From a virus: DNA of 45,207 bases. Under the pieces are notes generated by a model. The model saw only the letters and a list, made by a program, of their open reading frames with translations, was not told where the DNA came from and ran no database searches. How positions within the stretch are numbered: position 1 is the stretch's first letter; each line of letters opens with the position of its first letter. The DNA lies in the IMG/VR virus record IMGVR_UViG_3300044997_000480, positions 1 through 45,207 of that record; one strand, written 5' to 3'. Position numbers and translations under genes: made by a program. Positions 1 through 45,207 of the stretch are shown piece after piece.

Positions 1-20
1 CATTATTGCGTTGTGTAATA

Positions 21-29
21 GTATTTATG
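21..29 (-). promoter_or_regulatory. Late-promoter-like motif CATAAATAC
   Basis: Read on the minus strand, CATAAATAC matches the T4 late promoter consensus TATAAATA at seven of eight positions. It overlaps the TAA stop of the glycosyltransferase-like gene (25-27) and points to a minus-strand ATG at 3-1, the first codon of a gene that lies outside the window. Promoter function is inferred from the motif and from gp55 being encoded here. Confidence 0.55.
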
Positions 30-1092
30 AAGTTTCGCCATTAAGCTGGGATACCAAAGGATCTAGTATGCTTTTTTCAACATTACCCGAATGGAACCAG
101 TGATAGTTGTGTTCTATTTGGAACCGATTGGCTTTCCACCAAGCTTCGGGATTTTCAGCATGCTCAAGCACACGATCAACGATCATTTCCAATCGACTCT
201 GTATTTTATACTCAAAATCATAGCTGTCATCAAATGTGTAGAATCCCAGTTTCTGTAACCAAGAAGCTGTGCCCGGAGCTCCTGCTATTAAAAATAGCTG
301 CCCTGCCGCAATAGGCTTCCAAATTTTTTCACTGGTAAAGCTAACTACTGCTGATGTTTCTGTAACAATGTTACACCATGTATCCTGATAGGCAGGATGA
401 TTGATACTATGATCATTAACTCCTTGTTGTTCACCAGACCAAGCCAATGGAAAATCAGCTAGGCTTTCTAAACACTGACTGTACAGCTCTTGATTAACAA
501 ACTTATTGACATTGCGATAGTGATGCGGTGTCATTTTAAATCCCTGATAGGGACAGCGATCGTAAAAAGTGTAAACAAAATGATCTAGCAATCCTGCCCG
601 CTTGATCAAAGTGTATAATATCAGTCTGTGAAATGTTGGATTCCTATTAAGACAACTGAAAACATGTTGTCTTGAACCAAAGTTAGCTTTTGGTAACTGT
701 TGCTTTTTAAAAACAAATAACCAGCTAGGATAGTTTATTTCTTGAATATGCTTATGTGATTGTAAAGTAAACTGACTCAAACCAAGATATGATTTCAATC
801 CCTTGGTTCGAGAAAACTCATCCAATACTTTAACTTTTTCTGTGTAATCATTCACAGGATCTTGTGTGCCGTCAAAGATGACCTGATTGAACTTTACCAT
901 GCTAGCCGACGCTCTATCTAAAACTTCGGTAGCATAGGATTCAATGTCTTCAGCTGATATTAGATTTATGTCAATGACTAATGTGGGCCTATGAACATGC
1001 TTGAGCAACGGTTCATAATGCTGTTGAGGATTGTTTTCAACAAAGTCAAACTTGCCGGTATTGAAATTATAGCGCCAATGCAGATCTTGCAT
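25..1092 (-). CDS. Glycosyltransferase-like protein (fucosyltransferase-type C-terminus)
   Basis: A 355-aa protein. Two segments resemble a family of phage and bacterial glycosyltransferases with a GT10/fucosyltransferase-like C-terminus: the segment around residues 144-160 (FSCLNRNPTFHRL) and the segment around 245-285 (SEKIWKPIAAGQLFLIAGAP followed by LGFYTFDDSYD), which looks like the nucleotide-sugar-binding half. There is no signal peptide or membrane segment, so it would act in the cytoplasm on a phage protein, DNA base or host glycan; the acceptor is unknown. It is the last complete gene downstream of the major capsid gene, behind a terminator and with its own late-promoter-like motif three bases before its ATG. 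Family assignment is from motif memory only. Confidence 0.6.
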   Translation of the reverse strand: MQDLHWRYNFNTGKFDFVENNPQQHYEPLLKHVHRPTLVIDINLISAEDIESYATEVLDRASASMVKFNQVIFDGTQDPVNDYTEKVKVLDEFSRTKGLKSYLGLSQFTLQSHKHIQEINYPSWLFVFKKQQLPKANFGSRQHVFSCLNRNPTFHRLILYTLIKRAGLLDHFVYTFYDRCPYQGFKMTPHHYRNVNKFVNQELYSQCLESLADFPLAWSGEQQGVNDHSINHPAYQDTWCNIVTETSAVVSFTSEKIWKPIAAGQLFLIAGAPGTASWLQKLGFYTFDDSYDFEYKIQSRLEMIVDRVLEHAENPEAWWKANRFQIEHNYHWFHSGNVEKSILDPLVSQLNGETS

Positions 1093-1095
1093 TGC

Positions 1096-1105
1096 AATAC
1101 TTATG
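1096..1105 (-). promoter_or_regulatory. Late-promoter-like motif CATAAGTATT
   Basis: Minus-strand CATAAGTATT sits three bases before the ATG of the glycosyltransferase-like gene and contains the TAA stop of the upstream 45-aa ORF (1101-1103). It resembles TATAAATA with A-to-G at the sixth position. If used as a late promoter, the transcript would have almost no leader. Confidence 0.45.
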
Positions 1106-1238
1106 GTGTTTTTACTACCAAACTATGATTAGCAGGAGGTGGTAATGTTTTTGATACTAGATGGCCTATTGGATTGCCAACAGGAGCTTGTAGTCGTGGT
1201 GCCGGAGTTCCTATACCAAAGTTAATTTTTGAAATCAT
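1101..1238 (-). CDS. Small hypothetical protein (45 aa)
   Basis: An ORF of 45 codons starting MISKINFGIGTP and ending SLVVKTP, rich in proline and glycine, with no recognisable domain. It fills the gap between the gp23 terminator and the glycosyltransferase-like gene. Support for it being real: a late-promoter-like TATAAGTATT lies three bases before its ATG, and its stop codon is woven into the next such motif, the same arrangement seen at larger genes here. No clear Shine-Dalgarno is visible. Function unknown. Confidence 0.4.
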   Translation of the reverse strand: MISKINFGIGTPAPRLQAPVGNPIGHLVSKTLPPPANHSLVVKTP

Positions 1239-1241
1239 GTT

Positions 1242-1251
1242 AATACTTATA
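1242..1251 (-). promoter_or_regulatory. Late-promoter-like motif TATAAGTATT
   Basis: Minus-strand TATAAGTATT, one mismatch from the T4 late consensus TATAAATA, ends three bases before the ATG of the 45-aa ORF and lies just downstream of the gp23 terminator, so it could restart transcription for the last two genes. Confidence 0.5.
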
Positions 1252-1258
1252 GCCAAAC

Positions 1259-1282
1259 AAAAACCCGCCGAAGCAGGTTTTT
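1259..1282 (-). terminator. Rho-independent terminator after gp23
   Basis: On the minus strand a 10-bp stem (AAAAACCTGC pairing with GCGGGTTTTT, one G-T pair) closes a TTCG tetraloop and ends in a T run. It lies about 30 nt after the gp23 stop codon. The A/T symmetry would let it act in both directions. A second small stem (AAACAC-TTTC-GTGTTT, about 1290-1305) sits between the stop codon and the terminator. Confidence 0.9.
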
Positions 1283-1308
1283 GAGATCAAAACACTTTCG
1301 TGTTTGGA

Positions 1309-2505
1309 TTAGCTGAAGCTGAGGTTAGATACAGCGATCTCACCAACATAATCACCAGCGTTACCAAACGAACTTGCAGTGTTTGTAAGTTCGATGTAAC
1401 CATAGCGAGTCATAAAGCTGACTACTGGTTCGAATGTTGTAGGATCAAGTACAACACCGCTTGACATCAATGGGATGTATGGGCAGTAGAATGCGGCTGC
1501 ATCTGTTTCGCTTGCACCTTTGTAACCAACGAGAACTGGTGTACTGTCGTTAGCGTAGCTATCGCAGAACACACGCATTGCACCGTTCAATGTACCAACA
1601 AACTTGGTGTTTGTAGGTGCTTCGAAGGTACCTTCTGTGGTACGAGCAAAAGCAGAAGTTGTTGCTGACTGAAGAACAGTCAACGAAGCTGGAGATACAA
1701 CAGCAAAGTTACCAGCGCCACGACGTGTACGCTGAGCAATCAAGTTTGCAACACGGTTGATCAACACTGCCAAAGCGGCGTGTTCGTCACCAACGAATGT
1801 AGCTGTACCTGATACAGTAGCTTGGTTGTATGTAAACTCTGTTGCGGCAAGAGTGCGGAGTGACAAGAGGATCTCTTGGTCAATTTCAGCTGTGATTTCT
1901 TGAGCCAAAGCAGCCATGATTTCTGCTTCAATATCAATACCGTGCATAGCTTGTGCATCTTGTGCGGCTTCAAATGTCCAACGAGCTTGTAGCTTACGTG
2001 TCTTTGCTTCAACAGCTTGCTTCAAGATCTGAACGCTGATCTGCTTACCACCGTTACCTTCAAGGGTAGCAGTAGCAGCACCAGTATAAGTGGTGGCAGT
2101 ACCAGTGTCCTTAGGCACTGTTGAGTATGCTTGAGCAATCTTGAATGGGCTCAGTGCTTCTTCACCAGCTGTAACTGATGTTTGTGCGGCTGAGTTGTCT
2201 GTCAAGCTCTGGGCATAACGTACACGCAATGTGTGGATTTGTCCTACTGGACCTGTCATTGGCTGAACACCAACCAACTCGTTAGCGATAACAGTTGGCA
2301 TAACACGTCGAATAACTGGCAGAATCACACGGTTAAGTGTGGCGATGTTACCAGAAACAGTAGAACCAGAACTTGCGTTCTCTTTCAAATACTTGCGAGT
2401 GTTTTCGAGAATAACACCCATTGTGTTGCGGCGAGCACCATTCAAACCTTCCATGAGGGCTTCTTTGGTCTCATCCCAACGGCTTTCTAGTAGTTCTTGT
2501 GACAT
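1309..2505 (-). CDS. 23: Major capsid protein (gp23)
   Basis: A 398-aa protein with the T4-type major capsid signature near the N-terminus: residues about 50-90 contain ATLNRVILPVIRRVMPTVIA followed by a GPVGQIHTLRVRY segment, strongly conserved in marine T4-like phages. It is shorter than T4 gp23 (521 aa), as is usual for the marine group. The N-terminal 40 or so residues are charged and probably removed by the gp21 protease; YLKE at residues 39-42 fits the L-x-E cleavage rule (inference). AGGAGACATT precedes the ATG, giving a strong ribosome site as expected for the most abundant virion protein. It is followed by a strong terminator and is the last gene of the capsid cassette. Confidence 0.95.
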   Translation of the reverse strand: MSQELLESRWDETKEALMEGLNGARRNTMGVILENTRKYLKENASSGSTVSGNIATLNRVILPVIRRVMPTVIANELVGVQPMTGPVGQIHTLRVRYAQSLTDNSAAQTSVTAGEEALSPFKIAQAYSTVPKDTGTATTYTGAATATLEGNGGKQISVQILKQAVEAKTRKLQARWTFEAAQDAQAMHGIDIEAEIMAALAQEITAEIDQEILLSLRTLAATEFTYNQATVSGTATFVGDEHAALAVLINRVANLIAQRTRRGAGNFAVVSPASLTVLQSATTSAFARTTEGTFEAPTNTKFVGTLNGAMRVFCDSYANDSTPVLVGYKGASETDAAAFYCPYIPLMSSGVVLDPTTFEPVVSFMTRYGYIELTNTASSFGNAGDYVGEIAVSNLSFS

Positions 2506-2531
2506 AATGTCTCCTTCTTCCTTCCTAAGAA

Positions 2532-3620
2532 TTAGAGCCCTGCCAGGCGTTTGAGGTCAATCACATTACTGCGATCTTCCGCTACAACCTTTGCAGATTT
2601 ATCACCGGTGACTTCAGTAACACTCTCAGCAATCACTTGTTTGGCTTTTGCTGGTTTGTTATCTGCTAGTACAGCTGGTAGATATTTTTCGAAAGCGTTC
2701 TTTAAGCGAGATGTTTGAACGTTTTCGAGGAGATTCTTCATAACACCAGCTTTTTCCTCATTGAGAGGTCCAAGCAGTTCGTCCATGAGCTTTGCTCGCT
2801 CATTGGATTCACGGATTATGCGAATCTCACGATCTTTTGATTCAACGAGAGTTTTGGCCTTCTCGGTGAACTTGATGGCTTCGGCCAACTTCTGGTCTTT
2901 GGTAGCGATGATGCTGTTGAGCTTACGAATTTCTGTGTTCTCATTGAGGTGAGTTGCACCAAATTCTGCGGCATACGCTTCAAAAATACGACGACCAAAG
3001 TTATTCTCACGAGCAACTTTGATGTCTTCCTGGAGTTGACTGAGTTCAGCCTTGAGATGCTTGGCTACAGAACGGCTCATCTTGTCTGCAGATTCTTTTA
3101 CAAATCGTGCTTTCAAAGTTTCAAGCTGTTTGCGAGCTTCACGTACCAAACGTACTTTGGTTTCCACCGCTTCACGTTTGTCTTGTGCAAACTCACGAAT
3201 TTCTTGAGCAAGAGCTTTTACAACAAAACTTTCAAGTTTATTGATTGATTCTGTGTGAACTTTGCGATCTTTACGCAGTTCGCCAATCTCTTCGGCAAGT
3301 TTAGAAACCATAAAGTCGTTGAACTTTGTAGCTGATTCCTTCATCTTGACGTTGAACTTGACGCGATCTTCTGTCAATGCTTGCTTTTCAGCAGCCACGG
3401 CTTGAATCTCTGCGGCGAGACCTTCTGTTACCATGCGATCTAGGGCTTCCACCATTACTTGTTTGTCATGCTCATAGCGTTGTGCAAACTCTTCTCTTAG
3501 TTCTGCACGTACCACCTCGCGAGCTTCGTTCAGCTTTTGTTCCCATTGTTCTGAGATTGCTGTACGAGTTTCCTCGTTGATTAGGTCGCTATCTAGTAAC
3601 GGTTTGATGGCATCTAGCAT
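2532..3620 (-). CDS. 22: Prohead core scaffolding protein (gp22)
   Basis: A 362-aa, highly charged, mostly helical protein with long coiled-coil-like stretches rich in K, E, R and A (for example residues 60-190), as expected for the internal scaffold around which gp23 assembles and which gp21 then digests. Position between gp21 and gp23 matches T4 exactly. The C-terminal SNVIDLKRLAGL tail resembles gp22 ends in marine T4-like phages. An AGGAG ribosome site lies just before the ATG. No catalytic residues are expected. Assignment rests mainly on gene order plus composition. Confidence 0.88.
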   Translation of the reverse strand: MLDAIKPLLDSDLINEETRTAISEQWEQKLNEAREVVRAELREEFAQRYEHDKQVMVEALDRMVTEGLAAEIQAVAAEKQALTEDRVKFNVKMKESATKFNDFMVSKLAEEIGELRKDRKVHTESINKLESFVVKALAQEIREFAQDKREAVETKVRLVREARKQLETLKARFVKESADKMSRSVAKHLKAELSQLQEDIKVARENNFGRRIFEAYAAEFGATHLNENTEIRKLNSIIATKDQKLAEAIKFTEKAKTLVESKDREIRIIRESNERAKLMDELLGPLNEEKAGVMKNLLENVQTSRLKNAFEKYLPAVLADNKPAKAKQVIAESVTEVTGDKSAKVVAEDRSNVIDLKRLAGL

Positions 3621-3629
3621 GAATTTCTC

Positions 3630-4253
3630 CTAAATCTTGAGATCTTTGATCAATCGAGTTACCTCGTCTCTCAAATATCTCTGTACCTTATTGTCCTCAC
3701 CAGCATCCTTTGCTATTTCTAACACTCGATGACCATATTTCATGTTCATCAAGCCTTCGTAAACTGCTGTTGGATATGCGTTGGGCGCACTGGGTTGGGC
3801 AACAACATCGACAGTGACGATTTCAAAGTCACTGACTTGTCCATTGGCCTCGTTAACGTTTCCGCTACCGCGGCTTGAAACTCCTAGTTTCACACCACTT
3901 TCTAACATGGTGCGCACCAAATTACCCATTGGTGTTGGAATTATTTTGAGCTTACCATAGCCGTTGGGGCCATCTATCCACATTTCTGTGATCATATGAC
4001 TGCAACGATCTAAGTTGATTTTAAGGTCATCTGGGTGATCAACCTCACCTAGAACACTATATCCACCATTGATCTGCTCGTTAAGAGTTTTAACAGCACG
4101 TTCAATTTCACTAACAGGATATACACGCTCATTAGCGTTTTTAACTCCACCTTGAATGCAGATACCTTTCATATAAAGGTCCTTACCATCGACGCTCTCA
4201 ACAACAATGCGCGCAGCGTCGAAAGTAAGGTGTTCTCTTAGGTAACGAGCCAT
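3630..4253 (-). CDS. 21: Prohead maturation protease (gp21)
   Basis: A 207-aa serine protease of the T4 gp21/herpesvirus assemblin-like group. Likely catalytic residues are His73 in LGEVDHPDD and the serine of GVSSRGSG (residues 124-131), followed by a conserved VDVVAQPSAPNAYP strand (149-162). It activates during prohead maturation, digesting the core proteins and trimming gp23. It lies between the acidic core protein and gp22, the T4 order. Slightly short compared with T4 gp21 (212 aa) but with all landmark motifs. Confidence 0.93.
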   Translation of the reverse strand: MARYLREHLTFDAARIVVESVDGKDLYMKGICIQGGVKNANERVYPVSEIERAVKTLNEQINGGYSVLGEVDHPDDLKINLDRCSHMITEMWIDGPNGYGKLKIIPTPMGNLVRTMLESGVKLGVSSRGSGNVNEANGQVSDFEIVTVDVVAQPSAPNAYPTAVYEGLMNMKYGHRVLEIAKDAGEDNKVQRYLRDEVTRLIKDLKI

Positions 4254-4270
4254 AACCTTGAACTAACTTA

Positions 4271-5050
4271 TTAGTAAGGGCTCTTGGTGTTTACACCAGT
4301 AGCCTGTGCTGATTGTGGCTTGGTAGCAGGAGATTGCTTAACTGTGCTCTTTGCTGGAGCATTTTGTACATTACCAATCATGTCTTTAGCTGTAGGAGCT
4401 GGGCGACCTTTTTCGTCAGCGCCGTGGCTCATCACAGGCTTGCCATCCATGCCTCTTGCACCGCTGTTGGCAGCAACAGTGGATTTCTTATTGATATTGA
4501 CTTCTTCAGACTTGACCGGAGCAGGAGCGGCTTTTAGATTGATGGCTTCTTCAAGCCCTTCCATGGTCTCATCTTCTAGGTCCATATCTGCAATGTCGGT
4601 TTGATCCATACCGTCGGTAGCCATGTCATCGTTACCAACTTCAATGTCCATTTCGTCTTCGCCTTCTTGGCCGTCGTCGCTCATTAGAGCTTCAAATTCA
4701 GCCATGAGTTCGTCGAGTTTGTCTTCAAGATCAACCACGCGATCTTCTAGATCTTCACCAGACTCTTCTTTGCCTTCCATTGACAAGCCTTGTTCTTCAG
4801 TCTCAATGTCATCAATAAGGTCATCGGCTTGATCGCCGCCCATTTTATCCATCATAGACTCGTCAAGATCTTCGTCATTAGCTTCGTCAAGTTCTTCTTC
4901 GTCAAGATCTTCGTCATTAGCTTCTTCTTCAGCCATCAGTTCTTCATAGATACCGCGGCTTTTTTCAACAACGATCTCGTGAAAAAGATCGCGAGCTTTT
5001 TGCTCTTCGTCGTTGATGACGTATTCAATGAGCTGTTCAAATTTGTTCAT
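4271..5050 (-). CDS. Acidic prohead-core protein (gp67/gp68 position)
   Basis: A 259-aa, extremely acidic protein: residues 35-170 are dominated by D and E, and the C-terminal third turns into a low-complexity P/A/K/S tail. The first 35 residues are helical and mixed in charge. In T4 the small core proteins gp67 and gp68 lie between gp20 and gp21; this gene occupies that place and probably forms part of the internal core degraded by gp21. Sequence homology to gp67 or gp68 is not obvious, so the role is inferred from position and composition. A late-promoter-like TTAAATAT lies about 30 nt upstream and a GGAGG ribosome site precedes the ATG. It carries an in-frame duplication (see 4860-4924). 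Confidence 0.7.
   Translation of the reverse strand: MNKFEQLIEYVINDEEQKARDLFHEIVVEKSRGIYEELMAEEEANDEDLDEEELDEANDEDLDESMMDKMGGDQADDLIDDIETEEQGLSMEGKEESGEDLEDRVVDLEDKLDELMAEFEALMSDDGQEGEDEMDIEVGNDDMATDGMDQTDIADMDLEDETMEGLEEAINLKAAPAPVKSEEVNINKKSTVAANSGARGMDGKPVMSHGADEKGRPAPTAKDMIGNVQNAPAKSTVKQSPATKPQSAQATGVNTKSPY
4860..4924. repeat. 26-bp direct repeat in the acidic core gene
   Basis: Two identical 26-bp copies (4860-4885 and 4899-4924) lie 39 bp apart, a multiple of three, so the protein repeats EANDEDLDE. This looks like a recent in-frame duplication by slippage. Confidence 0.85.
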
Positions 5051-5079
5051 AAGATTCCTCCAAAGTTATGGCTCTGTTT

Positions 5080-5088
5080 AATATTTAA
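5080..5088 (-). promoter_or_regulatory. Late-promoter-like motif TTAAATATT
   Basis: Minus-strand CTTAAATATT lies about 30 nt upstream of the acidic core gene in the 115-nt gap after the 72-aa gene. Unlike most such motifs here it leaves room for a leader with a GGAGG ribosome site. Confidence 0.5.
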
Positions 5089-5165
5089 GCAATATTACAA
5101 AAAACATAGTGGTTTATGGGGTAAAAGTGGTAGAAAATGATATTTCTACCGAGATAAGACCGCGA

Positions 5166-5384
5166 TTAAACTGCTGTAGCGGCCGGGGGCATGTACTGTC
5201 GTTTGACGTCTTTGAGTTTTTCTTTGTATTCAAAGGTGCGCACATCGTTCATCCTGCGCAGTTTGTTGATCTGACGCAGTGTGAGTTTGGTTTTGCGTAG
5301 TTGCCCTAGCTGAGGTTGAGAGTTATCGTCTTCGACATCTTGATAACCCGCAGGATCTTTTTGAAAAAACTCTAGTAGCATCAT
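5166..5384 (-). CDS. Small conserved capsid-cassette protein (72 aa)
   Basis: A 72-aa basic protein whose core, LRKTKLTLRQINKLRRMND (about residues 29-47) followed by a YKEKLKDVKRQY helix, I recall as typical of a small protein next to the portal gene in marine T4-like phages. It lies between gp20 and the acidic core protein, where T4 has gp67, but is basic rather than acidic, so it is not simply gp67. It starts MMLL; a late-promoter-like TAATAAATAC ends six bases before the ATG. Role in head assembly is inferred from position only. Confidence 0.75.
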   Translation of the reverse strand: MMLLEFFQKDPAGYQDVEDDNSQPQLGQLRKTKLTLRQINKLRRMNDVRTFEYKEKLKDVKRQYMPPAATAV

Positions 5385-5390
5385 AGTGTT

Positions 5391-5400
5391 GTATTTATTA
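5391..5400 (-). promoter_or_regulatory. Late-promoter-like motif TAATAAATAC
   Basis: Minus-strand TAATAAATAC begins with the TAA stop of gp20 (5398-5400) and ends six bases before the ATG of the 72-aa gene. It matches TATAAATA at seven of eight positions (AATAAATA). Confidence 0.55.
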
Positions 5401-7191
5401 GATTGTGGGCACAGGTGCAGCTACGCCACCAGCAGGACTTACGCCACCGGGCGCAGGCGCACCTGGTGTTATGGTACCCTGTGCCGCGATACCACCTTTA
5501 GGTGCGGCAACGGCTGCCGCAACTTCTTCACCGGCCTCTATATCAGTTTCTAAATCTGCAGGACTGATACCTACGCTACGCAGATCCTGTCCGCTCTGTG
5601 TTTGCAGTTTGGGCTCGTCGCGCTCTTCTTTCCACATCTGTTCGTTATCGTTGATCTCATCTTCACTGAGTCCAAGATAGCGTTTCATCAAGAAACGCTT
5701 GCTGAGATAAGGCAATGTTTCCAAGCCTTGGAATGCAGTCATCCTAGTGGTATCCAGTTCGGCCTGGCGATAACTTGCAAAGTTTTGTGGTGGTGCAAAC
5801 TTTATGCTGAACAGGCCAGCATCAATGTTAAAGCCTCTCCAACGTAGGAACATCTTGAATTCATCGTCTAGTTTTTGACAAATCTGGCGTTGTAGCCGTT
5901 CGCAATACTGGTTGAAACGATATTCCTGTATCAGCGCAGTGCCTACACGACCGTCATTCATAGGGCGGTCTGAATCATCTGGGCCTGTGGGCAAATAGCT
6001 ACTAGGCACACGCAGACCGCGACACATCTTGTTGTTGAAATACTTTAAGTCATCGATTTCGCCTAGATTCTGGCCGCCTTGCAGAGTAGTTACGTCTGAT
6101 CCGCGCCCTTCAGCTGTTTGTGGGAAAAAGTAATCTTCGTTGATGCTGAGTGGATTGTAGGTAGCATCCATGATGTTGGCACTGCCGCCAGTGTTTGATG
6201 GTATGCGACGCTGATGAATTTCGTTTTTTACTCGTTCCACAAACTGCATAGCCAAATGACTGGGCATGTTGCCCACGTCAATCTTAAAAATCCTGCGCTC
6301 GGGCGCACGACTGATACGATAGATCAAGATAGCATCTTCCAGCAGTTCTTTTTGCTTGAACACCTTGAAGATCATCTCTAAGATGCTTTGTCCAAATGGC
6401 CAGTAGTAATCTAGGCCTTCTGACAAACTGAGGTGTATCACATGCTTGGCGTCAATGCAGGTTTCATTTACCGATCGTTGAAAACGACTCTGTCCTGAAG
6501 AGTTAGGTGCATTGGGTGCTGTATAGTTGTAGGGTGCAGAATAACCACCCGATGGTGGTTGTGTGTTATAATCGTTAGTGGTCTTGGCTGCGATAGCAAG
6601 ACTTTGAAAGTTGGGATTGATGTCACGAATCACATACTGCTCGGGTCGTTTGCCTTCTGATTCGTTGACGATTACTCTAGCTACCTTGGTCATGTCTACC
6701 CAGAACATCTCAAAAGTTTCTGGATCTCGCACAAATACTTGATCGCCATACTTGAGCACATTGCGGAACATCTTGAAAATGCGATTGTCCAGTTTATTGA
6801 GCTTGGTCCACTGTTGCAGTTGTTTTTTAATGATGTCTACTTCGTTGTCTGTGGGTTTTTCCAAAAACCCCACTTCAAACGGTGTGCCATTGGCCTTGCA
6901 GGTCTGTGTTGAAAACTCTGCTACAATATCCAAACAGGCGTTGATTTCTGAATCACCGTCCATGTTTTCGTACTGATTGTAGCGTTCCATACGGTTAGGG
7001 TGGCCCACATATACTTCAGGTAACCGACTGGCATAGTTACGGAAAGCAAACTCAGTTTGTGCTTGGCCTTCGGTGCCGTAGCCTGTGCCGTAGTTTCGTC
7101 CACGGGGAATGTTGCCCGATATAGGACTCATCTGCCCGGCAGTGTTAGCTACCTTGAAATACTTTTTCCAACCTTTTTTATCTTCTGCCAT
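5398..7191 (-). CDS. 20: Portal vertex protein (gp20)
   Basis: A 597-aa portal protein, forming the dodecameric ring at the DNA-entry vertex that nucleates head assembly and docks the packaging motor and tail. The sequence has typical T4-type portal landmarks: MDGDSEINACLDIVAEFSTQ at about residues 76-95, HLSLSEGLDYYWPFGQSILE near 250-270, a KQKELLEDAILIYRISRAPE helix near 275-295, and GGQNLGEIDDLKYFNNKM near 372-390. T4 gp20 is 524 aa; the extra length is in the proline/alanine-rich C-terminal tail (residues about 540-597). It follows the tape measure gene by 16 nt and heads the capsid cassette. Confidence 0.95.
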   Translation of the reverse strand: MAEDKKGWKKYFKVANTAGQMSPISGNIPRGRNYGTGYGTEGQAQTEFAFRNYASRLPEVYVGHPNRMERYNQYENMDGDSEINACLDIVAEFSTQTCKANGTPFEVGFLEKPTDNEVDIIKKQLQQWTKLNKLDNRIFKMFRNVLKYGDQVFVRDPETFEMFWVDMTKVARVIVNESEGKRPEQYVIRDINPNFQSLAIAAKTTNDYNTQPPSGGYSAPYNYTAPNAPNSSGQSRFQRSVNETCIDAKHVIHLSLSEGLDYYWPFGQSILEMIFKVFKQKELLEDAILIYRISRAPERRIFKIDVGNMPSHLAMQFVERVKNEIHQRRIPSNTGGSANIMDATYNPLSINEDYFFPQTAEGRGSDVTTLQGGQNLGEIDDLKYFNNKMCRGLRVPSSYLPTGPDDSDRPMNDGRVGTALIQEYRFNQYCERLQRQICQKLDDEFKMFLRWRGFNIDAGLFSIKFAPPQNFASYRQAELDTTRMTAFQGLETLPYLSKRFLMKRYLGLSEDEINDNEQMWKEERDEPKLQTQSGQDLRSVGISPADLETDIEAGEEVAAAVAAPKGGIAAQGTITPGAPAPGGVSPAGGVAAPVPTI

Positions 7192-7196
7192 AGTGC

Positions 7197-7206
7197 TATA
7201 TTTAAC
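7197..7206 (-). promoter_or_regulatory. Late-promoter-like motif GTTAAATATA
   Basis: Minus-strand GTTAAATATA lies in the short gap between the tape measure stop and gp20, with the TAAATA block ending seven bases before the gp20 ATG. Confidence 0.45.
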
Positions 7207-7207
7207 G

Positions 7208-9592
7208 TTAGCCTGCGGTGGCTCGGTATATCTTTTGTTGTGTGTCTACACTAGATTGTAGAAGACTAATCATTTGATCAAATCGATCAATCTGTTGATT
7301 CATCATTGCCATTTGTTCACCAATCTTGTCTGTCATGCCTGTCATTTCAACAGGTATACTACGTCCGCCTGGCAGTGGAACCACTGCTTCTGTGCCGTGT
7401 AACAGTGTAGGATATCCTGATTTGGGTCCAGACACTACCCCACCATAGGCCAGTTCTGCATGGAAGTGCCCGCCGGTTGTGTATCTATTTTTATCTGCGA
7501 AGTATTCATCTTTTACAGAAGCAAATCCTAGACCTTGGATGCTACGCTTTATTTCAGAAGCCTGTGCAAGATCCATTGGCGGAGGATTAGTAGTGAAGTC
7601 TAAAGCTAACCCTCTAGTATGCTTGCTGTTTACATGGTTTACTTGATGGTATACGTCATTAAGAGCTGTAAATGTAGCAGTAGGATACATTTCCTGTATC
7701 TTCTTAGCTAGTTCAATCAACTTAGGACTTGCGGCGCCACCGCCCACAGACTCTGCGCTCTTGATATTCAACCCTGCTAATTCATCACTGCCAGGTGCAG
7801 TTGATGCAGGTGTCTGAGCCGGTCCGGCAGCTCCGTATGGTGCATTACGTTGTGCTCTTTCGCGCCTGGATCTATTGCGACGTTCTATTTCGCGCTGAAC
7901 TGCTTCTCTGCCGGCCTGGGCTTCAGCGGCTTCTAGGCTTAACGGTGCTTGTCCTGCGGCTTGGCGTCTTTGGTTAACTTGCTCACCTGTAATCGGAGGA
8001 GGTGGCACAGGAGTAGCAGGTGCAGTGGGTTCTCTAACTATTTTGACTCCTAGTATTTCAGCTAACTTATTGGCACCGGCTGACAATACTTCTGTGAGCT
8101 GACGTACATTCTGCGCCATAGTAGGAAATAGTTTTTCCATCACTATTTCATCTATCTGCACAGCAAAGTCTCTAAGAACTTTTTGTGCTTGAAAAAGATT
8201 TTGTACGTTCTTGCCTGTGGCCTCAGCATCGCTTTTTTGTTCAGCAGTGGCTTTGCCCAGTGTTTGTGCATTGAGATCTTGTGCTACGCTGAGGCTACGC
8301 ATGCCCACTAACATCGGATCTAGTACAGTACCCAGCTTGCCTACCCTGCGCTCAAACTCATCAGCGCCCAGGGCTTGTCTAGTTTCTCGTACTGCCTGCT
8401 GTAACTGGCGCATGGCTTCGATTTCGTTGATCTTGCCATTTTCAAGATCTTCAGCAATGGCAGCCGCTCTGTTGTTAGTAGCTGCCATGAGTGCTTGACT
8501 ACGCTCAGTAGTGGCGCCACCAAAAATATCTTTGAATCCTTCTGCTAGTTCTTTGCTACCATGTGTTTCTAGAAGTTTAGCAGTTTTAGTAATAGCCCCT
8601 GCTGTGCCCTTTTGTTCAGCAATGGCCAAGGTAGCACCAAATCGCAGTTCACGACTCATGGCTTCAAGGTCGGCTGCAACCTTGTCTCTGTTCTGACCTG
8701 TAAGTCTGGCTAACTCATCAACTTGTGCTAAATACTTGCGATTGGCTTCGCTGAGAGCTTTGGTATCGTCAAAGTTTATCTTGGTCAGATTTCGTTGAAA
8801 TCCGAGGAACTTAGCTGAAAACTCTGTTTGCTGTTCAAAGCTAAATCCCAGCTTGAAAAACTGTTGTTCAAACGCTGTGCCTGCTGTAGTTATTTGCCTT
8901 AGTACTCTAGCACCTTGGCTAACGGTAACACCCGATGCGGCCAGAGTTTCAGAGTTTCTGCCTATTAACTTAGCATACTGATCCATGCTCAAGCCTAGTG
9001 CTCGAGCTTGATCTGCAAATCCGTCGATGCTGGTACCGGCTAGGCCGCCAACCAGGGCTATTTCTCGGAAAGCACCAGAAACTCTTTGTACTTCGTCTAG
9101 TGCAAACTTGCCATACGCCTGAGCAAACTCCACGGCAGCCTCGCCGTACTTTTTCATTATGTCGCCGGTGATAGTCGAAACACCACCAACGACCATACCA
9201 ATTATTTTGCCTTTGGGGCCAAGGAACATGCTCAGACCGCTGATTGCTTCGCCAACACTGGCTATCGCATCACCTACTTTGGCAGCACTGTATTTGGCCG
9301 CTGTACCAAAAGCATCAACAGCGGGTTTTAGAGAGCGAAAATCTTCTCTATTTTCTCTTGCGGCCTGAGCCGCACTGCCCATGTCTTTGGCAAAAGACTT
9401 CAGTGTTTTGGCTAGAGAAAGTCGTTGGTCTGTTTCACCTTCTATGGCTTTTTCAGACTCTTTAAAATCTTTGTTCAAAGCATCAGCTGCCTTGCCCAGT
9501 TTGAGCAAAGTAGCAGAACTCAGCGTTGAACTGGTTCTAATCTCGTCTAGAGCTTGTTTAAGTAATTCGGTCGAGTTTTCTAAATCAGCCAT
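7208..9592 (-). CDS. Tail tape measure protein with M15-type peptidase domain
   Basis: A 794-aa protein with the plan of a tape measure: a long helical, alanine-rich N-terminal part (residues 1-110), hydrophobic glycine-rich helices at about 110-200, more helix to about 500, and a C-terminal AYGGVVSGPKSGYPTLLHGT segment typical of tape measure ends. Embedded near residues 650-715 is a peptidase of the M15 (D-Ala-D-Ala carboxypeptidase-like) type: SKHTRGLALDF gives the SxHxxGxAxD zinc motif and GHFHAEL the last histidine pair. It would set tail length and, on injection, cut peptidoglycan cross-links. A proline-rich linker (about 535-550) and an RRN/RRE-rich helix precede the enzyme. It is encoded next to gp20, divergent from the gp26-like gene. 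Confidence 0.82.
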   Translation of the reverse strand: MADLENSTELLKQALDEIRTSSTLSSATLLKLGKAADALNKDFKESEKAIEGETDQRLSLAKTLKSFAKDMGSAAQAARENREDFRSLKPAVDAFGTAAKYSAAKVGDAIASVGEAISGLSMFLGPKGKIIGMVVGGVSTITGDIMKKYGEAAVEFAQAYGKFALDEVQRVSGAFREIALVGGLAGTSIDGFADQARALGLSMDQYAKLIGRNSETLAASGVTVSQGARVLRQITTAGTAFEQQFFKLGFSFEQQTEFSAKFLGFQRNLTKINFDDTKALSEANRKYLAQVDELARLTGQNRDKVAADLEAMSRELRFGATLAIAEQKGTAGAITKTAKLLETHGSKELAEGFKDIFGGATTERSQALMAATNNRAAAIAEDLENGKINEIEAMRQLQQAVRETRQALGADEFERRVGKLGTVLDPMLVGMRSLSVAQDLNAQTLGKATAEQKSDAEATGKNVQNLFQAQKVLRDFAVQIDEIVMEKLFPTMAQNVRQLTEVLSAGANKLAEILGVKIVREPTAPATPVPPPPITGEQVNQRRQAAGQAPLSLEAAEAQAGREAVQREIERRNRSRRERAQRNAPYGAAGPAQTPASTAPGSDELAGLNIKSAESVGGGAASPKLIELAKKIQEMYPTATFTALNDVYHQVNHVNSKHTRGLALDFTTNPPPMDLAQASEIKRSIQGLGFASVKDEYFADKNRYTTGGHFHAELAYGGVVSGPKSGYPTLLHGTEAVVPLPGGRSIPVEMTGMTDKIGEQMAMMNQQIDRFDQMISLLQSSVDTQQKIYRATAG

Positions 9593-9602
9593 AATCTACG
9601 TA

Positions 9603-9611
9603 GATAAGTAC
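9603..9611 (+). promoter_or_regulatory. Late-promoter-like motif GATAAGTAC (plus strand)
   Basis: GATAAGTAC lies 31 nt before the gp26-like ATG in the 50-bp divergent gap and could drive the plus-strand tail/accessory operon. AAGGAAAA just before the ATG can act as the ribosome site. Confidence 0.45.
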
Positions 9612-9623
9612 AAACATACACTA

Positions 9624-9632
9624 ATATTTATG
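9624..9632 (-). promoter_or_regulatory. Late-promoter-like motif CATAAATAT (minus strand)
   Basis: Minus-strand CATAAATAT lies about 30 nt before the tape measure ATG, facing the opposite way to the motif at 9603-9611. The two would form overlapping divergent late promoters for both operons. Confidence 0.55.
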
Positions 9633-9642
9633 GTAAGGAAAA

Positions 9643-10485
9643 ATGCCAGAAACCAACAACCCCTTGCGCAGGTTCTTTAGACAGCCTGCTATCTACATCA
9701 AGTTGCCATCTGATGGCAACTTTTATCCGCCAGGTGCATTAGAAATGCCTGCCAATCGAGAGTTAGCGGTGTATCCAATGACTGCCATGGACGAGATCAC
9801 GTACCGCACTAGCGATGCATTGTTCAACGGTGCAGCCATTGCCACGGTGATTTCCAGTTGTATTCCTGCCATTAAAGACGGTTGGCAGATTCCAGCTATT
9901 GACCTTGACACTGTGCTGGTTGCTATTCGTATTGCCAGCTACGGACACGAGATGGAGTTTGAAAGTGCATGTCCTCACTGTCAACACGAAAACTCATTTG
10001 GGTTGGATCTACGCAATGTTATAGACAACATCAAGAGTCCAGACTACACTGCCACAGTGGAACTAGGTGACATTCAAATATACTTCAAGCCCTTGAGCTA
10101 TCAACAGGTCAACGCCAACTCCATGGACCAGTTCCAAGATCAAAAACTCATTGAACTCTTACCTACCGCAGATATACCCGAAGAAGAAAAAGTTCAACGT
10201 CTCAGTCAGGCTTTTGCCAAACTCACAAATATGACTGTCAAAGCCATGGCACAAAGTATTGCAATGATACAAGCCGATGGAGAAATGGTTGTTGAAACAG
10301 AGTATATCGAAGAGTACATTAGAAACTGCGAGAAAGAAACATTTGATCGCATTAGAGATCACATGGCTGAACTTAAGAAAGTTTCTGAGCTCAAACCGTT
10401 GCACATCACTTGTCAGGGCTGTACCAAACAGTATGAAACTCCGTTTACCATGGATGTTTCAAATTTTTTCGTCTCCGCCTCCTGA
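9643..10485 (+). CDS. 26: gp26-like baseplate/tail assembly protein, zinc-ribbon
   Basis: A 280-aa protein of the T4 gp26/gp51 baseplate-hub group as annotated in marine T4-like phages. The N-terminus has the typical YIKLPSDGNFYPPG segment (residues 18-31). Two Cys pairs, CPHCQHE near residue 109 and CQGCTKQYE near 259, probably bind one zinc. The middle is helical. It lies back-to-back with the tape measure gene. A -1 slippery heptamer, A AAT TTT, in the right phase at 10461-10467 lies 16 nt before its TGA stop and would send some ribosomes into the following small frame, giving a fusion of about 352 aa. This copies the lambda G/GT tail-chaperone scheme. The gp26 name is from recall; the frameshift is a prediction. 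Confidence 0.78.
   Translation: MPETNNPLRRFFRQPAIYIKLPSDGNFYPPGALEMPANRELAVYPMTAMDEITYRTSDALFNGAAIATVISSCIPAIKDGWQIPAIDLDTVLVAIRIASYGHEMEFESACPHCQHENSFGLDLRNVIDNIKSPDYTATVELGDIQIYFKPLSYQQVNANSMDQFQDQKLIELLPTADIPEEEKVQRLSQAFAKLTNMTVKAMAQSIAMIQADGEMVVETEYIEEYIRNCEKETFDRIRDHMAELKKVSELKPLHITCQGCTKQYETPFTMDVSNFFVSAS
10461..10467 (+). promoter_or_regulatory. Predicted -1 programmed ribosomal frameshift site (AAATTTT)
   Basis: In the gp26 frame the codons are TCA AAT TTT TTC, so the heptamer A-AAT-TTT fits X-XXY-YYZ exactly. A -1 slip leads into a frame open from 10437 (just after a TGA at 10434-10436) to the stop of the 62-aa ORF at 10698-10700. A weak GACC-TCG-GGTC hairpin starts 16 nt downstream. 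The small ORF has no convincing ribosome site of its own, which favours expression as a fusion. Confidence 0.65.
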
Positions 10486-10511
10486 CCTCGGGTCCTGAGC
10501 GCATTGCCAAG

Positions 10512-10700
10512 ATGGTTGATCAAAACGATAAAGAAATCAAAGCTATTAGAGCAGATGTCTTAAAGTTGTGTTGGTACATGCGAGGAGGCTTGACATACGA
10601 AGAAGCATTGAATCTCAGTTGGGGCGAGAGAGAGATTATCAGCGATTTAGTTAAAGAAAATCTAGAAACTACAAAGAAAACAGGCCTGCCGCATTTCTAA
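10512..10700 (+). CDS. Small helical protein, likely C-terminal part of a gp26 frameshift fusion
   Basis: If started at its own ATG this is 62 aa; if read through the predicted -1 shift it adds about 77 residues to gp26 with no stop between. The sequence is helical: IRADVLKLCWYMRGGLTYEEA (about residues 13-33) and a C-terminal ENLETTKKTGLPHF. Similar small proteins follow the gp26 gene in marine T4-like phages (recalled, not searched). The bases before the ATG (ATTGCCAAG) hold no real Shine-Dalgarno. By analogy with lambda gpT it would bind the tape measure or tail tube during assembly. Its stop TAA shares its last A with the next ATG. Confidence 0.7.
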   Translation: MVDQNDKEIKAIRADVLKLCWYMRGGLTYEEALNLSWGEREIISDLVKENLETTKKTGLPHF

Positions 10701-11203
10701 TGAACATAGATCAAGTTAAAAAAGACATCGAAGACTGGATTGTGAACTTTGTAGAAGTTCCGCACCCTGCACTGGGCGGATTTCCACCTTGTCCGTATGC
10801 TCGCAGTTCTAGATTGAAAAACAGCTACGAAGTGTATCTGGGCATGAATCCCTACTTTGATTTAAAAAACCAAGCTAGAATGGGCATGGGCGGCAAGGAA
10901 GTTATTATCTATGTGTATGATCCCAAAGAATGGAATCATGCTCTATTCAGTGCCAGTTTGCACTCGGCCAACACAGAGTTTTTACTACACAACGACATGC
11001 TGGCTTTGGAAGATCACCCTGAAGATGTAGAAAATGTCAACGGCCTGATCATGAATCAAGGTACGTATGCACTGGCTCTGGTTCAGAGTCTCAGCGATCT
11101 CAATGCCAAAGCAAAGACCATGGCCAACAAAGGATTCTACGATGCCTGGCCGGAAGACTACTTGCAGGCACTGTTCCAGCATCGAGGGGATCCCAGACAA
11201 TGA
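10700..11203 (+). CDS. Unknown conserved protein with PCPYAR motif
   Basis: A 167-aa soluble protein. Its most distinctive part is residues 20-40, PHPALGGFPPCPYARSSRL: a proline-rich, single-cysteine motif followed by two basic residues, which I associate with uncharacterised marine phage and bacterial proteins. The middle has a beta-rich stretch (EVIIYVYDPKEW) and the end is helical and acidic. It overlaps its upstream neighbour by one base (TAATG) and the next gene by four (ATGA), so it is translated as part of a tight accessory set with the GNAT-like and amidinotransferase-like proteins. The set's shared layout suggests one pathway, but no reaction can be assigned. Confidence 0.72.
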   Translation: MNIDQVKKDIEDWIVNFVEVPHPALGGFPPCPYARSSRLKNSYEVYLGMNPYFDLKNQARMGMGGKEVIIYVYDPKEWNHALFSASLHSANTEFLLHNDMLALEDHPEDVENVNGLIMNQGTYALALVQSLSDLNAKAKTMANKGFYDAWPEDYLQALFQHRGDPRQ

Positions 11204-11640
11204 GTTATCACTTTGCCAGGATTGATCTAGCCAAAACCAACTATGAACTCACAGTAGAGTGGGGGTATCTTATTCCCACAGCAGAGCAAATACAAGAGTT
11301 AGATAACATCTATCGTGCCTATTGTATCTACAAACACTTTGGATCAGTGATGCCTATGTTCCACAGCAGATACACAGACCCAATGACTGATGTCATAGGC
11401 TACTTTGATCAAGGACAAATGGTTGCGTTCTCTTTGATACGGCGGTACGATGAACGCAATGCCTTGTGCGATCAGTTTGCGTGGACTTATCACAATCCCA
11501 AAACTAGACTGGGCATCGAAACAATGAAAACAGAGTGTGCTATCTACAAAGCTCGGGGATTTGAGTATCTTTATCTCGAGCAGGCACATTTATACAAACA
11601 AGAAATAGATGGGTTTGAGCTATTAGGGCCAATGGTGTAA
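11200..11640 (+). CDS. GNAT/arginyltransferase-like protein
   Basis: A 146-aa protein resembling the acyltransferase-fold half of arginyl/leucyl-tRNA-protein transferases (ATE/Bpt): a DVIGYFDQGQMVAFSLIRRY strand pair at about 63-82, a helix in LGIETMKTECAIYKARG (about 107-123) and the strand FEYLYLEQAHLYKQ, similar to the family's YxYLGY region. The N-terminal Cys-rich part of true ATE is absent. It could therefore transfer an amino acid or acyl group without a tRNA-binding N-domain, or be a plain GNAT enzyme. Overlaps the previous gene by four bases and is separated from the next by four. The fold assignment is pattern-based and moderate; substrate unknown. Confidence 0.6.
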   Translation: MSYHFARIDLAKTNYELTVEWGYLIPTAEQIQELDNIYRAYCIYKHFGSVMPMFHSRYTDPMTDVIGYFDQGQMVAFSLIRRYDERNALCDQFAWTYHNPKTRLGIETMKTECAIYKARGFEYLYLEQAHLYKQEIDGFELLGPMV

Positions 11641-11644
11641 TAAA

Positions 11645-12685
11645 ATGTATTCTGTTTTTCAGCACTGGGATCCGTTGCAAGTATGTGTTTTAGGACGTAG
11701 TTACAGTCCAGAGTTTTATGACTATATTAAAAGTCCGCATGTTAGAAGCCTGTTTCAACACATGGCTAAAGAAACAGAAGAAGACTTTCTAGCAATCGAA
11801 CAAAAACTTAGTGATTTTGGAGTCACTGTCATTAGGCCTACGTTACCTAGCAATCCATTTGACGAATCTACAAAGAAGTTTTTTAGGCCGCCGATGACTC
11901 CCAGAGATATTATGACCACTGTAGGCACTAAGTTTTATCATGCTTGTTACAACAAAAACTACAAATGGTATTACTCAGGACCAGGCGTTTATGATAATAT
12001 TCTTGATCATGTCAAAGGTCAAGGCAACGCAATACTTGACTCTTGGAATCCAGCGTTGATCAACGGTGCACAGATTATTAGATTAGGCAAGGATTTATTT
12101 TTTGGTACAGAATATTATAATCGACCGTTGACAACATATCAACAAGAGTTAAATCAACATTTTCCTTACACGAGGAACCATGTTGTTGACACAGGTGGGC
12201 ACTACGACGGAACTTGTTGTGTTGTTGCACCAGGATTGATTATCAGCGGGTACGATGCGCCAACTTACGAAAAAACTTTTCCAGGCTGGGAGGTAATATA
12301 TCTTCCCAACATGACATTTGCTAAAGATGGCGACAACAAGAATATTCTTACTATGAAGTTTGCAAATCGAAAACATCGAGGTAAATGGTGGATTCCAGGG
12401 TTTGAAGAGGATCAAGAAGTGGTCAACTATGTTGACCATTATCTTAATCATTGGCTAGGTGATGTATCAGAAACTGTGTTTGACATTAACATGCTGATTA
12501 TTGATCCAAAAAATGTCTTAGTGTTCAACTACAACGAAACTGTATTCCGCGCTCTTGAACGCTACGGCATTACTCCGCATATTGTCCCGTTTAGACACAG
12601 ATTCTTTTGGGACGGCGGATTGCATTGCATTACCAGTGACTTACATAGAGAAGGCGCAATGCAAGATTTTTTTACAAAAGGCTAG
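11645..12685 (+). CDS. Guanidino-modifying enzyme, amidinotransferase-like
   Basis: A 346-aa protein of the pentein (guanidino-group-modifying) superfamily that includes glycine amidinotransferase, arginine deiminase and dimethylarginine hydrolase. Evidence: an N-terminal LQVCVLGRSYSPEFY strand-loop typical of amidinotransferases; a GGHYDG motif with His186 and Asp188 in the place of the catalytic HxD; and Cys328 in DGGLHCITSDLH near the C-terminus, where the nucleophilic cysteine lies. All three catalytic residues are kept and length is close to glycine amidinotransferases (about 350-420 aa). It probably acts on arginine or a related guanidine in the cytoplasm; whether it transfers, hydrolyses or deiminates cannot be read. 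It is an unusual cargo gene for a phage tail operon. Confidence 0.75.
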   Translation: MYSVFQHWDPLQVCVLGRSYSPEFYDYIKSPHVRSLFQHMAKETEEDFLAIEQKLSDFGVTVIRPTLPSNPFDESTKKFFRPPMTPRDIMTTVGTKFYHACYNKNYKWYYSGPGVYDNILDHVKGQGNAILDSWNPALINGAQIIRLGKDLFFGTEYYNRPLTTYQQELNQHFPYTRNHVVDTGGHYDGTCCVVAPGLIISGYDAPTYEKTFPGWEVIYLPNMTFAKDGDNKNILTMKFANRKHRGKWWIPGFEEDQEVVNYVDHYLNHWLGDVSETVFDINMLIIDPKNVLVFNYNETVFRALERYGITPHIVPFRHRFFWDGGLHCITSDLHREGAMQDFFTKG

Positions 12686-12688
12686 CAA

Positions 12689-13027
12689 ATGGACATTTAC
12701 ACAATCTGGGCAGACAAAGAGGGAGACATCAGCGACATAGACTGGGTCAATAACATGAAGAAGTTCTTTGATCACTTAGTGGCTGAAGACAAAATGGTAT
12801 CATACAGAATCACACGTTGCAAAATGGGATTCCGTAGCATAGCTGACATGCCAGAGTGGATGATACTCATGGAGTTCAATGACATGGGGCAAATAGAAAG
12901 TGCATTCCAGAGAGTTGTTCCTCAACAAGGAGAACTCGAAGAGAAACATAAGTCATTTAATCAGTTTGTTGCTGGCAATATACAACACGCACTATTTCGT
13001 GATTGGCCAGATAACATTAAATCATAA
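12689..13027 (+). CDS. Small conserved protein (DUF6614-like)
   Basis: A 112-aa protein with an alpha/beta ferredoxin-like pattern: YTIWADKEG strand, helix in DWVNNMKKFFDHLVAED, strand MVSYRITRCKMGF, strand WMILMEFNDMGQIESAFQRV, then helices ending in ALFRDWPDNIK. The set WxxxL/RxKxGF/DMGQxExAF/FRDWPD resembles the DUF6614 family of marine bacteria as I recall it. It starts three bases after the amidinotransferase-like stop and ends the plus-strand operon, so it may assist that enzyme. No function is known to me. Confidence 0.6.
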   Translation: MDIYTIWADKEGDISDIDWVNNMKKFFDHLVAEDKMVSYRITRCKMGFRSIADMPEWMILMEFNDMGQIESAFQRVVPQQGELEEKHKSFNQFVAGNIQHALFRDWPDNIKS

Positions 13028-13475
13028 AGCTCTTTTGAGAACTGCTACGCAGTTCTATTCATTTCGCTTGCGCTCATGAATACTATTAAGTCGAGCGAAG
13101 CGAGATAACAGTTATCATCCAGATTGTTTGGTCACACTTTGCCCGCGCAGGGCAAAGAAGTGTCATCATCCGAGTCGACTCAGTCACTTAGCGTTACAAC
13201 ATTACAGAGGCGGTTGTCCGGTACCTCGAGTTGTGTCTTTATACAACGGCGGGCTTGTATCTATACGCTAACATACATACAAACCGTGTGCTATCACTAG
13301 CACGTCTTTTTCCCTTTAGTCACTCTGTTCAAACAATCAAACCGCAGGTTTTGCGATCGTGGTCCTGTTAAGGATACTGATTGAGTGCTCATTGGTACGA
13401 TGAGACTTCCGTCCGGGCGTATTTAAACCCCTTGTCGTGAGCACACGATATCGGCCTGTGCGAGCCTTCTATTAC
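13028..13475. other. Hairpin-rich gene-free region (possible structured RNA)
   Basis: A 448-bp stretch between converging operons with no credible ORF on either strand. It holds at least nine perfect short inverted repeats: AGAACTGC/GCAGTTCT (13038-13056), CTTTGCCC/GGGCAAAG (13137-13157), palindrome GAGTCGACTC (13172-13181), GAGG..CCTC enclosing CGG/CCG (13207-13227), GTTGT/ACAAC (13230-13247), GTGCTA/TAGCAC (13288-13303), AAACC/GGTTT (13339-13351), TCCT/AGGA (13363-13374), CTCAT/ATGAG (13388-13404), TCGTG/CACGA (13435-13448). A late-promoter-like TTTAAATAC at 13419-13427 points leftwards into it. It may be a non-coding RNA, a terminator array or a DNA structure; strand undecided. Confidence 0.5.
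13288..13313 (+). terminator. Rho-independent terminator for the plus-strand operon
   Basis: GTGCTA-TCAC-TAGCAC forms a perfect 6-bp stem with a 4-nt loop, followed by GTCTTTTT. It lies about 260 nt after the last plus-strand gene and would stop read-through into the converging operon. Confidence 0.65.
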
Positions 13476-13610
13476 CTAAAAAGTATTTTTGTCAAAGAAA
13501 TTTTTTATCTGTGTTGCAAATAGTTGGTTAGTATTGATTCCAGGGTTGGCGTCCATCCACCCATTACCTGCAGTGTATGAACATCCGGCAAAAACTACTT
13601 TATCTCTCAC
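13476..13610 (-). pseudogene. Truncated SGNH/GDSL-hydrolase-like gene start
   Basis: A minus-strand frame of 44 codons starts at GTG, overlapping the end of the GIY-YIG gene by 11 bases (GTGAGAGATAA), with AAGGGA upstream as a ribosome site. Residues 5-18, VVFAGCSYTAGNGW, look like block I of phage and bacterial SGNH/GDSL hydrolases (usually G-D/C-S-x-T-x-G), with Ser11 as the would-be nucleophile. The family continues for 150-250 residues with a GxxN block and a DxxH block; none follows. The frame stops at TAG exactly where the hairpin-rich region begins, so the rest seems to have been replaced. It could also be a genuine short peptide gene. Confidence 0.5.
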
Positions 13611-14040
13611 TGTTTATTTTTCCCTTAATATGACTTCCATGTACACGGACTTGTATGTGTCCATTGTAGTAATCGTCTGATTCCAACACACGTCTAGAGA
13701 ATTGTTCGCGAGCTTCTATGTAACTACATTCAGCCTTGGTACTACAGTAGTATAAGATTTCGCGTAAGAAGTTTTCTGTGCCTAGCAGTTCAACATCTCG
13801 AGATAACTCTGGAGAACTACCGTAATATGTTTGCCAATCCGAATCTATAGTGCCACGTATTTTTCGGCGTTTCTTTTTGCCGTTTTTGAGTTTGACTACT
13901 TTGTAAGTTGTTTTCTTGAACTTTGCCAGTTTTTTGCCAATGTACATCCTGCCAGTCTGTTTATTAGTGATCAAATAAACAAATCCAGCACATTCTTCGG
14001 GTAGTTCTGTGATTTGGCGTGATTCAAAAAGCCATGACAT
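13600..14040 (-). CDS. GIY-YIG nuclease-superfamily protein
   Basis: A 146-aa protein with a GIY-YIG fold: GFVYLITN (residues 19-26) and RMYIGKK (31-37) form the two signature strands, followed by a lysine-rich insertion (38-62), then DWQTYYGSSPEL, FLREILYYCSTK and an EAREQF helix carrying the likely metal-binding glutamate, and a YYN near the end. I recall this type as a conserved chromosomal gene in marine T4-like phages rather than a typical free-standing homing enzyme, and there are no flanking direct repeats to suggest mobility. It is the penultimate gene of the gp55-gp46 operon and overlaps the truncated SGNH-like frame. Confidence 0.75.
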   Translation of the reverse strand: MSWLFESRQITELPEECAGFVYLITNKQTGRMYIGKKLAKFKKTTYKVVKLKNGKKKRRKIRGTIDSDWQTYYGSSPELSRDVELLGTENFLREILYYCSTKAECSYIEAREQFSRRVLESDDYYNGHIQVRVHGSHIKGKINSER

Positions 14041-14067
14041 GGAGTTGTAGTTATCATTTTAGTTCCT

Positions 14068-14961
14068 TTATAATGCTTTTTCTAGTTGCCATTGTTTATC
14101 AAAGTTAGTCTCAATATCTTCTGTACCACATGCATCCAAACATACAATGTTGGGATTCAAGCTAGTCCATGAACTTTGTACTTCATCAAAATCTGTAACA
14201 AAGTTGCGTTGTCTGCTCCCCAACCAACAACAAGGACTTACCTGTCCTTGTGCATCAATGTAGATGCTTTGCTCGTTGAGAGCATGGCAACTGATTTTTC
14301 GTGCTTGTTGTTGTGGTAGATGCCAATGCACAGGAGATTCTAAATCTTTGATTAGTGGTCGTTTGCTGACTTTGGCGCGGAACCATTTAAATCCCATATC
14401 TTGGGCTAACTGCTCGCAAGCATCAACTTGATGTTCGTTGTGTCGGTAAACCAACATATCCCAGTGTGCAGAACCGCCACCGGCAATAAAAGCTTCCGCA
14501 TTCTGCATGAGTTTGTTCCAGTTGACGTTGACTCTATAGTCATTGTTGGTGTTTTCTAAACCGTCAATACTAAACACCACATAGTCGTTGCGTTGATTTA
14601 ATATCTGTGCCAGTGAGTGCCACCAAAACGTAGTGCCAATGCCACCATTGGAGTTCATGCCTAGCACAATGTTGGGATTTTGTTTTCTGAACCACTCATA
14701 GATAGCAATAGTATGATTGCCTGCAGCTGGATCTCCATAGTTACCACACATGAACATTTTTTCTAGTTTGGCAACAAATCCTTTAGGTAACAAGTGTTCT
14801 AACATTTCTACAGAAAGTTGATGTTTACTACGTTTGTCAAAGTCAGCATCAGTTTCTCGAGCGCAAAGAGCACACTCTGCCTGACACACATCGGTGGGCT
14901 CTAGGTGCAATACTTTTATGTCACGCGATGTCAACATCTGTGTTGTAGCTGGTGAAGCCAT
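14068..14961 (-). CDS. Radical SAM protein with SPASM-like C-terminus (rSAM1)
   Basis: About 297 aa from the ATG at 14961 (a TTG at 14973 is also possible; both overlap gp46). CQAECALC supplies the CxxxCxxC motif that holds the [4Fe-4S] cluster and activates S-adenosylmethionine. A NSNGG motif and VVFSIDGL strand follow, as in SPASM-type peptide- and carbohydrate-modifying enzymes. The C-terminal part has a second cysteine set, SCHALNEQ...SPCCWLG and CLDAC, probably binding an auxiliary cluster. It is a clear paralog of rSAM2: both share FSIDGL/FGIDGL, the NW(N/Q)K, the AFIxGGGxAxW and the KHN/RHN-x-HQV segments. Target unknown; a peptide or protein modification is the usual role of the family. 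Confidence 0.8.
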   Translation of the reverse strand: MASPATTQMLTSRDIKVLHLEPTDVCQAECALCARETDADFDKRSKHQLSVEMLEHLLPKGFVAKLEKMFMCGNYGDPAAGNHTIAIYEWFRKQNPNIVLGMNSNGGIGTTFWWHSLAQILNQRNDYVVFSIDGLENTNNDYRVNVNWNKLMQNAEAFIAGGGSAHWDMLVYRHNEHQVDACEQLAQDMGFKWFRAKVSKRPLIKDLESPVHWHLPQQQARKISCHALNEQSIYIDAQGQVSPCCWLGSRQRNFVTDFDEVQSSWTSLNPNIVCLDACGTEDIETNFDKQWQLEKAL

Positions 14962-16684
14962 TTTCTTTGACAACCTTTAATATGTTTTCTACACGACCGG
15001 CTAGCTCATCTCTGTGACTCACAAGCCAGATACTCTTGCGACGCTCGCGACTCATCTTCTTGAGCAGAGCTAAACTGTTTTCCACACCCTGAGTGTCCAT
15101 ACCCGAATCTACCAGTTCGTCAATGAATAGCACGTTGATAGGATGATACAAACTTTCCCATACATCACGGAATGCCCAACTCATTGAAAGTATCAAGCGA
15201 TTGCGTTCACCTCTACTGAGATTGTCAAAGTCCAAGTCTCGACCCAACTCGGTGATTTCCACTGATAGATCGTTTTGGAATATGACCTGATGTGGTAATC
15301 CAATCCTATCAAGATAGTGTGTAAGACGAGCATTGAGATAACTCAAGTTTTGTTCAATGATCTTTTTTCGAATGAAACTGTCTTTGTTAGTTAACAGCTT
15401 GAGCAGGAAATCTTGATGTTCCTGTAATCTTGTGAGTTCATTGAGTGTGTTGTAACTTACTACCTGCAACGCTTGACCTGACATTTCTTCAATCTGTTCA
15501 CTGTAAGGATCTACTTCCTGTGCCTTGACATCTAGTTGACGTTGCAAATTGTCCAAGTTAGCTCGATGTTGTATAGCGTCTTCTTCTGCATCGTAAAACA
15601 TCTTTGGGGGCTTGCCTAACACGCCCAAGGATTGGTGGGTTGTCTCCAACTCTGATAACAAGTTGCTATGTTTTTGGCAAGACGTTCTTGCCGTTGCTAG
15701 ATCCGTCTGCTTTCCTTCCAATACCTGTTGGTGCTTATTGTCGTGGAATGGTTGCCCGCAGGTATGGCAGGTATGGCTCTCAAGAGTCGCAATCTCTTTG
15801 ATAAGTTTTTCAATGCTTTTCTTTTCACGGTCCACATCGAGTTTCGTACGGCTGATCTGGCTAGATAAGTCGTTAATGTCCTTACGCGTCTGATCCCAAA
15901 TCTTGTGATCTTTATGCGCTTGTATCTCTGCTTCAATGTTGATCTTATTGAGCTCGTCGAGAGCTGTTTGAAGCTTGGCCGTATCTTCCTCATGTTTGGT
16001 TTTCCATAAAGTTTGCCTACGGCGCAGATTTTCTATTTGTTCTTCTATGCGCTTGTTGGCTTCTTGTACTGCACGAATACGCATCTCTTCTTGAGAGATA
16101 GCATCCTTGGTTTCTCTGTTGAGTTCTTTGATGCGCTCAGCACGTTCACTCAGCAAGGTAATGCCCAACAGTTGTTCAATGATAGCTCGCTGATCATTGG
16201 CTTTCAAACTCAAAAACGGTTCGGTATAGGTATTCAAGGCCAGTACATGCCGGAACATGTTGTGAGTCATGCCCAGTGCAGATTCGATAGCATCTTGAGT
16301 TTCACGACTATCGCCCTGTGCATCGTCAGTGGCTGCTTGTTCTTCATTGTTGACATAAAACTTGAGAACATTGGGTTTACGTCCTCGTTCGATTCTATAA
16401 TCACGGCCGTTGATAGCAAACTCCAAACTGACCAACATGTTTTTACTGTTGGTCTTGTTGATTAGATTGTCTTTGCGAATGTTGGTTAGAGCTTGTCCGT
16501 AGAGCGCATAGCTTAGAGCATTGATAATGGTAGTCTTGCCAGTGCCGTTTCTAGAGCCATTGCCGCCTAAGTCTAAGTTTTCACCTAAAACAAGTGTAAG
16601 ATCGTTGCGGTCAAAGTCAATGCCTTGTGTGGCATTGCCCACACTCATAAAGTTTTTAACTGTTAAATTTCGAATGTGAATCAT
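14921..16684 (-). CDS. 46: Recombination nuclease subunit gp46 (Rad50/SbcC-like)
   Basis: A 587-aa SMC-type ATPase. Walker A is GSRNGTGKT (residues 43-51); long coiled coils flank a zinc hook CHTCGQPFH (about residues 308-316); near the C-terminus are the ABC signature LSRGERNRL (about 490) and Walker B INVLFIDELVD. With gp47 it makes the Mre11-Rad50-like complex that resects DNA ends for recombination-dependent replication. Size matches T4 gp46 (560 aa). Its ATGA overlaps the stop of rSAM2, and its 3' end overlaps the start of rSAM1, so in this phage it is separated from gp47 by two radical SAM genes, an unusual order. Confidence 0.95.
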   Translation of the reverse strand: MIHIRNLTVKNFMSVGNATQGIDFDRNDLTLVLGENLDLGGNGSRNGTGKTTIINALSYALYGQALTNIRKDNLINKTNSKNMLVSLEFAINGRDYRIERGRKPNVLKFYVNNEEQAATDDAQGDSRETQDAIESALGMTHNMFRHVLALNTYTEPFLSLKANDQRAIIEQLLGITLLSERAERIKELNRETKDAISQEEMRIRAVQEANKRIEEQIENLRRRQTLWKTKHEEDTAKLQTALDELNKINIEAEIQAHKDHKIWDQTRKDINDLSSQISRTKLDVDREKKSIEKLIKEIATLESHTCHTCGQPFHDNKHQQVLEGKQTDLATARTSCQKHSNLLSELETTHQSLGVLGKPPKMFYDAEEDAIQHRANLDNLQRQLDVKAQEVDPYSEQIEEMSGQALQVVSYNTLNELTRLQEHQDFLLKLLTNKDSFIRKKIIEQNLSYLNARLTHYLDRIGLPHQVIFQNDLSVEITELGRDLDFDNLSRGERNRLILSMSWAFRDVWESLYHPINVLFIDELVDSGMDTQGVENSLALLKKMSRERRKSIWLVSHRDELAGRVENILKVVKENGFTSYNTDVDIA

Positions 16685-17670
16685 TCTTTGTTATCTGAAC
16701 ATTGTTGTAAGCATACTGGATTTGGTTTGTTTCTAAAACTGTTGGTATAGTTTTCCTGCCAAATATTACTATTGATGATAGCCTCTAAGTCACTATTATA
16801 GATGCTTATTTGACAGAAGTCAATTTTTAACACTTTTTTAAAGTGATAATCGATCAAAGAGAATTGTTGAAAGTGATTAGCTTTGTGCCAACCCATGAGC
16901 CAACAGCAAGGCCATATAGTACCGTCAGCGTATATTGATATCCAACCAACTTGTTGACTGCGACAAGTAATAACCTTGTTACTTTTTGCTATCTTCTTTT
17001 CTATGTTGTTAGAACTTGACTTAACTAGTATCGGAAAATCAGTGTTTACAATATCAAATTTTTCTATGATGTTATCTTTGCTAATAACTTGACCTGACTG
17101 ATCAAAACGATCTTGAAATATAACAAAGAATTTTTTAAACCCTAATTGCTGGCTTAACTCTCTAGCCTGTTCAACCTGATGTGCATTATGTTTAAAAATA
17201 ATAAATTGCCATTCTGCATTACCGCCACCTTGGATAAACGCGGTTGCATTGTTTATAACCTTTTGCCAATTTGTACCCACTCGATAAATGCTGTGGGTAT
17301 CGTCTAAACCATCAATTCCAAACACCACACGATGTTGATAACATTTTAACTGAGCACCAAAAGTATGCCACCATGAGGTATCCCGAATACCACCATTAGT
17401 ATGCAGGCTAATAAATGCCGAAGTATTCTCACAAGTCCATATCACAATGTCGTTGATGCGCGGATGCATTAAATTGTCGCCGGTTGTACCGTTAAAATTG
17501 ATGTGTTTAACGGTTCTCCACACTGACATTGGGATGTTAGAGACTACTTTGTCCCAATCCAATATGTCGTTGGTTTTCATCTTTGCGCCGCGCAAACAAA
17601 GAGGACATTCAGCATTGCAATTATTAATGCTTTCGATGTCTATTGTGGTTATGTCAGCGATTCTAAACAT
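16681..17670 (-). CDS. Radical SAM protein with SPASM-like C-terminus (rSAM2)
   Basis: A 329-aa paralog of rSAM1. CNAECPLC (residues 18-25) is the cluster-binding CxxxCxxC; INFNGTTGDNLMHP and HTNGGI follow, then VVFGIDGLDDTHSIYRVGTN, and an AFIQGGGNAEWQ strand. C-terminal cysteines in ITCRSQQ, WPCCWLMGW and CLQQC suggest an auxiliary cluster. Overlaps rSAM3 by 22 bases upstream and gp46 by four bases downstream, so all are translated from one transcript. Base use looks somewhat more A/T-rich than gp46 by eye, which could mark later arrival (not measured). Substrate unknown. Confidence 0.82.
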   Translation of the reverse strand: MFRIADITTIDIESINNCNAECPLCLRGAKMKTNDILDWDKVVSNIPMSVWRTVKHINFNGTTGDNLMHPRINDIVIWTCENTSAFISLHTNGGIRDTSWWHTFGAQLKCYQHRVVFGIDGLDDTHSIYRVGTNWQKVINNATAFIQGGGNAEWQFIIFKHNAHQVEQARELSQQLGFKKFFVIFQDRFDQSGQVISKDNIIEKFDIVNTDFPILVKSSSNNIEKKIAKSNKVITCRSQQVGWISIYADGTIWPCCWLMGWHKANHFQQFSLIDYHFKKVLKIDFCQISIYNSDLEAIINSNIWQENYTNSFRNKPNPVCLQQCSDNKE

Positions 17671-18818
17671 TGTACTAACTCTGGAAACGTCTTTCGTACG
17701 TCTAATCCTCTACGTTGATCTAACTTAGTAAGAAAATTTAATATCATGGACCCACTAACTTCCCCTGGTATAGCTGAAAAGTTGTCTAAAATTGTTGTAA
17801 TACTAGGATGCGTTACGTGCGCAATCCTAGTCAAAATCCAAGATTTGATGCGATTATCTAAATTATACAAATTTAAGATAGCCGGACCTTCGAGGCCATG
17901 ATGGAAATGTCCATCATGGCGTCTGAGCATGTTCATAAAAATTTTTACCTTTAATGTTGCACAGTAATCTAGAATTTGGTCTATGTAACCAATGTTTAAA
18001 ATGCTAACAGTTGTGATTACTGTTAGTTCTAGTTGCGGGAGAGTTTGTTGTAGTTGCTGATACCATTTAATGTTAAAATCCACATCGCTCCATTTTGCAG
18101 GAAATCGCAAATATTCAAACTGTTCTTTCACCCCATCAACACTAACGTTTATTTCAATGGCTTTAAAAAATTTCCAAAAAACTAATTGCTCAGTGGGCAT
18201 CCTAGTCCCATTAGTATTATATTTGAGCCTAATGTGTCTAGCATGATTATTATCAACCAGCCATTTGAGCACAGCAACTTGTTGCTCGCTGTTAATCATA
18301 AATGGTTCACCACCTACGAATTCTATCGCACCGATAGTACTAGCATGAGTTTTTAAATGATCCCATACGTCAGCATTGTTATCCAATGATACTACTGGGC
18401 CTGCTGGCAAATTAAATTTTTTGTTCTCGCTAATCCAACCAGAGCTGGCTTGGTCATTACATGTTGTACATCGCAGATTACAATGATTACCTAGTCGCAG
18501 ATAATACTCAACAAAGTTACCATGTGTATTAGATAAATCTTGGTTGAGTACTTGAAAGATCTTGCTGTACGTTTGGTTATCACGCTGACGTTTACTAACT
18601 AAACCTAGTTTTTCTTGATTCCAGCAAGCATTACAATCTGTAATTTTCTTGCCGTTCAGTAAATCACTCTTAATTGATTTTAGCTCGTCACTGTTAATGT
18701 ATTCATTGACAGAATTACAGTTGATTGATGATCTAAACAAGCAACATGGGTTGAATCCCTCTGATGTTTTAGCATGCAATGTTATCCAAGGGTTAACACA
18801 GAATGTTTCGGAAATCAT
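17649..18818 (-). CDS. Twitch-domain radical SAM protein (rSAM3)
   Basis: A 389-aa protein with a cysteine-rich N-terminus (FCVNPWITL, FNPCCLF, then TDCNACWNQEKLGLVSKRQR, about residues 6-78) that resembles a SPASM/twitch auxiliary-cluster domain placed before the catalytic barrel. The radical SAM core starts at about residue 105 with RLGNHCNLRCTTC (CxxxCxxC), followed by EFVGGEPF (the GGEP strand) and NVSVDGV. This layout is the twitch-domain radical SAM type that recurs in marine phages. It belongs to a different subfamily from rSAM1 and rSAM2. Its ATGA overlaps the gp47 stop. It may modify a phage or host peptide; target unknown. Confidence 0.82.
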   Translation of the reverse strand: MISETFCVNPWITLHAKTSEGFNPCCLFRSSINCNSVNEYINSDELKSIKSDLLNGKKITDCNACWNQEKLGLVSKRQRDNQTYSKIFQVLNQDLSNTHGNFVEYYLRLGNHCNLRCTTCNDQASSGWISENKKFNLPAGPVVSLDNNADVWDHLKTHASTIGAIEFVGGEPFMINSEQQVAVLKWLVDNNHARHIRLKYNTNGTRMPTEQLVFWKFFKAIEINVSVDGVKEQFEYLRFPAKWSDVDFNIKWYQQLQQTLPQLELTVITTVSILNIGYIDQILDYCATLKVKIFMNMLRRHDGHFHHGLEGPAILNLYNLDNRIKSWILTRIAHVTHPSITTILDNFSAIPGEVSGSMILNFLTKLDQRRGLDVRKTFPELVQCLESLT

Positions 18819-19831
18819 AGATTCTGGTAAATCTTTAAAAGTAACTTGTTGTCGTAAAACTCTGACTCAATATTAGTGATCTGATCTGTAACAATTTGAT
18901 CCACAGATTCAAACTTAGTTTCTCCGGGAGCTAGGTCTTCGCTAACTCCAGCAGTCTTGTTTGGAATCAATGCCATCTCACGTAAATCGTATGTTTTGAT
19001 AAAAGTTTCTTTGATATAGTTAGCTTCTTCGTAGCTAATCTCAATGTCTAGATTGACACGTACATGCATCTTGGGCTTAAGAAGGGTTTGAGCGTTGTCA
19101 ATGAGATTGGCGAGTCCATATACGCGGTACGTTGGTTGATCAGGCCAAGCATGAAATTCAGGCGGTCTTCCCCAGTCCAGTATTGTAAGTCCTCTCTCGT
19201 CGTCACCAGCATCTGCGTAGTTATGAGGGAACGCATTACCGATGTAGGTGATATTTATCTTAGTCTGTCGTTTGTGAAAATGTCCTGTAAACACATGTTC
19301 GAATCCTCCAAGATCTTCACGCTTTATTTCTCCATGATCTGGCATCTCTACCATTGCGTTCATTAGATATCCAGGCAGTTCAAAGTGTCCAAACATATAC
19401 TTGCCTTTTAGCTTGGGAATGCGTTTGTAATCATCTCCACAAAGCCAGGGAGCGATCACAACATCACCGTCGCTGAACCAATCATTACAGATCTGGATAC
19501 GAGGCAAGTGCTTGGCCCATTCTACACTTTGAACATCACGTTTGTCTCGATAATACAGATCGTGGTTGCCAGGAATAAAATACACACGTTCAAAGTTGTC
19601 ATTGAGGTGTTCCAAGGCACGTAGGCTATATTGCAAAGTAACAATATTGATACTGGATCTGTTGTTGTGCCAGTCACCTAGAAACAAGCATGTTTTGCAA
19701 CCTTCTTCTCGAGCTTTGGCAGTAGCCCAGTGAACAAAAGACAAACAATCATCGTTGTGTAGTTGACTGTTTGACTTCAATCCAAAATGTATATCTGTGA
19801 AGATGGCAGCTTTTTTAAATAGATTACCCAT
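18815..19831 (-). CDS. 47: Recombination nuclease subunit gp47 (Mre11/SbcD-like)
   Basis: A 338-aa calcineurin-type metallophosphoesterase. The metal-binding motifs are in order: DIH (residues 13-15), GDWHNN (52-57), GNHD (88-91), and GHFHKRQ (about 197-203). Residue F14-type substitutions are absent. Partner of gp46; together they trim DNA ends for recombination and replication restart. Size is the same as T4 gp47 (339 aa). A sigma-70-like promoter lies just upstream, inside the 3' end of gp55, so gp47 and the downstream radical SAM/gp46 genes can be expressed before the late phase. Confidence 0.94.
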   Translation of the reverse strand: MGNLFKKAAIFTDIHFGLKSNSQLHNDDCLSFVHWATAKAREEGCKTCLFLGDWHNNRSSINIVTLQYSLRALEHLNDNFERVYFIPGNHDLYYRDKRDVQSVEWAKHLPRIQICNDWFSDGDVVIAPWLCGDDYKRIPKLKGKYMFGHFELPGYLMNAMVEMPDHGEIKREDLGGFEHVFTGHFHKRQTKINITYIGNAFPHNYADAGDDERGLTILDWGRPPEFHAWPDQPTYRVYGLANLIDNAQTLLKPKMHVRVNLDIEISYEEANYIKETFIKTYDLREMALIPNKTAGVSEDLAPGETKFESVDQIVTDQITNIESEFYDNKLLLKIYQNL

Positions 19832-19837
19832 CTAGTG

Positions 19838-19866
19838 ATTATACTATTCGTCTGAGCTGTTTGCAA
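19838..19866 (-). promoter_or_regulatory. Sigma-70-like promoter for gp47
   Basis: On the minus strand TTGCAA (four of six bases of the -35 consensus) is 17 nt from a perfect TATAAT, 7-12 nt before the gp47 ATG. It lies over the last codons and stop of gp55. The short distance to ATG would leave a very short leader. Confidence 0.5.
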
Positions 19867-20743
19867 CCGTTTCGGCTGTTTTGTTATGACTTTCGCTGTA
19901 TTGGCGTGTCCAGCTAGGATTCAATCCGTTCATCTCCAGGATGTCATCGCGGATGTTTTGCATCTTCTTTTCAATGTTTAATACTCTAGTAAACGAGTTT
20001 GTGATGGCTGCTGTGTAGTAAGCAAAGGGATTTTGGCTCTTGTTCTCATCAAACTGTAGACCTATTTGCGATAGCTGTAGCAAGGCTTGACCGCACATTT
20101 CTTCGTTGTATGTATAGCCACGCCAGTTGCTTCTAGTGGCATATCTTTCACAGAGTTTGATAAACATAGTGGCCAGTTTATTGGTCATTTTGCCGTGATC
20201 TCTGCAGAACTTGCCCCCATCTAAGGTACCCTTCCAGTGCGATTTTCCTACCAAAAACGGTTGTTTTCCTTCATCCAAACGATAGTGAAAAAATGGTGGA
20301 AAGTTCAATCTCACATGATTCATGTCCAGCACAGGTACTTCTACCAGCTCATCTAGATCGCTGGTTTCTTCGTCTTCCAAGGCCAACAGTTCGTCTAACT
20401 TCTGCTTTTTGGCCTGTGCTTTGGTGGGTTTTTTGGGTGCTTTGGGTATGTGATCCCAACAAGTGATGCGAAACACAAGGTCAGTGTGCGGTATCTTTTT
20501 TTCGTTTAACACTTCTCCAGTTTCGCGTTTGATACGGTCAGCACGATTGCGTCGGGCTTCTGCAATGGTGCGTTGATTGATCTTGCCAAGACTGGGCAAT
20601 ATGATGTCATATTGATGATCGTTCACAGGGTCAAGATAACTGCAATATGTGTTCTTGCTAAGGTGTATTTCTTTGAGGATATCTCGGTTATTGAGATAGT
20701 TTACTTTTTTTGCTGGCGCAGGGCCAAGTGATGCTGTAGCCAA
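19844..20743 (-). CDS. 55: Late sigma factor (gp55)
   Basis: About 299 aa, starting at a TTG at 20743 with AGGAG eight bases upstream. A GTG 36 bases further upstream is in frame but lies inside the promoter, so it is not used. The C-terminal third (EMCGQALLQL, FAYYTAAITNSFTRVLNIEKK, about residues 225-265) matches sigma region 2, which binds the -10 element; gp55 has no -35-binding domain. It directs host RNA polymerase to the TATAAATA-type late promoters found across this window, with help from gp33 and the sliding clamp (from T4; not seen here). T4 gp55 is 185 aa; the extra length is a lysine/acid-rich insertion near residues 110-150. Confidence 0.9.
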   Translation of the reverse strand: MATASLGPAPAKKVNYLNNRDILKEIHLSKNTYCSYLDPVNDHQYDIILPSLGKINQRTIAEARRNRADRIKRETGEVLNEKKIPHTDLVFRITCWDHIPKAPKKPTKAQAKKQKLDELLALEDEETSDLDELVEVPVLDMNHVRLNFPPFFHYRLDEGKQPFLVGKSHWKGTLDGGKFCRDHGKMTNKLATMFIKLCERYATRSNWRGYTYNEEMCGQALLQLSQIGLQFDENKSQNPFAYYTAAITNSFTRVLNIEKKMQNIRDDILEMNGLNPSWTRQYSESHNKTAETVANSSDE

Positions 20744-20767
20744 GATGTGCTCTCCTATAGTGTAGTT

Positions 20768-20795
20768 ATTATACAACACTCTCTGCCGTTGTCAA
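20768..20795 (-). promoter_or_regulatory. Strong sigma-70 promoter for gp55
   Basis: On the minus strand a perfect TTGACA (20790-20795) is 16 nt from a perfect TATAAT (20768-20773). The expected start is about 20761, giving an 18-nt leader with the AGGAG site before the TTG start. It is the best host-type promoter seen in the window and fits early or middle expression of the late sigma factor. Confidence 0.85.
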
Positions 20796-20831
20796 ACCTT
20801 TTGTGCGATTAACTTAGCCGTTTTTGTTGCC

Positions 20832-20840
20832 GGTAAATAC
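20832..20840 (+). promoter_or_regulatory. Late-promoter-like motif GGTAAATAC
   Basis: GGTAAATAC directly abuts an ATG at 20841. If transcription starts about 5-7 nt downstream, that ATG is lost and the next one (20856), with AAGGGA six bases before it, is the start. Confidence 0.5.
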
Positions 20841-20855
20841 ATGAAGGGAACTACT

Positions 20856-22478
20856 ATGGCCTCAACAGCGCAGATACAAGCACAGATCAATTCAAAACAA
20901 GCAACAGTCAGGTCGTTGGAAAACAATCTTGAATCCTTGCCTGCTGGGTCACAATCAGCCAAAGCAGTACAACAGCAGATCAACGTTCTCAACAATCAAA
21001 TATATTTATTAAATGTAGCTTTGGCCAATGCTACCACAGCAACTAACCCGCCAAATCCACAAGTTCCTGTAGACCCGTTAGTTCCATTGCAACAGGTAGA
21101 AATAACCAGTTCGCAGATCCCACCAGGTCCAGTGGTACAAGGTAGAACACCCTTGCTGGTCAGCAATCCTCCAGATCCTGCAGCCGTCGACACTGAACTA
21201 ACCCAAGAGGTTCCACCAGGCAGCACAATAATAAATCAATTACCAGCAGACAATCCCTACAGCATACCACCTCTTAACAATCAACCGCAGACTATCAGGC
21301 TTGCACCTCAGCCTGTGGGCGGCAATTATGTACCATCATACAATCCTGAAACTGGCGAGTATGATGTAGTTGATTTGACCACCGGATTATCAGTCGTGAC
21401 TGGTCTCACTAAGCAGGCGGCTGAGCTAGAGGCACAAAATCTTTCAGTGGGAGATCCTGGGTACGGCGGTCTTGCTGCACGTAACTTTGGTGTGGCCTAT
21501 GACGACGACGGATTTTTATTGCCAGGCTATACATTAGACGAGAATGGAAATCCTGTGTATGTGGGCGGCGACTTTGTGGAACCAGCCACAGCGGCCTCGG
21601 CCGAAGCCAGCCGTGTAGAAGCATTGACTCAGCAAGCTCGCAACCAAGCCACAGTGCGAGACCAGCGCAAGGCCAACGGCGCCGCTGCCGGTAACGGTGA
21701 TTGGCGTGTGAGACTGCGTTTGGCACCCAACGCCACGTACCTGTATAAAACACCAGGCATTGGATCTGCGGGAATCATGGAGCCGTTGCGTGAAACAGAC
21801 GGAGTGGTCTTTCCTTATACCCCCAAGATTGACATGGCCTATCAAGCAGAATACACACCCTATGATTTGGTGCATTCTAACTATCGCGGCTATTTCTACA
21901 AAGGCAGCAGAGTAGGTGAAGTCTCTGTCACAGCAGACTTTACAGCACAAGATTCTACTGAAGCAGACTATCTGTTGGCCGTGATACACTTTTTTAGATC
22001 TGCCACCAAAATGTTCTATGGACAGGACAAACAGCGTGGAACACCTCCGCCTCTGGTATTCTTGTCAGGTTTGGGCGAGTTCCAGTTCAATGAACATCCT
22101 TGCGTGATCAGTCAGTTCAACTACAGCTTGCCATCAGATGTGGACTACATCAGATCACGTGGTCGACAATCTACATCGGCAGGTATCACACAAGGTGGCA
22201 ATGGGTTGATGTTCCGTCGGACCTTGGCCAGTTCTGCTAGACCCAGTTACAGCCTCAGCAGTATATGGAGCAGGCTCACAGGTGCTAACTTGCCCCAAGG
22301 CGGCATGAACATACCACCTGCACCGCCCAACCTTGGGTTGAGCTCGCCTACCTACGTCCCTACAAAGATTTCATTGTCGTTGACTCTGTTGCCCATGCCC
22401 ACACGAAGTCAAGTCAGTCAGCAGTTTAGTTTGGAAAAGTTTGCCAATGGCAACTTGTTGAGAGGAGGATTCTGGTAA
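20856..22478 (+). CDS. 48: Baseplate tube-cap protein (gp48-like)
   Basis: About 540 aa from the ATG at 20856. The C-terminal half carries the fold: VVFPYTPKIDMAYQAEYTPY (about 320), YLLAVIHFFRSATKMFYGQD, then PPPLVFLSGLGEFQFNEHP and SLPSDVDYIRS. The FFR-S-x-KMFFGQD and FNEHPCVI segments recur in gp48/gp54-type tube-cap proteins of T4-like phages. The N-terminal 260 residues are unusual: a helical start, then a long proline-rich region (60-140). gp48 sits on the baseplate hub and starts tail tube growth; gp54 is the other possibility. T4 gp48 is 364 aa, so the extra N-terminal half is extension. First gene of the plus-strand baseplate operon, and its stop overlaps the gp53 start (TAATG). Confidence 0.75.
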   Translation: MASTAQIQAQINSKQATVRSLENNLESLPAGSQSAKAVQQQINVLNNQIYLLNVALANATTATNPPNPQVPVDPLVPLQQVEITSSQIPPGPVVQGRTPLLVSNPPDPAAVDTELTQEVPPGSTIINQLPADNPYSIPPLNNQPQTIRLAPQPVGGNYVPSYNPETGEYDVVDLTTGLSVVTGLTKQAAELEAQNLSVGDPGYGGLAARNFGVAYDDDGFLLPGYTLDENGNPVYVGGDFVEPATAASAEASRVEALTQQARNQATVRDQRKANGAAAGNGDWRVRLRLAPNATYLYKTPGIGSAGIMEPLRETDGVVFPYTPKIDMAYQAEYTPYDLVHSNYRGYFYKGSRVGEVSVTADFTAQDSTEADYLLAVIHFFRSATKMFYGQDKQRGTPPPLVFLSGLGEFQFNEHPCVISQFNYSLPSDVDYIRSRGRQSTSAGITQGGNGLMFRRTLASSARPSYSLSSIWSRLTGANLPQGGMNIPPAPPNLGLSSPTYVPTKISLSLTLLPMPTRSQVSQQFSLEKFANGNLLRGGFW

Positions 22479-22780
22479 TGGCTATCTATGCGGCAACCAG
22501 TTCATATTTTGCCACACCCAAGGTCAATGGTATCTATCTAGGTTTCATGGTCAACAGGCCCATACCCAAGCAGTCTGATGACATCTATTTTACAATCAAT
22601 AAAACCTACAATCTTAGGCCAGATCTCTTGGCCTATGATCTCTATGGAGATGCTGGACTGTGGTGGGTGTTTGCTCAACGCAATCCCAATGCATTGCCCG
22701 ACCCTTTAGGCGATTTCAGAGATGGTGTGCAGATCTATGTGCCCAAGCTAGACACTTTGAGAGAGGCTCTGGGTTTTTAA
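22478..22780 (+). CDS. 53: Baseplate wedge subunit (gp53)
   Basis: A 100-aa protein. Residues 46-90, including LRPDLLAYDLYGDAGLWWVF and a DFRDGVQIYVPKL end, make the LysM-like half of gp53 that clamps the wedge to the hub. It is about half the length of T4 gp53 (196 aa), as usual in this phage group. It starts at the base shared with the gp48-like stop, and the next gene starts four bases after its stop, so it is translationally linked to both neighbours. Confidence 0.85.
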   Translation: MAIYAATSSYFATPKVNGIYLGFMVNRPIPKQSDDIYFTINKTYNLRPDLLAYDLYGDAGLWWVFAQRNPNALPDPLGDFRDGVQIYVPKLDTLREALGF

Positions 22781-22783
22781 TCG

Positions 22784-25700
22784 ATGCCAAGTACATTTTT
22801 TCTCAGTTCGCAGGCAGCCAATCGCGCACTTAATCAAGGCGAGTCTGCTATTCGAACAGCTCGCCGGGCCAACACCGAACTGGCAGCGGCTGCCACGCAA
22901 GGCAATCGTCTGCGAGCCGAAAATCTCTACGGTGTAGTACAGAACTTTTGCAATCAAGCAGAGCGCAGTAACACAACGGCCAAAAAAGAAATCAACGACA
23001 TGGCACGCCAGGCCACACCTGGCAATCAACAAGAAGCCAATCTAGTTAGGATAGAAAGCGAGCGTAGTCAACAACTGGATAGAGACATAGCAGAATGTCG
23101 TGCCTCGGCCAACAACTCTTTGGACACACTGACTAGATCAATTGCGCTGGGCACGACTCCGGCTGATGCGCAAGCCACGCAGGTCAGAACACAGACTCCT
23201 GCCGCAGTGGTATCCTCAGCAGCCGTGGTAGTGGCCTCCCAACAAGCTGACGATCAAGGAGCCAGAGCACAGAATCCTCCAACGCCGCCAGAGTTTGTAC
23301 CACAAGAACTCAACCCAGATGCATTTGTTTCCGGAGGACTTAACCCAGATGCATTGGTTCCCATACAACAAGACGCCAACGGTACACAAAACGGTCAGTT
23401 GGTAGTCAACGCTGGCGTCCCAGTAGTCACAGCACAAATAGCACAGTCACCAGGGCCATCGGCACCTGGTGACGATGTTAAAGTGGTGTTGCCGCAGGTT
23501 TCAGTAACTGGATCAGGTATCTCGGGCGACCGCCCTACCATAGCGCCAGAGTTCTTGGCACCTATTGTTGCTACTCCTAACAAACTGGCCAAACTTTCAA
23601 GCATGAACTACAGCATCAGTATCTACATACTCAACATTGAAGAATACAAAAGACTGGTAGGCAGTCCACAGAAGACATTGCCATCACAGCAGTTGATCAT
23701 ACAGAGTGGCGGCATAGATCAAGGATTAGGATACAGCGTGGGCCAGCGCAACAAATATTTTGATGTTGACTTTTATCTTGACAATGTGGTCATTGACAGC
23801 AGTATAGGTACACAAAATGGCAATCGTGCGCACAATGCATTGACCTTAAACTTTTCAGTGATTGAGCCCAACGGCATAACATTTATCCAACGTCTACGCA
23901 AAGCAGTGAAAGCACATCAGGCTGCTAACACCCCCACTGTGAGCGAAGCCAATCAGAACTTTCTCATGATCATAAGATTCTATGGCTATGACAGCAATGG
24001 TCAAATAGTCAACGCCAGCCAGCTGGGGTTGACTGAAGCTGGTAGTGACACCAACGCTATCATTGAAAAATTGATTCCTTTTCAGATTGCTGACATCAAA
24101 TACAAATTAAGCGCACACACGGTGGAATACAACGTAATGGCCACGGTACCACAGGTAGGTATCGGGTTTAGTCAAATAACAGCGACCATACCATTTGACT
24201 TTGAACTGCAAGCTCCTGACGTAGCTACACTGTTAAATGGTCGGACATCATTTGCTGGCGTGAGAACTTTTGGTCTACAAACCGATGAAAATCAGTCGGC
24301 TGTTGAAACACAAAGATTGTTAAACGGTGCAGGCAGTGTGGCACCACCTAACGCCAGCGTGGCTGCCTCGGTGAAAACCTATACAAATGGCCTGGCTGAC
24401 GCATTGAATCAACATCAACTAGATCTTAAAAATACTGGACAACAAGAATTTGCCGATCAGTTTGAATTTGTATTGGCCAATGTTAAAGGTCTGTCGGATG
24501 CCAAAATGTCTCGACCTGGCCGGCAAGACAAACAGAGAACAGCTACTCCACCACCTGTTACTGCTAATCAAGCCTTGAATCCCAATGTAGGAAGTTATAA
24601 CAGTAACTCCAAAACTTGGAGCGTGACCAGAGGCACACAGATAGTGCAGTTGATTGATCTCGTGATGCGCAACAGTACCTATATCACCAGTCAACAGAAT
24701 ATTATTTTTGACGAAGTTACAAATCTACCTAAGCCGCAGACACCAGTGGCCACTGTGCAATGGTTCCGAATTGGCTGTCAAGTCACTCCTCTTGGCTATG
24801 ACAACAAACGCAGATGCATTGCCTACAAGAGTACATACTATATTACTCCTTATCAGATCAACGATCCTCGGGTGCCATTGTTTCCCAATGCTCGCTTTAG
24901 AGGCACACACAAAGTCTACAACTATTGGTTTACAGGAGAAAACAACGAAGTTCTAGATCTAGACATTGAAGTCAACTATAACTATACCACCACGTTTGGC
25001 AACTATCAAGCAGGTTTCGGACCAGCAGGAGACTTTACCAGCAGTTCTCGTATCTACGAAAAACGCTACTTCCAAACCAAACCCAACTCTGAAGGCACAG
25101 GCGGAACTGGTGATACTACCACGCCTGCGGCACAGTTAGCAGAACGGTTATACAATGATGCTGATATACAAAAAGCACAGTTGACTATCGTGGGTGATCC
25201 TGATTGGATACAGCAGAGCGAAGTGTTCTACAATGATCCGCGAAACATCAGCCTTTCTCCTTTCATGCCTGACGGTAGCATGAATACTGCGGCCAGCGAG
25301 GTGTTGTATGAAATCAAATTCAATCCTGTCAACGACTACAATCTCAACGACGGTTTGGGTACCATAAACTCCAATGGCGGATTATATGGGCAATCCAATG
25401 CTGACATAAGATTGGAACCTCAGAGCACAGTTTTTGGTGCTTTAATGTGTCGAAGCAACTTTCGTCAAGGCAGATTTACCCAACGACTCACGGGCACTAT
25501 CAAGTATTTCAACGCCAGCCTGGCCAACCTTACTGTGGCCAATCGTCAGACTTTGGCAGCCAATGGTGTAAACTCTGAAGGATTTGCTGTGGGTGTGCCA
25601 GTGTTAGCAGACGACGGCTCAGTGAGCACCTTACAAAAGAACGAATATGGTGATCTCTATGATCCCGGCACTTTGATTAGCCCACAGTTTGCCACCGGCA

Positions 25701-25846
25701 CTGTGCCTGTTCCTTCAACCACTCCTGCAACTCGTTCGGGTCCCACTGTGGTTTCTACTGGCGCGGCGGCTGGCATACCAGCAGGACAAACTGTACCCAA
25801 CGATGATGAAGCTTCGGCTTTTACTCCATTCCAGGGTTTTGCATAA
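22784..25846 (+). CDS. Large baseplate hub-type structural protein (gp27 position)
   Basis: A 1020-aa protein between gp53 and gp5. It starts with about 130 residues of helix (QGESAIRTARRANTELAAA), then a proline-rich linker with a duplicated LNPDAFV/LNPDALV unit near 185-205, then a folded part from about residue 270 beginning MNYSISIYILNIEEYKRLVG and containing YFDVDFYLDNVVIDSSIG. The beta-rich middle resembles hub/spike-adaptor proteins. T4 encodes gp27, the trimer that holds gp5, elsewhere; no other gp27 candidate is seen here, so this is the likely counterpart. Long QT/TP/NN-rich tail. Homology to gp27 itself is not recognisable by eye. Transcribed with gp53 and gp5. Confidence 0.6.
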   Translation: MPSTFFLSSQAANRALNQGESAIRTARRANTELAAAATQGNRLRAENLYGVVQNFCNQAERSNTTAKKEINDMARQATPGNQQEANLVRIESERSQQLDRDIAECRASANNSLDTLTRSIALGTTPADAQATQVRTQTPAAVVSSAAVVVASQQADDQGARAQNPPTPPEFVPQELNPDAFVSGGLNPDALVPIQQDANGTQNGQLVVNAGVPVVTAQIAQSPGPSAPGDDVKVVLPQVSVTGSGISGDRPTIAPEFLAPIVATPNKLAKLSSMNYSISIYILNIEEYKRLVGSPQKTLPSQQLIIQSGGIDQGLGYSVGQRNKYFDVDFYLDNVVIDSSIGTQNGNRAHNALTLNFSVIEPNGITFIQRLRKAVKAHQAANTPTVSEANQNFLMIIRFYGYDSNGQIVNASQLGLTEAGSDTNAIIEKLIPFQIADIKYKLSAHTVEYNVMATVPQVGIGFSQITATIPFDFELQAPDVATLLNGRTSFAGVRTFGLQTDENQSAVETQRLLNGAGSVAPPNASVAASVKTYTNGLADALNQHQLDLKNTGQQEFADQFEFVLANVKGLSDAKMSRPGRQDKQRTATPPPVTANQALNPNVGSYNSNSKTWSVTRGTQIVQLIDLVMRNSTYITSQQNIIFDEVTNLPKPQTPVATVQWFRIGCQVTPLGYDNKRRCIAYKSTYYITPYQINDPRVPLFPNARFRGTHKVYNYWFTGENNEVLDLDIEVNYNYTTTFGNYQAGFGPAGDFTSSSRIYEKRYFQTKPNSEGTGGTGDTTTPAAQLAERLYNDADIQKAQLTIVGDPDWIQQSEVFYNDPRNISLSPFMPDGSMNTAASEVLYEIKFNPVNDYNLNDGLGTINSNGGLYGQSNADIRLEPQSTVFGALMCRSNFRQGRFTQRLTGTIKYFNASLANLTVANRQTLAANGVNSEGFAVGVPVLADDGSVSTLQKNEYGDLYDPGTLISPQFATGTVPVPSTTPATRSGPTVVSTGAAAGIPAGQTVPNDDEASAFTPFQGFA

Positions 25847-25853
25847 TAAGTAG
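25844..25853 (+). promoter_or_regulatory. Late-promoter-like motif TAATAAGTAG
   Basis: TAATAAGTAG includes the TAA stop of the hub-type gene and its ATAAGTA block ends seven bases before the gp5 ATG. Confidence 0.4.
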
Positions 25854-25859
25854 AACACC

Positions 25860-28190
25860 ATGGCAGAAAACGTTCAAAGATCATCGGGCATACCAGGTGC
25901 CTTTAAGCTAGATCGGGGCAATGCACCCACACAGGTGGGCATGTACATTGGAGAAGTGCGCCAAGTTTTGGATAGCACACGCAGTGGGCAAGTCAAAGTT
26001 TGGATCGAAGATTTTGCAGGACCAGACAAGGAAAATCCAGATCTTTGGAGACCAGTATCACCTGTGAGTCCATTTTACGGTACGACCAATCCACCAGTGG
26101 AGCAGGAAACTGGTGAGGGTAACTTTACGCTTAACAAGCAGAGCTACGGTATGTGGTTCACGCCTCCTGACATTGGTACACTACTGATATGCTTTTTTGC
26201 CTCAGGAGATTCAAACTATGGATACTATCTTGGTGCCGTAGTTCAGCCAGGTATCAATCATATGTTGCCGGCGATTGGAGCATCGCGCAACTACAAACTG
26301 GATAACTCTGGACAACAACCTTACTTCAACGGAGTGCCGCAACTGCCAGTGGTAGAACTCAATATCAACAATCAGCAGATATCAGAAAATCCGAAGTTTT
26401 ACAATGAGAAAAAACCCGTACACTCAGTAGTGGCTGCTGTGATGTTGCAACAGGGCTTGATCAAAGATCCCATACGTGGGCCTATCAACTCCAATGCTCA
26501 ACGGGAAAGTCCCAGTACAGTGTATGGTATCAGCACTCCGGGCCGCCCTATATATCTTGGAGGTATGAGCGACGAAGATGTATTGAAAAAAGCACAGTCT
26601 GGCGCTCTAAATCCGCAAGACGCCACAGTGATAGCACGTCGTGGTGGTCATAGTTTTGTCATGGACGATGGTGACATATCTGGTAATGATGCATTGGTTA
26701 GAATACGCACAGCCAAAGGTCATCAAATCACTATGAGTGATTCTGGAGACTGTTTTTTCATCATACATAGCAATGGTCAAACATGGCTGGAGTTTGGTAA
26801 CCAAGGCACTGTGGACATCTATAGCACCAACAGCATAAACCTGCGTAGCAATGGCGACATCAATCTCCATGCTGATCGAAGCATAAACATGAATGCTAAA
26901 GGCGTGATTAACATCAAAGGCGAACGTGCGTTGGCCATGGAAGGAGAAACAATCACGTCCAAATCCAACAAATCTATCTTGATGTATAGCAAGGAATATA
27001 TAGGAATCAAAAGCGACGGAACATTGAGCTTGAAATCTAATAAGTCTGGTACCTGGAACGCAGGATCTAACATGGTACTCAGTGCAGGATGTATCAGCCT
27101 CAATGGTGGTGATGCTCCGGATGTGCCCAAGCCTGGCGATATCTCAAAACAAAGTTTACCGGATACCAAGTTTGAACAGAACCGCGGCTGGGTAGTTCAG
27201 AATGGTGCGTTGACTACCATTGTAACTAGAGCCCCTACACACCAGCCTTATCCTTTGGTAGGTCGCGGCATCAACAATCAAACTGAACTGCAAGTATCTA
27301 CAGCACCTATAGCAGTAAATGGGGAAATTGAAGCACGTATTGCTTCTATACAAAATGTAGATTTTTCTCCCATACAGGTCAAAGATTTTGAAGTGCAAGC
27401 TCCAGCAAATGCTGCCGTTGGATCTATACAACCAGATCAAGTCACGGCTATGTTGGCACAGCGGCGAGTGGATGCCAGTCAAAATTCTACTGATCTCAGC
27501 GAAGACGGACTTGGTGAATACAAGCTCACCCCTGCACAGCTTGAAGACGCTGGACTGTTGAAACCGGGTACCGTGGAGTTTTATCTCACTGGCGGCACAG
27601 CTACAGCAACGGATATCCTTACCAGCCCACAGGTCTGGACAGGTCAAAACGGAGTAAACAATGTCACTGCCTTGTTGTCTGACAGGTCTCTGCAAGCGTC
27701 GGTGCAGACGCAGTTGTACAATCAATCGTTGCAACAGTTGAGATCAGCTGGTGTGGTCACTGGTTCTGAAGATCCTGTGAAGTTGGCAGGCCTAGTACAG
27801 GCAGGATCCAAATACGGTGCAGACACTGTAAAAAACTGGATCCAAGGCAAAGTAGGTGATCTGGACAAAGACACAGAAATAGGAAAACTGGTACGTGGCG
27901 GTCAGTATGCAGTACAGCTTGCTAATCAAAAAATCAGCAATGCTCTCAAGGGCTATAGTACCACAGGTATTGGATCTACTTCTACAGTGAATCGCACAGG
28001 TATAGATGCGGCAGTATCTTCGGTGATTGGTAATGCCAAGGTCACTACGCCTAACTACACCAATCCTTTTACTATCTACAGCAATGTTTCAGATGCAGAC
28101 TTGACCTATAGAGGCGATAATGCTATTGTTCTGGCCAATATCAATGCAGAACGACGCAGACGTGGTTTACCGCCCATACAAACGGCTTAA
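25860..28190 (+). CDS. 5: Baseplate spike protein gp5, without lysozyme domain
   Basis: A 776-aa central spike. Residues 20-140 form the OB-fold (GMYIGEVRQV, RSGQVKVWIEDFAGPDKENP, YGMWFTPPDIGTLLICFF, YGYYLGAV). Residues about 285-415 are a beta-helix needle of short repeats (AKGHQITMSDSGD, SINLRSNGDINLHADRSI, KGVINIKGERALAMEG). The part between them (140-255) has no T4-lysozyme sequence, so the enzyme domain that T4 gp5 carries is missing. A C-terminal extension (about 490-776) includes YKLTPAQLEDAGLLKPGTVE, a module I recall from other marine T4-like gp5 proteins. It forms the trimeric tip that pierces the outer membrane. The gp25 gene starts 10 bases after its stop. Confidence 0.9.
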   Translation: MAENVQRSSGIPGAFKLDRGNAPTQVGMYIGEVRQVLDSTRSGQVKVWIEDFAGPDKENPDLWRPVSPVSPFYGTTNPPVEQETGEGNFTLNKQSYGMWFTPPDIGTLLICFFASGDSNYGYYLGAVVQPGINHMLPAIGASRNYKLDNSGQQPYFNGVPQLPVVELNINNQQISENPKFYNEKKPVHSVVAAVMLQQGLIKDPIRGPINSNAQRESPSTVYGISTPGRPIYLGGMSDEDVLKKAQSGALNPQDATVIARRGGHSFVMDDGDISGNDALVRIRTAKGHQITMSDSGDCFFIIHSNGQTWLEFGNQGTVDIYSTNSINLRSNGDINLHADRSINMNAKGVINIKGERALAMEGETITSKSNKSILMYSKEYIGIKSDGTLSLKSNKSGTWNAGSNMVLSAGCISLNGGDAPDVPKPGDISKQSLPDTKFEQNRGWVVQNGALTTIVTRAPTHQPYPLVGRGINNQTELQVSTAPIAVNGEIEARIASIQNVDFSPIQVKDFEVQAPANAAVGSIQPDQVTAMLAQRRVDASQNSTDLSEDGLGEYKLTPAQLEDAGLLKPGTVEFYLTGGTATATDILTSPQVWTGQNGVNNVTALLSDRSLQASVQTQLYNQSLQQLRSAGVVTGSEDPVKLAGLVQAGSKYGADTVKNWIQGKVGDLDKDTEIGKLVRGGQYAVQLANQKISNALKGYSTTGIGSTSTVNRTGIDAAVSSVIGNAKVTTPNYTNPFTIYSNVSDADLTYRGDNAIVLANINAERRRRGLPPIQTA

Positions 28191-28194
28191 ATAC
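28186..28194 (+). promoter_or_regulatory. Late-promoter-like motif CTTAAATAC
   Basis: CTTAAATAC contains the TAA stop of gp5 (28188-28190) and ends six bases before the gp25 ATG. Confidence 0.5.
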
Positions 28195-28200
28195 TAGAAC

Positions 28201-28575
28201 ATGGCAACGTTTATTGGATTCAACACTATCAATCAGTTTAAAAAGTTTACACTGGTAGACCTCCAGCTGATCAAGCGCGATCTCTTGAACTATTTCAACA
28301 TACGCCAAGGTGAAAAAGTGGGCAGGCCCGACGTAGGCACTACCATGTGGAACTTGGTATTTGAACCGCAGACTGAACAAACTGCTGGATTGATCGTACA
28401 AGAAATGCAACGCATAGTGGGCCAAGATCCCAGGATCTATCTCACTAGAGCCGATGCTTACCCGCAGATCAATGGTGTGTTAGTCGAACTAGAAATACAA
28501 ACTGTGCAAGGACAGACTGCTGAATTCTTGTCTGTATTTTTTGACCAGCAGACTCGCACTGCCAGCTACATCTAA
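28201..28575 (+). CDS. 25: Baseplate wedge subunit (gp25)
   Basis: A 124-aa protein of the gp25/T6SS TssE family. The signature RPDVGTTMWNLVFEPQTEQT (residues 41-60) and a C-terminal LVELEIQTVQGQTAEFLSVFF strand pair are clear. T4 gp25 is 132 aa. It joins wedge and sheath and nucleates the sheath. The initial MATFIGFNTINQFKK is typical of marine T4-like gp25. It lies directly after gp5 and 45 bases before gp6, separated by a stand-alone late-promoter-like motif. Confidence 0.93.
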   Translation: MATFIGFNTINQFKKFTLVDLQLIKRDLLNYFNIRQGEKVGRPDVGTTMWNLVFEPQTEQTAGLIVQEMQRIVGQDPRIYLTRADAYPQINGVLVELEIQTVQGQTAEFLSVFFDQQTRTASYI

Positions 28576-28596
28576 AACTAAGCCGTTTATTCAAAC

Positions 28597-28605
28597 CATA
28601 AATAC
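28597..28605 (+). promoter_or_regulatory. Late-promoter-like motif CATAAATAC
   Basis: CATAAATAC lies 15 bases before the gp6 ATG, with a GGAAGG ribosome site between, in the 45-base gap after gp25. Seven of eight bases match the T4 late consensus. Confidence 0.65.
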
Positions 28606-28620
28606 TTTACGGAAGGTATT

Positions 28621-31600
28621 ATGGCCAAGACTACTAGACAAACAGCAATATTTGGAGTAGAAGACTGGAAACGGATTTACACAACTTACCGAGAAGCAGA
28701 CTTCCAAAGCTTTGACTTTGAAACTCTACGTAAAAGTTTTGTTGACTACATCCGAATCTATTATCCAGAAAACTTCAATGACTACATTGAATCATCTGAA
28801 TTTGTGGCTCTGCTGGACGTCATGGCCTTTATGGGCCAGGCACTGGCCTTCCGCAACGACTTAAACATTCGTGAAAACTTTCTTGATACAGCAGAGCGTA
28901 GAGATTCTGTAGTACAGTTGGCCAATCTTGTAAGTTACACTCCCAAACGCAATCAAGAAGCACAAGGTTACCTCAAAGTATTCAATGTTTCAACCACAGA
29001 AAATGTCATAGACTATAACGGACAGAATCTCAGTGGTGTTACTGTAAACTGGAACGATGTGACCAATCCCAGCTGGCAAGAGCAGTTCACTGTGATCATC
29101 AACGCGGCACTGGCAGACAGTCAACGATTTGGTAAACCAGCCGCAACAAAAAACATCTTGGGTGTGGAAACACAAGAATATAGCTTGAATCTTGTGCCAG
29201 GGTTCCTGCCGGTAGTACCATTTTCATCCACAGTGGACGGTACTTCTATGACTTTTGAGGCAGTGAGTTCCACATTCCAAGACGAAGATTACGTCTATGA
29301 GCCTGCGCCCCGTCCCAGTGGGGTATTCAACGTGATGTTTCGCAATGATAGACTGGGATTTGGCAGTCCTAATACTGGTTTTTTCTTTTATTTCAAGCAA
29401 GGTGTCTTGCAAAATCAAGACTTCAATCTAGGCGAACGTATTTCCAATCGTGTGGTAGCGATCAACATTGAAGGTATCAACAATGACGACGTTTGGCTTT
29501 ATCAACTCGACGATGTAGGTAATATCCAGTTTGAATGGGTCAAGGTTGATTCTATCTATTCAGCCGCAGTAGAGCAGTTGGCACCTGATGCTAGAAAGTT
29601 TTTCTCGGTAACATCACGAACCAACGATCAAATCAACTTGAATTTCGGTGACGGAGTGTTTACAGAAATACCCGTGGGACAGTTCCGTAGCTATGTGCGA
29701 GCCAGCAACGGTCTGCAATACATCATCAACCCTGAGGAAATGCAGGCCATCCAGATATCCATCGGCTATTTGAGTCGCACTGGTCGATTGGAGAACATAA
29801 CTTTTACCTGTGGTCTAAGCCAACCAGTGAGCAATGCCGCCGCTAGAGAAACCATTTCAGCAATCAAACAACGTGCGCCTGCTCGCTACTACACACAGAA
29901 TCGCATGGTCAACGGTGAAGACTACAGTAACTTGCCATACACTTTGTTTGGCACCATTATCAAAAGCAAGGCAGTGAACCGAAGCAGTATTGGTACCAGT
30001 CGTTATCTTGATTTGGTTGATATCACCGGCAAATATTCCAGCACCAACATTTTTGCCAGCGACGGATTGATCTGGGAAAATACAGCCAGCCCTAGCTTTA
30101 CATTTACATTTGTTGATCAAAACGACATTGCCAATGCTATCATCAACGAAGTAGAGCCTACTTTAAGCAGTCGAGGCATGCTGGAGTTTTATTATCAAAA
30201 CTTTAGTAGACCCAATCTATCCAACCTCAATATTGAATGGCAGCAGAGCACTACTGCTGCCAACGAAACCACAGGTTATTTCAAATTCAAAGCCAGTGGT
30301 GCTCCTGCACCCATTGGACCGCTGACCAACGATAACAAAAAATACATGACGCAAGGATCGCTGATCAAGTTTGTGCCGCCAGCTGGCTACTACTTTGATC
30401 AAAACAACAGACTCAAACTGGGATTGCCATCACAGCCCAATGACAAGTTAGTGCTGTGGGCCACAGTAAGTGTATTGATTCTAGACGGCACTAACTTTGG
30501 TACAGGTAACTTGCCCGACGGTGTTGGTCCTGTTACGCTCAACAACTTCATACCCACAAACGCAGTACCTGTGCAAGTGATCTCAAAGTTTGTGACAGAT
30601 CTACCAAGCACAGTTGAACAGTCAATGACCGAACAAATACAACTGTATAGAAACTTTGGGATAGGCTTTGACAATCTTACCGGTACTTGGTACGTGATTA
30701 CTGCCAATAACCTTAATGCTGCTACCACATTCAGCTTAGCCAACGCACAGAATCAAAGCGGTCAAGGTTTGGATAACTCTTGGCTTGTGGCATTTGAAAC
30801 CGATGGTGTTACTTACACAGTTACCTATCGTTCATTGGAAAGATTCTGGGGCAGTGTGTTGCAGACTCGTTTCTTCTATGACGGTAGCCAGCGTATCTAC
30901 GATCCACGCACAGGATCAGTGATCGACGATTTCATTAACTGTTTGAAAACCAACAACCTTCCTGATGTCAGCTTGCCGCAAAACTCAGATATCATCATGG
31001 ATATCATTGGTCAACCTATCGAAAGCGATGGCTTCGTGGATGACTTCCAGGTACGTATCAGCTTCAAAGACTTTGACTACGACGGGGTAGCAGATGATCC
31101 TGACTACTTTGAAACCATAGTGGCACCTACTGTGAATCCTTCTGCCAAATATGTATTTTTTGAACGTACTGTGGATTTTGATAATCTTGAGCGGTACCTT
31201 CCTTTAGAAGAAGGTCAAGTGATCAGCGAGTACGCAACCAAAGATCAGATTGAACTGGTCAAAGCTGAATATGCTGATGGACAGTATTTCTATGCTACCA
31301 ACGAGTTGGTATTTTACGAGCTTGATGTAGCATTTAATGGCGTGCGAACTATCAATCAAATCACCTATCTTTTGGCCAGAACTGGTCGTCAAGGTCTGGC
31401 ATTTCAGTATCGCCACAATGCGCCACTGAGCCGTAGGATCGATCCAGGATCATCCAATATCATCGACATGTATTTGGTCACACAGGCCTATTATACTGCC
31501 TATCAAAACTATATCAAGGACTCTACCAACACAGTGCCTGAGCCCAGCCCGCCTACCATCGACGAGCTGTCAGCGAGTTACAGCAGTTTGAATCAGTACA

Positions 31601-32028
31601 AGATGATATCAGACAACATGATTTTGAACTCAGTGGTATTCAAACCTTTGTTTGGTATCAAATCTGCACCAGAACTGCGTGCCACACTCAAAGTGATCCG
31701 CAGTAACAACAGTGTGGTCAGTGTGAGCGAAATTAAGAGTCGCATGGTAGCCGCACTCAACGAATATTTTACCATAGATAAATGGGATTTTGGTCTGACT
31801 TTCTATTTCTCAGAGTTAGCAGCCTATCTGCACAAAGAACTAGGGGACATTATTTCCACAGTGGTATTGGTACCACAAAACCCGCTTAAGAGCTTTGGTG
31901 ACCTTTATGAAATACGTAGCCAACCCAATGAAATATTTGTCAATGCAGCCACAGTGACTGACATTAAAGTCATTGACGCTTTGACCAGCAGTGAACTTAG
32001 AACCGCGCTCAATAGTGGTGTTGTATAA
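28621..32028 (+). CDS. 6: Baseplate wedge subunit (gp6)
   Basis: A 1135-aa protein, much longer than T4 gp6 (660 aa). The N-terminus has the strongly conserved block in which YYPENFNDYIESSEFVALLD (about residues 50-69) is followed by AFRNDLNIRENFLDTAERRDS and LVSYTPKRNQEA. The middle has the FFSVTSRTNDQINLNFGDGVF strand of the baseplate J-like fold. The C-terminus (LNSVVFKPLFGIKSAPELRATLKV, about 1000) matches the gp6 dimerisation region. gp6 forms the inner ring that holds the six wedges. The long insertion (about 500-850) is not seen in T4. The giant gene follows two bases after its stop. Confidence 0.92.
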   Translation: MAKTTRQTAIFGVEDWKRIYTTYREADFQSFDFETLRKSFVDYIRIYYPENFNDYIESSEFVALLDVMAFMGQALAFRNDLNIRENFLDTAERRDSVVQLANLVSYTPKRNQEAQGYLKVFNVSTTENVIDYNGQNLSGVTVNWNDVTNPSWQEQFTVIINAALADSQRFGKPAATKNILGVETQEYSLNLVPGFLPVVPFSSTVDGTSMTFEAVSSTFQDEDYVYEPAPRPSGVFNVMFRNDRLGFGSPNTGFFFYFKQGVLQNQDFNLGERISNRVVAINIEGINNDDVWLYQLDDVGNIQFEWVKVDSIYSAAVEQLAPDARKFFSVTSRTNDQINLNFGDGVFTEIPVGQFRSYVRASNGLQYIINPEEMQAIQISIGYLSRTGRLENITFTCGLSQPVSNAAARETISAIKQRAPARYYTQNRMVNGEDYSNLPYTLFGTIIKSKAVNRSSIGTSRYLDLVDITGKYSSTNIFASDGLIWENTASPSFTFTFVDQNDIANAIINEVEPTLSSRGMLEFYYQNFSRPNLSNLNIEWQQSTTAANETTGYFKFKASGAPAPIGPLTNDNKKYMTQGSLIKFVPPAGYYFDQNNRLKLGLPSQPNDKLVLWATVSVLILDGTNFGTGNLPDGVGPVTLNNFIPTNAVPVQVISKFVTDLPSTVEQSMTEQIQLYRNFGIGFDNLTGTWYVITANNLNAATTFSLANAQNQSGQGLDNSWLVAFETDGVTYTVTYRSLERFWGSVLQTRFFYDGSQRIYDPRTGSVIDDFINCLKTNNLPDVSLPQNSDIIMDIIGQPIESDGFVDDFQVRISFKDFDYDGVADDPDYFETIVAPTVNPSAKYVFFERTVDFDNLERYLPLEEGQVISEYATKDQIELVKAEYADGQYFYATNELVFYELDVAFNGVRTINQITYLLARTGRQGLAFQYRHNAPLSRRIDPGSSNIIDMYLVTQAYYTAYQNYIKDSTNTVPEPSPPTIDELSASYSSLNQYKMISDNMILNSVVFKPLFGIKSAPELRATLKVIRSNNSVVSVSEIKSRMVAALNEYFTIDKWDFGLTFYFSELAAYLHKELGDIISTVVLVPQNPLKSFGDLYEIRSQPNEIFVNAATVTDIKVIDALTSSELRTALNSGVV

Positions 32029-32030
32029 AA

Positions 32031-35000
32031 ATGGCAAAAACAAGAATTAGAACAGTAGATTTTCTACCAGAGATTTTCCGTACCCCGACCAATCGGCAGT
32101 TCCTTGGCGCCACTCTGGACCAGCTGGTACAGGATCCTAAACTCAAGCCTACTCAAGGCTACATTGGACGTCGTGTAGGCCCTGGTGTCAATCCCAACGA
32201 CAACTATGTGCTTGAGCCAACCAAGATTAGAACAGATTATCAACTGGAACCGGGTGTAGTATTTCTCGAACCCAATACCAACACAGTTGAAACAGCAGTT
32301 ACATACCCAGGTCTTGTTGACTCTATCAATGTGCAAGGAGGCAATGTATCCCGACAAGATCGTCTGTGGGAGAGCGAATATTACAGTTGGGATCCGTTTG
32401 TAGATCTTGACAAGTTTATCAACTTCAGTCAGTATTACTGGCTGCCAGGGGGTCCAGACTCCGTGGACGTGTTTGCAGATCCTGTGCCATTGACCAATGA
32501 TTTCACAGTGAGCCGCAATGCCACCAACTATGAGTTCAGTGGTGTCCCTGGGCAAAATCCAACCATTACATTGGCCCGACAAGGAACCTACGAGTTCAAC
32601 GTGCAACAAACAGGTCGTAGATTTTGGATACAGGCCGTTCCTGGTGTTTTGGGTACTCTGCCACAGACACCAAATCAAAGCAGTAGAGAAGTGTTGGGGG
32701 TGTTCAACAACGGTGACGACAACGGCACCATTGTTTTCAATGTGCCTGAAAAATCTGCACAAAACTTTTATTACACACTGGCAGATGATGGTCGTGTGAG
32801 CTTTGCCACCGACATCAATTTTGATCAAATCAACAACCAATATGTGTCAGAGTTTTTGGCAGCCTATGGAGGCATTGACAGAGTAACAGATCTTGATGGT
32901 CGCACAGTGATTTTCTTGGGAGACGCAGGTTGGTTTTTCACAGGACTGTACGACAGTCCAGGCCAGGCCTATGACACAGTGCCGTTTGATGAAACAGTTG
33001 AAATCACACTGAACAGCCAGAAGTACAGTGTATGGCGTATTACCTATGTATATGATGATCCAACCAATCCCTACATCAAACTCACCGTGGATCGACCCGT
33101 CAACAATCTTAGCAAACTGTTGATTGAGTACGGCAATGAATACAGCAACATCAGTTTCTACAAAACTGCTTCGGGACTGTTTGAGCGCATTCCACTGATC
33201 ACTGCCAATCTTGACGTGCTGTATTATCAGGATCAAGACAATCCTGCTTTGTTTGGATTGATTAGACTAGTTGATAATCCTAGTTCAGCACCCATTGTGG
33301 TTGAAGACGCCAGCATACCCAGTGTGCGTTTGGTCGATGCCAATATCAATGATACTGTTTTAACTTTTACTACAGCCATTGGAGGAGTTCTGTTGCCAGG
33401 TATGGTACTCAGTGGCGGCGGAGTAACTGACGGCACTTATCTTGTGAGTTCTCTAGGCGATAACACATGGTTGTTGAATCAAACAGCCACAGGCCAACCC
33501 AACACAGCGCAGATCGTGGACATCATTGGAGCAAGATATTATACCAGCTCCAACGGTGTGGTGTTTTCAAATGGATTAAAAGTACAGTTTCAAGGTCCCA
33601 CTGTGCCCAGCAGTTATTCTGGCAATACCTATTACGTTGAGGGAGTAGGTTCATCTATACAACTGTTGCCAGTAGAAAACTACATCACACCTGAGTTATA
33701 CACAAGATCTACCACGGTACCCTATGATTCAACACCATATGATGCCACACCTTTTGACGACACACTCAATGCTCCGTTGGATCAAGACTATCTTACCATT
33801 AACCGAGCCAGTCGCGATCAAAATGCCTGGACCCGCAGTAATCGTTGGTTCCATGTAGACATCATCAATGCCACAGCACAATACAATGGTACTGTGCCAT
33901 TTTTAGACAATCGTTACAGAGCCAAGAGACCAATCATTGAGTTTGTAGCCAATCTCAAACTGTTTAACTACGGTACCGAAGCCATTGCTCCTGTAAACAT
34001 CATTGATTTTAGAGAAACAGATGCGTTAAGCAATATCAATGGTACCATTGGTTACAGTGTGGACGGATTTGCATTTAACAATGGCATCCGTGTAATCTTT
34101 GCAGCCGACATCGACCCCGAAGTTCGCAACAAGGTCTATAAAGTTCAGTTTATTTTGCCCTCTGGGTCAGGCGTGCCAATCATAGATTTACAGCCCGTCG
34201 ATCTCAACTCTCCAGACCAGCTCTACGGACAAAACACAATCATTACCAGCGGTGTTTCACAGCAAGGCAAGTGTTTTTGGTACAATGGTGTGACTTGGGT
34301 ACCAGCACAACAAAAAACCAATGTAAACCAAGCACCACTGTTTGACGTATTTGATGGCATTGGGTCTAGCTTTGGTGATAGATTGATCTATCCAGGCACA
34401 TCATTTACCGGTACCAAACTGTTCAGCTATGCTCTAGGTAAAGGAGTCACTGATTCAGTGATTGGCCAGCCGCTGAAGTATCTCACCATCAACAACGTGG
34501 GAGACATTGTGTTTGACAACAATCTCTACATAGATCAGTTTACCTATGTAGAAGACACAGTGACAGAGACCAAGAATATAGGCACTGGTTTTGTTAGACA
34601 ATACTACAATAGACTTGAGTTCGACAAACTGATTGGATGGACCACCGCCTATACCACGGTAACCTCTCGTCAGAGTTTCTCATTTACCTATACCGGAGAT
34701 CCACTGGTCATTGATGTACCAGTAAAACTAACCAGCACCGCGGTGCCTGTGAAAGTTTTTGTCAACGCTGTGTTTTTAACCACAGACAACTACACCTACG
34801 AGATCAAGCCCAACAACACCACAGTGATTACTTTTATCAATGCACCAGCATTAAACTCCACAGTGGAAGTCAGCGTGGTCAGTGATGTGGCCAGCAAACA
34901 AGGTTTCTACAGCGTGCCGTTGAACTTGGAAAACAATCCACTGAACAATCAAGTAACTGAAGTAACATTGGGCACAATGAGAAACTACTATGGCAGTATC

Positions 35001-38000
35001 TGTCAGAATCTTCGCACTTTTCAGGGCACTATCAACGGACAAAACAACACCAGAGACCTTGGTCAGCTGGTACCATATGGTGATACCATCATACAAAACA
35101 GTGCTCCAGTGACTTTGACTGCTCTGTTTGCCAACAACACACAATATGACTTCTTCCGAGCGTTGGATTTTTCTTCTAGAGAATATGAAAAATACAAAAA
35201 TCTCGTGATGGATGCAGTGATCAAAAACGATTTTCAAAACATGACTGCGGCCCAGATCCTGGATGATTGTATGACCATAATCAATCTTGGAAAAAACGAA
35301 CTGTCGCCTTTCTATTTTACCGATACAGTACCATCGGGTGAAACTTTTGAAGAGACCAACTATATTGTTACACCTATCACAGGCAATACCTTTGATACTC
35401 TGTATAGCTATAACTTCACTGAAGCAAACTATCGTGCAATATTGGTATATCTCAACGGTACACAACTGCTTGGCAACGGCATTGACTACACAGTAGCTAC
35501 CGATGGACCACGTGTGATTATCAATGTGTCATTGCAGATTGGCGATACAGTGACTTTGAGAGAATATACTACCACAGTAGGAAACTTTGTGCCTTCTACA
35601 CCCAGCAAACTGGGTCTGTATCCTGCCTATGTGCCTGAGATATTTGTAGATGATACCTATGTAGATCCAACTTTGGTAATCAGAGGGCACGATGGATCTA
35701 TCACTGTGTCCTATCACGATATCCGCGACCAAGTGCTGTTGGAGTTTGAACATAGGATATACAACAACCTCAAGTTGGTAGGTAATCCTGTGCCTTTAGT
35801 CTATAAGGATGTGGCGCCGGGAGAGTTCCGTACAACAGATTACACACAAGTAGAAATAACTCAAATCATGAGTGAGAGTTTCTTGGCCTGGGTAGGAGCC
35901 AACAAGCTGAACTATCGTGAACAAGAGTACAATGGATCTAACCAGTTTACCTGGAACTACAGCAGTTCGTTAAGCAAACTGGATGGCAAGTCATTGCTGG
36001 GCGCCTGGCGCGGAATCTACAACTACTTCTATGACACTGATGCACCTAACACCAGACCGTGGGAAATGTTGGGCATCTCGCAAAAACCCGCCTGGTGGGA
36101 AGAACAATATGGCCCAGCACCATACACAGCAGGTAACTTAGTGTTGTGGGAGGACCTTGAAGCTGGACGTGTGATGGATCCAACAGGTTCTTATATCGTA
36201 GAAAAATATGTACGTCCAGGTCTTACTCGCGTGATACCCAGCGATTCAGAAGGCGCTTTGTTGAGTCCTTTTGAAGTGATGGTAGGTGATTATACTCCTA
36301 ATAGTTTTAGAAAAAGCTGGACTGTGGGCGACGATGGTCCAGTAGAAGCTTCGTGGCAGAAAAGCAGTGCTTGGCCATTTGCAGTGATGCGTTTGCTGGC
36401 GCTGACAAAGCCTGCACAGTTCTTTACTTACTTTGAAGACCGTGATGTGTATCGTTTTGACCCAGAGATTGACGAGTTTGTATACAACGGCAGATCCAGA
36501 TCCAAGCAGAGTGTTGAACTTGAAATCTATGGCCAAGGCATAGCCAAGCATAGCTATGTAAACTTTATTGTAGATTATAACCGTCTACAAGGTCGCGACA
36601 GTAGTGCAGAAATCACAGAAGCCATGTATTGGATTGATGTGAGACTGTGCTATCGCATGGCATCTTTCACAGACAAGCAGTATATCAAGATCTTAACTGA
36701 AAAATCCAGCCCTAACAGTCTCAATACCAGTTTGTTGTTGCCCGACGAAAGCTATCAGATCCTGCTGTATAAAAATCCTACCATAGCCAGCTTGGTATGG
36801 AGTTCGGTTGTTATACAGAAAACAGAACTGGGATATGCAGTATACGGCTATTCGACAACTAAACCATATTTTGAAATACTGGCCAGTGTGCCCAATGGCA
36901 ACTATCGCACCATCACAGTGGCGGACAAAACAGTGCAAGTGCTCAATGACTACAGCAATGAAGTGGTCAAGGTACCTTATGGCTACGAGTTTGTGGGCAC
37001 CAATAGTGTTGCAGACTTCTTGCTGAGCTATGGTGCTTATCTGTCAAGACAAGGCATGACCTTTGAAGATCAGGAACGAGGCCGCATCTTGAACTGGAGT
37101 CAGATGGTTCAAGAGTTTGTGTATTGGAGCCAGCAAGGCTGGGCCCCTGGCAGCTTGATCAACATCAACCCCGCTGCCAATACACTTAATGTTGTCAAGC
37201 CAGGCCTGGTCGCTGAACCATTGAGCGTAGTTGCCCCAGAAGACGTGCTGTTGAATCAAAACAAAACGCCATTGCAGTCCATTGACTATGTGGTAGAAAG
37301 ATATGAAAATGATCTTACCTTGCGTGCGATCAACAACAACACCTTCAGTTATCTCTCTGCTAAGTTTACAGAGTTTGAACATCTCATAGTGATTGACAAT
37401 ACCAGTGTGTTCAATGATTTGATCTATGACCCAACCACTGGTGCTCGTCAAAGCCGATTGTTGTTCACAGGATATACCACATTTGAATGGAACGGCAGTC
37501 TAGATGCACAAGGCTTTATACTCAACCAAGACAACGTGCAAGAATGGTTGCCAAACAGAAGCTATACCAAAGGACAGATCGTCAAGTACAAAGATGCCTA
37601 TTGGTCTGCTGTAAAAATCATTCCGCCCACTGAAAAGTTTGATTTTGAGTTCTGGCTCAAGAGCGACTATGCACAGATACAAAAAGGCTTGTTGCCCAAT
37701 GCGGCCACTGCTGCCGAACAGATTCGTGGTTTTTACAATGCCAACCAAGCCAACCTCGAAAGAGATGCTGACTTGTTTGCATTTGGGTTGATTGGTTTCC
37801 GACCACGCAGATACATGCAGAATTTGAACTTGGACGACATCAGCCAGGTCAACCTCTACAGCCAGTTCCTTGGCATCAAAGGAACCACACAGGCCACAGA
37901 TATCTTTACCAAGGCCAATCTTGGCAAGGAAGTGGCACAGTACGAAATCTTTGAAAACTGGGCGATCCAGCGATCAATCTATGGTGCCAACGCCAATCGC

Positions 38001-41000
38001 AGTTACTATGAGCTGAGACTCAACGAAGCTAAGTTGCTGGGTAATCCTTCCACCATTGAAGTCATTGAGCCTCAACAGTTCAGTGAAGCAGATCAAACTG
38101 TATTGGTCAGTGGCATTTGGAAGCAGAGCTATCCAATCACCAATCCTGATATTTTACCTACTACGTTTTTAAATGCCACGGACATACAGTTACCCAGTGC
38201 TGGTTATGTTAACTGGGACGATGCTGACATCAAGTTGTTCAACTTTACCGATCTTGATGCTATAATCAATGATATTGAAAACATTTATGTGGGTACCAGT
38301 GTATGGGTGGCCAAAGACAATGCCTACGATTGGAACATATACAGAAACAATATTGTGGTGCCTTTGCTCACACAAGTACGAGACAATCTCAACGGAACAT
38401 GTACTCTACAGTTCAATGGACAGCACGGACTCAGTGTCAATCAAAAGATAGTAGTCAAGTATTTTAGTAAAGGTATAGATGGCGCTTACGCAGTCATATC
38501 AACTCCTAGTTTGACCACAGCAACAGTGTCCTTGACCTTGGGCGGTGCTGTTACACAGGTCACAGGCACAGGTGTTTGCTTTGTGCTTGAAACCATGCGT
38601 GTGCGACAAGCTGCAGATGTTTCTAACTTGATTTACGCCAACAGTTTGTTACCAGGCAATCATGCTTGGGTAGACGATGATGGTACCGGACATTGGGTAG
38701 TTTATGAAAAAATCAATCCATTTACTACCACACCAGGCATTACTCCAGCAGATTCAGTGATCAGTTCAAGATTTGGTGCCGCCATATCTCAAGGATTTGG
38801 TGGCCTAGCCGCTCTGATAGGTGCTCCTGGGTACAACGGCGATGTTGGCGCAGTGTACACATTCACCAAAGGCGGTACAGTAGACTATGTTGAAACTGGT
38901 GTGCTGACCATGGGTGCAGCTAACTTTGTTAACTACGGAGCCGCGGTTACTACCGGAGGTGACCAATGGGGAGCCATCGGTGCTGGAAATTCATGGGCCA
39001 AACAAGGTTATGCGGTCACAGTTAATCGTAATACTAACTCTGGCGATTTCATACAAGCTCAGTTGTTGACTGAAATACCGTATAGACTGTATCAAGCCAC
39101 CGGCAACGGCGCCACTTCCACTTATACTCCAACCGGTGTGTCATTGGTCAACCCTAATGCAGTGAGCGTGGTCATCAGTGATGTTGTCAAAGTCAGAGGC
39201 ACAGATTGGAACATTGTGGGATCTACGGTAGTGTTTACCGCTCCTCCAGCTGTAGGCTCTCAGATCAATATTTTTAACTATGACGAATACGGTTACAGTG
39301 TATCAATCAGCAATGATGAACGCTGGCTCTATGTTGGTGCTCCGGCAGGCAATAGAGTGTATGCCTACAATCAAGTTACTGTGCAGTCACAGTCCAAGAA
39401 CTTTGTTGGTGATGGCGTGACCACAGATTTCTATGTAGCCGATGTGATCATTGTGGATGATGACTCGACCTCTGGCGGCATTGGTGCCCAGCAGATTGGT
39501 GTCACTGTAAATAATCTGCCAAAAACAGCAGGTGTAGACTACGATTATATAAACGGAACAGTGGTATTCAATGCACCTCGTAACAGAGATGACGAGATCC
39601 GAGTAATACGTTTGCAAAGCAAAACATTCTTTGAAACCACTCCTAGAAGCATATTCCCAATAGAAGACCTGTACACAGTAACAGATATCTATAGTTTTAG
39701 TGTGTATGTCAACAGTGTGTTGCAAAGACCCAACATGGATTACAGTTTCAATCCAGGAACCAAAACTGTAACCTTTGTATTGGCAGGACAGACGGGAACC
39801 ATACTAATCATCTCAAGCACACACTATCAATATGTTGATTGCATAGACGGTTCCGCCTTGGGCAGTGTTGCTGGTGCTAGATTTGGACAATCAGTGTCTG
39901 CAACATCAGACGGTCGACAGGTAGTCATTGGAGCACCCAATGACACTGCCAACAGCAAACTGCTGGCTGGTAAGGTATACTTGATTGATCGCAGTGTTGA
40001 AAGATTCACAGTCACAGATACTGCTCAAACAGAGTATTCTACATTGAGAACGTTCAACGGAGTTCCCAGCGTTAAGGTCAATGCTACCTATTTGATTCTG
40101 GACGGATTCAACAATAACGGACAGTTTGTTCAAGTTGATTCTAACACAGTTGACATACAGATAGCTCTCAATGTTGGTGATATCATTGAAATAGATACCA
40201 ATACCTTTGCTTTGATGGAAGTGGCTAATTCAAACACACCCACAGCAGGTGCAAACTTTGGATCCGTGGTTCAACAATGTCCAACTAACTGTAGTTTGTA
40301 CATTGGTCAACCCAACGACAGTAGAGTTGTGCTCGAAGGTGGTAGCGTTGAGAGATTTATAAATCAAGCAAGACTCTATGGTACTATCACTAGCATTAAT
40401 CAAAATCCCACACTCACACCTGGTACTACATTGCGTATACAGCAGGTTGATGTTACAGTGTCTACTCCAGGATCATGGAACAGTTCCGCGAGTTGGACGG
40501 CTGGAGAATTTGTGATCAGTGGTTCTTCTATCTATCAGGCCATTAGAAATGTGCCAGTATCGACCAGCATTAATGATACATCCTATTGGAAACCATCCAG
40601 CTGGGTAGAATTGTTTGCCAACGATATCAACGTTGCGGCAGAACCAAACGCTATTGGGTTGGTTGAAGTTCCCAACGTTCGGGCCATTGCTGCCAACGGT
40701 TATCTCACACTGACTATTAGAAACTCAGATGCGGCCATCGCATATACACAACTCACTGTGTTGCCAGGACTGGGCAATGCCTACACTGCTCTTGGCTTCA
40801 CACCCCATGTATATGCACAAACTATTGAAGCTCCTAACCAACTGGCTTATGCACACTTTGGCGCATCATTGAGTGTGAGTGATGACAGTCTGACCTTGGT
40901 CGTTGGCTCGCCACAGGGCACCGCAGCCAAACCAACCACATTTGATAATGGAACCACCTTCTTTGACAGCAAATCCACCAACTTAGTTGATCTCTTGCCA

Positions 41001-44000
41001 GAGAGCGGAGTGGCCTATACATACGATCTATTGGCAGCAGCCAACGCCAGTGTAAGCAATCCAAGCAAGTTTGTGTTTGGGCAACAGATTTTCGATCAAG
41101 ATGTCAACTCTCTTGACAACTTTGGCACAGCAGTAAGCTACTCTCGTGGTATCTTGCTGATTGGCAGTCCTCAGGACGATCTTGGTGACTCTGTGGGTGA
41201 TTATGGCAGGATATCACAGTTCAACAATCCAAATCGCTTGGCAGCATGGGACGTGATTTACAGACAGAAACCTATTGTGGATGTCAAGTTAATCAACTCA
41301 GTATACATGTACGACAAGCTAGAAAACAAGGTCACACAGTATTTTGACTTTATTGATCCACTGCAAGGCAAAATACTAGGCATAGCCAGACAAAATATTG
41401 ATTATCTTGGTGCAGTAGATCCTGCGGCATACAACGTTGGCACAATCAACAACTACGGCGACACATGGAATGAATCGCACCTTGGCGAAATCTGGTGGGA
41501 TCTCTCTACAATAAGATTCATCGACTATCATCAGTCAACCATTGCCTATGAAAGTCAGCGTTGGAGCCAGGTGTTTCCGGGCAGTAGAGCAGATGTGTAT
41601 CAATGGATTGAATCGCCAACGCCACCAGCTGAATATACTGGCCCAGGCGTACCATTCAGTACCACAAGTTTTGTAGTTGTTAGCAAACTTAACGACGATG
41701 GCTTGTTTACGTCAAGGTATTTTTTCTGGGTGCGTGGCATACCAGAAATCGTCACCAGACTGGGCAAGACTCTCAGCACACAAGCCATTGCTCAGTACGT
41801 AGAAAACCCACGCAGTTCAGGATTGCCTTATGTGGCTTTCTTGGGTCCTAGCACCACTGCTATCTACAATGGCAGACCTTATATTGGTGCCCAAGATACC
41901 ATCCTACACATTGAATTTGACAAAATAGCCAATGATGACAATGTGCATGCTGAATATGATCTCATAGCATCAAACAATCCTAACAGCTTCTTGGTGCCCG
42001 GCCTGTTCCGTAAAATGCTGGATAGCTTCTGCGGCGAAGACACATTGGGTAACAAAGTACCTGATCCTACACTGAGCCCAGCCGATCGCTATGGTGTGCA
42101 GTTCCGTCCTCGTCAGAGTTTCTTTGTAGATCGATTTCTGGCCCTGCGCAACTATCTACAACGTGCCAACGCAATCATGGCTCAGTTCTCTGTAAGCGAT
42201 AGTCGACCATTTAACCTGCTCAACAGTTCTGAACCTGAACCAACATCAGCATCCGGTGCTTGGAACAAGCGTGTGCTAGACTATCAAGAGTTGACATTTC
42301 AAGACCTCAGCGTAGTTCCGGTGGGTTACAAATATCTTGTGGCCACAGACTTAACTAACGACGGACTGTGGACTATCTACACTGTGGTACTCAGCCTTGA
42401 CGGTATACGCAAAGAACTGCTGTTGAGCCGTGTACAAAACTATGATACCAGATTGTATTGGGAATACATTGATTGGATCAAACCTGGATACAATGCCAGT
42501 GTGCGTCCTGTGGCCGAAGTCACAACATTCAGTGAACTCAGCAGGCTCACTGTGCCCGAGGGTGCCAGTGCCAAGGTATCAAAAAACAGTTTTGGCTTGT
42601 TTGAGATTTATCAATATCTCAACGGTGTTTGGGAACGTGTGTTTTTAGAAAATGGTACCGTGCGTATCAAAGAAGAAATCTGGGATTATGCAGTTGGACG
42701 ATATGGTTTTGACGTTGAAACCTTTGACAGTCAACGTTTTGATCAATATCCTGCTATCGAAACACGTCAAATCATACGAGCTATCAATGAAGAAATTTTA
42801 GTAGGTGAGTGGGCTATTTTCCGCAACAAGCTCTTGTTGTTGGTGTTTGATTTTATATTAACTGAGCAACTGGCGCCTGATTGGCTGTTTAAAACATCCT
42901 TGATTGATGTCAATCACAAAATCCGTGATCTGTTACCCTATCAAATCTTTCGCACAGACAATCAAGATTTTGTGCTGGATTATATCAAGGAAGTCAAACC
43001 TTATCACGTTCAAATCAAAGAATTCAATCTTCGTTACGACGGCATTGATACCTATGATGGAAACATCACAGACTTTGATTGTCCAGCATATTTTGACGCA
43101 GCGTTACAAGAGTTTGAAGCTCCTGCATTGGATGATTCTGTACCACCAAAATATTCTAACAGCGAGCCAAGTACTGATCCAATCTGGCAGGAGATACCTT
43201 GGCAACAGTGGTATGATAACTACAAACTACTGCTGACCGGAGCAACGATCATTGAGCAGGGCACAGGTTATACTGTTCCACCAGTGGTTACAGTCACAGG
43301 AGACGCTGAACGAGAAGCTGTTATCGTAGCTAGAATCAGCACTGCTGGGCAAGTAGTGGAACTCATTGTGCTGGACCCAGGTTCAGGATATACTACCACA
43401 CCTATCATTGAAATATCTGGTGGCAATGGCTTGGGTGCAAAGGCTGTGACGGTGCTGGAAAACCAGTTGGTAAGAACATTCACTACCACTCTCAAGTACG
43501 ACCGATTCAACTATACCAGTCAAGTCTTGGATTGGGAGCCCGACACCAAATACACCGAAGGTCAGTTGGTACGATTTCGCAATCAGGTCTACAGCGTTAA
43601 TCTAGTAGATGACAGTGTAGAGTTGGACAGCGGTCCGATATTTGATCCCACAGAATATACCTTGGTAGATGAATCTACGCTGGATGCCGCAGATCGAGTG
43701 ATTGGTCTGTATTCGCCAACGCCCAATCAGCCTGGTCGAGAACTGCAACAGGTAATGACAGGCATTGACTATCCTGGCGTACAAGTAATGGGTCCCAACT
43801 TCAATCAAAACACTGGTTTTGATGTAGGCAACTTTGATGTGAATCCATACGATAACATCGACTATGGCCCTGAAGGTAGACCAACTTACTCAGAAAGCAT
43901 TTTGGACGCTATCTATGAAAGTTCATTTACAGATACTTATCTGGGCACTAGAAGCACTGACATCAATGTGGACGGTGGTGCATTCATCGACACTTATTCC

Positions 44001-45207
44001 AGCCATGCTCCTGAAGAACTGATACCTGGATCTACATTTGATACTCTAGACTTCCGTGTGTATACTCGTCCAGGTGCAGATTGGCAAGGTAACGGCCATG
44101 GGTTTGATATCAAAGAAGTCAATCTATTATATACAGCCACTGATGATACAGTGAGTTTTGAAGCAGTGATGGCATATGCTGTGGCAGTACGTGCAATAAA
44201 CGTGACCAACCGTATTTCGCTAATCCCTGATGTAGATTACACTGTGGATTGGCCAAGTCGCACATTGACCATCTTGCCCGGTGCTGCAACCAGCTTTAAC
44301 GATATCGTACAAGTTGCGGTGTATGGCATAGGCGGTGGCAGTCAGTTGTTCAAAGAAAGTTATTCAGGTGACGTGGTTGGTAACTCTTTGGTTATTCCAG
44401 TTATCACTGCGGTACCTTGGACCACGTTCACTGTGTATGCCCAGGGTAGCTATGTACGCTACAATGGCAATGTGTATCGTGTGAACAGAACCAGCAACAG
44501 TGGTTCTAGTTTTGATTTCTTGTTGTATACCATAATAGATGCCAATAGTGTGTTGGAACAGTTGATAATTTTGGTCAACGGTCAAATCATCAACAACTAC
44601 ACTTCTACATCAACAGATGGCTACAAAACTAGAATCACGTTTGGTGATACTTACGATTCTACTGACTGGGTAGTTGTCACTGCTCTAGGCCCAACACAAC
44701 CACAAAAGATCTGGAGCTTCCCAGTCACACAATATTTTGAGTATGATGGTAGTACCACAGACTATACTCTAGTCAACAGTTTGCAAGGCACCAATCCCAT
44801 TGACATGATCGTTGAACGCAAAGGTCAGCGACTACGTCCTGCAGAAAGTATTGAATATTTTGGTAACGGCAGTTCGGTTGGACCTTTCTATTTGCCAACA
44901 CGCGGCGGAACACCACAAGGATTGATATCTGACAATGATGTAGTTGTTTACATTGATGGTGTATTGTACAACCTAGCTGTTGATTACACTGTCAGTGCCT
45001 GGGATGGCAGTAGTGATCGCTATGTAGAATTTGCTACTGCACCTGCATCAGGAGCAGTGATCAAAATAGCAGTGACAACCGACGCAGATTATCTAGTCAA
45101 CAACGATCAACTCATATTGAGAGTAGGTGCAGCCACAGGGTCTGTGTTTGCTGTAACTACCTGGAACGATACATCACAACAAGGACTTCTGACCCAAGTG
45201 TTCCAAG
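32031..45207 (+). CDS. Giant baseplate-associated structural protein (gp7 position), 3' end outside window
   Basis: An open frame of more than 4,390 codons from ATG at 32031 to the window edge, starting MAKTRIRTVDFLPEIFRT. It follows gp6 by two bases, where T4 has gp7 (1032 aa), but is over four times longer. Visible parts: an N-terminal domain with FLPEIFRTPTNRQFLGATLD; a DQDYLTINRASRDQNAWTRS segment near residue 583 typical of giant phage structural proteins; a seven-repeat FG-GAP propeller at about 2246-3080; dispersed beta-sandwich units (VNGV..DYTV..F..AP..G); and a GSGYTTTP-type beta repeat near 3780. Likely a peripheral baseplate/receptor-contact protein. I spot-checked the frame in several places and at the end and found no stop, but did not translate every codon. 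Confidence 0.8.
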   Translation, partial: MAKTRIRTVDFLPEIFRTPTNRQFLGATLDQLVQDPKLKPTQGYIGRRVGPGVNPNDNYVLEPTKIRTDYQLEPGVVFLEPNTNTVETAVTYPGLVDSINVQGGNVSRQDRLWESEYYSWDPFVDLDKFINFSQYYWLPGGPDSVDVFADPVPLTNDFTVSRNATNYEFSGVPGQNPTITLARQGTYEFNVQQTGRRFWIQAVPGVLGTLPQTPNQSSREVLGVFNNGDDNGTIVFNVPEKSAQNFYYTLADDGRVSFATDINFDQINNQYVSEFLAAYGGIDRVTDLDGRTVIFLGDAGWFFTGLYDSPGQAYDTVPFDETVEITLNSQKYSVWRITYVYDDPTNPYIKLTVDRPVNNLSKLLIEYGNEYSNISFYKTASGLFERIPLITANLDVLYYQDQDNPALFGLIRLVDNPSSAPIVVEDASIPSVRLVDANINDTVLTFTTAIGGVLLPGMVLSGGGVTDGTYLVSSLGDNTWLLNQTATGQPNTAQIVDIIGARYYTSSNGVVFSNGLKVQFQGPTVPSSYSGNTYYVEGVGSSIQLLPVENYITPELYTRSTTVPYDSTPYDATPFDDTLNAPLDQDYLTINRASRDQNAWTRSNRWFHVDIINATAQYNGTVPFLDNRYRAKRPIIEFVANLKLFNYGTEAIAPVNIIDFRETDALSNINGTIGYSVDGFAFNNGIRVIFAADIDPEVRNKVYKVQFILPSGSGVPIIDLQPVDLNSPDQLYGQNTIITSGVSQQGKCFWYNGVTWVPAQQKTNVNQAPLFDVFDGIGSSFGDRLIYPGTSFTGTKLFSYALGKGVTDSVIGQPLKYLTINNVGDIVFDNNLYIDQFTYVEDTVTETKNIGTGFVRQYYNRLEFDKLIGWTTAYTTVTSRQSFSFTYTGDPLVIDVPVKLTSTAVPVKVFVNAVFLTTDNYTYEIKPNNTTVITFINAPALNSTVEVSVVSDVASKQGFYSVPLNLENNPLNNQVTEVTLGTMRNYYGSICQNLRTFQGTINGQNNTRDLGQLVPYGDTIIQNSAPVTLTALFANNTQYDFFRALDFSSREYEKYKNLVMDAVIKNDFQNMTAAQILDDCMTIINLGKNELSPFYFTDTVPSGETFEETNYIVTPITGNTFDTLYSYNFTEANYRAILVYLNGTQLLGNGIDYTVATDGPRVIINVSLQIGDTVTLREYTTTVGNFVPSTPSKLGLYPAYVPEIFVDDTYVDPTLVIRGHDGSITVSYHDIRDQVLLEFEHRIYNNLKLVGNPVPLVYKDVAPGEFRTTDYTQVEITQIMSESFLAWVGANKLNYREQEYNGSNQFTWNYSSSLSKLDGKSLLGAWRGIYNYFYDTDAPNTRPWEMLGISQKPAWWEEQYGPAPYTAGNLVLWEDLEAGRVMDPTGSYIVEKYVRPGLTRVIPSDSEGALLSPFEVMVGDYTPNSFRKSWTVGDDGPVEASWQKSSAWPFAVMRLLALTKPAQFFTYFEDRDVYRFDPEIDEFVYNGRSRSKQSVELEIYGQGIAKHSYVNFIVDYNRLQGRDSSAEITEAMYWIDVRLCYRMASFTDKQYIKILTEKSSPNSLNTSLLLPDESYQILLYKNPTIASLVWSSVVIQKTELGYAVYGYSTTKPYFEILASVPNGNYRTITVADKTVQVLNDYSNEVVKVPYGYEFVGTNSVADFLLSYGAYLSRQGMTFEDQERGRILNWSQMVQEFVYWSQQGWAPGSLININPAANTLNVVKPGLVAEPLSVVAPEDVLLNQNKTPLQSIDYVVERYENDLTLRAINNNTFSYLSAKFTEFEHLIVIDNTSVFNDLIYDPTTGARQSRLLFTGYTTFEWNGSLDAQGFILNQDNVQEWLPNRSYTKGQIVKYKDAYWSAVKIIPPTEKFDFEFWLKSDYAQIQKGLLPNAATAAEQIRGFYNANQANLERDADLFAFGLIGFRPRRYMQNLNLDDISQVNLYSQFLGIKGTTQATDIFTKANLGKEVAQYEIFENWAIQRSIYGANANRSYYELRLNEAKLLGNPSTIEVIEPQQFSEADQTVLVSGIWKQSYPITNPDILPTTFLNATDIQLPSAGYVNWDDADIKLFNFTDLDAIINDIENIYVGTSVWVAKDNAYDWNIYRNNIVVPLLTQVRDNLNGTCTLQFNGQHGLSVNQKIVVKYFSKGIDGAYAVISTPSLTTATVSLTLGGAVTQVTGTGVCFVLETMRVRQAADVSNLIYANSLLPGNHAWVDDDGTGHWVVYEKINPFTTTPGITPADSVISSRFGAAISQGFGGLAALIGAPGYNGDVGAVYTFTKGGTVDYVETGVLTMGAANFVNYGAAVTTGGDQWGAIGAGNSWAKQGYAVTVNRNTNSGDFIQAQLLTEIPYRLYQATGNGATSTYTPTGVSLVNPNAVSVVISDVVKVRGTDWNIVGSTVVFTAPPAVGSQINIFNYDEYGYSVSISNDERWLYVGAPAGNRVYAYNQVTVQSQSKNFVGDGVTTDFYVADVIIVDDDSTSGGIGAQQIGVTVNNLPKTAGVDYDYINGTVVFNAPRNRDDEIRVIRLQSKTFFETTPRSIFPIEDLYTVTDIYSFSVYVNSVLQRPNMDYSFNPGTKTVTFVLAGQTGTILIISSTHYQYVDCIDGSALGSVAGARFGQSVSATSDGRQVVIGAPNDTANSKLLAGKVYLIDRSVERFTVTDTAQTEYSTLRTFNGVPSVKVNATYLILDGFNNNGQFVQVDSNTVDIQIALNVGDIIEIDTNTFALMEVANSNTPTAGANFGSVVQQCPTNCSLYIGQPNDSRVVLEGGSVERFINQARLYGTITSINQNPTLTPGTTLRIQQVDVTVSTPGSWNSSASWTAGEFVISGSSIYQAIRNVPVSTSINDTSYWKPSSWVELFANDINVAAEPNAIGLVEVPNVRAIAANGYLTLTIRNSDAAIAYTQLTVLPGLGNAYTALGFTPHVYAQTIEAPNQLAYAHFGASLSVSDDSLTLVVGSPQGTAAKPTTFDNGTTFFDSKSTNLVDLLPESGVAYTYDLLAAANASVSNPSKFVFGQQIFDQDVNSLDNFGTAVSYSRGILLIGSPQDDLGDSVGDYGRISQFNNPNRLAAWDVIYRQKPIVDVKLINSVYMYDKLENKVTQYFDFIDPLQGKILGIARQNIDYLGAVDPAAYNVGTINNYGDTWNESHLGEIWWDLSTIRFIDYHQSTIAYESQRWSQVFPGSRADVYQWIESPTPPAEYTGPGVPFSTTSFVVVSKLNDDGLFTSRYFFWVRGIPEIVTRLGKTLSTQAIAQYVENPRSSGLPYVAFLGPSTTAIYNGRPYIGAQDTILHIEFDKIANDDNVHAEYDLIASNNPNSFLVPGLFRKMLDSFCGEDTLGNKVPDPTLSPADRYGVQFRPRQSFFVDRFLALRNYLQRANAIMAQFSVSDSRPFNLLNSSEPEPTSASGAWNKRVLDYQELTFQDLSVVPVGYKYLVATDLTNDGLWTIYTVVLSLDGIRKELLLSRVQNYDTRLYWEYIDWIKPGYNASVRPVAEVTTFSELSRLTVPEGASAKVSKNSFGLFEIYQYLNGVWERVFLENGTVRIKEEIWDYAVGRYGFDVETFDSQRFDQYPAIETRQIIRAINEEILVGEWAIFRNKLLLLVFDFILTEQLAPDWLFKTSLIDVNHKIRDLLPYQIFRTDNQDFVLDYIKEVKPYHVQIKEFNLRYDGIDTYDGNITDFDCPAYFDAALQEFEAPALDDSVPPKYSNSEPSTDPIWQEIPWQQWYDNYKLLLTGATIIEQGTGYTVPPVVTVTGDAEREAVIVARISTAGQVVELIVLDPGSGYTTTPIIEISGGNGLGAKAVTVLENQLVRTFTTTLKYDRFNYTSQVLDWEPDTKYTEGQLVRFRNQVYSVNLVDDSVELDSGPIFDPTEYTLVDESTLDAADRVIGLYSPTPNQPGRELQQVMTGIDYPGVQVMGPNFNQNTGFDVGNFDVNPYDNIDYGPEGRPTYSESILDAIYESSFTDTYLGTRSTDINVDGGAFIDTYSSHAPEELIPGSTFDTLDFRVYTRPGADWQGNGHGFDIKEVNLLYTATDDTVSFEAVMAYAVAVRAINVTNRISLIPDVDYTVDWPSRTLTILPGAATSFNDIVQVAVYGIGGGSQLFKESYSGDVVGNSLVIPVITAVPWTTFTVYAQGSYVRYNGNVYRVNRTSNSGSSFDFLLYTIIDANSVLEQLIILVNGQIINNYTSTSTDGYKTRITFGDTYDSTDWVVVTALGPTQPQKIWSFPVTQYFEYDGSTTDYTLVNSLQGTNPIDMIVERKGQRLRPAESIEYFGNGSSVGPFYLPTRGGTPQGLISDNDVVVYIDGVLYNLAVDYTVSAWDGSSDRYVEFATAPASGAVIKIAVTTDADYLVNNDQLILRVGAATGSVFAVTTWNDTSQQGLLTQVFQ
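38766..41250 (+). repeat. Seven FG-GAP-type repeats inside the giant protein
   Basis: Seven units of about 30-40 residues, each with an F/YG-x-[AS] start and a GAP/GSP/GQP end, at nucleotides about 38766 (RFGAAISQ...IGAPGYNG), 38931 (NYGAAVTT...IGAGNSW), 39285 (EYGYSVSI...VGAPAGN), 39879 (RFGQSVSA...IGAPNDT), 40254 (NFGSVVQQ...IGQPNDS), 40845 (HFGASLSV...VGSPQGT) and 41112 (NFGTAVSY...IGSPQDD). This matches integrin-alpha-like propeller blades. Insertions of up to about 150 residues lie between blades. Confidence 0.72.

Follow-up and report, generated by a model that had tools for sequence, protein, structure and literature searches.

Host contact by myophages is usually ascribed to fibres and spikes that the baseplate carries. 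In the jumbo phages RaK2, 121Q, CBB, PA5oct, SCTP-2 and Atu_ph07, a giant protein of the family phrog_10938 sits after gp6, a place that is also held by the giant protein of GAP32. The CBB homologue is CBB_236 (3340 amino acids), which adjoins the wedge protein CBB_237 and from which 21 peptides were recovered from virions by mass spectrometry (PMC5259590), and the annotation of the PA5oct homologue states that it was seen by ESI-MS/MS. The giant-protein family is a virion component, because the homologues of both CBB and PA5oct have been detected by mass spectrometry. Beta-propellers have likewise been described in such a RaK2-like jumbo phage: CBB_550, 552 and 554 are separate proteins, six-bladed by description, and CBB_552 was detected in virions (PMC5259590). 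These, however, belong to the Kelch family, in contrast to the FG-GAP_2 repeats considered here.

The window is the whole stretch of DNA that was analysed, a 45,207-base IMG/VR virus record (IMGVR_UViG_3300044997_000480, positions 1 to 45,207). Its right end holds a baseplate cluster comprising gp53-like, gp25-like wedge, hub/lysozyme and gp6-like genes and then a giant ORF (Table 1); the names gp53 and gp25 combine the PHROG wedge annotation with position. The giant ORF lies directly downstream of the gp6-like gene, and the contig ends inside it while it is still open, giving at least 4392 amino acids from position 32031; in close relatives the full-length ORF encodes ~4855. It is a member of phrog_10938 both by core homology and by its site after the gp6-like gene, and its synteny agrees with that of PA5oct, Atu_ph07, RaK2 and CBB. 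We infer that the window's own giant protein is found in the virion, and likewise its place in the particle. A reading made from the sequence alone (hereafter the sequence-only reading) had put the protein at the gp7 place. The gene order after the gp6-like gene is compatible with that place, but no homology was detected: comparison with T4 gp7 by hhalign gave a probability of <1% for both halves of the protein and a comparison with PDB profiles returned no gp7 match, so that any homology would have to be very distant. The name gp7 is thus purely a gene-order label.

Table 1. Coordinates of the baseplate cluster and of the parts of the ring in the window.
Feature	Position	Strand	Evidence
Small baseplate wedge subunit (gp53 by position)	22478..22780	+	phrog_7145 E 4.2e-22
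Baseplate hub / tail lysozyme-like protein	25860..28190	+	phrog_13211 E 4.4e-33
Small baseplate wedge protein (gp25 by position)	28201..28575	+	phrog_43 E 3.4e-9
gp6-like baseplate wedge protein, directly upstream of giant ORF	28621..32028	+	phrog_10646 E 6.8e-276; phrog_219 E 1e-21
Giant virion-protein ORF	32031..45206	+	phrog_10938 E 1.1e-285
Stretch leading into ring, AWVDDDGTGHWVVYEKI	38661..38711	+	W, D, D, G, T, G, H, W invariant in 29 relatives
Predicted seven-bladed integrin-alpha-type beta-propeller, residues 2229-3076	38715..41258	+	AF2; VIA-align Z 41.1
N-terminal strand region, aligned from integrin residue 1	38715..38741	+	Model start 29, nearly all integrin matches
Blade 1 (FG...GAP)	38772..38906	+	Profiles, motifs, AF2 model
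Blade 2 (YG...GAG, most divergent)	38934..39068	+	Profiles, motifs, AF2 model
Beta-sandwich insert, blades 2/3	39078..39272	+	Motif alignment, AF2 model, hhalign
Blade 3 (YG...GAP)	39288..39407	+	FG-GAP_2 E 7.9e-4 alone; AF2 model
Two beta-sandwich modules, blades 3/4	39399..39842	+	hhalign 96-98% probability
Blade 4 (FG...GAP), C-D insert ~39999-40196	39882..40226	+	FG-GAP_2 E 1e-6 alone
Blade 5 (FG...CPTNC...GQP), C-D insert ~40365-40805	40257..40826	+	Profiles, AF2 model
Blade 6 (FG...GSP), long B-C loop TTFDNGTTFFDSKST	40857..41090	+	FG-GAP_2 E 0.0039 alone
Blade 7 (FG...GSP)	41121..41264	+	FG-GAP_2 E 2.9e-6 alone; AF2 model

The claim that seven repeats occur in order within a protein of more than 4,390 amino acids was borne out by the motifs: FG-type motifs lie at residues 2248, 2302, 2420, 2618, 2743, 2943 and 3031 of the giant protein, and GAP-type motifs at residues 2264, 2317, 2436, 2634, 2759, 2959 and 3045. 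The proposed search with HMMs of the FG-GAP families was positive for Pfam FG-GAP_2 (PF14312), which matched the whole giant protein above the cut-off (E 2.7e-15) and was found in all 29 aligned relatives. PF01839 (FG-GAP) was also tried and had no match in the window genome, and FG-GAP_2 is therefore the right family. When blades were tested singly, FG-GAP_2 was found in blades 3, 4, 6 and 7, while blades 1, 2 and 5 fell below Pfam detection. Using profiles built from the 29 relatives, every blade matched the others, the weakest being blade 2 (E 1.4e-5 against blade 1 one way and 1.6e-4 the other). Interblade control stretches gave mostly near-zero scores, and two that reached 19% and 34% probability remained under most blade-blade values. 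The FG is kept at all seven places in nearly all 29 relatives and the GAP site is G-[AS]-P-like in most of them, the third letter being mostly S or P in blade 2 and the second and third letters being more variable in blade 4. The degenerate fifth unit contains CPTNC and GQP as described, and the ring spans ~38715-41258, compared with an earlier estimate of 38766-41250. A tblastn search of the ring segment against 50,697 phage records gave no match, and relatives were obtained from IMG/VR contigs only. Sequence searches of the PDB with the whole giant protein and with the ring profile returned nothing significant, and integrins were recovered by fold comparison only.

The structure of the ring was predicted by running AlphaFold2 (AF2) on a 923-residue segment with the 29-sequence alignment, yielding a model with pLDDT 85.5 and pTM 0.86. 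The best Foldseek matches included integrin alpha chains among other propeller proteins, and upon re-alignment with VIA-align all 50 matches listed were integrins (Z 37-41), the best being an integrin alpha head (Z 41.1, 374 residues, rmsd 3.1). One further candidate, the cyanophage A4 tail (9k09_U, Foldseek rank 15), was rejected with a TM-score <0.2. Model residues 29-876 cover the entire integrin propeller, starting with its residue 1, and because the alignment runs over the whole propeller the ring appears closed and seven-bladed, closure being read from structural alignments of the predicted model. The order of strands assigned by DSSP fits a propeller: each blade has four strands, strand A is immediately preceded by FG, and GAP immediately follows strand B. 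The stretch leading into the ring forms strands at 11-15 and 22-27 of the model, and the N-terminal strand region that follows would be the closing strand of the ring.

A sister group among the relatives (L050, L059-L067, L073-L087) carries in the same position a ring of 549 residues that lacks the large inserts; it comprises seven FG-GAP units and is flanked as the long ring is. Its model (pLDDT 75.7, pTM 0.79) was matched by Foldseek with E 9e-16 and aligned with integrin heads at Z 37.5 (375 residues aligned, rmsd 4.0); a tblastn search of this compact ring against the same 50,697 phage records gave no match. Because the compact ring also has seven blades, the count does not depend on the way the insertions are interpreted. 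Several inserted modules of the long ring are beta-sandwich-like and three blades escape Pfam when tested alone, as they would if the segment were a row of unrelated beta-sandwiches in which FG and GAP occur by chance; however, two independent models both align to whole integrin propellers and the motifs are kept in 29 relatives, making that explanation extremely improbable. The proposed check by structure prediction accordingly turned up neither unrelated beta-sandwiches nor a number other than seven, and the integrin-alpha-type fold with exactly seven blades agrees across the AF2 model, its integrin matches, the motifs and the compact sister ring. We are nearly certain that the predicted structure is a closed seven-bladed propeller of integrin-alpha fold built from FG-GAP_2 repeats.

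BLAST comparison of the giant proteins showed conservation to approximately residue 2100 and again from approximately residue 3071, such that the phrog_10938 proteins share with the window protein an N-terminal region of ~2000 amino acids and the region that follows a variable slot. In the window protein this slot measures ~970 amino acids and contains the ring, which is flanked by jumbo-phage structural sequence, which supports the claim that it is built into a giant baseplate-cluster protein. The phrog_10938 homologues examined differ in that no FG-GAP ring was found in them, and the giant proteins of RaK2, PA5oct, SCTP-2, Vibrio 2.275 and Atu_ph07 gave no FG-GAP match. In CBB, as in RaK2, PA5oct, SCTP-2 and Atu_ph07, the slot content is of another kind. 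The ringless slots range over ~110-1530 amino acids, with ~110-170 in RaK2 and Vibrio 2.275, ~300 in PA5oct, ~400 in SCTP-2 and ~1500 in both Atu_ph07 and Phosso, where each contains 13 GxGY-type repeats. The SCTP-2 slot weakly resembles a laminin-G/ConA-like lectin over nearly the full profile length, with an E-value of 0.018 that does not pass the cut-off. In an unrooted tree built by a quick method from the core sequence that precedes the slot, a branch with 100% support parts ring-bearing from ringless sequences, and the long rings and the compact rings each form one group. The simplest reading of these sequences would be a single acquisition of the ring in the ancestor of the metagenomic clade, the alternative being that the ringless lineages lost it. 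Among the genomes with the ring that were searched, FG-GAP_2 had no match outside the giant ORF.

The sequence-only reading had also described insertions between blades that carry other domains. Two interblade sites agree with this, one insert lying between blades 2 and 3 and two modules between blades 3 and 4, but the other two insertions interrupt blades 4 and 5 themselves, each separating strand C from strand D. The 2/3 insert is present in 8 of the 29 relatives, and the inserts vary in number and length. According to hhalign, the 2/3 insert and both 3/4 modules are clearly homologous to one another, and the blade-4 module is probably homologous to them. Similar modules recur elsewhere in the giant protein, for example near 4297-4352. 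The blade-5 insert is unrelated to the other modules; by eye, it contains a stretch resembling CBM5/12 (WTAGEFVI...YW), and Pfam detects three CBM_5_12 stretches in the giant protein, the best at 4130-4157. In integrin topology the face carrying the 2/3 and 3/4 loops is the ligand-binding face. The order of strands places the 2/3 and 3/4 inserts on this type of face and the inserts of blades 4 and 5 on the opposite one, and no single ligand face stands out because the inserts occupy both. Comparing conservation by loop face did not reveal a distinct conserved ligand face.

It had been suggested that the propeller is a receptor-contact or adhesive device built into the baseplate itself. The ring does belong to a giant protein of the baseplate cluster, while for its being a baseplate-borne adhesion module we see an even chance, blade conservation fitting a scaffold equally well. 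The median identity to the window protein is 46% for the blades, 54-55% for the core and 26% for the inserts; the blades are thus nearly as conserved as the core and the inserts diverge faster, a pattern equally compatible with an adhesin and with a scaffold on which variable parts are displayed. Moreover, because buried strands are always conserved, conservation lends weak support to an adhesion platform. Adhesion gains some weight from FG-GAP_2 repeats in further ORFs of jumbo phages, among them a giant ORF that bears Laminin_G domains as well; it loses some because blades that are nearly as conserved as the core are unlike a typical fast-evolving receptor-binding domain.

Many intracellular propellers bind partner proteins as docking platforms, and the ring could likewise serve within the particle as a platform for docking or for structure, binding virion proteins (fibre anchors, neighbouring wedges) and never the host. 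Blades almost as conserved as the core protein would suit such a role, as would slot flanks that are conserved across jumbo phages and the packing of wedge proteins among other baseplate proteins; beta-propeller platforms are also known in phage nozzles, as reported for SU10 (PMC9509320). However, the slot of relatives holds other content or nearly nothing, which argues against a universal assembly role for the ring, and the number and length of the inserts vary, so that we regard docking as a real possibility that falls short of probable. Absence of the ring from characterised relatives and a slot that tolerates very different content could alternatively mean that the ring is a near-neutral passenger, captured once in a loop permissive enough to tolerate it and hardly affecting fitness. 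This we consider improbable, given that all seven blades are kept in both subclades despite large divergence (~40% identity) and that the ring is never broken among the ORFs examined.

As a whole, the best explanation appears to be a closed integrin-type ring in the giant protein acting as an adhesion platform, which we judge slightly on the probable side. According to this adhesion model, the ring would be a lollipop-like module in a loop of the giant virion protein, whose gene immediately follows the gp6-like wedge gene of a jumbo phage. It would have been acquired once, in the ancestor of the metagenomic clade, at a site where relatives carry other modules or a short linker, and in the window's subclade would later have been decorated with beta-sandwich modules like those scattered in the giant protein. 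The ring would project, presumably exposed, from the baseplate periphery, and following fibre binding the conserved ring would hold variable modules that, near the cell wall, touch glycans or proteins of the host surface. More tentatively, such integrin-like adhesion heads in a giant wedge-associated protein, with exchangeable modules, might provide receptor contact independently of the tail fibres, and the slot might be a site of binding-domain exchange; to judge from the sequences, it would hold the ring here and a lectin-like domain in SCTP-2. That a complete integrin-type ring lies within this giant protein, at a site filled differently from one phage lineage to the next, suggests that binding modules can be installed in the baseplate itself. 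The ring is also a concrete case of bacterial viruses with an integrin-like fold, available in decorated and undecorated versions for comparison, in a domain small enough for direct expression and testing.

The fold, the repeat family, virion propellers of jumbo phages and stand-alone FG-GAP phage proteins are already known. For an FG-GAP or integrin-type ring in a phage baseplate protein, no description was found in the literature searched, subscription journals lying mostly outside it. With the integrin alpha head (alphaM beta2 9t3y, alphaV, alpha5, alphaIIb) the phage ring shares the count of seven blades and the placing of FG ahead of strand A and of GAP behind strand B, and the two align over ~370 residues with the N-terminal region included from integrin residue 1, at 15-21% identity. 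DxDxDG loops in the A-B turns are typical of integrin blades 4-7 and are not required by FG-GAP_2; no such Ca2+-binding motif was found in the ring segment. In alphaM, alphaL and alphaX the ligand-binding alphaI domain sits in the loop between blades 2 and 3, the position at which the phage ring also carries a module. The phage insert, however, is a small beta-sandwich and not an alphaI (von Willebrand A) domain and occurs only in the minority of relatives noted above, and the parallel is therefore convergent. Whereas the integrin receptor pairs with a beta subunit and continues into thigh and calf domains and a membrane anchor, the phage ring is not known to have such a partner, lacks those domains and is bordered on both sides by jumbo-phage structural sequence; it is an integrin-like domain, and we do not claim it as an integrin. 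Among phages, FG-GAP_2 repeats or a matching predicted fold occur in Atu_ph07 gp320 ('hemagglutinin'), in Phosso ORFs of 394, 3162 and 3692 amino acids (the last combining FG-GAP_2 repeats with Laminin_G domains) and in the S-TIM5 virion protein H6WG31. Those are separate proteins, whereas the ring of the window is inserted within the giant protein encoded after the gp6-like gene.

Both cysteines of the CPTNC motif, which lies in blade 5 of the predicted propeller, within the A-B loop, were kept in at least 90% of the relatives of the giant protein of the baseplate cluster, and the pair may possibly form a disulfide in a virion protein. The giant protein has a second variable stretch, over which identity was 62-92% in three close relatives and mostly 8-27% in the others. 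In the homologous protein of Salicola phage SCTP-2, residues ~2075-2360 fall in the slot occupied by the propeller in the window protein; the resemblance of this stretch to a laminin-G/ConA-like lectin was weak and, at E 0.018, did not reach the cut-off. Elsewhere in the window, a Radical SAM gene next to an SbcC-like nuclease gene is located between the portal and baseplate genes.

Coordinates of the features discussed
Feature	Record	Position	Strand	Note
Radical SAM domain protein	window	16681-17670	-	phrog_21308, E 1.4e-18
Second variable stretch	window	33228-33515		residues ~400-495
CPTNC, blade 5	window	40278-40292		
Giant ORF, 3162 aa	Sinorhizobium phage Phosso PV764938.1	48338-57826	-	annotated hypothetical
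Giant ORF, 3692 aa	Sinorhizobium phage Phosso PV764938.1	57900-68978	-	annotated hypothetical
FG-GAP_2 protein, 393 aa	Agrobacterium phage Atu_ph07 NC_042013.1	243018-244199	-	stand-alone; labelled hemagglutinin

FG-GAP_2 repeats make up the bulk of two adjoining giant ORFs of Phosso (six significant stretches in the shorter, 19 in the longer), and the pair also contains glycine-rich and Laminin_G domains; these proteins are possibly giant multi-ring adhesins or fibres. The Atu_ph07 protein contains about seven motifs, counted by eye, and its gene adjoins genes annotated as tail sheath.
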